Origin: Globisporangium splendens
Lineage: Eukaryota; Oomycota; Peronosporomycetes; Pythiales; Pythiaceae
DNA: 64,000 nucleotides
Direction of reading: 5' to 3'
Assembly: GCA_006386115.1 (NCBI GenBank)
Contig: VFIW01000105.1
Coordinates: forward strand, 62,001 to 126,000
This document shows, piece by piece, positions 1 through 64,000 of this stretch (its first letter is position 1; each line of letters starts with the position of its first letter). The position numbers were made by a program, and so were the translations under genes. Below the pieces are notes generated by a model. The model was not told where the DNA came from, made no database searches, and saw only the letters and a program-made list of their open reading frames with translations.

Positions 1-815
1 AACAATACCCCCTCCGAGACGGGGTCCATGCCGTCGCCAACGGCCAACCACGCGATCGTTCCACCCACTGGCTCAGCGAACGCAGAGATAGCGCACCACA
101 TGATGCCTTTCCAGCGGCTTCCCGTGGCAAAGTAGATGGGAGCAGCGACGGCGATGCCCTCTGGGATGTTGTGGAGTCCGATGCCGATCGCGAGCGAGAC
201 ACCGACAGACGTGTTCTGAAGCGCGCCGACGTACGTTGCGATGCCTTCGGGCATGTTGTGGATACCGATAGCCAACGCACTGAGCAAACCCATGCGGTTG
301 AGCTTTGCTCTCGCGGCTTCATCCAACTTGGTCGCAGCGATGGCACCAGGCGTTTGCGACTCGAGGTAACTGGGGGATTTCGCTTCACGTTCCTTCACTT
401 CATTCTGCTCGTGTTGGAGGTGCGAGTCGCGGAGGTTCTCGAGGTTCTCGATCTCGGTGATGGAGGTCTCGGGTGCAAGCTTGTGAATGATGTAGTCGAT
501 CCCGTAGATGAGCAAGATACCACAGCCAAAACACGCCGTGGCAGCCAACCAACCGTGACCCGTAGCAGTCTCTTCCGTCATATCTTCCGTCCTGATACCC
601 TCAGTCAAGAGGTGCACTGATTCACCAAAGATCTCGACGAGCGAGATGAAGATCATGACACCGCTTGAGATGCTGAGCGCGATCGCCAGACTCACGGGGT
701 TGGCGAGGTGGACGAGGCGTTTGCTGAAGACGACCATGCCGCCCAAGATGGTGGCAAAGCCAGCGGCAAAGTTGAGGGCAAACGCCGTTCCGACGTCACT
801 TCCAGTTTGAACCAT
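1..815 (-). CDS. ZIP-family (ZupT-like) metal transporter, copy 1, 3' end cut by window edge
   Basis: Minus-strand gene starting at ATG 815-813; the C-terminus lies beyond base 1. The protein matches copy 2 (4943-5920) over the shared part. The only base difference I found in the stretches compared is silent, in codon 5 (ACT here, ACC there). It carries the two ZIP signature helices IHNMPEG and LHNIPEG, whose His, Asn and Glu line the metal path in ZupT-type Zn/Fe/Mn importers, and SAFAEPVG in the next helix. It is predicted to be a multi-span membrane protein. Homology to copy 2 stops at the ATG: the upstream sequences are unrelated. No intron is seen. Metal specificity cannot be read from sequence. 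Confidence 0.88.
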   Translation of the reverse strand, partial: MVQTGSDVGTAFALNFAAGFATILGGMVVFSKRLVHLANPVSLAIALSISSGVMIFISLVEIFGESVHLLTEGIRTEDMTEETATGHGWLAATACFGCGILLIYGIDYIIHKLAPETSITEIENLENLRDSHLQHEQNEVKEREAKSPSYLESQTPGAIAATKLDEAARAKLNRMGLLSALAIGIHNMPEGIATYVGALQNTSVGVSLAIGIGLHNIPEGIAVAAPIYFATGSRWKGIMWCAISAFAEPVGGTIAWLAVGDGMDPVSEGVL

Positions 816-914
816 TGTTGAAATTGTTGCGCAGAGGGAGGGGTGAGGCGAAGGTGTAGGTAAACTGGACGTCGGATGCTGGAAGCTTGGGAAGTACTTG
901 CGTCTGAAAGAGCG

Positions 915-929
915 CAAAATGAAAAGTGA
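915..929 (-). promoter_or_regulatory. oomycete initiator (Inr)-like core promoter of ZIP copy 1
   Basis: On the minus strand this reads TCACTTTTCATTTTG, a close match to the published oomycete initiator consensus (YCAYTYYNCAWTTT-like), 100 nt before the ATG at 815. It supports transcription of copy 1 from its own promoter. Function is inferred from the match only. Confidence 0.6.
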
Positions 930-1969
930 GAGGTCCACACGACGTTCTCCGAGTAGCAAGCAATGGACTGCGTTTCTTTTGGACAAGTGAGAGAGAACAG
1001 TAGGGTAGGCTATTAGCCCCCTTCCCGAGATGAGACCTGACAGGGATACTCAATCCCCCATATCGAATACTTTGTGGTCTTGAGCTTGGCATGTATTCTA
1101 GCATCCTTGTTGAAAGGACATCCGTATTGACACGTAGACCTATTGTTTACAAAAGCGACGATCTCTTTGCAAGAGTGATCGGCGTAGAGTTGCGCTGTGT
1201 GAAGAGCCAATGAGACTGCGCCGATGCTGGATTGCGCGTGGCCCCACTGGAAGAGGACCAACGGATTTGTTTGCTTGCCAAGTGCAAGTAAAGACGTGAG
1301 CATAGGAGGAGCGTTTTGTTACCTACCGCCGGGGCTCGAACTAAGGTCATCGCACCTTCGTCATCTGGAATCTGGAATCTGGTGGTGGACAGGCGTGCAA
1401 GACCGCCTGCAGCAGTGAAGGAATGCGCTTTTTGACTTGATAGTGGGTGTCAATTTACTCGAAGCCAGCAACTTTGGCGGGCCATGCACAAGCGCGAAGC
1501 CCTCAGTGGATCGCGATTGGTGGCGGGCACGCGTAGCTCAAAATTCAGTCACTCCGTTGTTTGATTGTGAGTTCTGTGCGATCCCGGTGATTTGTCAGCG
1601 TGCGCTGGTAGCTTGCTAATTGCGGCGTTCAGCTCGAGCCACTCATCCACAACCGATGGCAAATCTCAAGCGGAGTGGTCTGGTAACCTCAGATATTGCT
1701 CCAGTCAATCGCTTATTGCTGTAACTTGCCAGCACTTTGTATGTCAACACCCTCTCGTGCCGTTGCTTATGACCTCTTCCTCTGCGGATGGTGTGCGCTA
1801 CTAGTTTGCTCAGTAAAACAGGATGAGGCGCATGTGCATGTCTGGCTCGCGGTGACGCATCGTAATCCTGGAATCAGTGTTGGCAGATCTTGTTTTTGTG
1901 TTAGAACATCTTTGATGTTTAAAATACATAAAACAAGGTATTACAGCATTTTTGCATCATTATTGTCGT

Positions 1970-2771
1970 TTAAATGTTTTTATTCGAGACAAACGAAAGC
2001 ATAGCAAGTGTTTGCGAAGCACGCTCTGTCGTCTGTTTGCATTTCAGTTGTTTGTATGCGAGATGCCAGCTGAAATAGCGAGAGTAGTTAATGTTGGAGA
2101 ATGTGGTACAAGTTCGTGGTCGCGAGTGCTCTTGTCGTCTCGATACGCGCATCGCGCCATAGATTTCACCGTCGTTGTGGTTGACAATACTGTCGTCCGT
2201 AACACACAGTGTACTTGCGTGGCTCGTGCCCGCATCAAGAACGTCCCGTGTACGAGAATGCGGTGCAGCGTTTGGGTGTGTCCTGGATCGCACCGTGAGC
2301 GCGTGACGCAGGTGGAGCAAGCCGTGACGCTCGGCGACCGGAGCACCTCGTCGGGGCTGGCGTTCTTGACGAGAAGCTGGGCTTTTGTGTGTCGCCCGCG
2401 CACACACAAAAGCCCACCTTCCCTCCTGTTCTGTCGCCACGGGGCTGTACGCCGCGGCCATGGACGCAGCAATGTCGATCTTCTCGCCCTTGAACAACGT
2501 GTTCATAAACGCGAGCTTCTCAACGACAGATTCGGTCTCCTTCGTCTTGACTTCCTTACCCTTTTTGAGTGCGCAGCGGTTCGGGTCATTGCCCTTCTTT
2601 GGCGTCGAGCTCTTCTACTTCTTCGGCGCGTTTTTTGCTCAGCTTATTCTCATGGGTTGCGGCAACTACTTGCTTTAGAAGGATGGATCGCTGCCATTTG
2701 CCAGCTACTTGCCAGAGGACACGACCTATTCTGAGCGGCTGCAAGGGAGAACTCGTGGCGAAGCAAGTCAC
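1970..2771 (-). pseudogene. unidentified coding relic
   Basis: On the minus strand a lysine/glutamate-rich frame (2771-2586, containing SKKRAEEVEELDAKEG) ends in a stop. A second frame then continues with similar charged sequence (DPNRCALKKGKEVKTKE, then MNTLFKGEKIDIAA) and stays open to about 1970. The compositional continuity across a frame change suggests a once continuous charged protein broken by an indel. The family is not recognised. The hairpin at 2379-2415 lies inside it, and sequence beyond the hairpin loses protein-like character. Confidence 0.3.
2379..2415. repeat. perfect 14-bp inverted repeat (hairpin)
   Basis: Arms GGGCTTTTGTGTGT (2379-2392) and ACACACAAAAGCCC (2402-2415) are exact reverse complements around a 9-nt GC-rich loop. 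It could be the end of a small mobile element or a fold-back structure. No flanking duplication was found. Confidence 0.6.
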
Positions 2772-4867
2772 GCCAAACGTTATTCGGAGCGACTGGATGT
2801 CTGTATTAAAACCAATAAAACATCTATAAAAGCATTTTTACAACCAATTAAACCATTACGGACATTTTTACAATGTTTTTACCCACTCTGCTGGAATAGA
2901 CAGTAGGTGATGAGCAAATCGGATGGCTGCATCAAGAGGGCACGCGCTTTCACACTCGAGACTAACCAATCAGAGGCGGCTATTCGTTAATCCAAGGACT
3001 AATTAATAGAACCAAGTTTGGGGATGAGAAACAGCCAGAGATGCTCTTGTTGCTGAGCTTATGGGATGTGGGCAGCTGCTTTTCGTGCTAGTCTATGTTA
3101 ACGAATGACGCATGTTTATTCGATTACAGATCCAACTCCAGTAAGCCAACTGACCACCTCCGTCCTTCCCTTTAGCGATCGAAATCCATAAGCTAAAAGA
3201 AATATTACTCCAACATATAGCAAGCGTACTTGCCCCCAGGAGCTTGGGGGCTCACTACAGAGTCCATTACCCCAGCATGTCATTTCGATTGTAACCTGGG
3301 GCATAAGTATTAACCTTGAGCTTTCGAACGGAGGTCGACATGGTCGGCCAAATCAACAATTCTCATCTTCTGGTTCGTCGACCCGTTTCCTCCATTTGTC
3401 CGACGGCGGAGAGCTGGTCTGGATCGTTTGTCGTGCGCAAAGACAGACGCGTGTATACAGTCGTTGACGACCGATGCGAAGTGAGGTTTCAGACCTTGTC
3501 GCCCTTCAGGTGGCGGTACGTTTCCGTCTTCTCGCAGGGGAAACTGAAGACGATTCGAGATCACGCTCGTATACACAATGCGTTGGAAGGACAGTACAGT
3601 GCCTTTTCTGTGAATATTTGTATCGCCGGGACAGCGTTATTCACCTCAGTCAGTAACCCGGCTCCAGTGCGCACTTAGACACAGCGTAGACGGCGAACTC
3701 CCTATGTGGGCATGTGGAGTTGAAGGTCGATTCATCGAGAATCGCAGTAATAATTGCGAGCAATACAATTGCTCTTACACCCGGTAGATAATAGTTCGAG
3801 GAGACAGGTCAGAAACCCTGGTTTGGCAATATTGAGATTTTATAATCTCTCATGGCCAGCATTCTGGATACCATATCAAATAGAACTCTCATGACGTTCG
3901 TATAGCTTTAGGCAGTGCAGATGCCCGGAACGAGCTCTGTCTGCAACGGACACGGATATCACCGCAATATGCTTTGGTGAAAAATCAAACATTGTTGCTC
4001 ACCTATGTGGGTGTATGAGCTGCCGTGAAACTTGTGCAGGTTGTTTTTGTTTTTGTGTGTTTTTGGCAAACTCCGTGTCATATGAGGAAGCCTTCTCTGC
4101 CTGACCAAGTGGATATCAATTGCATGCTCTGTAAAGCTTGCGTATATCGGTGGCCTCCTTAATTTCGGATGCATCCTGCTTCGCACTGAACACGTTCTGA
4201 GTTACAGCCAGTGTATCCGCGTGCAGTATGATTGACATTTTGTAGCTGCTGGACCCCACGATGCTCGAGTTCAGTTTGGCGCGTATCTCGTGACAGAACA
4301 TACCGCACAGTTCTTCTATTTTCCCTTCTTATACCCATCGCTTTATGACCTATAATCAAGAAGAGTGGCAAGCAGAGTCCATCCTCCGTGCCGCCAGAGC
4401 AGTTAAAAGCCCATGGATGAACGAGAGTATCACCGAGCCATTTGCAGTATGGACACGCATTTGATCTCTACTTATCACCGCAACTGACAACACAGCCTGC
4501 TGTTTCTCTGATGGTACATCGTGCCGTCTGATAGGCAACAGCACACCGAACAAAAGTTCAAAGGAACAGGCGCGCGCAAAGTCTCGCAAGACACGCTTCT
4601 ATTCTATTGTATCCAACCAGACCCTTCTCAGCTTCTCGGAGTGATGACGGATCAAAAGATTGTGAGTTTGCTGCAGAGGTCATGCGTCGTAGGACTCATT
4701 CTTTTCTTTCTTGGCATTGATCGTTGCTATGCCACTTGACCTGGTCGCAACATGTGTATTTTTCTGAGTCTCTCTGCGATAAAGCGCCGTGCTATGTAGC
4801 CAAGACCACCGCAACTTCCTTCGCGCATTTAGTGCTTATTCGTTCGCTCTATTAATTCTTTTTCGCT

Positions 4868-4883
4868 GCTCATTTCTAAACTT
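4868..4883 (+). promoter_or_regulatory. oomycete initiator-like core promoter of ZIP copy 2
   Basis: GCTCATTTCTAAACTT lies 60 nt upstream of the ATG at 4943 and fits the oomycete initiator (GCTCATTYYNCAWTTT-like) with one or two mismatches. The distance is typical for short oomycete 5' leaders. Confidence 0.5.
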
Positions 4884-4942
4884 CCTCACTTCTCCTCATC
4901 CAAAACAACAACAACTATTGGACATCTTGCTCAGCCTCCGCC

Positions 4943-5920
4943 ATGGTTCAAACCGGAAGTGACGTCGGAACGGCGTTTGCCCTCAACTTTGCCGCTGGCT
5001 TTGCCACCATCTTGGGCGGCATGGTCGTCTTCAGCAAACGCCTCGTCCACCTCGCCAACCCCGTGAGTCTGGCGATCGCGCTCAGCATCTCAAGCGGTGT
5101 CATGATCTTCATCTCGCTCGTCGAGATCTTTGGTGAATCAGTGCACCTCTTGACTGAGGGTATCAGGACGGAAGATATGACGGAAGAGACTGCTACGGGT
5201 CACGGTTGGTTGGCTGCCACGGCGTGTTTTGGCTGTGGTATCTTGCTCATCTACGGGATCGACTACATCATTCACAAGCTTGCACCCGAGACCTCCATCA
5301 CCGAGATCGAGAACCTCGAGAACCTCCGCGACTCGCACCTCCAACACGAGCAGAATGAAGTGAAGGAACGTGAAGCGAAATCCCCCAGTTACCTCGAGTC
5401 GCAAACGCCTGGTGCCATCGCTGCGACCAAGTTGGATGAAGCCGCGAGAGCAAAGCTCAACCGCATGGGTTTGCTCAGTGCGTTGGCTATCGGTATCCAC
5501 AACATGCCCGAAGGCATCGCAACGTACGTCGGCGCGCTTCAGAACACGTCTGTCGGTGTCTCGCTCGCGATCGGCATCGGACTCCACAACATCCCAGAGG
5601 GCATCGCCGTCGCTGCTCCCATCTACTTTGCCACGGGAAGCCGCTGGAAAGGCATCATGTGGTGCGCTATCTCTGCGTTCGCTGAGCCAGTGGGTGGAAC
5701 GATCGCGTGGTTGGCCGTTGGCGACGGCATGGACCCCGTCTCGGAGGGGGTATTGTTCGGCATTGTGTGTGGCATCATGGTGTGCATCTGCATCAAGGAG
5801 TTGTTGCCGACGGCGTTCAAGTTTGCCAAGGGTCAGACCCACCTCGTGGCACTAGGTTCGTTCATCGGCATGTTCATCATGGTGACGAGTCTGATTTTGT
5901 TCGGCTACGCTGGCGTCTAA
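4943..5920 (+). CDS. ZIP-family (ZupT-like) metal transporter, copy 2
   Basis: Intact 325-residue intronless gene. The first third has three hydrophobic segments and an acidic, Glu-rich cytoplasmic loop around residues 110-165. Helix 4 carries HNMPEG (about residue 188), helix 5 HNIPEG (about 213) and then SAFAEPVG, the binuclear metal-site pattern of the ZupT/GufA branch of the ZIP family, which brings divalent metal (usually Zn) into the cytosol. ATG 4943 follows a CAGCCTCCGCC leader 60 nt after an initiator-like element. AATAAA at 5991-5996 is a plausible poly(A) signal. The minus-strand ORF 5138-5842 over this gene is a shadow. Confidence 0.92.
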   Translation: MVQTGSDVGTAFALNFAAGFATILGGMVVFSKRLVHLANPVSLAIALSISSGVMIFISLVEIFGESVHLLTEGIRTEDMTEETATGHGWLAATACFGCGILLIYGIDYIIHKLAPETSITEIENLENLRDSHLQHEQNEVKEREAKSPSYLESQTPGAIAATKLDEAARAKLNRMGLLSALAIGIHNMPEGIATYVGALQNTSVGVSLAIGIGLHNIPEGIAVAAPIYFATGSRWKGIMWCAISAFAEPVGGTIAWLAVGDGMDPVSEGVLFGIVCGIMVCICIKELLPTAFKFAKGQTHLVALGSFIGMFIMVTSLILFGYAGV

Positions 5921-6076
5921 GTAGCACGCTCCATTCTTCGAAAAGGTGTCAATATTGGTCAGGCGACAAAATTCCCTTATAAAAAGGACAAATAAAGCTG
6001 ACCTCTTTACAAGACCATTTGGTATCAGTTCATCATTCTTTATAAGCATCACCCTGCCTATAATGAGGTATCACAT

Positions 6077-6142
6077 GTTGCACGAAGGTAACATGCATCT
6101 TTTAGAGAGGTCCCACAGTACAAAGAGACACACCACTTAATG
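6077..6142 (+). other. stray copy of the 5' leader of the thioredoxin-like gene at 44123
   Basis: About 66 nt beginning GTTGCACGAAGGTAAC and ending CACCACTTAATG align to 44061-44125, the leader and ATG of the downstream gene, at roughly 80% identity by eye. The match starts where 44061 is preceded by CTCTCGCAG, a plausible splice acceptor, so the unit may be a leader exon. Coding sequence does not follow: the LTR of element A begins 6 bp after the ATG-equivalent. Confidence 0.6.
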
Positions 6143-6148
6143 TTTCGA

Positions 6149-6797
6149 TGTAATGGGCTATACCTAGCCATTACATGAAGGTGGATCTGTTCACAGATCT
6201 AGTGTGCCACACACCACCTTCAGTGTGCATTGTGGAGAGACAATAACAAAGGGATTACGGTACGACAGTCCCCACATGCACATGTGACGTCATCCCATGA
6301 CGTCACGAGCGCTCTCTGTGCTGATCAGTGCAGAATGTTGTTCACATGTACTAATCAGTACAGAGTGATGACATCCATGTACTAATCAAGTACTGAGTGA
6401 TGGTTCCTACTTGGGAAACTGCACAGGTGATGAGACCGACGTGTCTCTGCCACCTAAAGTGAGTGGCTGTAGCCAATCACTTTGCAGGGAATTTTCCACG
6501 GGACTTCAAGTTCAAGCTTCTCGAAGATCTCGTGGGTTCAACCTCAGTGTACCCAAGGTTTTATATATCAGATTCATAGGTTTTATTGTGTCTGTTTAGG
6601 TTTTAGTTATAAAACCTCTAGGATCCCTTGGGGTTCATTTACATGTAGCGACAGGAACCATAAGCATTTCAATTCAGTTGCAATTTTACCACCAAGCCCT
6701 CAAGTCTTCCTTCCTCCCTCCAAGTCGGGAGACGCTTCCTCTGGCACAAGCGTGTGTGCCGTGTTTTGGGGACTGTTGTGAACAGCGCCCCATTACA
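6149..6797 (+). repeat. 5' LTR of Gypsy element A (family A, 649 bp)
   Basis: Bounded by TGTAATGGG and CCCATTACA. The first 27 bases form a near-palindrome, and a second hairpin (AAGGTGG...CCACCTT) follows. Two TGACGTCA palindromes sit at 6285-6292 and 6298-6305. Imperfect repeats around TACTAATCAGTAC follow at about 6318-6400, and a TTTTATATATC box near 6560 is the likely TATA element. A second copy of this LTR family is the inverted solo LTR at 12127-12776. Confidence 0.9.
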
Positions 6798-6901
6798 CCT
6801 GGTAGCACTTCGAGCGGTCCTTCCAGCGACCAAGCCAAGAAAGGTTTGACGAAGCGGCTTTGAGCACTTCGCGCATTCCTGTCCAAGACCTACTTCCGTC
6901 T

Positions 6902-8014
6902 ATGTCTGAGAACATGGAAGGAGTAGATGTGCCACTCGGTCCAGCAGTACCGGAAACTGTCGAGTTGACGAATGAGTATTTTCCTCATTTGTCTTCTTAT
7001 GAGTGGTCGGCGCTGGAGCGGATGCGAAACGTCATCGGGGAGGCTGCTGTAATCAGCCTGCTACGATCGGCGTCTCCTGAAGACCAGAAGAACGCCGCGG
7101 TCAGTTTCATGCACCACGAGATTATTGAATCTCGAAAGCAGGTCGCAACCCCTGTTTCGTCCTTCAGGACGGTGCCGCTGAAGCTGGATGTCTCTCCGTA
7201 TCGTGGCGGAGAGAACGAGCCTCTTTCGAGATGGTTCGTCGAGTTGGATGCAGCTATCACTGCAAGACAACTGCGAGACCCAATGCAGCGAGTGTTGTTC
7301 GCGATGTCCAACCTTGCGGGTCGTGCAAAGAGCTGGGCTTATGGGAAGCGTTTGTCGGATCCAAACTGCTTCTACAGCTACGAAGACTTCAAGGCAGAGC
7401 TCAAGACAGCGTTTGAACCACCGCAGAGTGAGTTCCGTGCGCGTGCCGAGTTCCTCAAGCTTCGCCAAGGCCGTTTCGACCTTCACTCGTATGCACAACG
7501 AGCGCGCTTCCTGGTCTCAAGCATCGTGGACGAGCCGATTGACGTTCCAACGCAAGTCGTGACGTTCATGACGGGTCTGAACGACGGGCCAATCCGGAAC
7601 CAATTGTTCCGTGAGTATCCCAAGACGCTGGACGAAGCCATCAGCCGTGCGATGCAAGAAGAGTTCAGCATCAAGCAAGCCAAGTTCCAAGGGTTTCCGT
7701 CAAGGCCACCAAGACAAGCGAATGTCGCGCACGATGGTCCAGAGCCGATGGACATCTCGTACATTTCCACGCCTGGAAATGGACGTCCTCGCAACGATGG
7801 AAAATGTTTCCGTTGTGGGAAGTCGGGTCACTTCGCTCGGAACTGCAAGATGTCTTTGCCTGACCGGCAAACGACACAGGGTTCGCGCTCGAACAACTAC
7901 GGTCGCGGCCGTGGGTTCGATCGTTCCCAACGTTCAAAAACGGGAACGACCAGTAGGGGCGGGGCCTCCTACTGGGCTCGAAAAGAGGACTGTGTTTGTG
8001 GATACACAGTGTGA
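6902..8014 (+). CDS. gag: Gag polyprotein of Gypsy element A (3' end truncated)
   Basis: Starts at ATG 6902 (MSENMEGVD). The capsid-like retrotransposon gag region includes a conserved GRAKSWAYGKRL stretch and is followed by the zinc knuckle CFRCGKSGHFARNC (CX2CX4HX4C) and an Arg/Gly-rich tail. The frame runs 5 nt into the LTR of element B. The element had a frameshift region like that of element C, but one A of the slippery run is missing (CAAAAACG), so the native gag stop is no longer in frame. Gag would package the element RNA into virus-like particles; this copy cannot complete a cycle. Confidence 0.85.
   Translation: MSENMEGVDVPLGPAVPETVELTNEYFPHLSSYEWSALERMRNVIGEAAVISLLRSASPEDQKNAAVSFMHHEIIESRKQVATPVSSFRTVPLKLDVSPYRGGENEPLSRWFVELDAAITARQLRDPMQRVLFAMSNLAGRAKSWAYGKRLSDPNCFYSYEDFKAELKTAFEPPQSEFRARAEFLKLRQGRFDLHSYAQRARFLVSSIVDEPIDVPTQVVTFMTGLNDGPIRNQLFREYPKTLDEAISRAMQEEFSIKQAKFQGFPSRPPRQANVAHDGPEPMDISYISTPGNGRPRNDGKCFRCGKSGHFARNCKMSLPDRQTTQGSRSNNYGRGRGFDRSQRSKTGTTSRGGASYWARKEDCVCGYTV
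7936..7975 (+). promoter_or_regulatory. decayed -1 frameshift region of element A (stem intact, slippery run short)
   Basis: The stem arms CCAGTAGG (7950-7957) and CCTACTGG (7968-7975) are perfectly complementary. The slippery run has only five A residues before C (7936-7940), against six in element C. Compared with element C the last stem pair is G-C instead of A-U on both arms, a compensatory change. Confidence 0.65.
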
Positions 8015-8557
8015 CCGGACACTTCCGAGTTACGCAGCACGGTACGTGTGTGAGGAAGCGTGTGCACGACTTCTCTCAAGGACTCTGTTCCAAGAGCTGT
8101 TGCCTGCTTCCTGCAGCGCAACGATCGGTTACCTATAGATCTCTATAGAGTAACCGTCAATAACTAAAGGCTTAGTCAGAGGTAAAAATGGAACTGTTTA
8201 TTTGTTGGGGGTTGCCCTCTGCAGGACACCCTGAGTTATCTTTAGTTCACTATCTAGCATAGTGAACTTCCGCTTATTTCAATGTGGACATAAGTGAATG
8301 GCTCTGAATTGCCGTGTTATTCAATTGGTCTAAAAGCATATAGTTTTAGCCTATGAGAGTCGTGTCTGTGACCGACCTCTAATCAGAGTAGCTTGGCTAC
8401 CTTTGTGGTTCGAGTAAGTGCGGCGAACCTAATGGTTCGGCTGCTTTGGTGTTTCTCGTAGCTAAGTACGGAAGCTTTAGTTGCATGCGGACTTAGTCCA
8501 ATGCCAATAGATTGAGCTGAGTTGCTGCGGTGCAACTTAGCGTGTGACCCCGTTACA
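8010..8557 (-). repeat. 3' LTR of Gypsy element B (548 bp)
   Basis: Same length as 16620-17167, with about half a dozen substitutions noted by eye. On the minus strand it starts TGTAACGGGG; its far end reads GGTCACA instead of GGTTACA. It contains a perfect hairpin with arms AGTTCACTAT (8244-8253) and ATAGTGAACT (8259-8268). Confidence 0.92.
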
Positions 8558-8722
8558 CCACCCCCCACCTAAAGTGCGAAACACGGGAGTGGTTTCGAAA
8601 GAGTGGTGGCCACGCTACGACGCACGAAGTCGTGGTCAGAATTCTTCGGGAGAGGCACTGCGAACACGCGTGCAAATCTCTCCGATAATCATCGCAACAT
8701 CACAAGTGTGAACGCACACGTG

Positions 8723-10378
8723 ATGGCGACGAACAAATCGGTGCGCGAAAAGATCGCCCGAAGCGCGAGCGGTCCTGCAGAAGGACTCGTTCAAAGACTG
8801 CAGAAGCTCGACGCTGAGAAGCGCGAGGCGGCAAGCGCAAAACAACGCGCTGCCGCTGCGGTCACGTCTGCCACGGAAGACGTGAGCATGAGCGACGACG
8901 AGTCGACTCAATCGAAGACTGCTCCTGACGGTGTCAGTGAGCTGCAGTTTGGCGATCTCCCTGTCATCAAGCCGATGAGCAGGGCAAGCGACGCCGATGA
9001 CGACACGGCAGTCGACTACCAAGAGTACTCACCCGAGGAAGGGGAGGAAGAGGAAGGCATCACCGTGAGGCGCGACTCCATCGACGAGTGGGTCGAGTAT
9101 GAGGAGCTGCGTTACGGGAGCGGTAGCCCCGAACTGCACGAGTTGGAGCGAAATCTCTCGGCAGACGTCTCGATTTATCGGACGGAGGAAGAGAATGACG
9201 TCGCAAAGACTGTCAATGAAAGGGAGAAGGAGGAGGTCATCATTACTAACAATGAGACCGGACTGGAACCACCACCAAAAGGTTCCGTCCATTTTTCGCT
9301 TCCCATTATGCCGCCGCCAAAGGAATGGCCGACAGCGAAAACCCCGGCAAATTTACTTGCACGGGCGCGGGTTCCACTCGAGAGGTATGACTCCGAGTTC
9401 GCACGATGGCGCGAAGCCGATCTGCGAGGACGTGATGGGGCACTGCGCGTGCACCCGATCCCGGTTATTCTTTACGAAGGTGAGACCGAGGATCAATATG
9501 AAACCGCGTTCTTGGCATCAAGAACCGGTGTGAAACGCTTTGGGGCTGCGCGTACATTGGCCACCGATCCTGGGGCACAACGTAGCCAGCGCATGCAATT
9601 CGCTGTGCAGCGCGTACAAAAGTACCGCGAAGCGACAAAGAGTGATGACCGTGCTCGCACGAGTCTCGGTATTAACAAGCGACAGATGGACGAGTCTCAC
9701 TCGCCATCAACGCACGCTCAAAAGCGGCGACCATGTTGGGAACGTCCTCGAGGAGGCGCTCTGCAGGCTCCCATGTGCTCTGCGACAAATCGTATCCACG
9801 CCACTTCACAAGGTAGTGGGTGTTCCCCTTGCGCCGCTGCACACGCAGCAGGCGCTCGACATGGTAGTGGCGCTGTCCCTGTTTATCAATCAGCGGGACC
9901 GGTGGCGCCCTACCGCGCTTCAGCATCGGTGGTTGTACCAGATGCGATGGTTCAGATGGTTCACGCGAACGCATCGTCTTTGGGGGCGCTACAGCAAGAC
10001 GTCCATGCCCTTCGCCAGCGATATCTGGACGAGACCTCGCTGTTAAAGCAGAGGGTGACGGCGCTTGAGACGGAGCTGAGGGAAGCTCGTCAGATGCTAG
10101 AGGAGTACCATGTCCGCGGGAAGAACTTCCACGCAAGGTACGCTCCGCGAGTGAAGACGCTTTGGGAGAGGCACAACGCGCTCGTGTCTCGATGGGCGGC
10201 GTCTGACCCCCCTGATGAGACCGACGTGCTCCCGCACTGGGGTAAGAATCCGCAGCAGCATCATGGTAGCGTTTCAGCAAACCCACGTAGAACACGGGGT
10301 GCGTTGCCATTCGCGTTGGGAGATCGAGCTTGTAATTCAAGTCTCCAATCTCCTCCACAACAGTGTACGGCCCGATGA
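8723..10378 (+). CDS. antisense ORF of element B (acidic protein with C-terminal coiled coil)
   Basis: Runs opposite to gag-pol. The first in-frame ATG is 8723 (MATNKSVREK); the frame is open from 8603, right behind the LTR. It encodes about 551 residues: an acidic middle (EYSPEEGEEEEG), a region with RWREADLRGRDGA, a basic patch, and a heptad-rich segment near residues 415-470 (ALRQRYLDETSLLKQRV). The first 950 nt lie outside pol; the last 707 nt overlap pol (stop at 9672) opposite the chromodomain and linker. No known domain is recognised. It is not a simple shadow, because most of it has no gene on the other strand. The role is unknown; structural or regulatory functions are conceivable. 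Confidence 0.65.
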   Translation: MATNKSVREKIARSASGPAEGLVQRLQKLDAEKREAASAKQRAAAAVTSATEDVSMSDDESTQSKTAPDGVSELQFGDLPVIKPMSRASDADDDTAVDYQEYSPEEGEEEEGITVRRDSIDEWVEYEELRYGSGSPELHELERNLSADVSIYRTEEENDVAKTVNEREKEEVIITNNETGLEPPPKGSVHFSLPIMPPPKEWPTAKTPANLLARARVPLERYDSEFARWREADLRGRDGALRVHPIPVILYEGETEDQYETAFLASRTGVKRFGAARTLATDPGAQRSQRMQFAVQRVQKYREATKSDDRARTSLGINKRQMDESHSPSTHAQKRRPCWERPRGGALQAPMCSATNRIHATSQGSGCSPCAAAHAAGARHGSGAVPVYQSAGPVAPYRASASVVVPDAMVQMVHANASSLGALQQDVHALRQRYLDETSLLKQRVTALETELREARQMLEEYHVRGKNFHARYAPRVKTLWERHNALVSRWAASDPPDETDVLPHWGKNPQQHHGSVSANPRRTRGALPFALGDRACNSSLQSPPQQCTAR

Positions 10379-12126
10379 ATCGTGGCAACAACTTACTCCC
10401 GCTGGGGAGCGTTGTGACTGCATCGTTTGGTAGGTTTTTAATGCTCAATAGCACTTTATCATCCACACAAAACGTTTGTTTGTTCTTTCTACCCGATTTA
10501 TCGGCGTAGAGCTTCTGCTTGTCTTGCGCAGCAGCTAGTTGGTCGCGCACGCGACGCAACAATGCTGCGCGCTCATCGACAAATTGCCGCGCTGCCGCGA
10601 CGGCTTTGTCTTGCTTTTTCGTTGCTCTCGCAGCGCGTGCTGCAGAGAGATCTATTTCTGCGCCGGTGGGTGACACCGCGCGTCCTTCCATTCGTGGCTG
10701 ACGCTCACACGAGCAGTCGCCTGATTCCATCTGAGACTGGCTATTTTTGGCACGAGTACCGTAACTCGGTACCGTGGGTGATCCATCTTTAGGGACACGA
10801 GTACCGTAACTCAGTACCGTGCCCGAGATGTCAATACTCTGCGTGCTGTCCGGTAAGACCGTGACAGATTCGGAACGCGATCGCACAGGCGGCGCATCGC
10901 GCGCGTCCACGTGAGCGGTCGACGCCACGTCCGGTGACGGAGATCGCGCACTCGCAGCGAGCGCAGCGAGTTGCCCTCCTACCGCAGAACGTTCGACGCC
11001 CTCGAACAGAGTGGCGGGTACGCGCGGGTGCCGCAGCGAGTTAAAATAGAACGGAGTCACGGCCGTAGAGGCGTGCTCGTTGCTATTTATAGCAAACTCG
11101 GCGTACGGCAGCCAGCGGCTCCAGTCGCGGGGATGATCGACAGCGATGCTGCGAAGAATATCCTCGACGACACGGTTCACGCGCTCGGTTTGCCCGTCTG
11201 TCTCGGGGTGATCGGCAGTGGACATCGCCAGATCTGTGCCGAGCAGGCGAAAGAGTTCGCGCCAAAAGGCAGCGGTGAAACGCGGGTCCCGGTCTGATAC
11301 AATAGACTCGGGCAAGCCGTGATAGCGGAACACGTGCTCTAAAAATAGGCACGCCGTCTCTTGGGCAGTGACATGCTTGCGCACAGGCGCAACATGCACC
11401 ATTTTGCTCAGTCGGTCGACGAACACGACGACGCCTGTGTTGCGCGCCTTGTCTTCCGGGAAACCGAAGACGAAATCCATGCTGACCGACTTCCAGCAAT
11501 CTTGCGGAATCGGCAGCGGATGCAGCGGCGCTTTGTTCTTGCCCGCAGGCTTCACACGCTGGCACTGTTCGCATGAACGTACATAATTGGCCACCCATTT
11601 GTATTGGTGTGGCCACCAAAACACATTGGACACTTGCAAGAAGGTCTTTTCACGCCCGAGATGCCCACTCGCTGGCGCATCGTGAAACTCATGAAGGATC
11701 GAAAGTTTCAGATCCTGGTCATGCGGTACATACACACGCGGGTAATCGAAGTTGGACAGTCGATGCCACAACAACCCGTCGTGGTAACTAAACCGAGCAA
11801 GCTTTGACTCGAGTTTGGCAGGCAATGACTCTTTCGACGAGCCGTCAAAGTGAGCAATCAACAAGCGACATTGATCGTCCTTTGGATAAAGCGACTGAAT
11901 ATTGTCCTTGAGCTTCTTTGCACCCGACTGATGCTCAGATGCATGAGATCAGGAGCGCGCTCCGAACACAGAGCGTCGGCGCTGTTGTCAACGCTCGACT
12001 CGTAATCTGGACGGCGCGAAAGCGCGTCCGCCAGAACATTTTCCTTTTCCGGCTTGTATTCGACCCGAAAGTTGAACTCGGAGAAGAATGCAAGCCATCG
12101 CGCCATTCGCTGCGACAAATGGGGAG

Positions 12127-12776
12127 TGTAAAAGGGCGCTGTTCCAAACAGTCCCCAAAACACAGCACATACGCTTGTGCCAGAGGAAGCGTCTCCCGAC
12201 TTGGAGGGAGGAAGGAAGACTTGAGGGCTTGGTGGTAAAATTGCAACTGAATTAAAATGCTTATGGTTCCTGTCGCTACTTGTAAATGAACCTCAAGGGA
12301 TCCCAGAGGTTTTATAACTAAAACCTAAACATACACAATAAAACCTATGAATCTGATATATAAAACCTTGGGTACACTGAGGTTGAACCCACGAGATCTT
12401 CTAGAAACTTGAACTTGAAGTCCCGTGGAAAATTCCCTGCAAAGTGATTGGCTACAGCCACTCACTTTAGGTGGCAGAGACACGTTGGTCTCATCACCAG
12501 TGCAGTTTCCCAAGTAGGAACCATCACTCAGTACTTGATTAGTACATGGATGCCATCACTCTGTACTGATTAGTACATGTGAACAACATTCTGCACTGAT
12601 CAGCACAGAGAGCGCTCGTGACGTCATGGGATGACGTCACATGTGCATGTGGGGACTGTCGTACCGTAATCCCTTTGTTATTTGTCTCTCCACAATGCGC
12701 ACTGAAGGTGGTGTGTGGCACACTAGATCTGAGAACAGATCCACCTTCATGTAATGGCTAAGTATAGCCCATTACA
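12127..12776 (-). repeat. solo LTR of family A inserted in RNase H of element B
   Basis: A 650-bp inverted copy of the LTR at 6149-6797. It is flanked by the 5-bp target duplication GGGAG (12122-12126 and 12777-12781). It splits the RNase H reading after the residues TAINSP; the protein resumes with HLSQRMARWL as in element C. A solo LTR forms by recombination between the two LTRs of an inserted element, so a full family-A element once sat here. Confidence 0.93.
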
Positions 12777-14689
12777 GGGAGAATTAATCGCGGTCCGCAA
12801 GGACGCGTGATCCGTGTACACAACAAACGGTGTCGCACCCAAAAGGTGGACCCTGAACTTCAAGAGAGCGTACTTGATCGCAAGCAGCTCCTTGTCGTGC
12901 ACAGGATAATTCTTTTCAGCTGCTTTAAGCAGTCTGCTTTGGTATGATACGACGCGCTCATGGCCGTCATCATCCTTCTGCATCAGCGCACAGCCGATTG
13001 CAAAATCGCTGGCATCGCACACGACACTGAAAGCTTTCGTGTGGTCCGGCAACGCCAGGACAGGAGCGCGAACAAGCGACTCCTTCACGTCAATGAATGC
13101 ATTCATGACATCGCTGGTCCAGTCCCATTCGACATCCTTTTTCAAGAGATGCGTGAGCGGACGGACTCTCGCCGCATAGTTGTGGCTGTACTTGTGCAAA
13201 TAGTTTGCCAAGCCAAGCCACTTGCGCAAATCCTTGACGTTCTTTGGGATCGGCCAGTCGGCGATCGCCTTGATCTTCTCTGGGTCCGCGCGGACTCCAG
13301 CTTTGCCAACATAGCAGCCCAGGATCGGAATCTCTGAGGCGCCAAAGATGCACTTCTTCAGGTTGCAATACAGACTGTTGTCTCGTAAGCACTGCAACAC
13401 TGAGCGCAAATGTCTCTTGTGCACGTCAACGGCACTGAGATCTCCTTCGGCACGACTGTGCACGAAGATGTCATCGAAATAGCTCGGTGCATACGCACGA
13501 TGAGGACGCAGAAGATGCGTTACCAGACGATTGAACGTCGCTGGTGCATTCTTCAGACCTTGCGGCATAACGAGCCACTCCCACAGCATTCCGCTGGGTG
13601 TGCTTACTGCCGTCAAGGGAACGTCACTCTCTCGCATGAGGATCTGATAGAACCCATCCATCAGATCCAATGCTGAGAACACAGTTGAGCCGCCCATGGA
13701 GTCGATCAAGACATCCTTTCTTGGGATCGGCGTTTGTGCCGGAATGGTGGCGGCGTTCAGCTTGTTGAAAGCGTGAACAATGCGCCAGCCACCAGTCGCT
13801 TTCCGCACACAAAACGTGGGTGAGCTATGTGGAGACTTGCTTTCTCTCACATGACCGGCGAGGGCTCGTTTCGCGAAGAACTCGTCGATAGCCTCAACCT
13901 GCTCGCGGGGCAGCGGCCATTGTCTGGTCACGCAATATTTGCTCCCGGGCTCGAGGTCAATCTCGTGCCGTACGCCACGGTCAACGGGCAGGGCACTTGG
14001 CACTTTGTCGGGAAACACATCTTTGAACTCCCACAACAAGTCAAAGTATGGACTGCCTTTCACGGCGTCCCAGTCCTGAGCAGCAAACCGCCTCTGTTTG
14101 TCTGACTCCAAAACACTCTCATCCGCAGTGGACGAGGTGCACAGTTCGCTACGCGTAAACGCGGTAGGAACGACGATCTCGCGGATCTGATCACGCTCTA
14201 GTCCGTAAGAAAGAGCTCGAAGCTCATTTCTTCGAGGGATACGATCGCCTCAACGGTACTCGGCAGCTCATGGAGCGCCGCAAATTCAGCGAAGAACACT
14301 TCGTCTGATGCGTTTGCTTCCGGACTGCGCTTCGCGCGTCTGAGTGCCACGTCAACGTGAGCGCGATCTATCGACGGATCCGAGATCCTGTCAAAGGCGC
14401 GCAGCGAAGCTGCAGCTGCGTCGAGAGATGGGGCAATCGTGTGCGAGGCGGCCGTTTCCTCAGCAACAGATGCCAATGCACTGTCTCTCTTGCGAGCTGA
14501 CAACTTGCGTCGCCCTCGTCGGTCGATGCGAACACGCGACCTCGGGTTCTGAGCTCCAGTACTGCACCGTCAGGGTGGTACGAGCTGGCTGACGCGTGTA
14601 CGCCTGTACTGTCGCTGTCACTTGCGGGGGCTGGCTCAGATGCTCTGGAGCCGCACACTTGCGCACCAGTGTCCACGTCTGGACTTTCT

Positions 14690-14860
14690 GGCGCTTCCGC
14701 ACAAACTGGGCTACCTGCCACAGTGTATCGCTTCGCTGGGCTACCTGCCTCAGCGCATCTTCTTGCTCGGCTCTCTGCCGCAGCGTGTGTGTTTGAAGCG
14801 GGGCTACCTGCCGCCGCGTGACTTCCAGCTGGGCTCCCTGCCGCAGCGTGTCCAGCGCTC
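14690..14860 (-). repeat. short tandem repeats coding Ala-Gly-Ser-Pro units
   Basis: Four to five imperfect units of about 30 nt, seen on the plus strand as GGGCTACCTGCCNC/GGGCTCCCTGCCGC motifs. They encode repeated (A)AGSPA in the protease-RT linker of element B and probably expanded by replication slippage. Confidence 0.6.
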
Positions 14861-15365
14861 ACATCCATAGCGTGGAAATATTCCCGCAATCTTCGCTCTT
14901 CATCAGAGGAAGGGGTGGAGCTCCCGATTGTGCGTGCTCGCCAATCGATCCAAGGCTGATGTTTCGCCAGCCAAGGCATTCCTAGGATGAGGTCGTACTT
15001 CGACCCCATCGCTAGTACTACGAATGTTTCTTTGCAGACAAAGTCGCAAAATCTGAAAGAGAGTTCAACTCGAACTCCTTCAGTGTGTACTGTCGACCCA
15101 TCGGCCAGACGTACGATCATCTTCTCGCGCTTGCCAGTGTGGACAAGTCGCTCATACGCTTGCAGACTCTGTTTCAGAGCTGACTTAGAGACGAAGTTCT
15201 GTGACGCACCGCAGTCAACAAGAACCGTCATTTTCTTCTTATAGCCCTTCACATCGGCGCTATATACCAACATCTCACTCGGAGCCTTGTTGCCAAGAGC
15301 TCCTGGGACTAAGCTTCCCATCTGCACGACTCTAGTAGTCGGCGACGCCGAAGCTATAGAGTCCG

Positions 15366-15408
15366 TCTCAGTAGAGCGTCCCGCTTCTACTGAGACGTTC
15401 CGTTTCCC
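15366..15408 (-). promoter_or_regulatory. -1 ribosomal frameshift signal between gag and pro-pol of element B
   Basis: On the minus strand the heptamer G-GGA-AAC (15408-15402) is in the gag frame, and the pro-pol frame is exactly -1. After a 6-nt spacer comes a perfect 10-bp stem, TCTCAGTAGA (15395-15386) with TCTACTGAGA (15375-15366), around a 10-nt loop. The gag stop TAG lies inside the first arm. GGGAAAC is a known slippery site in some retroviruses. The pol frame is open through the site. Confidence 0.8.
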
Positions 15409-16547
15409 TTTCTTGCCGCAGCGGATCTGCCACCTCGATGAGCGTGGTTACCGCGCGGCGGTTGGTAGTCTCTCGCCTGATTTCCAGTGCGAGGAGCGGA
15501 CTGCCTTGGAGCGGGACACTTCGACTGATAGTGTCCTCGCTTGCCACAATTGAAGCAGGTCACTTCGGCACTGCTAAGATCCATTGGCATCGGGCCATGG
15601 AAGCGCTGGCTGTTCGTGACTGCTCGGTGGCTGGTATGCGCACCATTGTGGCGGCCAGCGTTCCAATCAGGTCGACTGACTCTGAATGATTGCTGCTCAA
15701 CGAGCGCAATGCGGATCGCATCTTCCATCGTGGCCGGCAAGCGTCGGTACAGCTCCTGACGCGCTGGTCCACTGTTGAGGCCGTTGAGAAACGCAGGCAC
15801 TTTCACAGACTCAGGCAAAGGGCTGGTCGTGATCGCCGCGCATAGACTTCTCATCTCCTGGATGTATCGTTCCAGCGAGAGCTTCCCTTGTCTCAAGGAG
15901 AAGAAACGACCTTGCAACAGCACTTCGTTGTTCGGAGGCTGATACATGGCGGTGATTTTCGCACGGAAAATATCCCACGTGTCGAACGCACACTCATCGG
16001 CGAGCAACGTCGAGAATGCCCATTCCGACGCTCGACCGCGCAGGTTCGAGATGGCGAAAGACACCATCTGCTCGTTGCTGTCGATGAGCTGAGCCTTGGC
16101 GCAACGCTCCACGGCGAGTAGCCAGTGGATGAGCTTGTCGCCATCCGCACCATCGAATTTCGGAGCGTCAATCTTGACAGCTCTTGGGCGGGGAGTTTGG
16201 GACGTTTGTGTCTGAGGCGCAGCAGCCGCACTCGACAAAGACGTGGCTGCACCAGCAACCACAGATACCACTCGCTCGAGCGCTTCACGCGACTCGGCAG
16301 CTGAGCGCAGCATCTCTGCGGTCAAGCTTGCGGTGGCTTGCATTTGTGCTTGCGCACTTCGCTCTCCTTCGAGGCGCTGAGCGTTCGAGAAGTTCTCGAA
16401 CTGCTCGAGTCGAAAGATTTGCTGCTCCGGCGACGCCGAGAGCAACTCTAGCGCGACTTGATCGCCTAGAGCTTGTGCCATTCGGGTCAGCACACTCCGG
16501 TGTTCAGCCGAGAGGTGCGGGAACTGCGCAGGGTCAATTGACGCCAT
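15387..16547 (-). CDS. gag: Gag polyprotein of Gypsy element B
   Basis: Intact 386-residue frame from ATG 16547 (MASIDPAQFPHLS). It has a coiled, Ala/Glu-rich N-terminus (about residues 45-110), a retrotransposon gag/capsid core (FSLRQGKLSLERYIQEMRSL), the zinc knuckle CFNCGKRGHYQSKC (about 336-349) and a basic tail ending at the TAG inside the frameshift stem. It assembles particles and binds RNA in this family. It is clearly more diverged than the A and C Gags are from each other. Confidence 0.9.
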   Translation of the reverse strand: MASIDPAQFPHLSAEHRSVLTRMAQALGDQVALELLSASPEQQIFRLEQFENFSNAQRLEGERSAQAQMQATASLTAEMLRSAAESREALERVVSVVAGAATSLSSAAAAPQTQTSQTPRPRAVKIDAPKFDGADGDKLIHWLLAVERCAKAQLIDSNEQMVSFAISNLRGRASEWAFSTLLADECAFDTWDIFRAKITAMYQPPNNEVLLQGRFFSLRQGKLSLERYIQEMRSLCAAITTSPLPESVKVPAFLNGLNSGPARQELYRRLPATMEDAIRIALVEQQSFRVSRPDWNAGRHNGAHTSHRAVTNSQRFHGPMPMDLSSAEVTCFNCGKRGHYQSKCPAPRQSAPRTGNQARDYQPPRGNHAHRGGRSAAARKGNGTSQ

Positions 16548-16619
16548 GATGAATCCTTGAGGAAGCGATTCAGGCAGTCACCTCTGCCGGGTCGTAGATT
16601 GACTACTAGTGCTACCAGT

Positions 16620-17167
16620 TGTAACCGGACACTTCCGAGTTACGCAGCACGGTACGTGTGTGAGGAAGCGTGTGCACGACTTCTCTCAAGGACTCTGTTC
16701 CAAGAGCTGTTGCCTGCTTCCTGCAGCGCAACGATCGGTTACCTATAGATCTCTATAGAGTAACCGTCAATAACTAAAGGCTTAGTCAGAGGTAAAAATG
16801 GAACTGTTTATTTGTTGGGGGTTGCCCTCTGCAGGACACCCTGAGTTATCTTTAGTTCACTATCTAGCATAGTGAACTTCCGCTTATTTCAATGTGGACA
16901 TAAGTGAATGGCTCTGAATTGCCGTGTTATTCAATTGGTCTAAAAGCATATAGTTTTAGCCTATGAGAGTCGTGTCTGTGACCGACCTCTAATCAGAGTA
17001 GCTTGGCTACCTTTGTGGTTCGAGTAAGTGCGGCGAACCTAATGGATCATCTGCTTTGGTGTTTCTCGTAGCTAAGTACGGAAACTTTAGTTGCATGCGG
17101 ACTTAGTCCAATGCCAATAGATTGAGCTGAGTTGCTGCGGTGCAACTTAGCGTGTGACCCCGGTACA
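16620..17167 (-). repeat. 5' LTR of Gypsy element B (548 bp)
   Basis: Ends TGTAACCGG...CCGGTACA on the plus strand. It is followed on the minus strand by the PBS. The right neighbour is the Copia gag, interrupted straight after the codons for MAK. Confidence 0.92.
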
Positions 17168-18565
17168 CTTTCGCCATCACATTCGCATGCTTCGCAAAGC
17201 CACTCAAACTCCCTTCGCATTGCTCTTCTTTGCTGAAATCACGGTATGTAGAGAAGAGTCCTTCGAGCCCACAATGTGAGTGTTGCACCCAGTGTCAAGG
17301 TGCCATTCATGTGGCCGCTGTACATTATCATTTCTTGCCACATCAGCGCCTTCGGCTCTCCCTGCTCTCCCCTCAGTTTCGTCAACTACTTGAGATTTCA
17401 TTCGGTTAACATCGATGTTTTTTTCGATGTCGCATGCAAGTGCCGCCGTCTCTGCTTTCTCTTCATCAGGTTCCACTGGGTTAGCACTCACTTGTTCTAG
17501 GTGATCCTTAATTTGGCCGTTGTCACCCTTTTGAGTTTGAATTTGTAGCCTTTTCCGACTGCGTGTCGAGATACAAGCCCCGGCGCGTTTCTTCGCGGCT
17601 GTGCCTGCCGTCTTCATGTTGCCTTTGCGTTGTTGCATATTACCAGCAGATGCTATAGCTACGTTCGCAGGCAATGGGTTCGGACAAAATCGTGCGATAC
17701 GTCCCGGTTCTCCACACCGATGACACGTGCCATGCTTAGGACCTGAAAGTAGCGGCTTCTGTCGCTTCTGCTGTTTGGCGCTCTTCTTTGAGTTGCCATC
17801 GTCGCACTGATTCACAGAGCCCTTCTGCTGCCAAATGTCTTCCTCGAGCATTTCGGCCTCAGCTAGCAGAATCATATCACGCACGCCTTCGGGAGTATAG
17901 TTTTGCGCGCTCGCTCCAATTCGAATAGATCTCTTCAGTTCACGATACTCTCGAGTCTTTGGCATTGCCTTGAGCAGAGCGGCAGTCATGTCTTCGCTCT
18001 GTACATTGTGTTGTAAGAGCGCAAGATGATCACGGATGCGAAACACGGCGGTGATATGTGTCTCCATTTCGCCGTGCTTGCAAACGTAATTCTGAAGCTG
18101 CTGGACCAAGCGCCGGATCTCAAACGACTTGCGCAGAGGGTATGCATACCCCTCATACGTCTTCACCAAGTCTGCCTAGATGTCTGACCCACTCCTGTGG
18201 TTCAGAAATCTATCAGCGAGATTCATGTTTAGGGAGCTCATGATTAGACGGAAGATCTTCGCTTGCTGGCACTTGAATTTCGCCACACGTGCATCGTCCC
18301 ATGTTTGGTCCTCTTTCAGCGTTCCCGTTGCGATCTCCAAGAGCTCGTTCTCTCCGAAGGTCGCCTTCATCATTGCCTTGTAGTACTCCCAGTTCTTTCC
18401 ATCCCAGTTGATTGGGATGCCCTTCGTCGAGAGTTCGATCTTGGCGCTCAATGATGCCATGGTCCTCTGTATCTTGTCTTCTAGTGTGCAAGTCTTCGGC
18501 GGTGCCAGCTCACGCAGTTTGGGATCATAACCCTGTTGGAATTTGCACTCACCCTGTTGCTGCAC
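17168..18565 (-). pseudogene. Copia (Ty1) element gag-protease fragment
   Basis: Reads MASLSAKIELSTKG from ATG near 18460, through a UBN2-type gag core (LLKAMPKTREYRELK) to the zinc knuckle CHRCGEPGRIARFC and the Copia protease start HLDTGCNTHIVGS. It is inactivated by an in-frame TAG (near 18177) and a frame change near 17265, after which FSKEEQCEGSLSGFAKHANV continues. The 3' part is cut by the LTR of element B. Its own LTR and PBS were not recognised; the upstream boundary lies somewhere in 18566-18745. Confidence 0.82.
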
Positions 18566-18745
18566 TTAAAGACACGCAACTTGTTACAGAGACTTATTTT
18601 TGGAGACTGGCTCGCCACCTGTGTGGCGGGCCCCTACATATACATGCAAACCACTCCTTGACCTCTCTCACCATCAACTGTCGTATCACTCTCACCGAGA
18701 CCTTTCCCAGATACCGACCACTGCACCGGTATTCTGTCACGCAGG

Positions 18746-21700
18746 CGTCAAGGGGTTCGCTGTCGCCGACGCGCTGCGCGTGTGGAAGGCGCTCGCCAGC
18801 AACGTAAGCACACAGCTCTCGCGTGGGAAAGCTGTGAAACTCGAGCACTTTGGTCTCTTTGCGCTCAACGCTTCGAACGAACCGATTTTCCTGCACAATG
18901 CAGTATTTCTGCAGACGAACCGCTTGCGCGAGCGCGCCCGGAACGGGAATCCTGGTAGCCTGCAAGCGATCGGAACCGCGCAGTGTGACTCCATCAGCAG
19001 CGTGAATATGAGCGAGATTGGTAGTAAGTTTTTACCGAATTACAGCAAAGAGATCGTCTCGGCGGTGATCGCGAATGTCATCGCGCATGTGTGCAACTTG
19101 GTCAAACAGGGTCGTGTGCTCCGGTTAGGCTTCCTGCCGATCGGCGAGTGGACTTGTGACGGCGACGTCGCTGGATTCAAGTTTAGCGCCGAGTTCCACA
19201 CGCAGACGAAGATGCAGCGGGCGATTGGGACGGTGAACATGGGGATTGGTGACAATGGCGACGTGGAAATGTTCCCAGAGAGCTCGCACGGCTACAAGAT
19301 AGAGCACCAACAGGTATCACAGCCGAGTTCTGACAAGGCAGGTTCATCGTCATCAGTATCCTTGGTGCTGGAGCAGCACGCGTCTGCGGCACCGTCAGTG
19401 TGGACGAGAGCCTCTTCGTCTAGATCAGCGTCGACTGTTTCGAGGAGCCAAGCGAGTACCCGGAACCCTTCATTGGTTCCTTCAGCGTCGTCCAACCGCC
19501 TACAGAGAACTCCAAGTAATAACCAGTCAGAGGCGGCGATTTCGTCGCGAATGACCCTATCATCGGCACGAGTCGAGCCCAGATCCGGAGGAACACTAAC
19601 GAAGAGCCTTCACCAGCACGGCGGTCAAGCAGGCACAAAAATGACTGCAAAAGGACGAGAACAATCTGTAAGCGTCAACCAAAGCACCTCGTCGACTGGT
19701 TCTCGTGTGAAGCAAACTGCGAACAGCAGCGCGAAGACGCGAGAGGCATGGATCGAGCCAAGGTAAGCTTGCTTACTGGCTTCAATAAAACGAAACGAGT
19801 GACAGCAGAGTCCTAACATGCCCATGCGGGCTTTCTCGCTCAATGCAGCTCCGAAAATGAAACAGTCGTTCAGCAAGTGAAAGCAAAATTAGTGGAGCGA
19901 TGCGGACGAAACGGGCTAAACTCGCTGAACCAAGTGCTACGCCTGATGGACTCTTCTGGCGACGGAGAACTTTCCGCGAAGGAGCTGAAGTTTGAGCTCC
20001 GATATATCGGGATCGAACTGACGCCATCCGAGTTGACCCACGTGACGAAAGCATTTGATCACAATGGAGACGGGAAGGTCGACCTAAACGAGTTCGTGTC
20101 AGCGCTTCAAGGTCCCCCGCTCAGTAAAAAAAACGACGTGATCTGATCATCAAGGCATTTTCACTGATGGATCCTGAAATGTCAGGTGTCATCTCCATGG
20201 ACGACTTGCGGGAGAACTACGATGTTAGCCTGTTTCCATCTGTTCGAGCAAAGAAGAAAAGCAAGGAGCAGGCGCTTGAAGAATTCCTGCGGCAATGGGA
20301 ACACCACGAGGCAGTTCGGAACAACGATGGAATTACTCTCGATTCATTTACCAGCTACTACCGTGTACGCATTCACCTATGTAGCGGTTATTGGCGCCAA
20401 GCTTCCCACCTCAAGTACTTAACACTATTTTTGTCATGTAATTTTTGCAGAGAGAGAGAGAGAAGGTAATTCTATTGAACTTATGGTCTACATACAGTTT
20501 AAGAATTCCTGAGTCTCATCAACACTGCTGACAGTGAGGTGTTTCTAAGCTTTGACGGTGTGGCACCGATATCATTGTCGAGTAGAGCTGCGACTTGGGA
20601 CATAAGAACTTGATCATTTCCCCGCGATTCGTCGGTGAGTATCTTCGCACTCTTGGAGTTCATTGCCATGTTGGCGAGAAGGTCGGCCATTTTGTTTTGT
20701 TCTCGTTTTGTGTGATTCCAGGAGGTCCATGCAAAGTTGCCGATGATTTGGTTTACCCGAACTGCTAGTGGCTGCAACTTGGTCTGGCGTATAGAAGAGA
20801 ACCCGTTCTGGGCTGCGATAATCATTTGGCTGTCTCCGAAGACTTCCAACTTGACTTCATAATGCTGCAGGTAGTGTGCACTGTATGCCAGGCCATCTTT
20901 CAGCGCGCTGTATTCGCACCAATTGTTCGTGACTTCTGGTCCCATGTACGCATAGCCGCATGCTTTGAGTTCCCATCGATTGCTGCGTTCATTCAGGAAG
21001 ATGAGTGCCCATCCGCTGCCTCCTGGACCTGGGTTGCCGCGTGCACCTCCATCGAAATACAAACGCGCCGTCCCCCATGTTTCTAGTTGGCGCGACAAGT
21101 CTTGTCTCTCCAGTACGCTGAGCAGTTGGCTCAGGCAAGTTGCATCGATCTTTTCTCCTTTGAGCGTTCTCATCCGATGAGCCACAGCCCGCACTTGCAT
21201 CACACACGCTGTCCACACTCGCTGGGTACTTTCTTCGATAGTGAGATGTTGTCGTTCATGCACTATCTCCACTCTCGTTCTCCACAACAATACTGGGATG
21301 CTTGATGTGACGATAAACCACAGTTTCTGTAGTGCTGTCGAGTGTTCCGGAGTAATGAACCCGAAGTGCTTTTCCAATTCCCGGAGCAAAGATCGTTGAC
21401 CTGGCGGTGCTGTGCGGCTAGCAATATGAGGCAAGAAGAGGTTGAGTGCTTGCTCCGTCAATGTTCGGCCCATCCATCGTCCGAGGAAGGCCGTCCACGC
21501 GGCTTGTGCTCGCTTGCAACTCCAGACTATGTGTGAGATAGTTTCTTTTGTCTCCCCACATCCGGCATTGCTTGGGCACGCTGGAGACTCGATCCTTCCC
21601 GGATGGAACAGGTTGAGCTGCATCGTAGAAATCCGGTATGTCGTCCACATCTGATACGGCGTAAGACATCCTCGTTGATTCCACAGATCTGCTGGTAGTC

Positions 21701-22272
21701 GATACTGCACATGGCTGTACCACTGGTCAGTTTTCGCGACTTCGTTGAGCTTGTCTATGAGTCCTCCGAGACCTTGAATGTAATTTTTGCAGAATATCAG
21801 CGCATGCATAGCCGATGACAGCGACTTTGAGCTGCTGATGCGGCAGACATGGCATGTTTCGCCATCCGAGGACGACGAATCAGAGAGTGATCAGGGCAGC
21901 CAGCGGCCGATGACGTCATCTCATCATTCCTCTTGTTCACGGCAACCAGTAGTCTCAAAAGCCCATCACAGTGCGCGTACCCACGAAGCCAAGAAACTGA
22001 ACTCGCTGGATGCTGAAGAGGCGAAGAGTGAAAAAAGTGAGAATTTGGCGGAAACGGATTGGAAGTACCTTAAATCGCTCTTGATTCCAACCCGCAAGCC
22101 TATGGCTCTGGACGACATGTCAAGGAGGCTTGGTGCGAATCGAGTTTGGGGTGACGGGAGTGAGCTTATGCAAGGCAAGGTGTTTGCCCATGCTCTCACA
22201 CTGCTAGACAAGCAGCTCAACGAAAGAATGCGCTACTTCTTTCACATCGATTGGCGAATTACATCCGAGGTG
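18746..22272 (+). CDS. HU (CCDC81-type) / EF-hand protein, N-terminal half, with LINE in an intron and a frameshift
   Basis: Exon from about 18746 (after acceptor CACGCAG) to 19762, intron 19763-19848, exon 19849-20363, intron 20364-21792, exon 21793-22272. No in-frame ATG precedes MSEIG, so the first exon is missing or was lost to the Copia insertion. The first exon shows two HU-CCDC81-like modules (EHFGLFAL..., LRLGFLPIGEW), then a Ser-rich stretch. The next has EF-hands DSSGDGELSAKE and DHNGDGKVDLNE. A run of eight A (20126-20133) shifts the frame by one; restoring it recovers LIIKAFSLMD. Either a mutation or a base-call error is possible. HU-CCDC81 proteins are basal-body/cilium-linked, fitting a zoosporic organism (inference). 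Confidence 0.62.
20436..20451 (+). repeat. left copy of LINE target-site duplication (contains splice acceptor)
   Basis: ATGTAATTTTTGCAGA is identical to 21778-21793. Here it is followed by (AG)n, the LINE tail, not by exon sequence, so use of this copy would splice into the LINE. Confidence 0.88.
20452..21777 (-). mobile_element. 5'-truncated LINE with RT C-terminus and RNase H
   Basis: The minus-strand frame (21777-20499) encodes a zf-RVT-type zinc motif (CGETKETISHIVWSC) and an RNase H domain (RLYFDGGARGNPGPGGSGW, later GDSQ and NKMADLLANMA). The polymerase core and ORF1 are absent, typical of incomplete target-primed reverse transcription. The 3' end carries a (TC)n tail (20452-20466). 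It is flanked by 16-bp duplications and lies in antisense orientation to the host gene. Confidence 0.88.
21778..21793 (+). repeat. right copy of LINE target-site duplication (functional splice acceptor)
   Basis: ATGTAATTTTTGCAGA: its AG at 21791-21792 is the acceptor for the exon starting AATATCAGC (NISACIADDSD), aligned to NLSASIDSDE in the second half of the protein. Confidence 0.88.
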
Positions 22273-22340
22273 GTAGAAATACAGGAGCTGGTGGTTCAAT
22301 CAGACTCGTCGATCTTCACTGTTGGCTCCTGAGCACTCAG

Positions 22341-23708
22341 TTGCAACCGGCCCTCAGTACCCCATCGATGACGGAAGGCAGTTCATCCAATACGGTGATT
22401 GGCAGGGTTCGCAACAGGCTTTTGCAGCGAATTTCCCAGAGCAGTGGTAGCAATACGGTTACTCATGGCATTGTTGATGCCACTGCTTTATCCCACATCG
22501 GCCTCAATGGACTCCAGCGTAACCTGAGACTCATCGATACAAATGGTGACAAACGACTCACGAAAGATGAACTCAAATCTGGCTTGCGCAAGTTTGGTGT
22601 CGATGTCTCGTTTCACGAGTTGGACTGTCTGTTTACGTTCTTCGACGCGGATCGAAGTGGATGCATCAGCGTCGACGAGTTTCTTGTTGGTATGCGTGGG
22701 GAAATGGACCCTCGACGTCTGGCGTTTGTGAACATGGCGTTTGATTTGCTCGACAAGGACGGAGACGGAGTCGTGACGCTTCAAGAATTGGCTTCGGCTT
22801 ACGACACATCCAAGCACCCAGATGTGATAAACGGAAAGCTGACAACACAAGACGCGCTCAGGTTGTTTGCAGCGCAGTGGGAGAGTGAAAAAGAGAGAGA
22901 CGGAGTGGTCACGAAGCTCGAGTTCGAAGAGTACTACAGGAATTTGAGTGCATCCATTGATTCCGACGAGTACTTTGAGTTGATGATGCGCAATGCGTGG
23001 CACATTTCGGGTGGTGAAGGTGTATGCGCTAATTCGACAAACCGCCGCGTGCTTGTGACCAAATCGGACAATACGCAAACTGTCGAAGAAGTCATGAATG
23101 ACTTGGGTATCCGAGCGACTGACTGTGATAAAATTCATGTCAGGCTAAGCCAACAAGGAGTCGCAGCCTCCCAAAGGGACAAAAACAGCAAGAAACCAGG
23201 AATTGAAATGCACTACGGCACTGTTGTGAGCACCAAAAAAGCTGGTGATCCAACTCGTTCTCGAGAAGCCCAGCCTTTGGCAGCAGATAGTCTGGCGCCT
23301 CCATGGCAGAAAAAACAAATGAGCGCTCGCGAACACGCCGCGAATCAGGCGCGTCAACCACCACCTGGTAGGCTGTTTCATCGGCGACGAGTTCTTGACA
23401 TGGAGTCTTCTGTTCAAAGAGCGGCGCAAAATGGGTACTCCACGTTTCCGGGACAGGACAACGGATATCCAGATTCTGTAGGAGACGCAAAGCAAAGTCG
23501 AGAGCAAGCGCGCAACACCCGTCAACGCGCAGCACAGCTGATTCAATCTCACTTTCGTGGGTCCCGAGCGCGGAAATTCGTGGATTGTGTGCGGCGCAAA
23601 CACGAAGCCGAGAAACTGCACCACCTTCAGTTTCAAACACCGCGAATCGGCAACGGTACTCGCTCTAAAGTGCTACGTCCGGCACTGAAAGCGTACCATG
23701 GCTTTTAA
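22341..23708 (+). CDS. EF-hand / IQ-motif protein (calcyphosine-like), probably the C-terminal half of the same gene
   Basis: The frame runs in phase from an acceptor at 22340 (CACTCAG) to TAA 23706-23708; splicing 22272 to 22341 removes 68 nt and keeps frame. If separate, the start would be ATG 22368, only 36 bp after the upstream stop, which is too tight for a eukaryotic promoter. EF-hands are DTNGDKRLTKDE, DADRSGCISVDE and DKDGDGVVTLQE, then EEYYRNLSAS...MMRNAWH, repeating the module of the first half. An IQ motif (LIQSHFRGSRARK) near the C-terminus suggests calmodulin binding. The tail is basic and disordered. Confidence 0.75.
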   Translation: MQPALSTPSMTEGSSSNTVIGRVRNRLLQRISQSSGSNTVTHGIVDATALSHIGLNGLQRNLRLIDTNGDKRLTKDELKSGLRKFGVDVSFHELDCLFTFFDADRSGCISVDEFLVGMRGEMDPRRLAFVNMAFDLLDKDGDGVVTLQELASAYDTSKHPDVINGKLTTQDALRLFAAQWESEKERDGVVTKLEFEEYYRNLSASIDSDEYFELMMRNAWHISGGEGVCANSTNRRVLVTKSDNTQTVEEVMNDLGIRATDCDKIHVRLSQQGVAASQRDKNSKKPGIEMHYGTVVSTKKAGDPTRSREAQPLAADSLAPPWQKKQMSAREHAANQARQPPPGRLFHRRRVLDMESSVQRAAQNGYSTFPGQDNGYPDSVGDAKQSREQARNTRQRAAQLIQSHFRGSRARKFVDCVRRKHEAEKLHHLQFQTPRIGNGTRSKVLRPALKAYHGF

Positions 23709-25607
23709 TGAGATGAACCAGGCTCTACACGAAACGTAGCAAATCCCATCTGAAAATGCCTCTTCAGCGTACGCTTCTGCATGCTGACCTCTGGTGCACT
23801 GATGAGACAGATCGGGATGAAATTCACTCGATGTGGAGAAAACCCGCCAAAGCAAGTCGTTCCGTTCCGCCAGTTTGCGCATTTTCCAGACAACTGCTCA
23901 AACTTCGAGTGGGTTATTAACTCTTGCTCGGTCAATTCAGGACAACAAGTCGTTTACGGATAGCAGATCTGTGCGCGCATTCGTGACAACAACACAATAA
24001 TGGTGCGGTGCGTTGAATGATTTATCAGGTTCAATGATTGTGCTCCATTGCCGATTACGCTGAGGCATGTGCCATCATCTGTTCGATTATGTGTCCTGGC
24101 ATTTGCTGAGCGTAATCGAGCGAACCGTGGAGACGTTGAACACTTGGCGAAATCGTCGGCACGACAAGCAGGGTTGATGTCGCCCTCTTTCTCAGTGTTA
24201 ATAGTCCCAAGCCCAGCGATCATGCTAATAATTGCTCAGAAAATCTGACACTTGGACTCGGTCACGAACCAGTGCATCAGCACTTGCACCCATGAACAAG
24301 CTCAACAATCGAAACGGAAGTGTAAGTATATTGATTATCAAAGTCTGCTCCTTTCAAATTTACACTGTCTTACTATGTCAAAATCACTTTGATGTTTGCA
24401 CGACATCATTTATGACAAGGTATTGAAAAGTAGAGAAATGGCAATGGGTGGTAATGCCTTTCCCAGGAGAGTAGGATCCGAACGACCGGCAAAGCGGACC
24501 AATTCTGTTGCATCACCTCAACCCGATGGCCCCTGCTTTACGCTTTTTCCTGTTCAGCATCACCTCACGTCACGACATCTGTGCGTGCATTCCGTATTGC
24601 TTGACTTGTTTCAGCCACCAGCTGGAAAACATCCACAACTTCGTATCATCGCCCTGTGTGAAAAGGCTTTGGCATGAAGCACCCCACCTAGTTTGTCAAT
24701 ACATACTCCTGGATGTAACTTCGCATTCATCATTTTAGCATTTATCTCTTACTTTTATCATTGCCATGATCCTTATCCGACCAAAACTGCAAGCTACGAA
24801 AGTGCCAGAACCATTCTGTGCTCGGCTTCAGATTCCAACTTTCTCCACGTCAGATCACTTAGTCGGGGAGGTTGTTGTTGGCCAATAACTCGGGTTCCGC
24901 CTTGGATCAAAATCAATAGTTTTGGTTGTGGCCATTGGATGAGATAGATTTAGGTACGATTTACTGACCTAACTCAATATCCATTCTCCTACTTATTCGA
25001 CTGGACGTACTCCGCTTGGGATAGACAGTCTCGGATCAGAATGGCTCGTTCTCCGATCTAAGGTTGTTGGACGCTGGTGGTCATAATCAATGCCGTCCTT
25101 CCAAGAGATCAGCATACATGAGCATTATTCTTTTACACTCGAGCTCCACCTTGGGTCATAATCTATGCTATCTCTCAAGAGAACAGCATTACTTACGCCA
25201 CAGCACATCCTATTTATTTGGCCATCCGACCGTGAGTGCTCTTTTGAGCAATGGACAAGGAACTTTTGCTGTGCAGCATTCTTCCCTTTTTGTTGTGCAC
25301 ATTGTCATTTCACTATGCACGAGCTTCCTGCATCGTTTAATAATCAATAACCTCTACGAACTAAACTTTCGGAGCTGTCCGAAAAAACGAGGTCTGTCTG
25401 TGTGACACCAAATCCTGCCAAATCGACCATTTATGCACTCCAGCAGTTTCCTGGTGCCTCACTGTTGCAGTAGTGTTGCTGTAGCCACCGGTCTGTGTGC
25501 ATCTGTCTAAATGAATACAGCCGACAGCCCCAGACTAGAGTAAACAGGACAATAACGTCATAGGAGTCCACAGCACTTTAAGTTCATCCATTTCATAATC
25601 TCGGCTC
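23709..25607. other. 1.9-kb intergenic stretch, no gene seen
   Basis: AT-rich, with only short unrelated open frames. A diverged direct repeat around GTCATAATCWATGC...CAAGAGANCAGCAT occurs near 25080-25130 and 25155-25190. Confidence 0.5.
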
Positions 25608-27215
25608 ATGACGACACCCTCAAGTGACACCGACTCCCTCGCCTCGACGGACGAGCCAGAGCACAGCGTGCACGTGCTCCACGACTTCCTCACGCACTGG
25701 CAAGACGAAGACCCCAACGACGACGATGGCTTGCGTGAGGAGCTCCTGAACAGTAGCAACAGTAGTGTCATGCATGCCAGGGCCGAGCGGAGACGGAGAC
25801 GAAGGAGCAGGTACGCGGAAGTCGCGCAGCTCCATGAGCAAGTCAAGGCGCTTGAAGGCAAGCTGGTAACAGTGCGCGAACAGTGGAAGCGACGCGCCTC
25901 GTCAGTGGTATGCCAAGCGATCGCAAGAAACAAAGCAACAGCAAATGCCCCAAAAGACGCAGTGACCTGGAATAAAATCGCGTTGCGTGAGAAGCGACTA
26001 CTTCGCCAGTCGCAGCACGTGATGCACGACCTGCACGACGATGTCCACAGGAACAGGAAAGCGATCCGAGGTATTCGCCGACGACTGGGCAACTCCCGCC
26101 GCATGTTTGTAGCCGAAAAGATATCGAGGGCGAGGCGTGCATCTATCCACCCAGTATTGTGTCTGCTTGCTGGCTATCCATTCTCTCAGTTGAATGCCGA
26201 GCCCAGTCCTGTGGTTGCGATGCAGCAGCTCTTTCAGAGTCCGCTTACAAAAATCCCTACGCTACACCCGGACCAAGCGCTTGCAGATAGCCACTCGATT
26301 TTTCAGTCTCTCTTGCATGATATTGAGAGCATGCGACGTGAGTTCTCTAGCGTGGATGCGCTTTTGGCGTCTTATAACAGCGTTTCAACACAGGCAAATC
26401 ACGCGGTAAGGACATGGAGCATCGAAGAGGCGTCACCAGTGAGTCTCGTTTTGGAGCTGGTTGACTGCTACGCAGTTCCGTTTGACTGCGTGCAAGTCCA
26501 GAAAGCAATCCTCCAACTTCACAGCGAATCAAAGCGGACCGTTTGCGAAAAGCAGCGGATGGAGGTATGTACCACCATCATAAATGTTCGCTCATTGTTG
26601 ATTTTGAATTGGAGTGTTTAGCGAGTTCAAACTAATCCAATTGTATGTCTTTCCTCTGTGGCAAAACAGTATTTCTACGAGACCGACAATACGATTACAC
26701 GCCAGTATGTCGAATATTACGACAATTCTGTTCACGCAGGATATGTTCGAGTAACCCAAGCTGTAGTCAACTATCACAACGATGGTGATACGCAGTCCGT
26801 CGTGCTCGTGACCTCGAATGTTCAACCAGTGACGGCGACGGGAGAACCCATCGACGCGATTGTGCTGCGTGATCGGAAATGGACGATTATCCGCAATAGT
26901 CGCGGTCACGACGACTGCGTGACGGCTGGATGCGCAACCTCAACGATCGAGACGTATGGCAAGATAACCCCAGCAGTGGTGCGTCCGGAACTCGGAGGTC
27001 AGTGGTCTCGCGAGTTGCTGGAAGACTCATTCATTGAGCTTTGTGACGAGAGTCTTTCGGATTTCTATCGACGTTTGGAGTTGTGTCTCGTGCAACAAAG
27101 CGTGCAGAAGAAGAAGAAGAGCAATACGTTGATCCATGGTACCGAGGTGCTGAGCAAGCCGGAGATTAACAGCACAAGACTAGCTGAGGTGGTTGGCAGC
27201 TCGTCAAGAAACTGA
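25608..27215 (+). CDS. M96 mating-specific-like protein (bZIP-like N-terminus)
   Basis: Exons 25608-26564 and 26670-27215 with a 105-nt intron (GTATGT...AACAG), 500 residues. The N-terminus is acidic (residues 1-50). A basic stretch AERRRRRRSRYAEV (about 59-72) runs into a leucine-spaced helix (QLHEQVKALEGKL), resembling a bZIP-like module. The C-terminal half (RQYVEYYDNSVHAGYVR...) resembles the START-like region of the large oomycete M96 family, members of which were named for mating-induced expression. Assignment is from overall pattern, not a diagnostic motif. A nuclear regulator is plausible but unproven. Confidence 0.6.
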
Positions 27216-28439
27216 AAAGGTACACAAATGAGCTTCCAATCCCTGGACAATTTCGACAAATTACTTTGAGCTGAATGTTGGCAGGTTCTTCCTAGCGATT
27301 GTTCTCAGCAGCAGATACGACGAGAACGAACTTACAATTGACCAGCAACAGCAGATACTATGAGAATACTTCTCGTCGGATATCAGAACCGACACCAACC
27401 AACTGCATCTACGGCGCGCACCGACGTGGCTGTGAGCCGCACTCCAAGCGTGCAACATTCATGTATTAAGGCAGTGCTTTTCTCTTATTGAAGACGATCA
27501 AATTCAACGACTGAATACGCCATGCTCTATCCGCTGCAGGCGAGTTCACGTTAGTCCGTACAAAGTTTTGCTTGCGATAGTGTGGACTCAATGACAAGTA
27601 TATGCATTGTGGGCCACAAACGGAAGTCAGACAATTGCAGGCACCAAGTAAGTGCTCACAATTGGTCAACGAGGGTATTTCAGACTATTTTGCTGCCTAA
27701 GTAGTGTAGATGTCCGTTTCCAATCAAGCAGGCAAATTGTGAGCTGTGTTTCGAGATTTTTTGCGATTCGGATTATTCTCGCATCAAAGAATCAGCTTGA
27801 TAAACACGCTTCACAAAGTCCGTGCTCTTCGAAACTACCGAGTGGAGAGCGTTGCACCTGCTGCTGTGGCTGCCCCACAGCCTCAGCCATATCAGAGTGC
27901 GCATACCGAGAGCGTCGGGAACTCTGGCACAAGATGGCGGAGCTGCGGCTGCAAGCAGAGTTCGTCTACCAGCTGACGAAACGAGATGCATCTGAATGCA
28001 GCAGGAGGAGATCATGACGCCGAAGCCCGATCTGGGGAAACTCTCAGTGGACTGGACGAGACTCCACCACTCTCGTGACGAGAGTGGCAGATCTGGATCT
28101 CTCTCGTCTGCAGCGCATTCAGTGAAGGTGAGCGAGATCCTGAACCATCATGGTGGAATGCGCGCAATCGCGGCACGGTGACAGTGACTTGATTGTGCAA
28201 AGGAGATGGGCAGCTCTCACTCTCCTGGTTTATGCACCATGTGAACAGCGCTCACTGGCAAAACTTGGGATATTTATCAAAATACCGATCAAATCAATCA
28301 GCATTTATCAAAATCAACAGCATCAAGGTGTGTGATCAGCTGTTTGATTTGCCAAAAATAAAAAAAAGACTAAACCTAAGACGCAAAAATAGATTAGTGA
28401 GCCTACTCCGAATCAAGAAGGCCAAACAGCATCAAGCTG
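27216..28439. other. intergenic stretch with a possible degraded bZIP fragment
   Basis: Mostly non-coding. Around 27900-28010 a short frame reads ECAYRERRELWHKMAELRL, similar in style to the basic/leucine region of M96-type proteins, but it lacks start, continuation and partner domain. It could be the remnant of a second, truncated copy. Confidence 0.3.
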
Positions 28440-30693
28440 AAACACACGGACGTCCTCTGTTCAAAATGGAAGAAGCTCAATCTCCAGACAATGCATTGCA
28501 GGAACCGCCTCGAACTCTATGCGTACTTTGGGAGCTCGAAAGCGAGCACAGATTTTCTCAAAGACTATGCGTTCAATGAGAACAAGAGCATTCGGCAGGA
28601 GTGGTTCAAGGGAATCCAAAAGAAGTGGGTGTGCGCATCTGAAGGTTGTCTCTGGTTTGTTCGATTGTCGCTGAAGCGTCCGAGCGAGACCGTGTCGGCA
28701 GGGAAACAAACCAGGTTTTCCGGTATCCCTACGGGTTCATGGTATGTTTGTCAATTCAGCCTCAACCACGATGATCTATGCTCCCGCGTGCGAAAGTGCT
28801 TCTCACACTAAATGCAGGCCCTATCTGGTTTTAAAACAACGATTGTTAGAGGTCTGAGTAGCGCCAAAGTTCGAATTGTCAACTCCCTACAAGAGGCCAG
28901 TAATGTGGATGTCTCTCACCAGCTAGCCGCGGTGTATCGTGCGATTGCAGCGAGCAGACAGACCTTGGTGAGAGAAATAGAGGCGTCCCAAGGATACAGC
29001 ACGCTGACGAGCCTTTTGAAGGAGTTCGCTATTCAAAACCCTGGGTCGTGAGTGTGTTGCCAAGTCGACAGCTCGGGCAGATTTTAGCGTGCTTTCCTAT
29101 CTATTGGCACCGTGGCAAAGCACCAAGACAAATGGCTGCCAGTGCCCGAAAGTGATGGAGCTCATATGCACAACAAGAGGTACAACGGGATTTGTCTCAC
29201 AATGCTCGGAAAAGATGGACATTGATCAAACGTTCCTGCTGCTGTATCTTTGTCCCGAAGGAGACGTGCGACAATTGGGCTTGGTTTTATGCCAACTGTA
29301 GTGCTGTAGGAATTGAATTGACCCAGAAAGCGGTGTTGTCGGATCGAGGCAAACAGCTCAATGCACAACTTCTACTGTCTCATTTGGGGCTCAAAATGAG
29401 CTTGAAATTTTGTTCATCTAGAATTCAACACTACCGACAGATTTAAGTCAGTTGATACAAACATCAATCGGGTTGGCTCCAACGTTTACAAGTTACAAGC
29501 GACAACAGCCTTGGCTGAGTACGACTCTGTTCTTGCTGAAATTCACACCGCTTTTCCCGTCCCACTTCGTCCAGGAACAGAAATAGAAGAGTATGTATCA
29601 GACTACCTAGGCTCCATCTGCCCAGCTTCATGGACATGCTTCGGGAACTTCAAGCTAACCAACACAGAACAAGCTACCTTACGCAACCGATGGGGATCAA
29701 TCCACTCATACGGAGATCCCATGCCATTATATGGGACTCGTACCACAAGCGCCGTTGAAGGCGAAAACAACGCGTCGAATTGGAGCACTTTACATGGCGA
29801 GATTGTGCCGGTGGCGTTATTGACTTTCTGTGAGCGTGCTGTCGACGTGCTACGATGCAAAGCCGAGATGTATGCGAGCTGGTCGGACCAAAATTGCAGC
29901 CTGATCCCCAAGGCAAAATGTTTGATTGACCAAGAACTGACTAGAGTGGCAAACCAAACCGTGCAGCGCAACACAGAGTCAGTACATTGCGTACCTGAGT
30001 CTATCGCAACCCGCCCACGCATACGTACACAAGACTCACTATCCATCACTCATCCAATTGAGCAAGTTCCCTCGGATCGTGGATGCTTGATCGACATGGA
30101 CGCGATGATCTGCGCGCGTTCCTCTGTTCGCGAACAGAACGACTTACCCTGTCGTCACACATTGACGGTCCTAATGCGCGCGAGCAAGCAGAGTGGTGTT
30201 GGAAAGTCGACAATTGGAAAGCTTTTCCATCCTGCGTACCTCGTAAAGGAGTATGCCCGAGCCTTCGCGCCAGAACCAATTTATACTCCCACGCAAACAG
30301 ATCTCGCGATAGAAGATGGTGTTCAACCGCCGCCATACTATCGACAAGCCGGAAGCGCGCGAGTCGAAAAAATGAAACGAGACATGGCTGGGAGAAACAA
30401 GCGTCTCAAAAGCAAAGGGGAGCGCCAATCACGTGCAAGCAGCTAACAACATAAACGACACAACCTTAGATGAGGTACTTTCATTTTTCGGTCCGGTTCT
30501 ATGTGGCACAGCTGCTAAGCAGCAACGAGCTTACCACTGCGGTGTTTATGGGAGCGTCGGCCATAATTCTGCGCGATGCAATCGACATGCAGCTGGACGC
30601 GAAGAAGACGAACGCGAAATCACGCCAGGCGAATATGTCGTGGGCGAGAGTCCTTTTGTGGCATCCAGGGTTGGTCATTTGCATTTGAGCTAG
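28440..30693 (+). pseudogene. Mutator-like (MULE) transposase, decayed
   Basis: Pieces in three frames follow the order of a MuDR/MULE protein. They are a zinc-binding DNA-binding part (KWVCASEGCLWFVRLSLKR...WYVCQFSLNHDDLC, 28600-28790), a helical linker (VYRAIAASRQTLVREIEAS, 28930-29050), the transposase C-terminal part (LYGTRTTSAVEGENNA, near 29740), a SWIM-like finger (CARSSVREQNDLPCRHTL, near 30110) and a zinc knuckle-like tail (YHCGVYGSVGHNSARC, near 30535). The catalytic core around 29050-29500 is unrecognisable. Terminal inverted repeats were not found. Confidence 0.7.
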
Positions 30694-30759
30694 GAAAACA
30701 CATATCATACTCATCGCATCATTTAGAAAGGAATGCATACCCTACGTTTGGTTTGCTGG

Positions 30760-31095
30760 CTGATCGTCTTTTCAGATATGAACATACCACCACAAGAACT
30801 TTCTGCAAGTACTCGTGCTCGAAACTTAAACCACTAGTCGCAGCACGAGCATGCACATCCACGCACTCAGACCTCCATACTCAATATCGCTACGTTGCAT
30901 TGTGTAGGAGAAGAACGCCAGACAATAATAAATCCGAGTGCTGTGTTGGTTGATCACCTTTTAACACTGAACGTGCCACCACAGCAGCTTCCTGCAATGT
31001 ACTCGTACTCGGTTCAGATACAGCAAGTTGACGGACAAGCATGCCGCCTCACGCACGCAGCTCGTCGCACTCAGTATCGATATGTCATGTCGCAT
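30760..31095 (+). repeat. diverged tandem duplication (unit about 185 bp)
   Basis: 30765-30902 and 30948-31090 align with shared blocks such as GATCRYCTTTT, ACCACCACA, TTCCTGCAA/TTTCTGCAA, TACTCGT and CTCARTATCGNTA. The second unit is partly open (ORF 30895-31176). Origin unknown; it lies between the MULE and element D. Confidence 0.55.
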
Positions 31096-31456
31096 TCGAG
31101 AAGCCTGCCACATCGCTTTGAAGTGCACAAAGCTGAGAAGATGTCGCCACACACAAAAAAGGTAGGTGGAAATTGAGGAGCTCTAATGATCGTCAGCTCT
31201 GCCAAAATCGCTAAACCTGACTGGAGGAAACATCTGATCAGCGTCCGCTGATTCGTAGAAATGACAGATATTCCGACCTGGACACGCCTGTTGACTGTCC
31301 GGAAAACAGTCGTGCGGGTTGTGAGCTAAACACCTCGACAGAGGTGCAGATTAGCACAGGAGTCATACTCATTGTTGTGGTGACACAAGGTAAGTTTGAA
31401 AGTGAGTGTGTATTCATGCATGTCGTTTAAGCAGATCGGATTTCCTAGGTTAACTA

Positions 31457-31704
31457 TGTAATACATGCAGCCCCCTGTGGGGTGTTACTGACGTAAACTG
31501 TTTATGCAGGCCCAGCAATGCCCGCGATCCAAGCGCAAGGATCGCGGCGGCATGCTGGGCGGAAATAGGTAAGATCGGCAGCGCGCCGGTTGGATCTGCT
31601 GCGCGGCCGGTTAGCTGGGTACAGGGTGCATGTGTGCACTTTGGCGCGGCATGCGTCATCGCCGTGGTTGAACTATCCCTGCGTGGGATGATTCAACCAT
31701 GACA
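31457..31704 (-). repeat. probable 3' LTR of element D (248 bp)
   Basis: On the minus strand it starts TGTCATGG directly after a purine-rich tract (CTCCGGGGGGA) and could end CATGTATTACA at 31457. It includes a long hairpin with arms 31510-31530 and 31539-31560. No partner LTR is in the window, so the end is tentative. Confidence 0.45.
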
Positions 31705-32124
31705 TCCCCCCGGAGTTGGCTTCGAGTTGGCCTTGACGAAATGCTTTGACAAGACTTGGCCAATGCGAAACGTGCTTGATCTTCTTTTCAAGCTCCCAAG
31801 TGCTTTCATGTGATGGAAGAGCGTGCCACTTTACCAGCCATTCAGTTTTGCGATTGAACTGCCGTTTCTTCAGCAAGGCTTCGATAATATGGAGCTCTTC
31901 ACTAATCTCGGGTTCCACCACGATTGGAGAGGCTTTGGCAGGTGGCGTGCCTGGAACTTGGCCAAGTTCGGGCGGTAGAGTGTAAGGAACTCGACGTTGA
32001 AGCTTGCGTGTAAACAGCGCATTGAGGCTGGCAAGATCAATCTGGCAACGTTCGGGTTGATCATTTTCTCAATTTCAAAAGGACCAATCTTCCTTGCTGC
32101 GAGTTTCACTTTCTTGAGTTTCGT
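31705..32124 (-). pseudogene. integrase C-terminus and chromodomain of element D
   Basis: The minus-strand reading KLAARKIGPFEIEKMINP (32110-32050) is the GPY/F-type module. After a frame change near 31990, a chromodomain follows (LHIIEALLKKR...TEWLVKWHALPSHESTWE, 31895-31780). Chromodomains steer integration toward particular chromatin. Confidence 0.8.
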
Positions 32125-32547
32125 TGTAATGGGGCTCCCCATTACATGGGTTCCCGGGTCAGGAGAGTGTGGGTTTTCACCCACATGGGTTTTACCACCT
32201 CTCCCAAACCCACCCACTACGTACAGTTGGTGACACATTAACATGTGTCACTCATGAACACTGTACATAGCCATTTGCATATTAGCCAACAGGACTAAGC
32301 CATCAGGATTTAATCCCATTGGACGATAGTCGGACCGGACACCCGACTATCTACCAATGAGAGACACCGTAGGTTTCAGTCACCAGGACTGCATATTAGC
32401 ACTTTAACAATTCAATTCACTTCTCAATTTGCACGTTAGCGCGCAAAGCTTCCTCCTCTCTCTCTAGACACAGCGTTACCGCTGTCCCCTTCCTCCCACC
32501 TGCGCTTCCTCAACGCACGTGTACGCCGTGTAACGAGTCCCGTTACA
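32125..32547 (+). repeat. 5' LTR of element C (423 bp)
   Basis: Starts with a perfect 10-bp palindrome, TGTAATGGGG-CT-CCCCATTACA. A second inverted repeat lies around CATTGG...CCAATG (about 32317-32359, with CGATAGTCGG/CCGACTAT inside). Ends CGTTACA. Confidence 0.93.
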
Positions 32548-32597
32548 CCTGGTAGCACTTTGTGGTCCGTCCAACCACATAGCAGAAGCCGTCAGCA

Positions 32598-33668
32598 ATG
32601 AGCTCTGACGAAGAACCGGTGATGAATGTCGAATCCGCGGAACCCGCGATTCCGACGATCAACCGGGAGGATTGCCCCCACTTGAGTGATCTCGAGTGGA
32701 GTGCCTTTCAACGCATGGGGGTGATCATCGGCGAAAAAGCCGTGTTCGCCATCCTTGCCACCTGTCCGCAGGACCAACATCGCCTCACGGCGATCGGGTT
32801 CCTGCAGAAAGAGGCGGAAGACCGTGGAAGAGAAGCAACCCGCGCAGTCCCTGCGCAGGTACAGTTCCCACGACAGAAAGCTGTGACGCTTGAAGTCGCG
32901 AAGTATGGCGGAGGAGACAACGAGCCTCTCCTCTGATGGTTCGTCGAAATCGATGCTGCCATTCGCTCCGGGTATATCTACGACTAGGAGCAACAGGTCG
33001 ATTTCGCGATGTCCAAGCTCGCTGGGAGAGCAAAGAGCTGGGCATTTGGTCGGCGAATGGCCGACCATACGTGCTTCTCCACACTCGCGGAGTTCAAAGG
33101 CGACATTCGCGCCGCCTTTGAGCCACCAAAGTCGGAATTCCGTACTCGCACGGAGTTTCTCGACGTCCGACAGGATAAACGCGATCTCCACGCGTATATC
33201 CAGCATGCTCGATACTTGGTATCAAGTATCGTGTCAGAGCCGATCGACATGGCGACGCAAGTCGCTACGTTCATGAAAGGCTTGGTGGACGGTCCCGTCA
33301 AGACCTGCTTATTCCGGGAATACCCGGAGACGCTCGAGCAAGCAATCGCTCTGGCGTTGCAGGAAGACTTCAGCGCGAAGCAAGCACGGCTTCACGCGAT
33401 TCCCCACCGTGCCGCGCAATTCCGGCACGCGAGACCTCCTCCACGTTATAGTGGTCCAGAACCAATGGATCCCTCGTTGGTTCAAGCTTCGACGACTCCC
33501 AAGAGGCCCGTCGACAAGCGCAAGCAGCGTTGCCATCGCTGCCAAAAGTTAGGGCACTTCTCCTACGAGTGCCGAGCGGCGCAGCCCGCTCCCCGCGTCC
33601 GAGAGACACATCGGAAGGCTTCTTCGCGTCCACCACGCGAAGAATCAAAAAACGTCAACCACCAGTAG
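32598..33668 (+). pseudogene. gag: Gag of element C with two premature stops
   Basis: Frame from ATG 32598 (MSSDEEPVMNVES) to TAG 33666-33668, 356 codons. It is similar to Gag A throughout and ends with zinc knuckle CHRCQKLGHFSYEC. Two in-frame stops, TGA at 32934-32936 (where Gag A has Arg) and TAG at 32985-32987, interrupt the capsid region; the frame itself is not shifted. Without suppression this copy cannot make full Gag or reach the frameshift site, so it would depend on Gag supplied in trans. Confidence 0.85.
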
Positions 33669-33687
33669 ACGCGGGGCGCTCTACTGG
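33647..33687 (+). promoter_or_regulatory. -1 ribosomal frameshift signal between gag and pro-pol of element C
   Basis: The heptamer A-AAA-AAC (33647-33653) is in the gag frame, and the pol frame is exactly -1. The spacer is 8 nt. The stem CCAGTAGA (33662-33669) with TCTACTGG (33680-33687) encloses a GC-rich 10-nt loop. The gag stop TAG (33666-33668) is in the first arm. AAAAAAC is a strong natural slippery sequence in retroviruses, and the spacing fits the usual 5-9 nt. Confidence 0.85.
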
Positions 33688-36600
33688 CGAATATGCGTCT
33701 GGTGTGATCGTGGTGCACGAGACGCAAGCCCCCAGCGTGCATGACGCGCGCTGCTGGACTACCACGACTGAGGATGAGTCGAGAGATCGGCTCACCCAAC
33801 TTGAGATAACCGTAGAGGGATTTACGACCCCTCTGCGGGCACTGCTAGACACAGGTGCGTCGAGCAATTTTGTTCGATCGCACGTCGCCCGTGAGCTAGC
33901 GAAAGTAATCTCGGAGGAATCACATTCCTCCGACTCGAAGATAACCGTACGGTTGGCAACAGGTGCCACCGTCACGACGACAAAATACGTGACACGACTC
34001 CGTGTCACGCATGATGGATGCCAAACGGAAGGAGACTTCATTTGGCTGGATTTAGATGACAAGTTCGATGTCATCCTTGGAATGCCTTGGCTGAAGAAGT
34101 GCCAGCCGATCATCGATTGGAACAAACAGTCGATTAGTTACCCCGCTGCGAAGCGGAATCAGGTTAACCGCCCGTCGGCGAGCAACGCGCTGACGGTAAA
34201 CGAACTTGATGCAAGGGTGTGCGATGGCCCCCTTAGCACGAAGTTCGAAGGAGAAGAAGCCGAAAAGTTTCAAAGACAGACCTCGGCAGCCCATCGCTCT
34301 GCACAGACGAGCGATGATGAAGGAACAGTACCGCCAGTGGAGACCTCTGATCAAGGCTCCTCGTGCGAAGTCATCAGTGTCATGGTTACTGATGAGGATG
34401 GATCTCATATACATGAGATGGCGTTAGAAGACCCTCCGAAGGACGCTTCGGAAGTGGTAACGCTACCCGTGATGAGCCAAAAACGGTTCATGAAAGAACT
34501 GCATCGAGGCTCCCTCGAGCAGATATGTTACATTGCTCCTCAGGGATCGAGCAATGCTGAGTCGGCGGTGCAGAGGCACCCACTCGATGAATGCTTCCTG
34601 GCATCGTCATCAGTGATGGACACTGATGTGCTCGACGAACCAACGAAGAAGCAACGATTTCAGGCTCAGGGATGGGAGTCCCTGAAGGACAGTCCATTCT
34701 ACGGACTATTGAAGGAATACGAGGATGTATTCCCAGAGGAAGTTCCCAGTCGTCTCCCGACAGACAAAGGAGTTCGGCATGAGATTGATCTCATGCCGGG
34801 AACAGAGTACTGCGTCACGAGACAATGGCCACTGCCTCGTGAGCAAGTCAAGGTGATCGACGAGTTCTTTGAAGCTCGTCGCAAAGCGGGTCAAGTGCGC
34901 GAGTCGAACTCTCCGCACTGCAGCCCCACCTTCTGTGTGAAAAAGGCCACAGGAAGTTGGAGGATCGTGCACGCGTTCAACAAGTTGAATGCAGCGACAA
35001 TCCCGGCGCAGACGCCTATACCTCGCAAAGATGTCATCGTTGACAGCATGCAAGGTAGTACTATCTTAAGTACAATCGATTTGAGAGATGGGTTCTATCA
35101 AATCTTGATGCGCGAGAAGGATATTCCTTTCACGGCAGTCAGCACCCCGAGCGGGATGCTGTGGGAGTGGCTCGTGATGCCAGAGGGACTAACAAATGCT
35201 CCCGCCACATTCAATAGATGCGTCACGCAGCTACTACGTCCAGTGCGAGACTTCGCACCCAGCTATTTCGACGACGTGTTCATACACAGTCGTGCATCGG
35301 ATGCTGCATCCGATGTGGAAGTGCACAAAGGGCACCTCCGACACCTTCTGGACTTGATGCGGAAGCACAAGCTGTACGCCAACATACAAAAGCGTATGTT
35401 TGGTGTTGATGAGATCCCCGTTCTCGGCTGCTTTATCGGCAAGAGTGGAGTGCGTCCTGATCCCGAAAAGATCAAGGCGATCAACGACTGGACAGCCCCA
35501 ACAAGCCAAAAGGATCTTCGCAAGTTCCTCGGACTTGCGACGTACCTCCATAAGTACTCGCAGAACTATGCGGGTATCATCCGACCTCTTTCAACACTAC
35601 TGAAGAAAGACGTCGATTGGAAGTGGTCCGACGAATGTCAGGATTCATTCGTCAAGGTGAAACGCAGCCTCATGGAAGCTCCGGTCCTCGCGATCGCTGA
35701 CCACGAGCGACCATTCTATGTGGTCTGTGATGCATCCGACTTTGCAATCGGATGCTCGCTCATGCAGCGCGACGACACGGATCGAGAACGCGTGATCTGC
35801 TATCAGTCGCGTCAGCTGAAGCCAGCTGAGCGCAATTACCCGGTTCATGACAAGGAGTTGCTTGCCATGAAATACGCTCTAACAAAGCTCAGAGTGTATT
35901 TGCTCGGAAGTAAACGGTTCACCGTTTACACTGACCATGCTTCGCTGTGCACTGCAGTGAAGTCGCCACATCTGTCGCAAAGAATGGCCAGATGGCTTTC
36001 TTTCTTTGCAGAGTGCGAGTTTGACGTCGAGTACAAACCCGGACGGTTCAACGTGATCGCGGATGCGCTGTCACGTCGCCCAGACTTTGAGCCGAATGCG
36101 AACGAATCAAAGGAGAGCCGTGTGATGGCAATCACACGAGAAAGTACGCCGACATCGTCGCTACTTGACGATATCAAAAGAGCGTATGCGACAGACAGCA
36201 ACATCCGTCGACTTGTTGCTCACTTGTCAGATCCGTCTGATAAGTTGCTCAAGGCGTTGGACCCAGCTCAACGCGCTCGTCTGCATCGCTACGAAATGCG
36301 CAACGATGTTCTCTACTACCGTATAGATGACTGCGACGAGCTACGCGCTGTCGTTCCAAACGATAGTGACCTTCGCAATCGCGTACTCTTTGAGTACCAC
36401 GATGCGCCTTTCCGCGGACATCCAGGACGCGAGAAAACGTATCTCGCGCTTTCCCGCGACTTCTATTGGTCCCACCAATACAAGTGGGTCCGCAAATACG
36501 TACGCGCATGCGAGGTCTGCCAGCGCGTCAAGCCCGCACCGGTCACCAATGCACCGCTGCGATCTCTGCCAGTTCCAACGGACTGTTGGAAGTCAGTCTC

Positions 36601-37999
36601 GATGGACTTCATCTTCGGTCTTCCCGCTGACTCTAGCAAGAAGACTGGCATCCTCGTCATCGCGGATCGCTTCAGCAAGATGGTCCATCTCAGTTCTGTT
36701 CCTGCTAGCGTTACCGCAAAGCAGACGGCACAGATTTTCCTGGACTCCGTGTTTAGGTTACACGGAATGCCAACAGAAATCGTGTCAGACCGTGATCCAC
36801 GATTCACAGCTGCCTTTTGGCAAGAGTTGTTCCGACTCTTGGGTACTCAACTCAAGATGTCGACAGCTGATCATCCGCAGACAGACGGTCAGACCGAGCG
36901 TGTGAACCGCACGCTCGAGGATATCCTGCGCAGCTATGCGCATTCATTCACTCACTGGAAAGAATGTCTCCCTCTCGCAGAGTTTGCAATCAACAACTCT
37001 GTGCATGCTTCAACCCGGCAGACGCCTTTCTACGTGAACGCCCTCAGGCACCCACGTGTTCTCTCCATCCTCGGTGGGATGTCCCCTCCTTCGGTGACAT
37101 CTCCCTTGAGTGGGGGAGGAGTCCGCGAAGCAGCTGCTTCGGAACATGCGAAAAGCGCGGAGATCCCGCAACGACATGAACAGGCAACTGCACATGCGGC
37201 GATCGCCGATAAAGACATCGCTACAACAGTGTTGCAGCGGCAAGCTGTCATCCGCTTCGTCCGCGATTCAATCGCCGACGCAGTGGATAGTCAGAAAGAG
37301 CAAGCGGTCAAGAGTGGCTGCAAGAGCACGAACGAGTTCAAAAGAAATTCGTTTGTTTTATTATCGACTGCTAACCTACCTAACAGAGTGGTGAGCAGTG
37401 ACAGCAACAAGTTGCTGCCAAGATACATTGGCCCTTTCAAGGTACTTGAAAGGATTGGGGACGCATACGCGTTGGAGCTTCCTCCAACGATGCGTCTACA
37501 CCCGACGTTCTACGTCGGGCGTTTCAAGGCGTATCATCGCCACGATGACTCGCTGGTCTCTTCCTCTTCAGGAGACCATGACCGCGAAGGATCCCAAGCA
37601 CAAGCTTGTGATCACCCTCGAGTCTCGAAAGCCGTCCCTCGAGCCGCTCGTGCTTCGCGGTCATCTCGCTTAGCTCGACCCGAAGTCGGAGGACCTCGTT
37701 CTCCCGCTCAGCGTACTTCAGCCGATCAAGCAGACGCTGATCACTCGGAGGGTGAACCTCAGAATCACGAGCAGATCTTCCCTCCTCCAGCTCCACCGCT
37801 GCGAGACTCCGAGGGGAACCAACGCTGGATCGTGGAGAAGATACTTGCTCATCGCGATCGATCGTCGCAAGCAAAGAAGGAGCGCGTCTACCGCGTTCGT
37901 TGGCTTGGTTATCCCCCAGATCGAGATACCTGGGAGCCGGCCGTGATGCTCCAAGCTGATGTCCCTGGCTTGGTGCAGCAGTACGAGAGTCGACACTAA
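33653..37999 (+). CDS. pol: Pro-Pol polyprotein of element C (protease, RT, RNase H, integrase, chromodomain)
   Basis: Uninterrupted frame (open from 33530) to TAA at 37997-37999. Protease: LLDTGASSNF (33848), ILGMPWL. RT: WRIVHAFNKLNAATIP, SYFDDVFIHS with catalytic YFDD at 35264-35275. RNase H: VVCDASDFAIGCSLMQ ... YTDHASL. Integrase: HHCC zinc region ending CEVCQRVKP (about 36510), DDE core SMDFIFGLP (36600), SDRDPRFTAAFW (36785), DGQTERVN (36890). A low-complexity linker (37560-37800) precedes the chromodomain (RVYRVRWLGYPPDRDTWEP, 37880-37945). All catalytic residues seen are present. The minus-strand ORF overlaps 37524-37999. Confidence 0.95.
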   Translation, partial: RQPPVDAGRSTGEYASGVIVVHETQAPSVHDARCWTTTTEDESRDRLTQLEITVEGFTTPLRALLDTGASSNFVRSHVARELAKVISEESHSSDSKITVRLATGATVTTTKYVTRLRVTHDGCQTEGDFIWLDLDDKFDVILGMPWLKKCQPIIDWNKQSISYPAAKRNQVNRPSASNALTVNELDARVCDGPLSTKFEGEEAEKFQRQTSAAHRSAQTSDDEGTVPPVETSDQGSSCEVISVMVTDEDGSHIHEMALEDPPKDASEVVTLPVMSQKRFMKELHRGSLEQICYIAPQGSSNAESAVQRHPLDECFLASSSVMDTDVLDEPTKKQRFQAQGWESLKDSPFYGLLKEYEDVFPEEVPSRLPTDKGVRHEIDLMPGTEYCVTRQWPLPREQVKVIDEFFEARRKAGQVRESNSPHCSPTFCVKKATGSWRIVHAFNKLNAATIPAQTPIPRKDVIVDSMQGSTILSTIDLRDGFYQILMREKDIPFTAVSTPSGMLWEWLVMPEGLTNAPATFNRCVTQLLRPVRDFAPSYFDDVFIHSRASDAASDVEVHKGHLRHLLDLMRKHKLYANIQKRMFGVDEIPVLGCFIGKSGVRPDPEKIKAINDWTAPTSQKDLRKFLGLATYLHKYSQNYAGIIRPLSTLLKKDVDWKWSDECQDSFVKVKRSLMEAPVLAIADHERPFYVVCDASDFAIGCSLMQRDDTDRERVICYQSRQLKPAERNYPVHDKELLAMKYALTKLRVYLLGSKRFTVYTDHASLCTAVKSPHLSQRMARWLSFFAECEFDVEYKPGRFNVIADALSRRPDFEPNANESKESRVMAITRESTPTSSLLDDIKRAYATDSNIRRLVAHLSDPSDKLLKALDPAQRARLHRYEMRNDVLYYRIDDCDELRAVVPNDSDLRNRVLFEYHDAPFRGHPGREKTYLALSRDFYWSHQYKWVRKYVRACEVCQRVKPAPVTNAPLRSLPVPTDCWKSVSMDFIFGLPADSSKKTGILVIADRFSKMVHLSSVPASVTAKQTAQIFLDSVFRLHGMPTEIVSDRDPRFTAAFWQELFRLLGTQLKMSTADHPQTDGQTERVNRTLEDILRSYAHSFTHWKECLPLAEFAINNSVHASTRQTPFYVNALRHPRVLSILGGMSPPSVTSPLSGGGVREAAASEHAKSAEIPQRHEQATAHAAIADKDIATTVLQRQAVIRFVRDSIADAVDSQKEQAVKSGCKSTNEFKRNSFVLLSTANLPNRVVSSDSNKLLPRYIGPFKVLERIGDAYALELPPTMRLHPTFYVGRFKAYHRHDDSLVSSSSGDHDREGSQAQACDHPRVSKAVPRAARASRSSRLARPEVGGPRSPAQRTSADQADADHSEGEPQNHEQIFPPPAPPLRDSEGNQRWIVEKILAHRDRSSQAKKERVYRVRWLGYPPDRDTWEPAVMLQADVPGLVQQYESRH

Positions 38000-39191
38000 T
38001 CGACTCTCGCTTCCACAGCTCGCGGATTCGATCTTGCAATCCGCGAGGAAGCATCACGCCTTTATAACCCTGCAGTTGCTCCTCAGTCAGCTGAGGATCA
38101 TCGCCGGTGCAGATGCGGCAACCCCTCGGTGTGGTCTTGACCCCACACGGAACTCCAAGATCCATGCATTCTTCGTGGATCGCCAACAACTTTCCAACGG
38201 CATTGTGCCGAAGGAACTTCTCCCGATTATCTCGCAATCGAGAGATACACTTCACAGCGTCTTCGTTGAAATTCGCAACGAAGGCACTCCACGCTTGCGA
38301 AAGGAACAGCGCTTGTTTCTCAGCGCTGTGAGACTTCTTCGACTTCGATCGACCATCGAAGTACCGCATCGAATGGAAAAGGTCGATGTAAAACTCCTCG
38401 CGCGCCTTGGGATAGAAGTTCTGTCGAAGGACGAAGTCATCGTCCTTGATGGTACCAACATTATACAGCGCGTGAGTCCCAGCACGTTGAGTGCCACGAT
38501 GCGCACGAATCCAATTGGGTTTGGGTGTCCACAAGTGGCTCCAGCTAGAAGGAATGAAATCCTTCCCTTCAGAAGGACCCGTCGCCGGATCCTTCGATTT
38601 CACTGGCAAGGCAAGATAGCGAGGCAACTCGCTCTTTCCCGATGACGCAGACACCTGCGCATCAGACTCGGAATCCACATCGAAGAGCGAGTCTTCGAGG
38701 GGATCAACAGCTTCCAGTTCACAATTGGACGCGTCCAGCGAGAGAAGGATGTTTCTCGCTCCATTCACCAGGTCGGGGTCAGCGGACGCTAAACCTCCTC
38801 GACCGAGATCCTCCACCGTTGCCTCGCTTTCCGACGCTCCATCGTCGAAAATGGCAACCGCCACGGTGCTTCCGCTCGTTTCTCCGTGAGGAGATCCCTC
38901 CTCACGACGCTTCTTCCGCGAAGGCTCATTCAAGAGGACCGTGGACGACGAACGATTCGCTTCGTTTCGCTTGAGATTCGAACGGTCAACTGAAGAAGAC
39001 TCGGCTTCTTCCTCGCGATCGTCACGCACGACATTTGTCGTGGTGCTACTCGCAGGACTGTTGCAAGGAGTCACCTCCTCGCTACTCGACTCGTAGTCAA
39101 CAGCATCGCTGTCGATCGAAGACATTTGTACGAGGCTCACCTCGCACAGCTTGCGGCGTCTGAATAGCTCTCTGTTGGGTACGACGCACAC
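37524..39191 (-). CDS. antisense ORF of element C (charged protein with C-terminal coiled coil)
   Basis: Intact frame of 555 codons; the likely start is ATG 39125 (MSSIDSDAVDYESS) or 39191. It has an acidic Ser-rich N-terminus, a basic patch PSRKKRREEG that could be a nuclear signal, a central folded-looking region (AREEFYIDLFHSMRYFDGRS; CGVKTTPRGCRICTGDD, with three Cys) and a heptad coiled coil near the end (LKYAERENEVLRLRVELSEM). About 1.19 kb lies between the pol stop and the 3' LTR, where no other gene exists; the last 476 nt overlap pol. Its start is 144-210 nt from the 3' LTR, which could supply an antisense promoter. Family not recognised. Confidence 0.7.
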   Translation of the reverse strand: MCVVPNRELFRRRKLCEVSLVQMSSIDSDAVDYESSSEEVTPCNSPASSTTTNVVRDDREEEAESSSVDRSNLKRNEANRSSSTVLLNEPSRKKRREEGSPHGETSGSTVAVAIFDDGASESEATVEDLGRGGLASADPDLVNGARNILLSLDASNCELEAVDPLEDSLFDVDSESDAQVSASSGKSELPRYLALPVKSKDPATGPSEGKDFIPSSWSHLWTPKPNWIRAHRGTQRAGTHALYNVGTIKDDDFVLRQNFYPKAREEFYIDLFHSMRYFDGRSKSKKSHSAEKQALFLSQAWSAFVANFNEDAVKCISRLRDNREKFLRHNAVGKLLAIHEECMDLGVPCGVKTTPRGCRICTGDDPQLTEEQLQGYKGVMLPRGLQDRIRELWKRESISVDSRTAAPSQGHQLGASRPAPRYLDLGDNQANERGRRAPSLLATIDRDEQVSSPRSSVGSPRSLAAVELEEGRSARDSEVHPPSDQRLLDRLKYAERENEVLRLRVELSEMTAKHERLEGRLSRLEGDHKLVLGILRGHGLLKRKRPASHRGDDTP

Positions 39192-39334
39192 TGAGAACTG
39201 AGCCCGCCAGACTCAGCGCTCTGCCTTCTGTGGCCAGTCCCTCCGAACATGGAAGAACACCAAAGAACACAGAAAGGCACAGAATGATTGGTCGTGAGCG
39301 TTTCCACGTGACCAATCACTTTACGGGGGGATGA

Positions 39335-39757
39335 TGTAATGGGGCTCCCCATTACATGGGTTCCCGGGTCAGGAGAGTGTGGGTTTTCACCCACATGGGT
39401 TTTACCACCTCTCCCAAACCCACCCACCACGTACAGTTGGTGACACATTAACATGTGTCACTCATGAACACTGTACATAGCCATTTGCATATTAGCCAAT
39501 AGGACTAAGCCATCAGGATTTAATCCCATTGGACGATAGTCGGACTGGACACCCGACTATCTACCAATGAGAGACACCGCAGGTTTCAGTCACCAGGACT
39601 GCATATTAGCACTTTAACAATTCAATTCACTTCTCCATTTGCACGTTAGCGCGCAAAGCTTCCTCCTCTCTCTCTAGACACAGCGTTACCGCTGTGCCCT
39701 TCCTCCCACCTGCGCTTCCTCAACGCACGTGTACGCCGTGTAACGAGTCCCGTTGCA
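39335..39757 (+). repeat. 3' LTR of element C (423 bp)
   Basis: Matches 32125-32547 except for about seven substitutions (for example GTTGCA for GTTACA at the end), about 98% identity by eye, so the insertion is fairly recent. Confidence 0.93.
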
Positions 39758-41172
39758 TTCGTGTTCTCAGTGACGTGTCGTAGCGGTAAGTTTCGAGTGT
39801 CAAGCATCACCATATCTCCAGCCTTGAAGTCTACTGCCCGTCGGTGTGCGTCATAGTAACGCTTTTGACGCTCTTGAGCATCTGTTAAATTTTTCTTAGC
39901 CATATCGATGTGCTCCTGCCTCTTGGCGACAAAGTCCTTTGCGTATTCGGCAAACGGGATAGCAGCGGATCTTCCAATCTTTTCGAGTTCTTGGCTGACA
40001 ATATTGGCGACTTTACGTCCCGTATCTAACTCAAATGGAGTTAGCCCTGTCGCAGCAGAGATCGATGCGGCGTGAGCGTACTCAATTGTTCCCAAGTGCG
40101 CCGACCAATCGCCACCATGGTATGACACCATGCAACGAATCGCATCTTCCAGGACCAAATTCTGGCGTTCGGTTTGCCCATCCGCTTGTGCTCGATATGC
40201 CATAGTCATCGCGATCTTGATTCCCATGATGTTCATTAGTGATCTCCAAAAGTTTGACGTAAACTTTGGGTCACGATCACTGATGATTACTTTTGGTAAT
40301 CCGCGGTGACGAACTACGTTCTCGAAGAAGTCTCTTGCGGTTCTTGGAGCATCTGCGGTAGTATGCACTGCAACATACTTTGGCCTTTTGGAGAATTTGT
40401 CAACCACAGTCATTATTGCATCAAATCCGTTCGAGACTGGCAGTCCAGTGATGAAGTCCATCGAAACCACTTCCCAGCATTCCGTTGGAGTTGGAATCGG
40501 AATCATCTTCCCAGCCTTCTTTAAGCCGTTGGACTTCCATCTGACGCAGGTTTCGCAGGTTGTCACATAATCTCGAATATCCTTTTCAAGACATGGCCAG
40601 AAGTACCACTGAGCAATTTTAAACTGCGTCCTTTTAATCCCAGGATGAGCAGATGTTGCCGAATCATGGAACTCGCGGATTATGCTTGTAATCAAATCAT
40701 CCACAGACGGGACGCGGAGTCTTGAAATCGCGTGCTTCGAGCGTAAGTAGATTAGTCCGTTGCGCTTGACGAAGAGATCAGAGGCTTGTTTTCCTTTCCA
40801 GACTTCTTTGTACAATTTATCGGACTTGTACCCATTTTGGAATTTGTTCTTCACCGTGTCAGACAGGTGCACACTTGATACTGTAATCTCGACGTTCAGG
40901 ATTTTCACCACCTGCCGCGTTTGCGTTTGACGAACTCCCACGGGGTATGCCTCCCCCCCATGAACATCCAGATCGTCGAGTATCATACCCTGGTCATGGA
41001 CAGGCAAGTTGCGAAGCGCTGCGGAATTAACGGAGTGGCGACGCAGTTGGACGGACATCAATCCACACTGAGAATCACAATTGTGTACCGCAGCAAGCGA
41101 TACTTGAGTGTCATGGTTGAGGCTGGGTTCTGGAAGTTCCGTAGGGGGTCGCGAAAGAGCATCCGCGACGAC
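39758..41172 (-). pseudogene. integrase and RNase H tail of element D
   Basis: The minus-strand reading from VVADALSRPP (41170) has HPGIKRTQFKIAQWYFWP, CETCVRWKS (zinc region), SMDFITGLP, ISDRDPKFTSNFW and ADGQTERQN (DDE core). It stops at the nested element C. The frame is open across the segment. It differs clearly from the integrases of B and C, so D is a separate lineage. Confidence 0.88.
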
Positions 41173-41173
41173 N
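41173..41173. other. ambiguous base (n) at the D/E junction
   Basis: The single n separates minus-strand RNase H of D from a plus-strand integrase fragment of E. The sudden change suggests an assembly gap or consensus conflict, so the junction should not be trusted. Confidence 0.9.
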
Positions 41174-41263
41174 GTGGGTTCGCAAGTATGTGAGGACTTG
41201 CGAGATCTGCCAGCGAGTGAAACCTTCTGGTTCCACTCAGGCACCACTTCGTTCATTGGCTGT

Positions 41264-41869
41264 TGTAAGAGGCTATCCGAGACAGCCTCAAACACGGCAC
41301 GCACGCTTGCGCTGGAGAGGAAGACTTGAGAGGAACTTGGCAAAAATGCAACTGAATTGAAATGAGCTTATGGTTCCTGACACTACACATAAAACACCAC
41401 TAGGACTCCTAGAGGTTTTATGCATAAAACCTAAACATGCAGAAATAAACCTATGAATCTGATGTATAAAACCTTGGGTACACTGAGGTTGAACCTACGG
41501 GATCTTCGAGAAACTTGAACTTGAAGTACCGCGGGGATTCCCTGCGAAGTGATTGGCTCTGCCACTCACTTCAGACGGTAGAGACACGTCGGTCTCATCA
41601 CCAGTGCAGTTTCCCAAGTGGGAACCATCATTCACGTGTCTAGAGTACTGTTGTGCGTAATCACGCCGAATCTCAATGATTGCGAGCGGCCAACACTCAA
41701 CTCAGACACGGATTGCTCTGACGTCAGACGATGACGTCACCTGTGCATGTGGGGATCACTGTTATGTGTTTCACCCAATATCTTCGCACCCACAATGCAC
41801 TTCCACAAGGTGGTGTGTGACACACACAAAGAGCCACCTTGCATGTAATGGCAGCCTTAGCCCATTACA
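41264..41869 (-). repeat. LTR of family E in inverted orientation (606 bp)
   Basis: Reverse complement of 42889-43493 with only scattered differences. On the plus strand it runs TGTAAGAGG...CCCATTACA. The PBS expected behind a 5' LTR is absent, so it is a solo LTR or fragment. Confidence 0.9.
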
Positions 41870-42487
41870 GAAGCGCATCAAAGGACTCGTCCTTTATTGT
41901 CTCCAACGCGAGAAGGCGACCATGATACTCCTTCCGAAGTATCTCAAGAGAAGTCCCTGCCTCTTCCACAGAGCGCAGTAGACGTTCGTGATACGCATCA
42001 CGAGCTTTCTCAGCCTTCTGGAGTCGTTCAAGCTCGGCTTGAACCTTCTCGAACCTCTGTTCAAAACGTGACTCCATTGCCGAACGCTGGGCAAGACCAT
42101 CGAAGAGCAAGTCGATCTTCGACTCCTGCTCCTTCAACCGGTCTTCGAGGCTTTCGCACCGGTCTTCGAGTACCGCATTGCGAACTTCAAGAGCCTCGAT
42201 CTGAGCGCGGTGAGCACTCTTCCACTTCCAGAGTCGCTCAATCGTTTTCGCGTTCAGCCCCACCTCCTCTGATCTATCATCAGGGAGAGCGTCGTTGGAT
42301 CGTTGAGTCGATAGTCGATCACGAGGATCGATCGACTCGTCGTCGAGGAGAGAAGTCGTTGAACCGTCAACGCTTCTACAGAGTACGGTGGCTTGGCTAT
42401 CCGCCGGACTCGGACACGTGGGAACCTCGAGAGACTCTTCAGTCTGATGTCCCCGACGTGGTTCACAGTTACGAACAGAGCTTGTAG
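41870..42487 (+). pseudogene. pol 3' end of element E: linker and chromodomain
   Basis: The plus-strand frame ends at TAG 42485-42487. The linker is Ser/Pro/Arg-rich. The chromodomain reads RRWIVESIVDHEDRS...FYRVRWLGYPPDSDTWEP, closest to that of element C. Upstream domains are missing. Confidence 0.85.
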
Positions 42488-42812
42488 TGCTCTCGCGAGC
42501 ACTAGAACGACGAGAGCCAAGCTCTTTATGGTCGTTCTCGAGCGTGCCTCCTAGGTTCCCTAGCAAACGCTCGACAAGATTCTCGTTCTCGAGTCAGACA
42601 AACGTCTTCCACGACTCGAGCTTCGCTGTGCTGGACTGGCCAGGATCGTCGCTGCCGGACATCTTGCGCCAGAGGAAGAACAACTCCTTGTAGAACCGAC
42701 GTCCTCCACGCTTCTTGCGAATAGCGGAGATGTCGTACAAGCCGGGAGTCGTCCGCTGCCGCTTTGGCTCGGGCCGTTCTTCGCGCTTCACTTGGTCGCT
42801 TGGTCGCTTCAT
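41870..42812 (-). pseudogene. antisense ORF of element E (basic N-terminus, long coiled coil), one stop
   Basis: From ATG 42812 (MKRPSDQVKREERPEPKRQR, a possible nuclear signal) the frame runs to the inverted LTR, with one in-frame TGA at 42596-42594 that could derive from CGA. RRFYKELFFLWRK resembles EEFYIDLFHSMRY in the antisense protein of element C. The C-terminal 120 residues are a long heptad coiled coil (LEVRNAVLEDRCESLEDRLK onward) lying opposite the integrase-chromodomain linker. Overlap with pol is 618 nt. Confidence 0.6.
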
Positions 42813-42888
42813 GGTCAATTGGAAAGTGAGAGCGGGTGCCTCTTCCGAAAGAAGTAAAGTCCGTGATGGAACTTTAAGGGAGGGATGA

Positions 42889-43493
42889 TGTAATGGGCTC
42901 AGGCTGCCATTACATGCAAGGTGGCTCTTTGTGTGTGTCACACACCACCTTGTGGAAGTGCATTGTGGGTGCGAAGATATTGGGTGAAACACATAAAAGT
43001 GATCCCACATGCACAGGTGACGTCATCGTCTGACGTCAGAGCAATCTGTGTCTGAGTTGAGTGTTGGTCGCTCGCAATCATTGAGATTCAGCGTGATTAC
43101 GCACAACAGTACTCTAGACACGTGAATGATGGTTCCTACTTGGGAAACAACACTGGTGATGAGAGCAACGTGTCTCTACCGTCTGAAGTGAGTGGCAGAG
43201 CCAATCACTTCGCAGAGAATCCCCGCGGTACTTCAAGTTCAAGTTTCCAGTAGATCCCGTAGGTTCAACCTCAGTGTACCCAAGGTTTTATATATCATAT
43301 TCATAGGTTTTATTTCTGCATGTTTAGGTTTTAGCATAAAACCTCTAGGAGCCCTAGTGGTGTTTTACATGTAGTGTCAGGAACCATAAGCTCATTTCAA
43401 TTCAGTTGCATTTTTGCCAAGTTCCTCTCAAGTCTTCCTCTCCAGCGCAAGCGTGCGTGCTGTGTTTGAGGCTGTCTCGGATAGCCTCTTACA
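42889..43493 (+). repeat. 3' LTR of element E (605 bp)
   Basis: TGTAATGGGCTC...CTCTTACA. It has a terminal palindrome, a hairpin AAGGTGG...CCACCTT, two TGACGTCA sites (about 43018-43040) and a TATATA-containing TTTTATATATC box near 43287, all as in family A. The central 180 bp are very similar to the family A LTR. Confidence 0.92.
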
Positions 43494-43790
43494 GGAGGAC
43501 TTAGTTCGCTCGCACTACATCTAAGTCTCCTTGCATGCATGCCTATCCTTTTCTTCAACTGATTCGACTTTTCTTCCTATCCAGGTGTTCGGCCTGCAAC
43601 TGTATTTTTATCTGACTAGATACCTCTAACTGTATACTTTTGACCTACATGAAAAGGAGAGCCTGACCTCGGACTCGAGATCAGGCGCACGTTACACATG
43701 CCTTGATGCTCCGCACGCAAGGCACGTGCGCGGTCAGGCACATGCCGATCCTACGCGCGTGCCTGGCGTGCGAGGTTAGGCACACGTGAC

Positions 43791-43887
43791 ATCACCCAAT
43801 ATCTTTGCACCCACAATGCGCGCATCAGGTGGCGTGTGACACACACAAGAACCACCTTGCATTTAATGGCAGTCTTACCCCATTACA
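43791..43887 (-). repeat. fragment of a family-E-like LTR (first 97 bp)
   Basis: On the minus strand it begins TGTAATGGGGTAAG and matches the first ~100 bp of the E LTR with several differences. The remainder is absent. It lies about 235 bp upstream of the thioredoxin-like gene. The 300 bp between 43494 and 43790 show no recognised feature beyond CACGTG-rich repeats near 43690-43790. Confidence 0.7.
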
Positions 43888-44122
43888 CCAACGCATTAAC
43901 ACACAATCATTCCTAAAGATGTCGTAAACATCTACCAACACTCTTAAACTGCATGCAGATCATAAGTTGAATAGAATCACCTTCTCTCTCACACACACCA
44001 CCTCCCTACAAGCACCATTTAGTGTCGCGTTTTCCTCGGACATCATCATCCCTCTCGCAGGTTGCACGAAGGTAACGCGCATCTTTCAGGCAGGTCCCAC
44101 ATTGCAAAGCGACGCACCACTA

Positions 44123-45241
44123 ATGAGCACCTCTAGGTCAGCAGCGCTGCAGGCGCTCGCGCTCGGCGCGCTGGCGGCGTACCTTACGTACGCGTTCACG
44201 GGTCCGCTCGGCCTCGCGTGGCAGCTCAAGGACTACGCGTTCGTGCTCGCCGTGGTCGGTGCCGTCTTCTACAACCGCAATACCACGGCCAAGTACGACG
44301 CGCTCGTGCAGGCCGAGTTCGACCGACGCAAGCAGCATGGTGCCGTTATATTGTCCTGAATCATCATGTGAAGATGGCCCCACCTACACTGTTGTAACGT
44401 GTGTGTGTGTGTGTGTAGCAAGCGCACTGGAGCGCGTGGAGTTCGTGCATGGCCCTGTCGTGCAGCTGGAACGCAACAAAGTGACATGTCTGCTGTTCTT
44501 CGTACGTCATCATGTCCTTTTCCTGAGGAACCAGCGGCATGAATATGGCAGCGTTATCAACAACTTAACGTGAGTCAAATCTGCCATTTGGTGGTTATGT
44601 ATGTGCTCATATGTAGGGCACTTGGTGCGACAAATCCCGCGCGGCATTAAAAGAGTTCGAGCGGCTCCGCAAGGCGATCACCCACGGAGGTATGTGCGGA
44701 AACACCAGACTAGTTGGTGGTATTAGAACTAAGCCTGATCTTGATTGTTTGTTTCACTGTGTGTAGCTGCTCAGTTTGTGGCGCTGACGCAGGAATCGCG
44801 TGAGGAACTGGAGGCGTACGAAGTGAAAGGACGCAACGCGAGCGATTTCCAGGAACTCGACTCGTTTTCGTTTACGATTGGGATCGAAGACGGCCACATG
44901 AGCAAAGAGTGCGTCGTGATCTCATTTTGTGCTCTTTCCTGAGTGGATAAGTGGGCTGACTTCGCTTTTGTGTGATGCGTTTAGGTACTTGGTGAAATAC
45001 GACGTGTGTCACGTGCCGCAGCTTTTCGTCATCTCCAAGAGCACCAGCGTGTTGTGGCATGGCGACCTGCAGAGCAAAGGTGTCGAGGTACGTGCATCGC
45101 TTGAGCGTCTTCCTTGTTCCTGGCATAAAGCCTCAAGTCTCATGTTGCTTTGCTTGACTGTAGCAATTGATCCGCAATGCGCTCGCCGATGAAAATGTTG
45201 CGATCGAGCAAGACGAAGACAAAGTGGAGAAGCTCAAATGA
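44123..45241 (+). CDS. membrane-anchored thioredoxin-fold protein
   Basis: Six exons: 44123-44339, 44419-44501, 44617-44689, 44767-44908, 44985-45087, 45164-45241; all phases close, 231 residues. The N-terminus has two hydrophobic segments (LQALALGALAAYLTYAF; YAFVLAVVGAVFY). The rest resembles a thioredoxin fold: strand CLLFF followed by GTWCDKSRAALKEF, placing a single Cys at the active-site position (WCxxS, so no CxxC disulfide), and the cis-Pro loop VPQLFVIS. It may act as a monothiol redox or substrate-binding protein in an internal membrane. The first intron ends in (GT)n directly before AG. Leader 44061-44122 has a copy at 6077. Confidence 0.8.
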
Positions 45242-45315
45242 GCACACGCATATGGATTTGTTTCATTTCATCTGCCTTCCTCATACACATCATTAGTAAA
45301 TTACTTAAGATGTTC

Positions 45316-46536
45316 CTACGCATTGAGCGTGCCCTGGAGGATCACGGCATTCACGTCGTCGTACGTACTCTTGAGGGAGCATGCGCCGAGCGCCGACACG
45401 CACTTGGACGCCGTCCCGCAGCCCCACTTGAGCGCTTCCTGGACGTCGCCATTCGTCGCTTTCCACGTCGCCAGGAATCCCGCGTTGAAGGAATCGCCAG
45501 CTCCCGTCACATCGACCACCTGGGTCTGGAAACTGCCCTGCACCCACGTGGTGTTGGTCTTGGCGCAATGGGCGCGCGCGCCGCCCTCGCCGATCTTGAT
45601 GACCGTGATCCCAGGCACGTGCTGCGTGAAGTACGCCATCGCCGCGTCCACCGAGTCGGTGCGCGCGATCTTCATGGCTTCAACTTCGTTAGGCAAAAAG
45701 ACGTCGAGCAGCGGGAGCAGCTCCTGTAGCCCGCTCCACGCCTCGCTGCTGTCGTAGTTGGTATCCAACGAGATCGTGATGCCCTTGGCGTGCGCCTTCT
45801 CGAGTAACGGCTTGAGATTGCCCTGCAGGTTCGAGCAGCTGTAGAACCCACCGATGTGCAAATGGTCGGCCGCAAGCACCTCCTCTTCGTCAATATGCTG
45901 CAGTATTATATTGAGGCAACAGAGCGCTTTAGCTTCAGACGTGTCATTCTTATATACAGATATGTATATATGCATTCGTACCTCGACGCTGAACTTGCGA
46001 GCAGCTCCGTAGTGAGTGATGAAGCTCCGATCTTGCTGCAAGATCCAGATAGAGACCACCGTCAGCGTTCAAGTCCATTAGCAAGCGCAAGCTATGCTAG
46101 CAACTACAATAGCATCCTCACCGTGCCACTCAACACGATGCACACGCCCGTGGGCACGCCCTCGATCACAGGCGAGCTCAGCGCCACACCGTGGCTGTCC
46201 AGGTGGCTCTTCAACACAGGCGCAAACGCATCCGTTCCTGCATACAGCAGCCCATATACCAGTCAGTAAAGCAGCTCATGATCGCCACACAAGCAGTGCA
46301 TACAAGCACTCGTTACCGACGACGGTGTGCAGCGTGATGCGGAACTCGTGGTGCGGGTTGCCGGTCGCGAGCTTGCCGATGTGCGTGGCCGTGTTGAGTG
46401 CCGAGCCGCCGGGCTGCAGCTGGATGGGCAGCGAGCAGTCGATGTCGCCGCCCCACTTGGGCAGCTGGTCGGGCGCCAGCGTGCCGGCCACCACGTCCAC
46501 GAACGAGTCCCCGAGCACCGCGAACGTCACCTTCAT
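45316..46536 (-). CDS. PfkB-family sugar/nucleoside kinase
   Basis: Exons on the minus strand: 46536-46317, 46237-46122, 46035-45982, 45897-45316; 323 residues, phases consistent. N-terminus: AVLGDSFVDVVAG and GGSALNTATHIGKL (substrate side). C-terminus: the PfkB signature VDVTGAGDSFNAGFLATW with catalytic Asp and the GAGD anion hole. The family phosphorylates ribose, fructose, adenosine and related alcohols with ATP; the exact substrate cannot be told. The length is normal. The stop lies 75 bp from the convergent thioredoxin-like gene. Confidence 0.85.
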
Positions 46537-46847
46537 CTTGTCTTCCTCTTGATGTTGATGGCGGGCCGTTTTCGTGCGTCAAATGGGTCTATTAGGATAT
46601 GAGAGGTTTCTAAAACGGAGTTTATCTTGGCATTTGTATGAAATTACATTTGTAACGGTGCTTCGAGATGCGTCGCGTACGATATAAGGATGTCGGATGT
46701 TTCACAATGGCACTTGTCTTGCTTTTTGTAAAGAGATGTTAACATTACTGAGGTTTGCATGTTACAAACGACAAGTCGTCTTTATTGAGATGAGGCAGGT
46801 TGATCTTTGCTGTTGAAAAGCTGCTTGGCATGCAACATTGGATCGGA

Positions 46848-49728
46848 TCAGTTTGCGTGTGTATTGCGTGCGTGTGTCTGCGTATTGCGTTCTAGACTGA
46901 GTACCTTTGGGGGGAGATGGAAGAGGAGGATCGTACCGACGCTTGTGCCGCAGATAACCGCTTTGCGCGGCGGCCAGTAGCGCATGAATTGGATGTGAAT
47001 CTCGTGCCTAGGTTGCCAAAGTGCAAGGGCAACAATACCCCACTCAGTTACCAAATGGCAGCCAACCAATTTACGAGATTTGTTAACAGAGCCTCAGCAT
47101 GACGTACTTGCTGCGGTACACGATCTTGCCGTACGCGTCAAAGTCGCAACTGCCACCGTCACCATCGTTATCGCTCTCAAAGGCTCCGTAGTCCCAGACG
47201 AGGATGGTGCCGTCTGCGAACGCGCTGACGACGTACCCGAGCATCGGTACCACATCGATCCCCACGATCGCTGACCCTGATCCTGAGGATGACGTCGCAA
47301 ATGGAGGGCGCAACGTCCCGAGTTCATACGGACCCGTGACATTGAGCAGGTTCCACATGCGCAGCCACGTGTCGTCGGACCCGGAAAACAGGAACCAGCC
47401 GTGCATCGCGAGCGCACCAATGGACTCACTGTGCGCCTGGAAGCAACTGAGCATCGTCTTCTTGCTGAAATGCCACAGCTACACAACACCGCAGCAATTT
47501 GTGCGTTTCAATTGTATGATCGCCATCCAAAACAGCGTGAGAAGAAGCAAACGTACCGCGATCTGGCCCGTGTTGCAGCCTGCAACGAAAAAAGCCTGGC
47601 CGCTGCCCTGGCGGGGAGGTATGTACTTGCCGCTGCTGAACGAAAGCGACGTGACCTCGTCGCGTCGATTCTCCTTCGATATCATGGCTTGGATTGTGGC
47701 GGCGTGCGTAAATCCGTCCATCGCGACTTCCCAGATCGAAATGACGCCGTCGATGTCACCTGCGAGTAAAAACTCTTGGTCGCGGATAATCCCCGCTGCC
47801 AAACACACCAAGCACAATACACGTTGAGAAGCATACTTAGCGCCACAGCTTTAGGAATTTCACGTACATGCGAGGCACGTGACGGCACTGTGTGTCTCGA
47901 CTTGCGTTTTCACGAACTGGCCCGTATGAATCCCCCACGCCTTGACCGTGCCGTTCTCATGGTCCGTAAAGATCTTGGTGTGCAACTTGGACGGAACCAT
48001 GCACGTGACTTCGGCAGTGCGCTCTTCAAAACCGAATGAAGCTTTCATATCGTAGGAATCCCAGCAGCGAATCGTGTTGTCGAGCGACGCGCTGAAGAAG
48101 CGATGGCTGGTGCCTCCGTCGTTCTGGTGATCCCCTAGATCATTTCCGTCATCGTCTCGAATAATCGCGAGCGCAGTGATGGCCTCAGTGTGCCCACTGC
48201 ACTCGGTGTACCCGACATCGCGGCTGATTCTCCATTGTTTCGTGCAACTTGCAGAGCCTGCGAACAAGAAATCACCTGTTTGAATGGTGGCCACATCGAT
48301 GGACAGGAGAGGCGACCCCGCCGGCAACAGCCGCAGCTTCCGCAGCACTTTGTCCTGAAACACGTCATAGATCTGAACGAACCCGAGCGCATCACCGAGA
48401 ACAAGAAACTGGCCGCGTGCGTCCCAGGCACAGCACGTGAAGCGAGCCTGGTTCGAGTTGGTGAGCGTCGACGAGAGTGCACCGGAGATCGCGTCCAATA
48501 CTTGAGCTTTCTGATCAAAGCCCAGAGAAACGACCAGACTGTTGTCAGCGATAAGCTGCAGTTGGAGTACGCCTAGCGAGTGGAAATGCGAGTGTTTCCG
48601 CTTCAGTTTGAACGGAGCGTACTTGGCTGCAACACCGACTTCGGGACTGTTTGTCTCGGAGAGTAGTATGCCACTGTCACGGCGATGAGCATCGACATCG
48701 ACGGAGTCGCCATCGCCATCCTCCGATGACGCGAATGAACTGGATGTGTACAGCGAGATGCAGCCGCTCGAATCCCCGACAAAGAGAGCTGCGCTTGCTC
48801 CTTCTCGGACCACGAGCGTCATCGGCCACGCTTCACTTGCGTACGAAATTGTCTGACCAGGTACATACCAGGGATACAGCAGCAGACCGCGACCGTCGGA
48901 TGGATACCACGTCTTGATCGTGTGGTCGAGGCTGCAGCTCACCAATGCATGATTCTGCTGCCGCATTAGCTTCACAGCCACGACGCTGCCGGCATGCGCG
49001 CTGATCGTCTGCACGCAGTAATGGTTGCTCCGACTGTGTAATTGCGCCTCGGATCCACCCCAGGGGTCCCAGATCTTGATCGAACGATCGACTGAGCCCG
49101 TAAACAGCAGTCCTTCTTTGCCCAGTTCGTGGGTGAACACCATCGAGAGCACAGCGCCGTTGTGGTTTCTCAATTGGTTGACCTATGTAGGGTTATGATA
49201 AAACAACATAAAGTAGGAAAACAAGCTCCAAACTAATGAAATGCCACTTACAATGGGCGGAATGAACCCGCAGGCTTGCTGGGGCTGCCAGTGCAAAACG
49301 GTACCGTCATGCTACACAAAAATCAAAGCATGCGTAAGAAATTTCGAGTCACAAAAGGCAAAGAAGTCCTCATTTTTGTCAATAAGCGCCGCACTCGTCC
49401 ACCAAAGACTCCTCTATCAGGCACCAAGCAAAAACTATCGAAAGTCAGTGATTTCTCGTGGAGCTACGAAACACACAGCATCATTTGATCAAAGTCAAAG
49501 ACATTGTTAGGCTATGGAAAACAATAGTGGGCTCACCACTGGAAGGTAGTCTGGCTGCAGCACATGAAACGCCCTGGAGCTGGTAGTAGTATTGCTGTTT
49601 GTAGCCACACGCTCGCCGCTTTGGTTGCTACTCTTTGTAGCATGGCTACTGCCGTGGCCACCGTCATGAGCATCGAATCCAACGTTCGCCTCGTTCGCGT
49701 ACACCTCACAGATCGTAAACTCCATCAT
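46848..49728 (-). CDS. WD40-repeat protein
   Basis: Six exons on the minus strand: 49728-49537, 49311-49252, 49182-47868, 47795-47557, 47478-47108, 47007-46848; 778 residues. Repeated WD units include LLFTGSVDRSIKIWDPW, ALVSCSLDHTIKTWYP, FFSASLDNTIRCWDSY, IFTDHENGTVKAWGIH, FLLAGDIDGVISIWEV, FLFSGSDDTWLRMWNL and YVVSAFADGTILVWDY, enough for one and probably two beta-propellers. The N-terminal 64 residues are low-complexity. No enzymatic domain; a scaffold role is inferred. The two terminal exons were chosen by splice sites and phase and are less certain. The 311-bp gap to the PfkB gene shows nothing else. Confidence 0.82.
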
Positions 49729-49825
49729 CGTACTTGATGCCTAAATGTTGTCAAAAACAAAACAAAACAAAAATAAAGACACAAAAACACCCACGCCTTT
49801 TCATTCTCACAGGAAGCTCACAGTG

Positions 49826-51776
49826 TTATTTGCCGATACAAAAGTCCGCAAAGAGCACGTCGAGCACGTCTTCGACGTCGATGCGGCCAAGGATGCGCCC
49901 CACAGCGACCACGGCACGGCGCAGGTCCTCTGCTGCGATTTCGCTCTGGTATGGGTTCTCTAAGAAGTTATCTAGGCACGCTAAGCACTCGACGAGGTTC
50001 TGGCGATGGCGCTCGCGCGTGATAATGGCGCCGTTCGCTGCCCCACCTGATGAGAATTGAAGCCTACATGCAAGTAAAAGAATTAAAACGAGATAGATGA
50101 AAACAACGAACAGCTTTTGGAACGTACTTTTGCTTAACGATGGCCGCTAGTTTCTCGATCAACGTGTCGACACCATCGTTTGTAGAACAGGAAATAACGT
50201 GAATGTGGTCGCGTGGAGTGGACTCGCCCAGAGACTGCACGATGGCTGCGACTGTGTCAGGACTGGTCTGGTCGCTTTTGTTGAGAACGATCATGGAATC
50301 ATCGCGGATGTACGATTGGTATTCTTCTGTGCTCAGCGGCTCCGAGCTCTTTTGGAAATACATCAACAAATGTGTTTAGCTCCATCTTTGTTGGCAAAAT
50401 AGGTTCAACATTACAGTACGATGCTCTTTACCTGGATATCCACCATGACGATGCGAATGTCGGCTTCTATCGCGCATTGCTGTGCTCGAAGCACACCTTC
50501 TTGCTCAATGGCGTCCACTGTCTCGCGCAGACCAGCAGTGTCACTCACGAGAACGGGATACCCAGCGATATTCAGTGGAACCTGGACGATGTCGCGCGTG
50601 GTTCCAGCGATCGAAGACACGATGGCCGCTGGCCGGCGCGCCAGAATGTTCAGCAGACTACTTTTCCCCGCGTTCGGTGGTCCGAGGATCGCGACTTGCA
50701 CGCCATTTCGCAGGATCTCACCCTTGCGTCCGTCCGCCAAATGCTTTTGAATCGACTGCGCCAACACGCGAACTCTAGCAAGCGAGAGTATCAAAATGAT
50801 TCAAAAGCTGAGGAAATGCCTAAAACAGGAAAGCCGCAACTTATGCGAGCATACCGATCGATCGCGGCTTCGTAGGACGCATCGGTGACGTCGTCCTCGT
50901 CGTCGCCAAAGTCAATCATCGCCTCCGTGTACGCCAGACAACGCACGAGTTCGCTACGCCAGCGCTCGTAGACGTCGCCGATCACGCCCGAGAGCTGACG
51001 CAACGCCTGCGTGCGTTGCGCTTCGGTCTCTGCGCTCAGCAGATCCGCGAGCCCCTCGACCTGCATGAGGTCGATCTTGTTGTTCTCGAACGCACGCTCC
51101 GTGAACTCACCTGGCTCCGCAACTCGGCAGCGCTGCAGCGAACACACAAGCACACAGATAGTGAATACGGCATTGTGTCCATGTTGTCAGCGTATTTACA
51201 TACCGGCATGTGGCTCAGTGCCTCCATGATGCCTGACACCACGGCGATGCTTCCGTGCACATGCAGCTCGACCACATCTTCACCTGTGAAGCTACATTGC
51301 ACATCAAAACATTGACTATCATACGCAGCGCCACTAAATACCCAATGAACGCGTACTCATAGAGAGAAAGCGCACCTTCGAGGTTGAGGAAAGCGGATAG
51401 CGATGGCGTCGTCCAAATGCTCCTTGGAGACGGGATGGTAGAGCTTCCGGAATGCCGCCCTGACAACAATCACAGCATATCAATAAAGAACAACTAGAAC
51501 AGCAACGCAGCGGCAATAGCTAACGCACATTCGCGCTTCTGGGAGCGTCTCGGTCTTGCTCAGTTGCCGCAGGCACTGCTCTGCATTCTCCCCAGAGATG
51601 CGGATCACAGCGACGCCCGCTTTGCCCTCGGCCGACGACAGCGCGTAGATCGTATCGCTCTCCGCCGCTGTGCTCAGCGTTCGTGCGTCTACATGTGGGT
51701 GCACAATAGCAGACGCTGCTGCTGAGAGCACAGGTGCGCGGCGCGAACGAAGCGCATGAACGCGGCGAAGCAGCAT
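49826..51776 (-). CDS. mitochondrial tRNA modification GTPase MnmE/TrmE (MSS1/GTPBP3 type)
   Basis: Seven exons on the minus strand: 51776-51529, 51459-51376, 51291-51204, 51132-50855, 50774-50432, 50348-50128, 50063-49826; 499 residues. The N-terminus is Arg/Ala/Ser-rich (MLLRRVHALRSRRAPVLS), a mitochondrial presequence. Then come the folate-binding domain (IYALSSAEGKAGVAVIRISG; FTGEDVVELHVHGS; EPGEFTERAF), a helical domain, G domain with P-loop GPPNAGKSSLLN, switch GTTRDIV, DTAGLRE and NKSD, and the C-terminal CIGK with the catalytic Cys. With MTO1/MnmG it modifies U34 of mitochondrial tRNAs. Complete and typical in length. Confidence 0.93.
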
Positions 51777-52037
51777 GTTGCTGCTTGTGGTTGGCAAGAA
51801 ATGGTGGACAATGCTGTTGGAATCAGACTCCGACCTTAGTATCAGAGTTGTTGGTATCAGAGTCACTGTAGTGCTCAGTATCAGACACCAGTGGATCACT
51901 GGTATCAGACTCAGGATGTTGCAGTTGGTGCTGAGCTCTTCGAAATGATTGAGGATGATGATGAGGATGATGATGCAGCTCACTAAGGCATTCTCTCTCT
52001 CTCTCTCTCTCTCTCTTCATAACAAGACGAGACGCGA
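51777..52037. promoter_or_regulatory. shared divergent promoter region with CT microsatellite
   Basis: This 261-bp gap separates the starts of MnmE (minus) and the DUF962 gene (plus). It holds imperfect repeats of (G)GTATCAGA (about 51836-51915) and a (CT)n tract at 51991-52014. A bidirectional promoter is inferred from arrangement only. Confidence 0.5.
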
Positions 52038-52751
52038 ATGGCGAAGGCGACTGTGTACTCGACGCGGTTCCTGCAGCCACAGTGGCTCCTCGTTGGCGCG
52101 CTCATCGCGCTGCTGTCGTGCGCGACGCCCGACATTGTCGACGTGCTGCAGAGCGACCCAGCGCCGCCTGCGTCCGCGCTCAAGCCGTACCCGGACCTGC
52201 GCAGCTTCCGATCGCGCTAGTACGTGGCACACCGTTGAGTCTCTTGTATGGCGCTTGCGCATATCTAACGTGTGTATGTGCTGTTGTAGCCAAGCGGACC
52301 ATCAGGATGAGATGTCTGTGACGCTGCACGTCGTCGGCACGTCGTTTGTGGCGCTGTTCCTGCTAATGCACCCGGAGCTTATTGGAAGCGGCGTGTTGGC
52401 GCGTACGTCTTAGTCATTCCATCAATGCGCTTTGCTTCTCTTGTGCTAATGCGTTCATTATTGTTGCCAGTCAAGTGCGGCCAGGTCGCGTTCGCGCTCT
52501 TCCGCCACCACGACAGCGGGCTCGTGGAAGCGCTGATCGTGCTCGCGGTGTTCTTCCTCGCGACGCGGTTCCTGGGCGGCTCCGTGGCGTCGGCGATGCT
52601 CGTGACGTTCGTCGGGTACTTTTTCGCGTGGACGGGCCATTTCTTCTACGAGGGCAACCGCCCCGCGACGTTCATCTACCCGACGCACTCGCTCATCTGC
52701 GACTTCATCATGTGGACCGAGGTCATCACCGGAGCCTCCATCACGCTCTAG
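52038..52751 (+). CDS. DUF962 / Mpo1-like membrane protein
   Basis: Exons 52038-52219, 52290-52402, 52471-52751; 191 residues, phases consistent. Four hydrophobic segments (WLLVGALIALLSC; LHVVGTSFVALFLL; LIVLAVFFLATRFLGG; MLVTFVGYFFAW). Conserved family motifs are HQDEMSVTLHVVGT near the second segment and HFFYEGNRPATFIYP with SLICDFIMW. Yeast Mpo1 in this family is an ER iron-dependent dioxygenase of 2-hydroxy fatty acids; histidines in matching places (H in HQDE, LHVVG, GHFF) are compatible. Function here is by family only. Confidence 0.82.
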
Positions 52752-52925
52752 CAACCGCGCCGTTTGGTTAAGGCATGTGGATATGCAACAGGTTTTATAT
52801 TTGATCCTCTGCTTCTAAATGTTGCGCATTATTTGTTTTTATTCTTACTAGCAGCAATGTTTGTGGGAGTGGGATATCATACGGCTTGATGCTGTTCAAG
52901 TTGTTTCTTGTGTGGGATAGTTTGT

Positions 52926-54693
52926 TCAGATTGGCAAGCTGACACCGTCAAAATACTCCAGCATGTCGTCAATGTCGGTCATCGTCTCAAAGTTTGCGAC
53001 GTTATCGGGGCTACGACTGCCAGAGGAGGTTTCCACCGTCAATTTCTCGTCAATCGGAGCTTTTGTCGTGATGGATTCCTCCGTCGTAGGTGCCGCGCTT
53101 TGCGATTCAGCAGCATTCGTCATTACAGACGTATTCTGTTGTTCGGATTGCCACGTTGCTGCTTGCTGTGGACTCGCACCACCTGCAGCATCTGAGGTCA
53201 TACCCGCGCCTTCGTAACTTGGCGAGGGGACGTGGTACAGCGACGCTCTTCTCTCGCTCGACACAGGAGGACTCATGGCTGGTGGGATAGTCGCGTTGAG
53301 ATCAGCATCAGTCGGGGACATCAGCTCCATCGGCATCGGGTAGTTTCCCCATGCTGGCGCTGCAGTGTCAATTGTGAGACTCGCGGGTCGACTACATGAC
53401 TCCTGCTGTCGTATCCTGGATGATACTGGCGATTCTAGTGGTTCTAGCGTGTGGTCTTCTTCTGGCACCGCGTCCAATGTCTTGGTATTGATACCCAGCT
53501 TCTTGGTTCGCTTCTGGCTGGCGCGGCTTCGAGTCGTCTCTGGGGTGAGCGATCGTGTGCCATTCGAGGTCGTCATTCTTGCTGAATTGGTAGCGTTCAA
53601 CGCGTTTTTCTTCTCCACGAGCAGCTCCATTTTGCGCTGCCGCAATAATTCGGTGGTCTGGATGAACGACTTGTGGGCGATGAGCTCGTGCTCTCTGTAT
53701 CGGTCGCTGCGTCGGCTGCCGACATTCGCGCCCTGGCTCGCACTCCGCTGTCGTACGTGCCCAGTCTCGAGCTGCAGCCGCTTCTGTTCCTCTTGCCACC
53801 GCATCTGGCGACTGCTCTCGGTGGGTCCGTAGTATTTGCTGCGCTGCATCAACTTGGCCGTTTCCCGGTCTTTGTATTTCGCCAGCGACTTCATCTTGTC
53901 GTGTCCTGCGCCGCGGATCTCAAAGAGCGCTTTCGAGATCGGGCGAAGCTTCACATCTTGATCAGGCGACGGCGGATGATCTTCCGTTGGATCATAGAGC
54001 CACACACTCGCGTGAATGCATGGCTTGTGCTTTGACGAGAGGTGCGAGGTCGGGGCTGAAGTCGGAATGCTGCAGCTTCGGATTCGCGGCCGCGGCAATG
54101 GTGGAGGCTGAGTGAAGTCTCTCACTGTTGCAGGCACCGGAGGCTTTTCGTCGTCGCTGTTGCGCGTCCACTTTGTCAGCAGACGCTGGACCTCGCTGAC
54201 TCCTTCGAACGGCGGCTGCGTGCTGCTCACCTCAACATACTCCTTGAACTCCATCGAGTCGGCGTCAAAGAACACCTCGCGCTCGTTCCGTTGATCAAGC
54301 TTCGTGCCCACAAGCACGACGTGTGTGTCTTCGTCCTCCGTCACCAAATACGACCACTGCAACGCCACAAAGCGCACTCGTCAGCACAAAGCGTCCCACA
54401 AACAGCACAGAGCAGCGTGCAGATAGACAAATAAATACCTGCGCGACAGCGGCGGCAAACGAGTCTCTGCGCGTGAGATCAAACACGACAATGCAGACCA
54501 GTGGTCTCGTAGCGCAGCTATTGTCCCGAAAGGTCACGAGCTGCTGTCTTTCTCGGAAGGTCTGGAACGAGTCTCGACGTGGCGCATTGTCCTCCTCCTG
54601 CGGACCTCCACCTCCCATTAGGAGCGCGTGCACGAGCGCCCGCTTGCCCACGGCGTCCTCGCCCACGACTGCGATCCACGGCGCTTGCTCCAT
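52926..54693 (-). CDS. Ras-like GTPase domain with long disordered C-terminal tail
   Basis: Exons 54693-54439 and 54356-52926 on the minus strand, 561 residues. Residues 1-130 are Ras/Rab-like: P-loop GEDAVGKRALVHAL, in which Arg replaces the Ser/Thr that normally binds Mg; LVCIVVFDLTRRDSF; and TKLD as the guanine-base motif. The switch-II DxxG motif is not seen. The remaining ~430 residues are Ser/Pro/Gln-rich with a basic helical segment (LLRQRKMELLVEKKNAL), ending in an acidic DIDDMLEYFDGV. Weak or absent GTP hydrolysis is likely if the P-loop is as read. The minus-strand start has no competing upstream ATG in frame. Confidence 0.72.
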
Positions 54694-55988
54694 GTTGCTG
54701 TCGCCGCGTGCTTTTAGACAGTGGTGCGTGCCTGCCTCTGTGTGTTAAAAATACACCATGAGGACCGCAAAGTGCAGGTTTGTGATGAGGGGGGTATACT
54801 GAAACCAGGTCACTTCGTGTGTACGGTACAAAAAAGCACGAAAGCCAGCCGAAATGGCTTGTTTCTGGCCAAACTGACTGAAAAAAGTCAAAAGAGGAAG
54901 CTGACCTGACCTGACTGCAACATCCGGTTTGATTGAGTCGACTATCTCCTTTAAATGAATATCTAGACATATTGCATACACCAAGTGCATGATGCAACTA
55001 CTAAAATGGTTGTGCTTGCATCTTCAATACTGAATACTTCCGTAAACTTCGTGTTGTGTTCTGTTGAAAAGGAAACGCGATCTGTGCCTCGCAAATCCAG
55101 TTCTCCCCAGCCCATGAGCACAAAATGCAGCGGACAGCTCCACACGCGCGCACTACTGACGTGAAAGCTGGCTGTACAAGCATGAAAAGGAAAGCTGATG
55201 GTGCTGCTGTTGCTTCAGTTCGCTCTCAGCTGATGGGTACGCAGTGCCGGTTCGTACGCGGAAAGAATTGGTCCAGCAGTAGAAATCGAACCCAGCTGGC
55301 TCAAGTTTTATATATGGCACCAACAACCTCTTGCAAACAATAATTGAGCGTAATGCATACTATCTAGTTGCGCTATTCATTATTTTACGTGCAAGTATAC
55401 CTCTAATAGTGCACTTTTGAAGCAGCTAGATGATTTGTGCGTTATTCCTAGGGAAGCGTGATTTTTGCCAGCAAGACAGTTTCTGTGGTGACGCATGAGT
55501 GCCACGTCCGGTTCTCTAAACTGACTCAGGCTGGCAGCATTTTTTGACCAGCTGCAAGGAAAGCTGATGGACACGAAAAATGGTTTCTTCAGATACCTCA
55601 AGCAACATGTAGATTTACTGCGTGTGCTGGCGGTCGTTTACACCTTCAATCCATAACCATGCATCCATGCTGCATTTTTGTACCTGGTGATGCGCCAGCA
55701 GTAGAAGTCGAACCCGGCAGGCTCAAGGTTACCGCGGAGAGGAGCGCATTGTTGTGGTGTCTAGGCACGCGAGATGGCCATCTCTCGCTCAACCCAATGT
55801 ACTGATTTTCTATAATTACACATTATTCCCAATGACAGTGCACAAAAGCGTTTTCATTATGTGATTTTTACACTTCTAAATCATGGTACTACTGCTGCTT
55901 GTTTTGTCAAAACTGGGTGACTCTCATCTTTGTGTGAGCGAGGCGCGAAACTCACGAACGAGCCAAAGGCGCTAGACAGGGAGGAAGC
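54694..55988. other. 1.3-kb intergenic stretch with a diverged repeat pair
   Basis: No gene seen. Two copies of a ~38-bp motif (CAGCAGTAGAARTCGAACCC plus GGCTCAAG) lie near 55272-55310 and 55692-55730, and AAGGAAAGCTGATGG occurs near 55188 and 55556, so the interval carries a diverged direct duplication of roughly 400 bp spacing. Confidence 0.5.
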
Positions 55989-57182
55989 ATGGGTGCCGCG
56001 CCGTCGCTCGCCAAGCTGCTCAAGAGCATGGAGGACGAGGAGCTCACGCGCATGGTCGAGGACGTACGTACCGCCTCCGCCCCCTCATTCTCACGCTTCT
56101 CGTCGCTGCTTCTATTGTATCCAGTGTACTAACCGCATTTCCTCCTCTTTTGAACATGTAGGCGTACCATTTGGATCCGCAGCGCATTGAAAGGATCCTC
56201 ACAGCTGCAAAGCTACGCTACGTCGAACGTGAGTACCATCCATATATAGGCGCGTATCTGTACGCATGCCGTTGTTGCTCTCTGTAGTAATTGTTGGGTA
56301 TTGTAGCGCTTCACCTGCTGACAATCCTGTGTGTATTGGTTGCTTCCAGACCTGACAAAGCATGGAGATGGAATGGAGTCCTCGTCCTCGGAAGCGACGC
56401 CAGCTGCACTGTCCGCATTTGCATCCGCTTCTTCCAGCACCAATAGTACGGGCACGCCTGCTGCATCGTCGCTGGCGACATCAACCATGGAAGTCGCGTT
56501 GCCGCCTTCCTCTTCCCATTCTGCGGCGGCCAACGACCCCACGTTGAACGATGGGAAAGACCCGATGAACGCGCTCTGGAGCTTTGAGGGACACACGCTG
56601 CGCGAGCTGCAGCCCGCAGAGAAGAATCCGCAGCACAGTCAGCAGCAGCTGGATGGGAGCGATGGCTCCTCGGGAGTGGCTCCAGCGGCAGCAAAAGAGC
56701 TCGACGGCGACGGGTACCCGATCCTTTACGGCAGCTGCGGCCGCGACAAGCGCTACGCGCGGTGCTCGGTGTGCTATTTCCGCGGTCTGCGCTGCAATTC
56801 GGCGCACTACTGCAACTGCTGCCAGCGGCCCGTGTGCATCCGGCCGCGGAAGTACCCAGGCGAAGACGACCCGAAGATCTGCTGGAACGTGCTGCACATG
56901 GACAAGGACATGGTGCACCGCGTTGAGAAGAAGAAGCGGCGTCGGCTCCAGGCAGCAGCTGCATCAAGTGTCAGCAGCTCAGGAGCGGCGATGGAGCGGA
57001 GACGAAGCAGTACGAATAGCAATAGTCTGCTCGCGTTGGCCGGCAGTAATGATGCTGGAGCTGTCGCCCCCAGTGCAGCTGATGCAGGCACCAACAGTCC
57101 GCCGCCATCCATGGAAGACGCGTCGCCAGGCACTACGCCTCCCGCAGAGTCCGGTGCGCCGAAACAGATCGTCAATATTTAG
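55989..57182 (+). CDS. cysteine-rich zinc-binding protein (piggyBac C-terminal CRD-like)
   Basis: Exons 55989-56063, 56162-56228, 56350-57182; 324 residues. The N-terminus (MGAAPSLAKLLKSMEDEELT) is helical; the Gly-2 context could suit myristoylation. A Ser/Ala-rich linker precedes a compact Cys cluster, ARCSVCYFRGLRCNSAHYC followed by CNCCQRPVCIRPR and CWNVLHMDKD, spaced like the cross-brace zinc finger at the C-terminus of piggyBac transposases. The transposase catalytic domain is absent, so this could be a domesticated domain or an unrelated zinc ribbon. A basic KKKRRR follows. The stop lies 180 bp from the convergent RNA-binding gene. Confidence 0.7.
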
Positions 57183-57362
57183 CTGCTGGCTGCATGTAAA
57201 GAGAGAGAAAAAAAAGCGTGGAAACATGAGGTGGAGAGCAAAAGAGAGCAAGGAAGGCAGCATCGTAATGATTATCCACGTGCAAGAGAGAGGTACTTTG
57301 TTAAAGAATGGCGAGAGCTACAAAGTGGTGCAACTAAAGCATCAAGTCCACCCTTAATGCTC

Positions 57363-60067
57363 TTAGTAGCGTGGCGGCGGTCGGCGATACGAGTCGCGGT
57401 TGTCGCGATGGTCTCGTGCACCGCCGCGGCCACCTCCACCTCCTCCGCGATGGTCGCGGAAGGATGAGCCCCGGTCACGATCTCCACCACCGCCTCGAGG
57501 AGGAGCTCCACGGTCTCGAGAGCGGTCGCGACTTCGGTCACGAGGCCCGCCATGTCCATAGTGATGACCTGACAACGATGGTGCGGGACCTGGGCCACCG
57601 CCGACAGCACCACCAGTGAACTGGTACGCCTTGGAGAAAGACACGCGCATGTGCGAGTCCGGGTACGAGATGTTGTCGAGACTGAGCAGCGCCATGATCG
57701 CTTCGTCGAGCGAGCCCATCTCGAGCAGCGCCATCTTCGTGTTCTTCTGGATGTAGTGGAAGTTTTTCACAAAGCCGTACTGCGCAAAGAGGTCGACGAG
57801 TGTGTTCTGGTTGCGCTGCAGCTCCATTGGGATCCCGGAAATGTGCAGCAGCGGCACGGGACTCACGGCTTCGTGGGGGCTGCGGCGACGATACCGATGC
57901 AATGGCGAGCCCGTGAAATCGCGCGTGTTCTCCAACTCGAAGCGGTCCACGTCGCCACGCGGCATCGACACGCTCGTGTGCTTGGAGAAATCCACGCGCA
58001 GCTTCTTGCCAAACACAAACACGCCATCAAGGTGATCGAGCGCCGACGTCGCCTGAATTCGGGGGAAAAGCAAGAAATCGAAGTGGAACATAGGAGGATC
58101 GAGGTTACAGGCAGTTTGTCGAAGCGAGTCGAAGAATGCACGCGAAGTTCGACAGCAAGAGCAAACACATAGTCAGCTCATCAGCTTTGTTGATCAGCGG
58201 TTGCTTTGAGAACTTGCAGATTTTTATGAAACGTACATGAACTTCGTCGACAAACTGGATGAGCGCAGTGTCCTGTTTGCGGAACATGATCTTGACGCGA
58301 ACCACGTCGCCAAAGCAGCCAAAAAACGTAAACAGACGATCCGGATTCTACACAAAAGCACACCACATGCAGACACCATGAGCTCAACCAGAGGACCCAG
58401 ACTTCCAACACCATTCACGAGATAAAACAACGTACCACTAGTGAGCGATCCATGCCGCTGCAAATGAGGACCGGCGAGCGCTTCGTGTCGTGACGCATGG
58501 AGCGCCCCGTCGAATGGACAGGAAGGGAGCCACCAGAGGCAGACGTTGGCGATGCGAAGTCTCCTCCTCGGGATCGATCGCCTCTCTCAGGCGCATTGTC
58601 ACCGTACCGAGGTGAGGCACCACGCATGCCGCGACTGTCAGCTCTGTCGGGTCGGTACTGGTCGTCGCGTCCGTAGTCTCGTGGCGGTGGTCCGCGCGGG
58701 TCGTAGTCGTTGCTTCCTCCTCCACTCTGCTGGGACTGAGAAGCTTGTCGGTCATAGGTGTTTCCTCCTCGTCCTCCAGGGCTCGGTCCATTGCGCGAAG
58801 GCACATCGCCGAGCATGCCCGGTGCCAGGGGCTCTTGGTCGTACAGCATCTCCGGACCCCCAGCGCTACCGGATTCCTCGGCGGGACCTGACGGAAGGTT
58901 CGGATTCGTGTAGTCCCGCGATCGCTCGTTATTGAACCGCACACGGAGCTCTGGGTGGCGGGAAAACACGATGCTGAGAGTGTTGCAGCCCGTGTAGATG
59001 TCTCGTCCGTCGAGCGCTGACTGTGCGGCTTGCGCCTGGTCCACCGACTCCATCTGCACGAGCGCCTTGAACTCTTCATTTTTCCAGAACGTCACGATCT
59101 TTTGCACGTTGCCGAACTTCTGGAACACTTGCTGGAGCACGTCCACGGTCACGTCGTACTCGATCTTGGTGACCGTGACCATAAGGATCGTGTTCTGTTG
59201 GCCAGTGCCGCCGCGACGATGTCCATCTTGTCCACCGGCATGGACTACTTGGACAGAAAATGCCAATTGCAGATTTGATTAGAACGTCGCTTTAGACTCA
59301 CAGACACACAAAAATAACAACACCAGAGGACAAACTCACCTGGTGACTCCGCATGGTACTGGTTTCTTGGCGATGACGTTGCTCGGCTTTCGTGCTGTCG
59401 GTGCTGTTGGCTTGGTGGCAGTGCGTGCTGCTGCGGTGCTTCACGAGGCTGCTGCTGGTGATGGTATTGCTGCTGGGAAACAGGCGGTCGGGAGCTCGGA
59501 GTTGCTGGCTGCGCTTGGTCGTAATTGGAGCGCGTCGTGATCTCGTCGCGGCTGCTGTACTCGAAAAAGACCTTCTGGCCGCGGATGAGCGCGTCGCGCG
59601 ATTGGTAGAACGTGATCAGATTGGACGCCGCCTGAACGTTCGGGAGCTGCACGAACGCCTGGCACTTTTGCGGGATCAACAGGCTTTTCTCGACCACGGC
59701 GAAAGGACAGCAGAGCGCGAGGAGCTCGCTCTCAAGGCAGTCGGCTGGAAGACCTCGAACGAACACGACCTGACAGGAAACAGTGGGTCGCGACAAGTGC
59801 GAGGGGGAAAGCAGGCAGTGGTTAGAAACAGATGAGCGTGTGGGCAGCGCCGACAGACATGCGGTCTTCGCTTGCAGCCCGAGCGTGAGGGAGGAGGATG
59901 GAGAGAGCATGTCTATCGGTTGAACCATGAAAAAGAGAGAGGTGCGTGTGCATTACCCGCGATTGGACTTGCGAAGAGCGGACGCGTTTCGCCGCCGGGT
60001 TGTACGCATCAGAGTCTGCTCCCAGATGGCGCTTCATGCTGGACGAAGGATGGTGGTCACTGGCCAT
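57363..60067 (-). CDS. PTB/hnRNP-L-type RNA-binding protein with multiple RRMs
   Basis: Five exons on the minus strand: 60067-59957, 59769-59340, 59244-58436, 58347-58237, 58052-57363; 716 residues. RRM1: VVFVRGLPADCLESELLALC and QAFVQLPNVQAASNLI; RRM2: ILMVTVTKIEYDVTVDVLQQVF; RRM3: GMDRSLVNPDRLFTFFGCFG; RRM4: LLHISGIPMELQRNQNTLVD. The spacing, non-canonical RNP motifs and Gln/Gly linkers fit PTB/hnRNP-L (splicing and mRNA control). The C-terminus is RGG/RD-rich (SRDRSRDRG...). A bipartite-like basic N-terminus (MKRHLG...AAKRVR) suggests a nuclear location. Exon 4 falls inside RRM3. Confidence 0.88.
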
Positions 60068-62278
<2,211 letters not shown>

Positions 62279-63303
62279 ACGTGGAGAGCAGCACTCTTCC
62301 TGGCAGATATAGACATCGACGACTATGAATCGACCACTAGCGCAGCTGTAATTTTTGCATTTTTCCATTAATACCTCTCTTTTTAACAGTCTGTTGTTGT
62401 CAATTCTGTCAATGCCAAGGCTGCCATTGACCACCATCGTACAGATTGCTCCTCTTCATTTTGTGTTCGTGCTCTCATTTATGTCTTATTGATTCGCGTG
62501 GCATGGATACGCGTGGCGACATGCATTTGTTCTGTGTGGGTGCACTTTTGGCGAGAGCTACGTTGGTGTGGGGGAGGGTTGAGAAGAGGTCCATGTGACT
62601 GTGCGGTGCCTTCATTAAGTGCGCTTTTGTGTTCATGTTGGGACCTGAACCGAACTTAAGAGCGTTCTGGAATACAAGTGCAAAATGCCCAGCTCTCATT
62701 GAGAGCAGAATGGAGAGAAAGAAAAAAACGGTCGAGAAAGATCGTAAATTCGTGAATGGAGATGCAGGGCATGGCATCCTGCCACGTCATTCCCAGTGGC
62801 ATCTGGTCGGCACACACTGCGAGCTACAGCTGTTTAACTACAAGTGCATCCTGGGGTTGTTCATCCACAGTATCCTCTGTTCGAGCTATAATAGCCCTGC
62901 ACCGACAGCAAGGAAACTCTGACGATGGGCAAGAGAGCGAGGTGCAGCATGCCGTTATAGAAAAGGCACTAAGCAAACGTCCAATCTCCTACTGCCAGCG
63001 CACATTTCGTGGATCCATTTGAGTCCGCCTTGTTGATCCTTTAAACTGCCTGCTTTCGTGCTAATTTGAGGACAGATGTGATGGGATCCGAACTTAGCGA
63101 CAGGTGTACAGTTAGCGGGGTGTCCCCCCTCCTCGTCCCTCCCGCTTGCTGCCCCCTTGTAGGATCGACCATTCCCACATTCGAGGCGTTTCCACGACAT
63201 TCGACCTGATTTCGTTCGCCGCGCGCGCCGCCGAAGAGAAGCCACCGCATCCCAGAAGCACTGCTTTAACAGTCCGTATTAGTGAGAAGAGCAGCCAGCA
63301 ACC
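62279..63303. other. 1.0-kb spacer between tandem ARF genes
   Basis: No coding signal. The sequences flanking the two ARF copies are unrelated except for CAGCAACC directly before each ATG. Confidence 0.5.

Positions 63304-64000
<697 letters not shown>

Follow-up and report, generated by a model that had tools for sequence, protein, structure and literature searches.

Additional open reading frames (ORFs) in antisense orientation between pol and the 3' LTR are known from maize Grande (gene 23), rice RIRE2 and Silene Retand, and further from PvRetro13 and Botrytis Boty, according to passages of PMC7264820 and PMC11963269. Grande gene 23 is characterised by its own promoter and a nuclear protein, with a proposed action in trans on the element. 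PMC7264820 also mentions antisense noncoding RNAs in other LTR elements. A sequence-only reading of the locus studied here had named Grande gene 23 as a precedent in plant Gypsy elements; an overlap of such an ORF with pol is not described in the passages of the two papers. In general, few overlaps of proteins encoded on opposite strands are known with evidence that both strands are selected; HIV-1 ASP was under dispute for decades.

The window, i.e. the whole stretch that was analysed, is 64,000 nt of Globisporangium splendens (contig VFIW01000105.1). In it, three chromodomain Gypsy retrotransposons, elements B, C and E, each carry a long ORF (AS) antisense to pol. Judging from the substitutions between copies, AS is almost certainly a protein-coding gene under selection.

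Layout of the three elements

In all three elements AS reads from the 3' LTR side into pol in one relative frame, with pol positions 1/2/3 against AS positions 1/3/2. The AS ATG and the inner boundary of the 3' LTR are 209 nt (C), 164 nt (B) and 76 nt (E) apart, in line with the 77-210 nt given by the sequence-only reading. The ORF coordinates also agree with its antisense layout ending inside pol, and the coiled coil is placed opposite the integrase-chromodomain linker in B, C and E, as it had claimed. This layout stands; corrections concern the start codon of C, the stop of B and the window copy of E, which is broken. C and B have the LTR pair, protease, RT, RNase H, integrase and chromodomain of chromodomain-bearing Ty3/Gypsy elements, while E is a remnant with only linker, chromodomain and 3' LTR.

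Element C is on the plus strand, between a 5' LTR (32125..32544) and a 3' LTR (39335..39754) that are 98.6% identical. It contains a gag-like ORF (32988..33668, plus strand; CCHC knuckle by eye) and pol (33452..37999, plus strand), where Pfam identifies protease, RT, RNase H, integrase, SH3 and chromodomain. An extra archaeal-type RNase H in this pol would presumably appear as Pfam RNase_H. The linker from SH3 to chromodomain, bounded by the Pfam domain ends, covers 37538..37825 and the Pfam chromodomain 37826..37993, both on the plus strand. On the minus strand the AS frame is open from 39212 to a stop at 37524. Position 39191, where AS had been thought to start, holds a GTG. The first ATG follows at 39125, and because it is retained in C copies and annotated relatives AS is best drawn at 37524..39125. 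The ORF is intact, as had been claimed, but shorter: 533 codons instead of 555, with 1126 nt instead of 1.19 kb beyond pol. A coiled coil is predicted for residues 461-515 (37581..37745, minus strand) from a helix with pLDDT ~63-79, heptad contrast and constraint in the AS frame.

Recent copies of C mostly retain the frame, and AS is free of stops in 21 of the 28 full-length copies; stops are found in all five full-length copies at 82% identity or less, as expected of old copies. Two full-length copies from this count are absent from the fetched sequence set. The family-C counts given below exclude L042, L043, L045 and L046, which are partial or frame-shifted, and skip codons with stops or gaps.

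Element B is on the minus strand, with its 5' LTR at 16613..17168 and its 3' LTR at 8003..8558 (98.6% identity). Its pol is spread over several ORFs, and the 3' part (9672..11948, minus strand) includes integrase, SH3 (10263-10460) and chromodomain (9714-9866). The AS gene (8723..10255, plus strand) is drawn from the ATG at 8723 to the stop site of other copies; its C-terminal helices (9938..10204, plus strand), with a conserved motif at 10109-10165, lie opposite the linker. In the query alignment this stop falls at codon 562-571 in all 15 other fetched copies, and the five that were inspected in sequence share one aligned site. The window copy is without this stop and its frame is open to 10378. 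More than one stop is present in 18 of the 49 B copies that reach the query end.

What is left of element E is a pol remnant with linker and chromodomain (41861..42487, plus strand) and a 3' LTR (42889..43493, plus strand). Its AS (41865..42812, minus strand) begins at ATG 42812 and has an in-frame stop at 42594-42596; the C-terminal end is cut at 41865, adjoining an inverted LTR.

Exact INR+FPR-like sites occur in the window only at 32417, within the 5' LTR of C, and on the minus strand at 929 and 42829. The last of these (42817..42829, minus strand) is directly before the AS ATG of E, 17 nt away, and is conserved between subfamilies. It differs from the published FPR at one position, and its distance to the ATG is shorter than the 32-144 nt observed in P. 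infestans; we predict it to be a promoter-like element of the oomycete type. No INR for AS was found in B, and that of C is not retained in five copies.

Chance or selection

Could the frame be open only through the codon usage or composition of pol, with the antisense strand giving at most a regulatory RNA, like the antisense noncoding RNAs that part of PMC7264820 reports for other LTR elements? When the overlap was randomised in 5000 sequences with pol protein and codon usage preserved, the frame was still open in 1.1% for B and in none for E; the 9.2% for C fits such a by-product, and the openness of the C overlap is by itself weak evidence. For the AS-only part, beyond pol, 1% of 3000 Markov sequences have 291 codons without a stop in one of their six frames, and at least one of the 3000 has the full run of 375 codons. 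Chance is excluded because AS is conserved across copies, not because of the openness of the frame.

Between subfamilies the AS-only part has a dN/dS of ~0.3-0.5, and no other frame there is as depleted as AS. The values are 0.27-0.52 in 27 of 28 pairs for C, 0.30-0.36 between the two subfamily groups of B (dS 0.7-1.5) and 0.27-0.34 for E in five of six pairs, those where it is defined. Replacements in the AS-only part number 149 against 192.8 expected in C and 290 against 344.9 in B, with a z of -6.0 in each. The main check that the sequence-only reading had set for its idea did not refute it, since AS-frame replacements are depleted between the G. splendens copies.

Within the overlap, the substitutions indicate that opposite the linker constraint acts on AS and not on pol, and that the reverse holds opposite the chromodomain; this strand switch reaches significance in C and E. 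For C, the coil has 8 AS replacements against 18.4 expected and 24 pol replacements against 19.6, while in the chromodomain the numbers are 20 against 16.6 for AS and 9 against 17.4 for pol. For the linker of E, AS has a z of -3.8 to -5.1 in all four pairs tested, with pol replacements in excess; for pol depletion in the chromodomain, two of the four pairs have p<0.05. Six-frame controls in C give the AS phase a z of +2.4 in integrase and +3.0 in RT, and of -4.6 in the AS-only part and -4.3 in the coil. A different antisense frame, which has stops, is depleted as much as pol opposite the chromodomain of C (n=18). Over the whole overlap AS depletion is not clear (C 44 against 50.8, z -1.8; B 54 against 52.9, z 0.3), and in B neither the linker, with 16 AS replacements against 17.6 expected, nor the strand switch is significant. 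If singletons are counted, a weak signal remains in the linker of C (AS p 0.09, pol p 0.11), and the coil has an AS p of 0.018. The AS-specific depletion in the AS-only parts of B, C and E and in the coils of C and E, as well as the six-frame controls in C, speaks against an open frame that is a mere consequence of pol, and we regard that explanation as extremely unlikely.

Linker composition

From the coil protein and AS codon usage, the predicted share of Pro, Ser, Thr and Ala in the linker is 0.38 in C and 0.40 in E, while 0.40 and 0.38 are observed. In B the prediction of 0.34 falls short of the observed 0.45. The earlier proposal that the linker is of low complexity as the complement of a coiled coil is thus supported in C and E, where pol is unconstrained opposite the coil and the composition is predicted, but not in B. 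For C and E it offers a reason for a pol linker rich in these residues.

Relatives and origin of AS

External protein searches were made with the AS of C and B as queries, and their word-based sensitivity is limited. Relatives of the B AS at 37-47% identity retain the C-terminal motif, in which 13 of 19 residues are invariant in eight proteins; the stretch FHARYAPRVKxLW, encoded opposite the linker, is nearly invariant. A PDB sequence search with the C AS alone gave nothing at E 1, and profile matches had E 0.13 or worse. In NCBIfam the AS of E (L060) matches SMC-like and helix-rich models at E 5e-4 to 3e-3, far below the cut-offs and in the coil only. Confidence in the structure models of the C and B AS is low, with a mean pLDDT of 35.7 and 44.5. 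DNA relatives were found neither in viral_contigs (A3, A1) nor in genome_contigs (A3), collections with few eukaryotes.

Homology between the AS of B and C is not detectable, as there is no profile match (hhalign E 0.74). C and E have, by eye, a stretch LYDVSxI...FY..LF in common; their hhalign E is 0.045 but the probability 1.2%, and the shuffle fractions are 0.001-0.21 over nine pairs, with the printed alignment opposite the homologous chromodomain. Basic clusters are present in the AS of B, C and E.

In B the AS-only part has a dS of ~1.5, while that of pol is ~0.06-0.12, and there is a recombination break near 9780, which accounts for the contrast in divergence between overlap and AS-only part. 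Low divergence of the overlap was considered as a sign of dual coding and rejected, since pol dS is equally low. Because the AS-only part has a history separate from that of pol, the AS module appears to have been exchanged. This separate history, and the N-terminal parts that differ among the AS of B, C and E, could also be expected if AS were a host gene that had been captured, or part of another mobile element that had become attached to the 3' end. However, every match with a named source, from searches with the B and C queries, is a gene prediction of G. splendens, and neither Pfam nor PDB gave a family at its cut-off. We regard such an origin as very unlikely.

A possible role for AS

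We propose that AS is a third gene of each element, on the strand opposite to gag-pol and read from the 3' LTR side. Its protein of ~350-530 residues would have an N-terminal part specific to the family, basic clusters as possible nuclear signals, and the coiled coil at its C-terminal end. As the coil is encoded on the complement of the pol linker, selection would see the AS protein and the linker would be a tolerated by-product. AS would be transcribed from its own promoter, oligomerise through the coil in the nucleus and act in trans on its own element, on transcription, copy number or integration; this role is modelled on the one proposed for Grande gene 23 and the one described for HTLV-1 HBZ. 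We consider the explanation as a whole, the observed layout, constraint and strand switch together with the suggested transcription and role, to be likely. That AS is a nuclear regulator, to which the basic clusters and analogy point, is possible rather than probable.

A long coiled coil and a low-complexity, charged N-terminal part would also suit a particle protein with a role in structure or assembly, a Gag partner or Env-like, whose coil oligomerises there, and env-like ORFs likewise stand before the 3' LTR. The antisense orientation, however, would require a separate transcript, and no known domain is found in AS; a particle protein is unlikely. For AS as a regulator a bolder version can be formulated, which we regard as doubtful: the fixed-frame overlap would be ancestral to these families, the linker hostage to a self-regulatory, HBZ-like antisense coil, and the remainder of AS swapped by template switching at the overlap edge. 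If true, an HBZ-like function would have arisen independently in a transposon.

Comparison with known systems

AS resembles the antisense additional ORFs in being carried by Gypsy-type LTR elements, and SMC-type (coil) domains are reported in some of those, as far as the passages of PMC7264820 and PMC11963269 go. It differs from the ones described there in that AS enters pol, its C-terminal part is overprinted and the host is an oomycete; further, the Retand-type TRP28 domain (PF04195) is absent among the Pfam matches of AS. HTLV-1 HBZ is likewise antisense, with its reading from the side of the 3' LTR, and it ends in a coiled-coil bZIP, while no bZIP family, the hallmark of HBZ, is among the Pfam matches of AS. 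HIV-1 ASP is antisense and overprinted on a sense gene as AS is, but there env 1/2/3 is set against asp 2/1/3, and AS overlaps pol, not env (PMC10186651, PMC8622228, PMC8781085). Chronos is, like these elements, an oomycete Gypsy element with a chromodomain after integrase; its added archaeal-type RNase H is not seen in C pol, which matches only Gypsy-type RNase H models, and the word 'antisense' is absent from PMC5348765.

For LTR retrotransposons, no description of an antisense ORF that overprints pol was found in the parts of the literature searched, which lies mostly outside subscription journals. The many copies in several subfamilies form a natural experiment in which selection switches strand within ~500 nt, and antisense accessory genes are extended to oomycetes. 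New relative to the literature searched are the overprinting on pol, the switch of selection between strands and the occurrence in an oomycete.

Layout of the elements

Element C, whose LTRs (32125-32544 and 39335-39754) are 98.6% identical, has its pol on the plus strand at 33452-37999, with matches to protease, RT, RNase H, integrase, SH3 and chromodomain models. Its long antisense ORF (AS) is on the minus strand, where it begins with an ATG at 39125, ends in a stop at 37524 and overlaps the final 476 nt of pol. Element B, between LTRs 16613-17168 and 8003-8558, is in minus-strand orientation; its pol is in pieces, and AS reads on the plus strand from an ATG at 8723. Element E is a remnant: pol is present from the linker between integrase and chromodomain onwards (41861-42487), AS starts at an ATG at 42812 and has an in-frame stop, and the 3' LTR is at 42889-43493. 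In B, C and E alike, base 1 of the AS codon is opposite base 1 of the pol codon; the end of pol falls, by the coordinates, at AS codon 375.33 for C and 316.33 for B, and three E copies have it at 108.33 or 114.33.

Two inverted LTR pairs, 6149-6798 / 12126-12776 (96.9%) and 41264-41869 / 42889-43493 (96.2%; about 84-85% between pairs), flank element parts and are perhaps products of auto-integration or inversion. Direct repeats at the window end (61523-62148 / 63293-64000) show 97.6-98.2% identity. An inverted repeat (1-815 / 4943-5757, 99.9% identity) contains two copies of one ORF, which by eye we take to be ZIP-transporter-like.

Copies of AS in the genome

The genome (53,310,241 bases, 195 contigs) was searched for AS copies. 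Family C gave 78 matches, all scored, out of 134 candidates. The ORF is spanned by 28 copies (query 1-6 to at least 545), 21 of them stop-free; all five full-length copies with identity of 82% or less contain stops. Family B gave 75 matches, 73 of them scored out of 204 candidates, with at most one stop in 23 of the 34 that span query 1 or 4 to 601, and one stop in 8 of 15 matches spanning 43 to 601 in a diverged subfamily. Because this stop lies at codon 562-571 in all 15 fetched copies other than the window copy, it is the normal end of the gene. For family E there are 152 matches (62-100% identity; 150 scored out of 426 candidates), two of which, among the matches listed, have an internal stop; full frames reach 444 codons from stop to stop, or by subtraction about 349 from the ATG.

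Selection outside pol

In the part of AS outside pol, dN/dS is 0.27-0.52 in 27 of 28 pairs of eight family C representatives (0.83 in the remaining pair) and 0.27-0.34 in five of six E pairs, the sixth being undefined. In family B it is 0.30-0.36, at dS 0.7-1.5, in the nine pairs between the window copy, L030 or L047 and L049, L050 or L051; within the first trio it is 0.21-0.45, within the second 0.59-0.85. We also redistributed the variants shared by at least two copies at random, within their zone, over bases matching in kind and CpG status, and compared observed with expected replacements in each frame. AS shows 149 replacements against 192.8 expected in C and 290 against 344.9 in B (z -6.0 in both), and four E pairs give z -3.2, -3.7, -2.5 and +0.5 (the last with n 2).

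Between B subfamilies, pol dS of 0.06-0.12 set against saturation beyond about 9780 indicates that the part outside pol has an older history of its own and undergoes exchange. The AS genes of L049, L050 and L051 resemble mosaics built from two lineages, such as mixing of the module by template switching would leave.

Selection changes strand within the overlap of C and E

Over the whole overlap AS is not clearly depleted of replacements, either in C (44 against 50.8 expected, z -1.8) or in B (54 against 52.9, z 0.3). The strands diverge once the overlap is divided by pol content. In the C coil (37581-37745) AS has 8 replacements against 18.4 expected and pol 24 against 19.6, with 3/5/20 variants at AS positions 1/2/3; over the C linker the counts are 20 against 30.5 and 33 against 32.5. 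Opposite the C chromodomain it is pol that is depleted (9 against 17.4; AS 20 against 16.6; variants 4/16/5). With singletons the coil still gives p 0.018, and the whole linker weakens (AS p 0.09, pol p 0.11). Over the E linker dN/dS is 0.24-0.38 for six pairs. The four pairs tested have AS z-scores from -3.8 to -5.1 there, with an excess of pol replacements (z 2.4 to 3.9); in the E chromodomain the pol z-scores are -1.6 to -3.7, and two of the four pairs reach p<0.05. These pairs are not independent, since they have sequences in common. In B the chromodomain holds 10 pol replacements against 17.8 expected, the linker 16 in AS against 17.6 (not significant), and the coil zone gives p 0.13, or 0.049 with singletons. 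These counts therefore show the strand switch in C and E, not in B.

As a control, every one of the six frames was counted for 21 family C copies against the window copy. Pol gives z -8.0 in integrase and -8.5 in RT-RNase H, where the AS phase gives +2.4 and +3.0; AS gives -4.6 outside pol. In the coil AS is at -4.3 and pol at +1.6, in the chromodomain pol at -4.3 and AS at +1.3. Frames sharing the wobble base carry a weaker echo (z -5.2, -5.6, -3.2, -2.0), and one antisense frame opposite the chromodomain is an exception (z -4.5, n 18). Within the C overlap, the remaining two antisense frames are interrupted by 4 and 11 stops.

Linker composition

In the shared frame, AS codon position 3 is opposite pol position 2, so that a codon-final G in AS places C there and Pro, Ser, Thr or Ala in pol; 37-44% of AS codons opposite the linker end in G. 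The P+S+T+A share expected from the AS protein and the codon usage outside pol is 0.38 in C, 0.34 in B and 0.40 in E, and that observed is 0.40, 0.45 and 0.38; elsewhere in C pol, and in the integrase of B, the share is 0.29. The sequence-only reading had suggested that the linker is of low complexity as the complement of a coiled coil; this suffices for C and E, but not for B.

The AS protein

AS matches no Pfam or NCBIfam family above its cut-off, and a PDB search gave no convincing match. AlphaFold2 models are poor apart from predicted C-terminal helices (461-515 in C; 406-465 and 468-494 in B). By heptad contrast, the best proline-free 42-mer falls within the coil region for seven proteins out of eight, the exception being P0045, where it is N-terminal; the shuffle p-values (0.001-0.053) are too favourable, because the best window was picked. 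Family B AS has four relatives at 37-47% identity, three covering the whole query. Across eight proteins, residues 463-481 (window 10109-10165), which in the window element face the linker, are invariant at 13 of 19 positions, compared with 46 of 316 outside pol; the B coil itself is no more conserved (5 of 60).

Promoter-like sites and expression

For oomycete core promoters, PMC3599244 gives INR as YCAYTYY and FPR as MWTTTNC or CAWTTTNYY, which we combined and shortened to YCAYTYYNCAWTT. On both strands of the window this has three exact sites: 32417, in sense orientation within the C 5' LTR; 929, on the minus strand and inside the reading frame of a host-like ORF; and 42829, also on the minus strand, 17 nt upstream of the E AS ATG. 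TCACTTTCCAAT is conserved across copies L058-L060, and the flanks differ. The E site departs from the full FPR at one base, and its 17-nt leader falls short of the 32-144 nt recorded for P. infestans promoters in PMC3599244; both points count against it. Upstream of AS, an ATTGG...CCAAT pair is kept in five C copies, in which the INR of the C window copy is not kept; in B, no INR was found in 720 nt.

Predicted AS proteins form clusters of 23, 18 and 21 members among the genome's gene models, which drew on transcriptome hints (PMC7163027); this is no proof of transcription. Two gene models annotated as 'Gag protein', P0030 on a contig of 1715059 bases and P0037 on one of 115094 bases, combine a gag segment with family B AS. 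Each is probably a model bridging neighbouring elements, since in the window too gag (6806-8014) comes just ahead of the LTR of B.

Comparison with known antisense genes

In the portions of the literature consulted on antisense ORFs of LTR elements and retroviruses, we found none that overprints pol and shows a switch of selection between strands within the overlapping stretch. Gene 23 of Grande is nuclear and has its own promoter (PMC7264820), and Retand ORFs encode a TRP28 domain and at times SMC domains (PMC11963269). The retroviral counterparts of such antisense genes are HBZ and ASP (PMC10186651, PMC8622228, PMC8781085).
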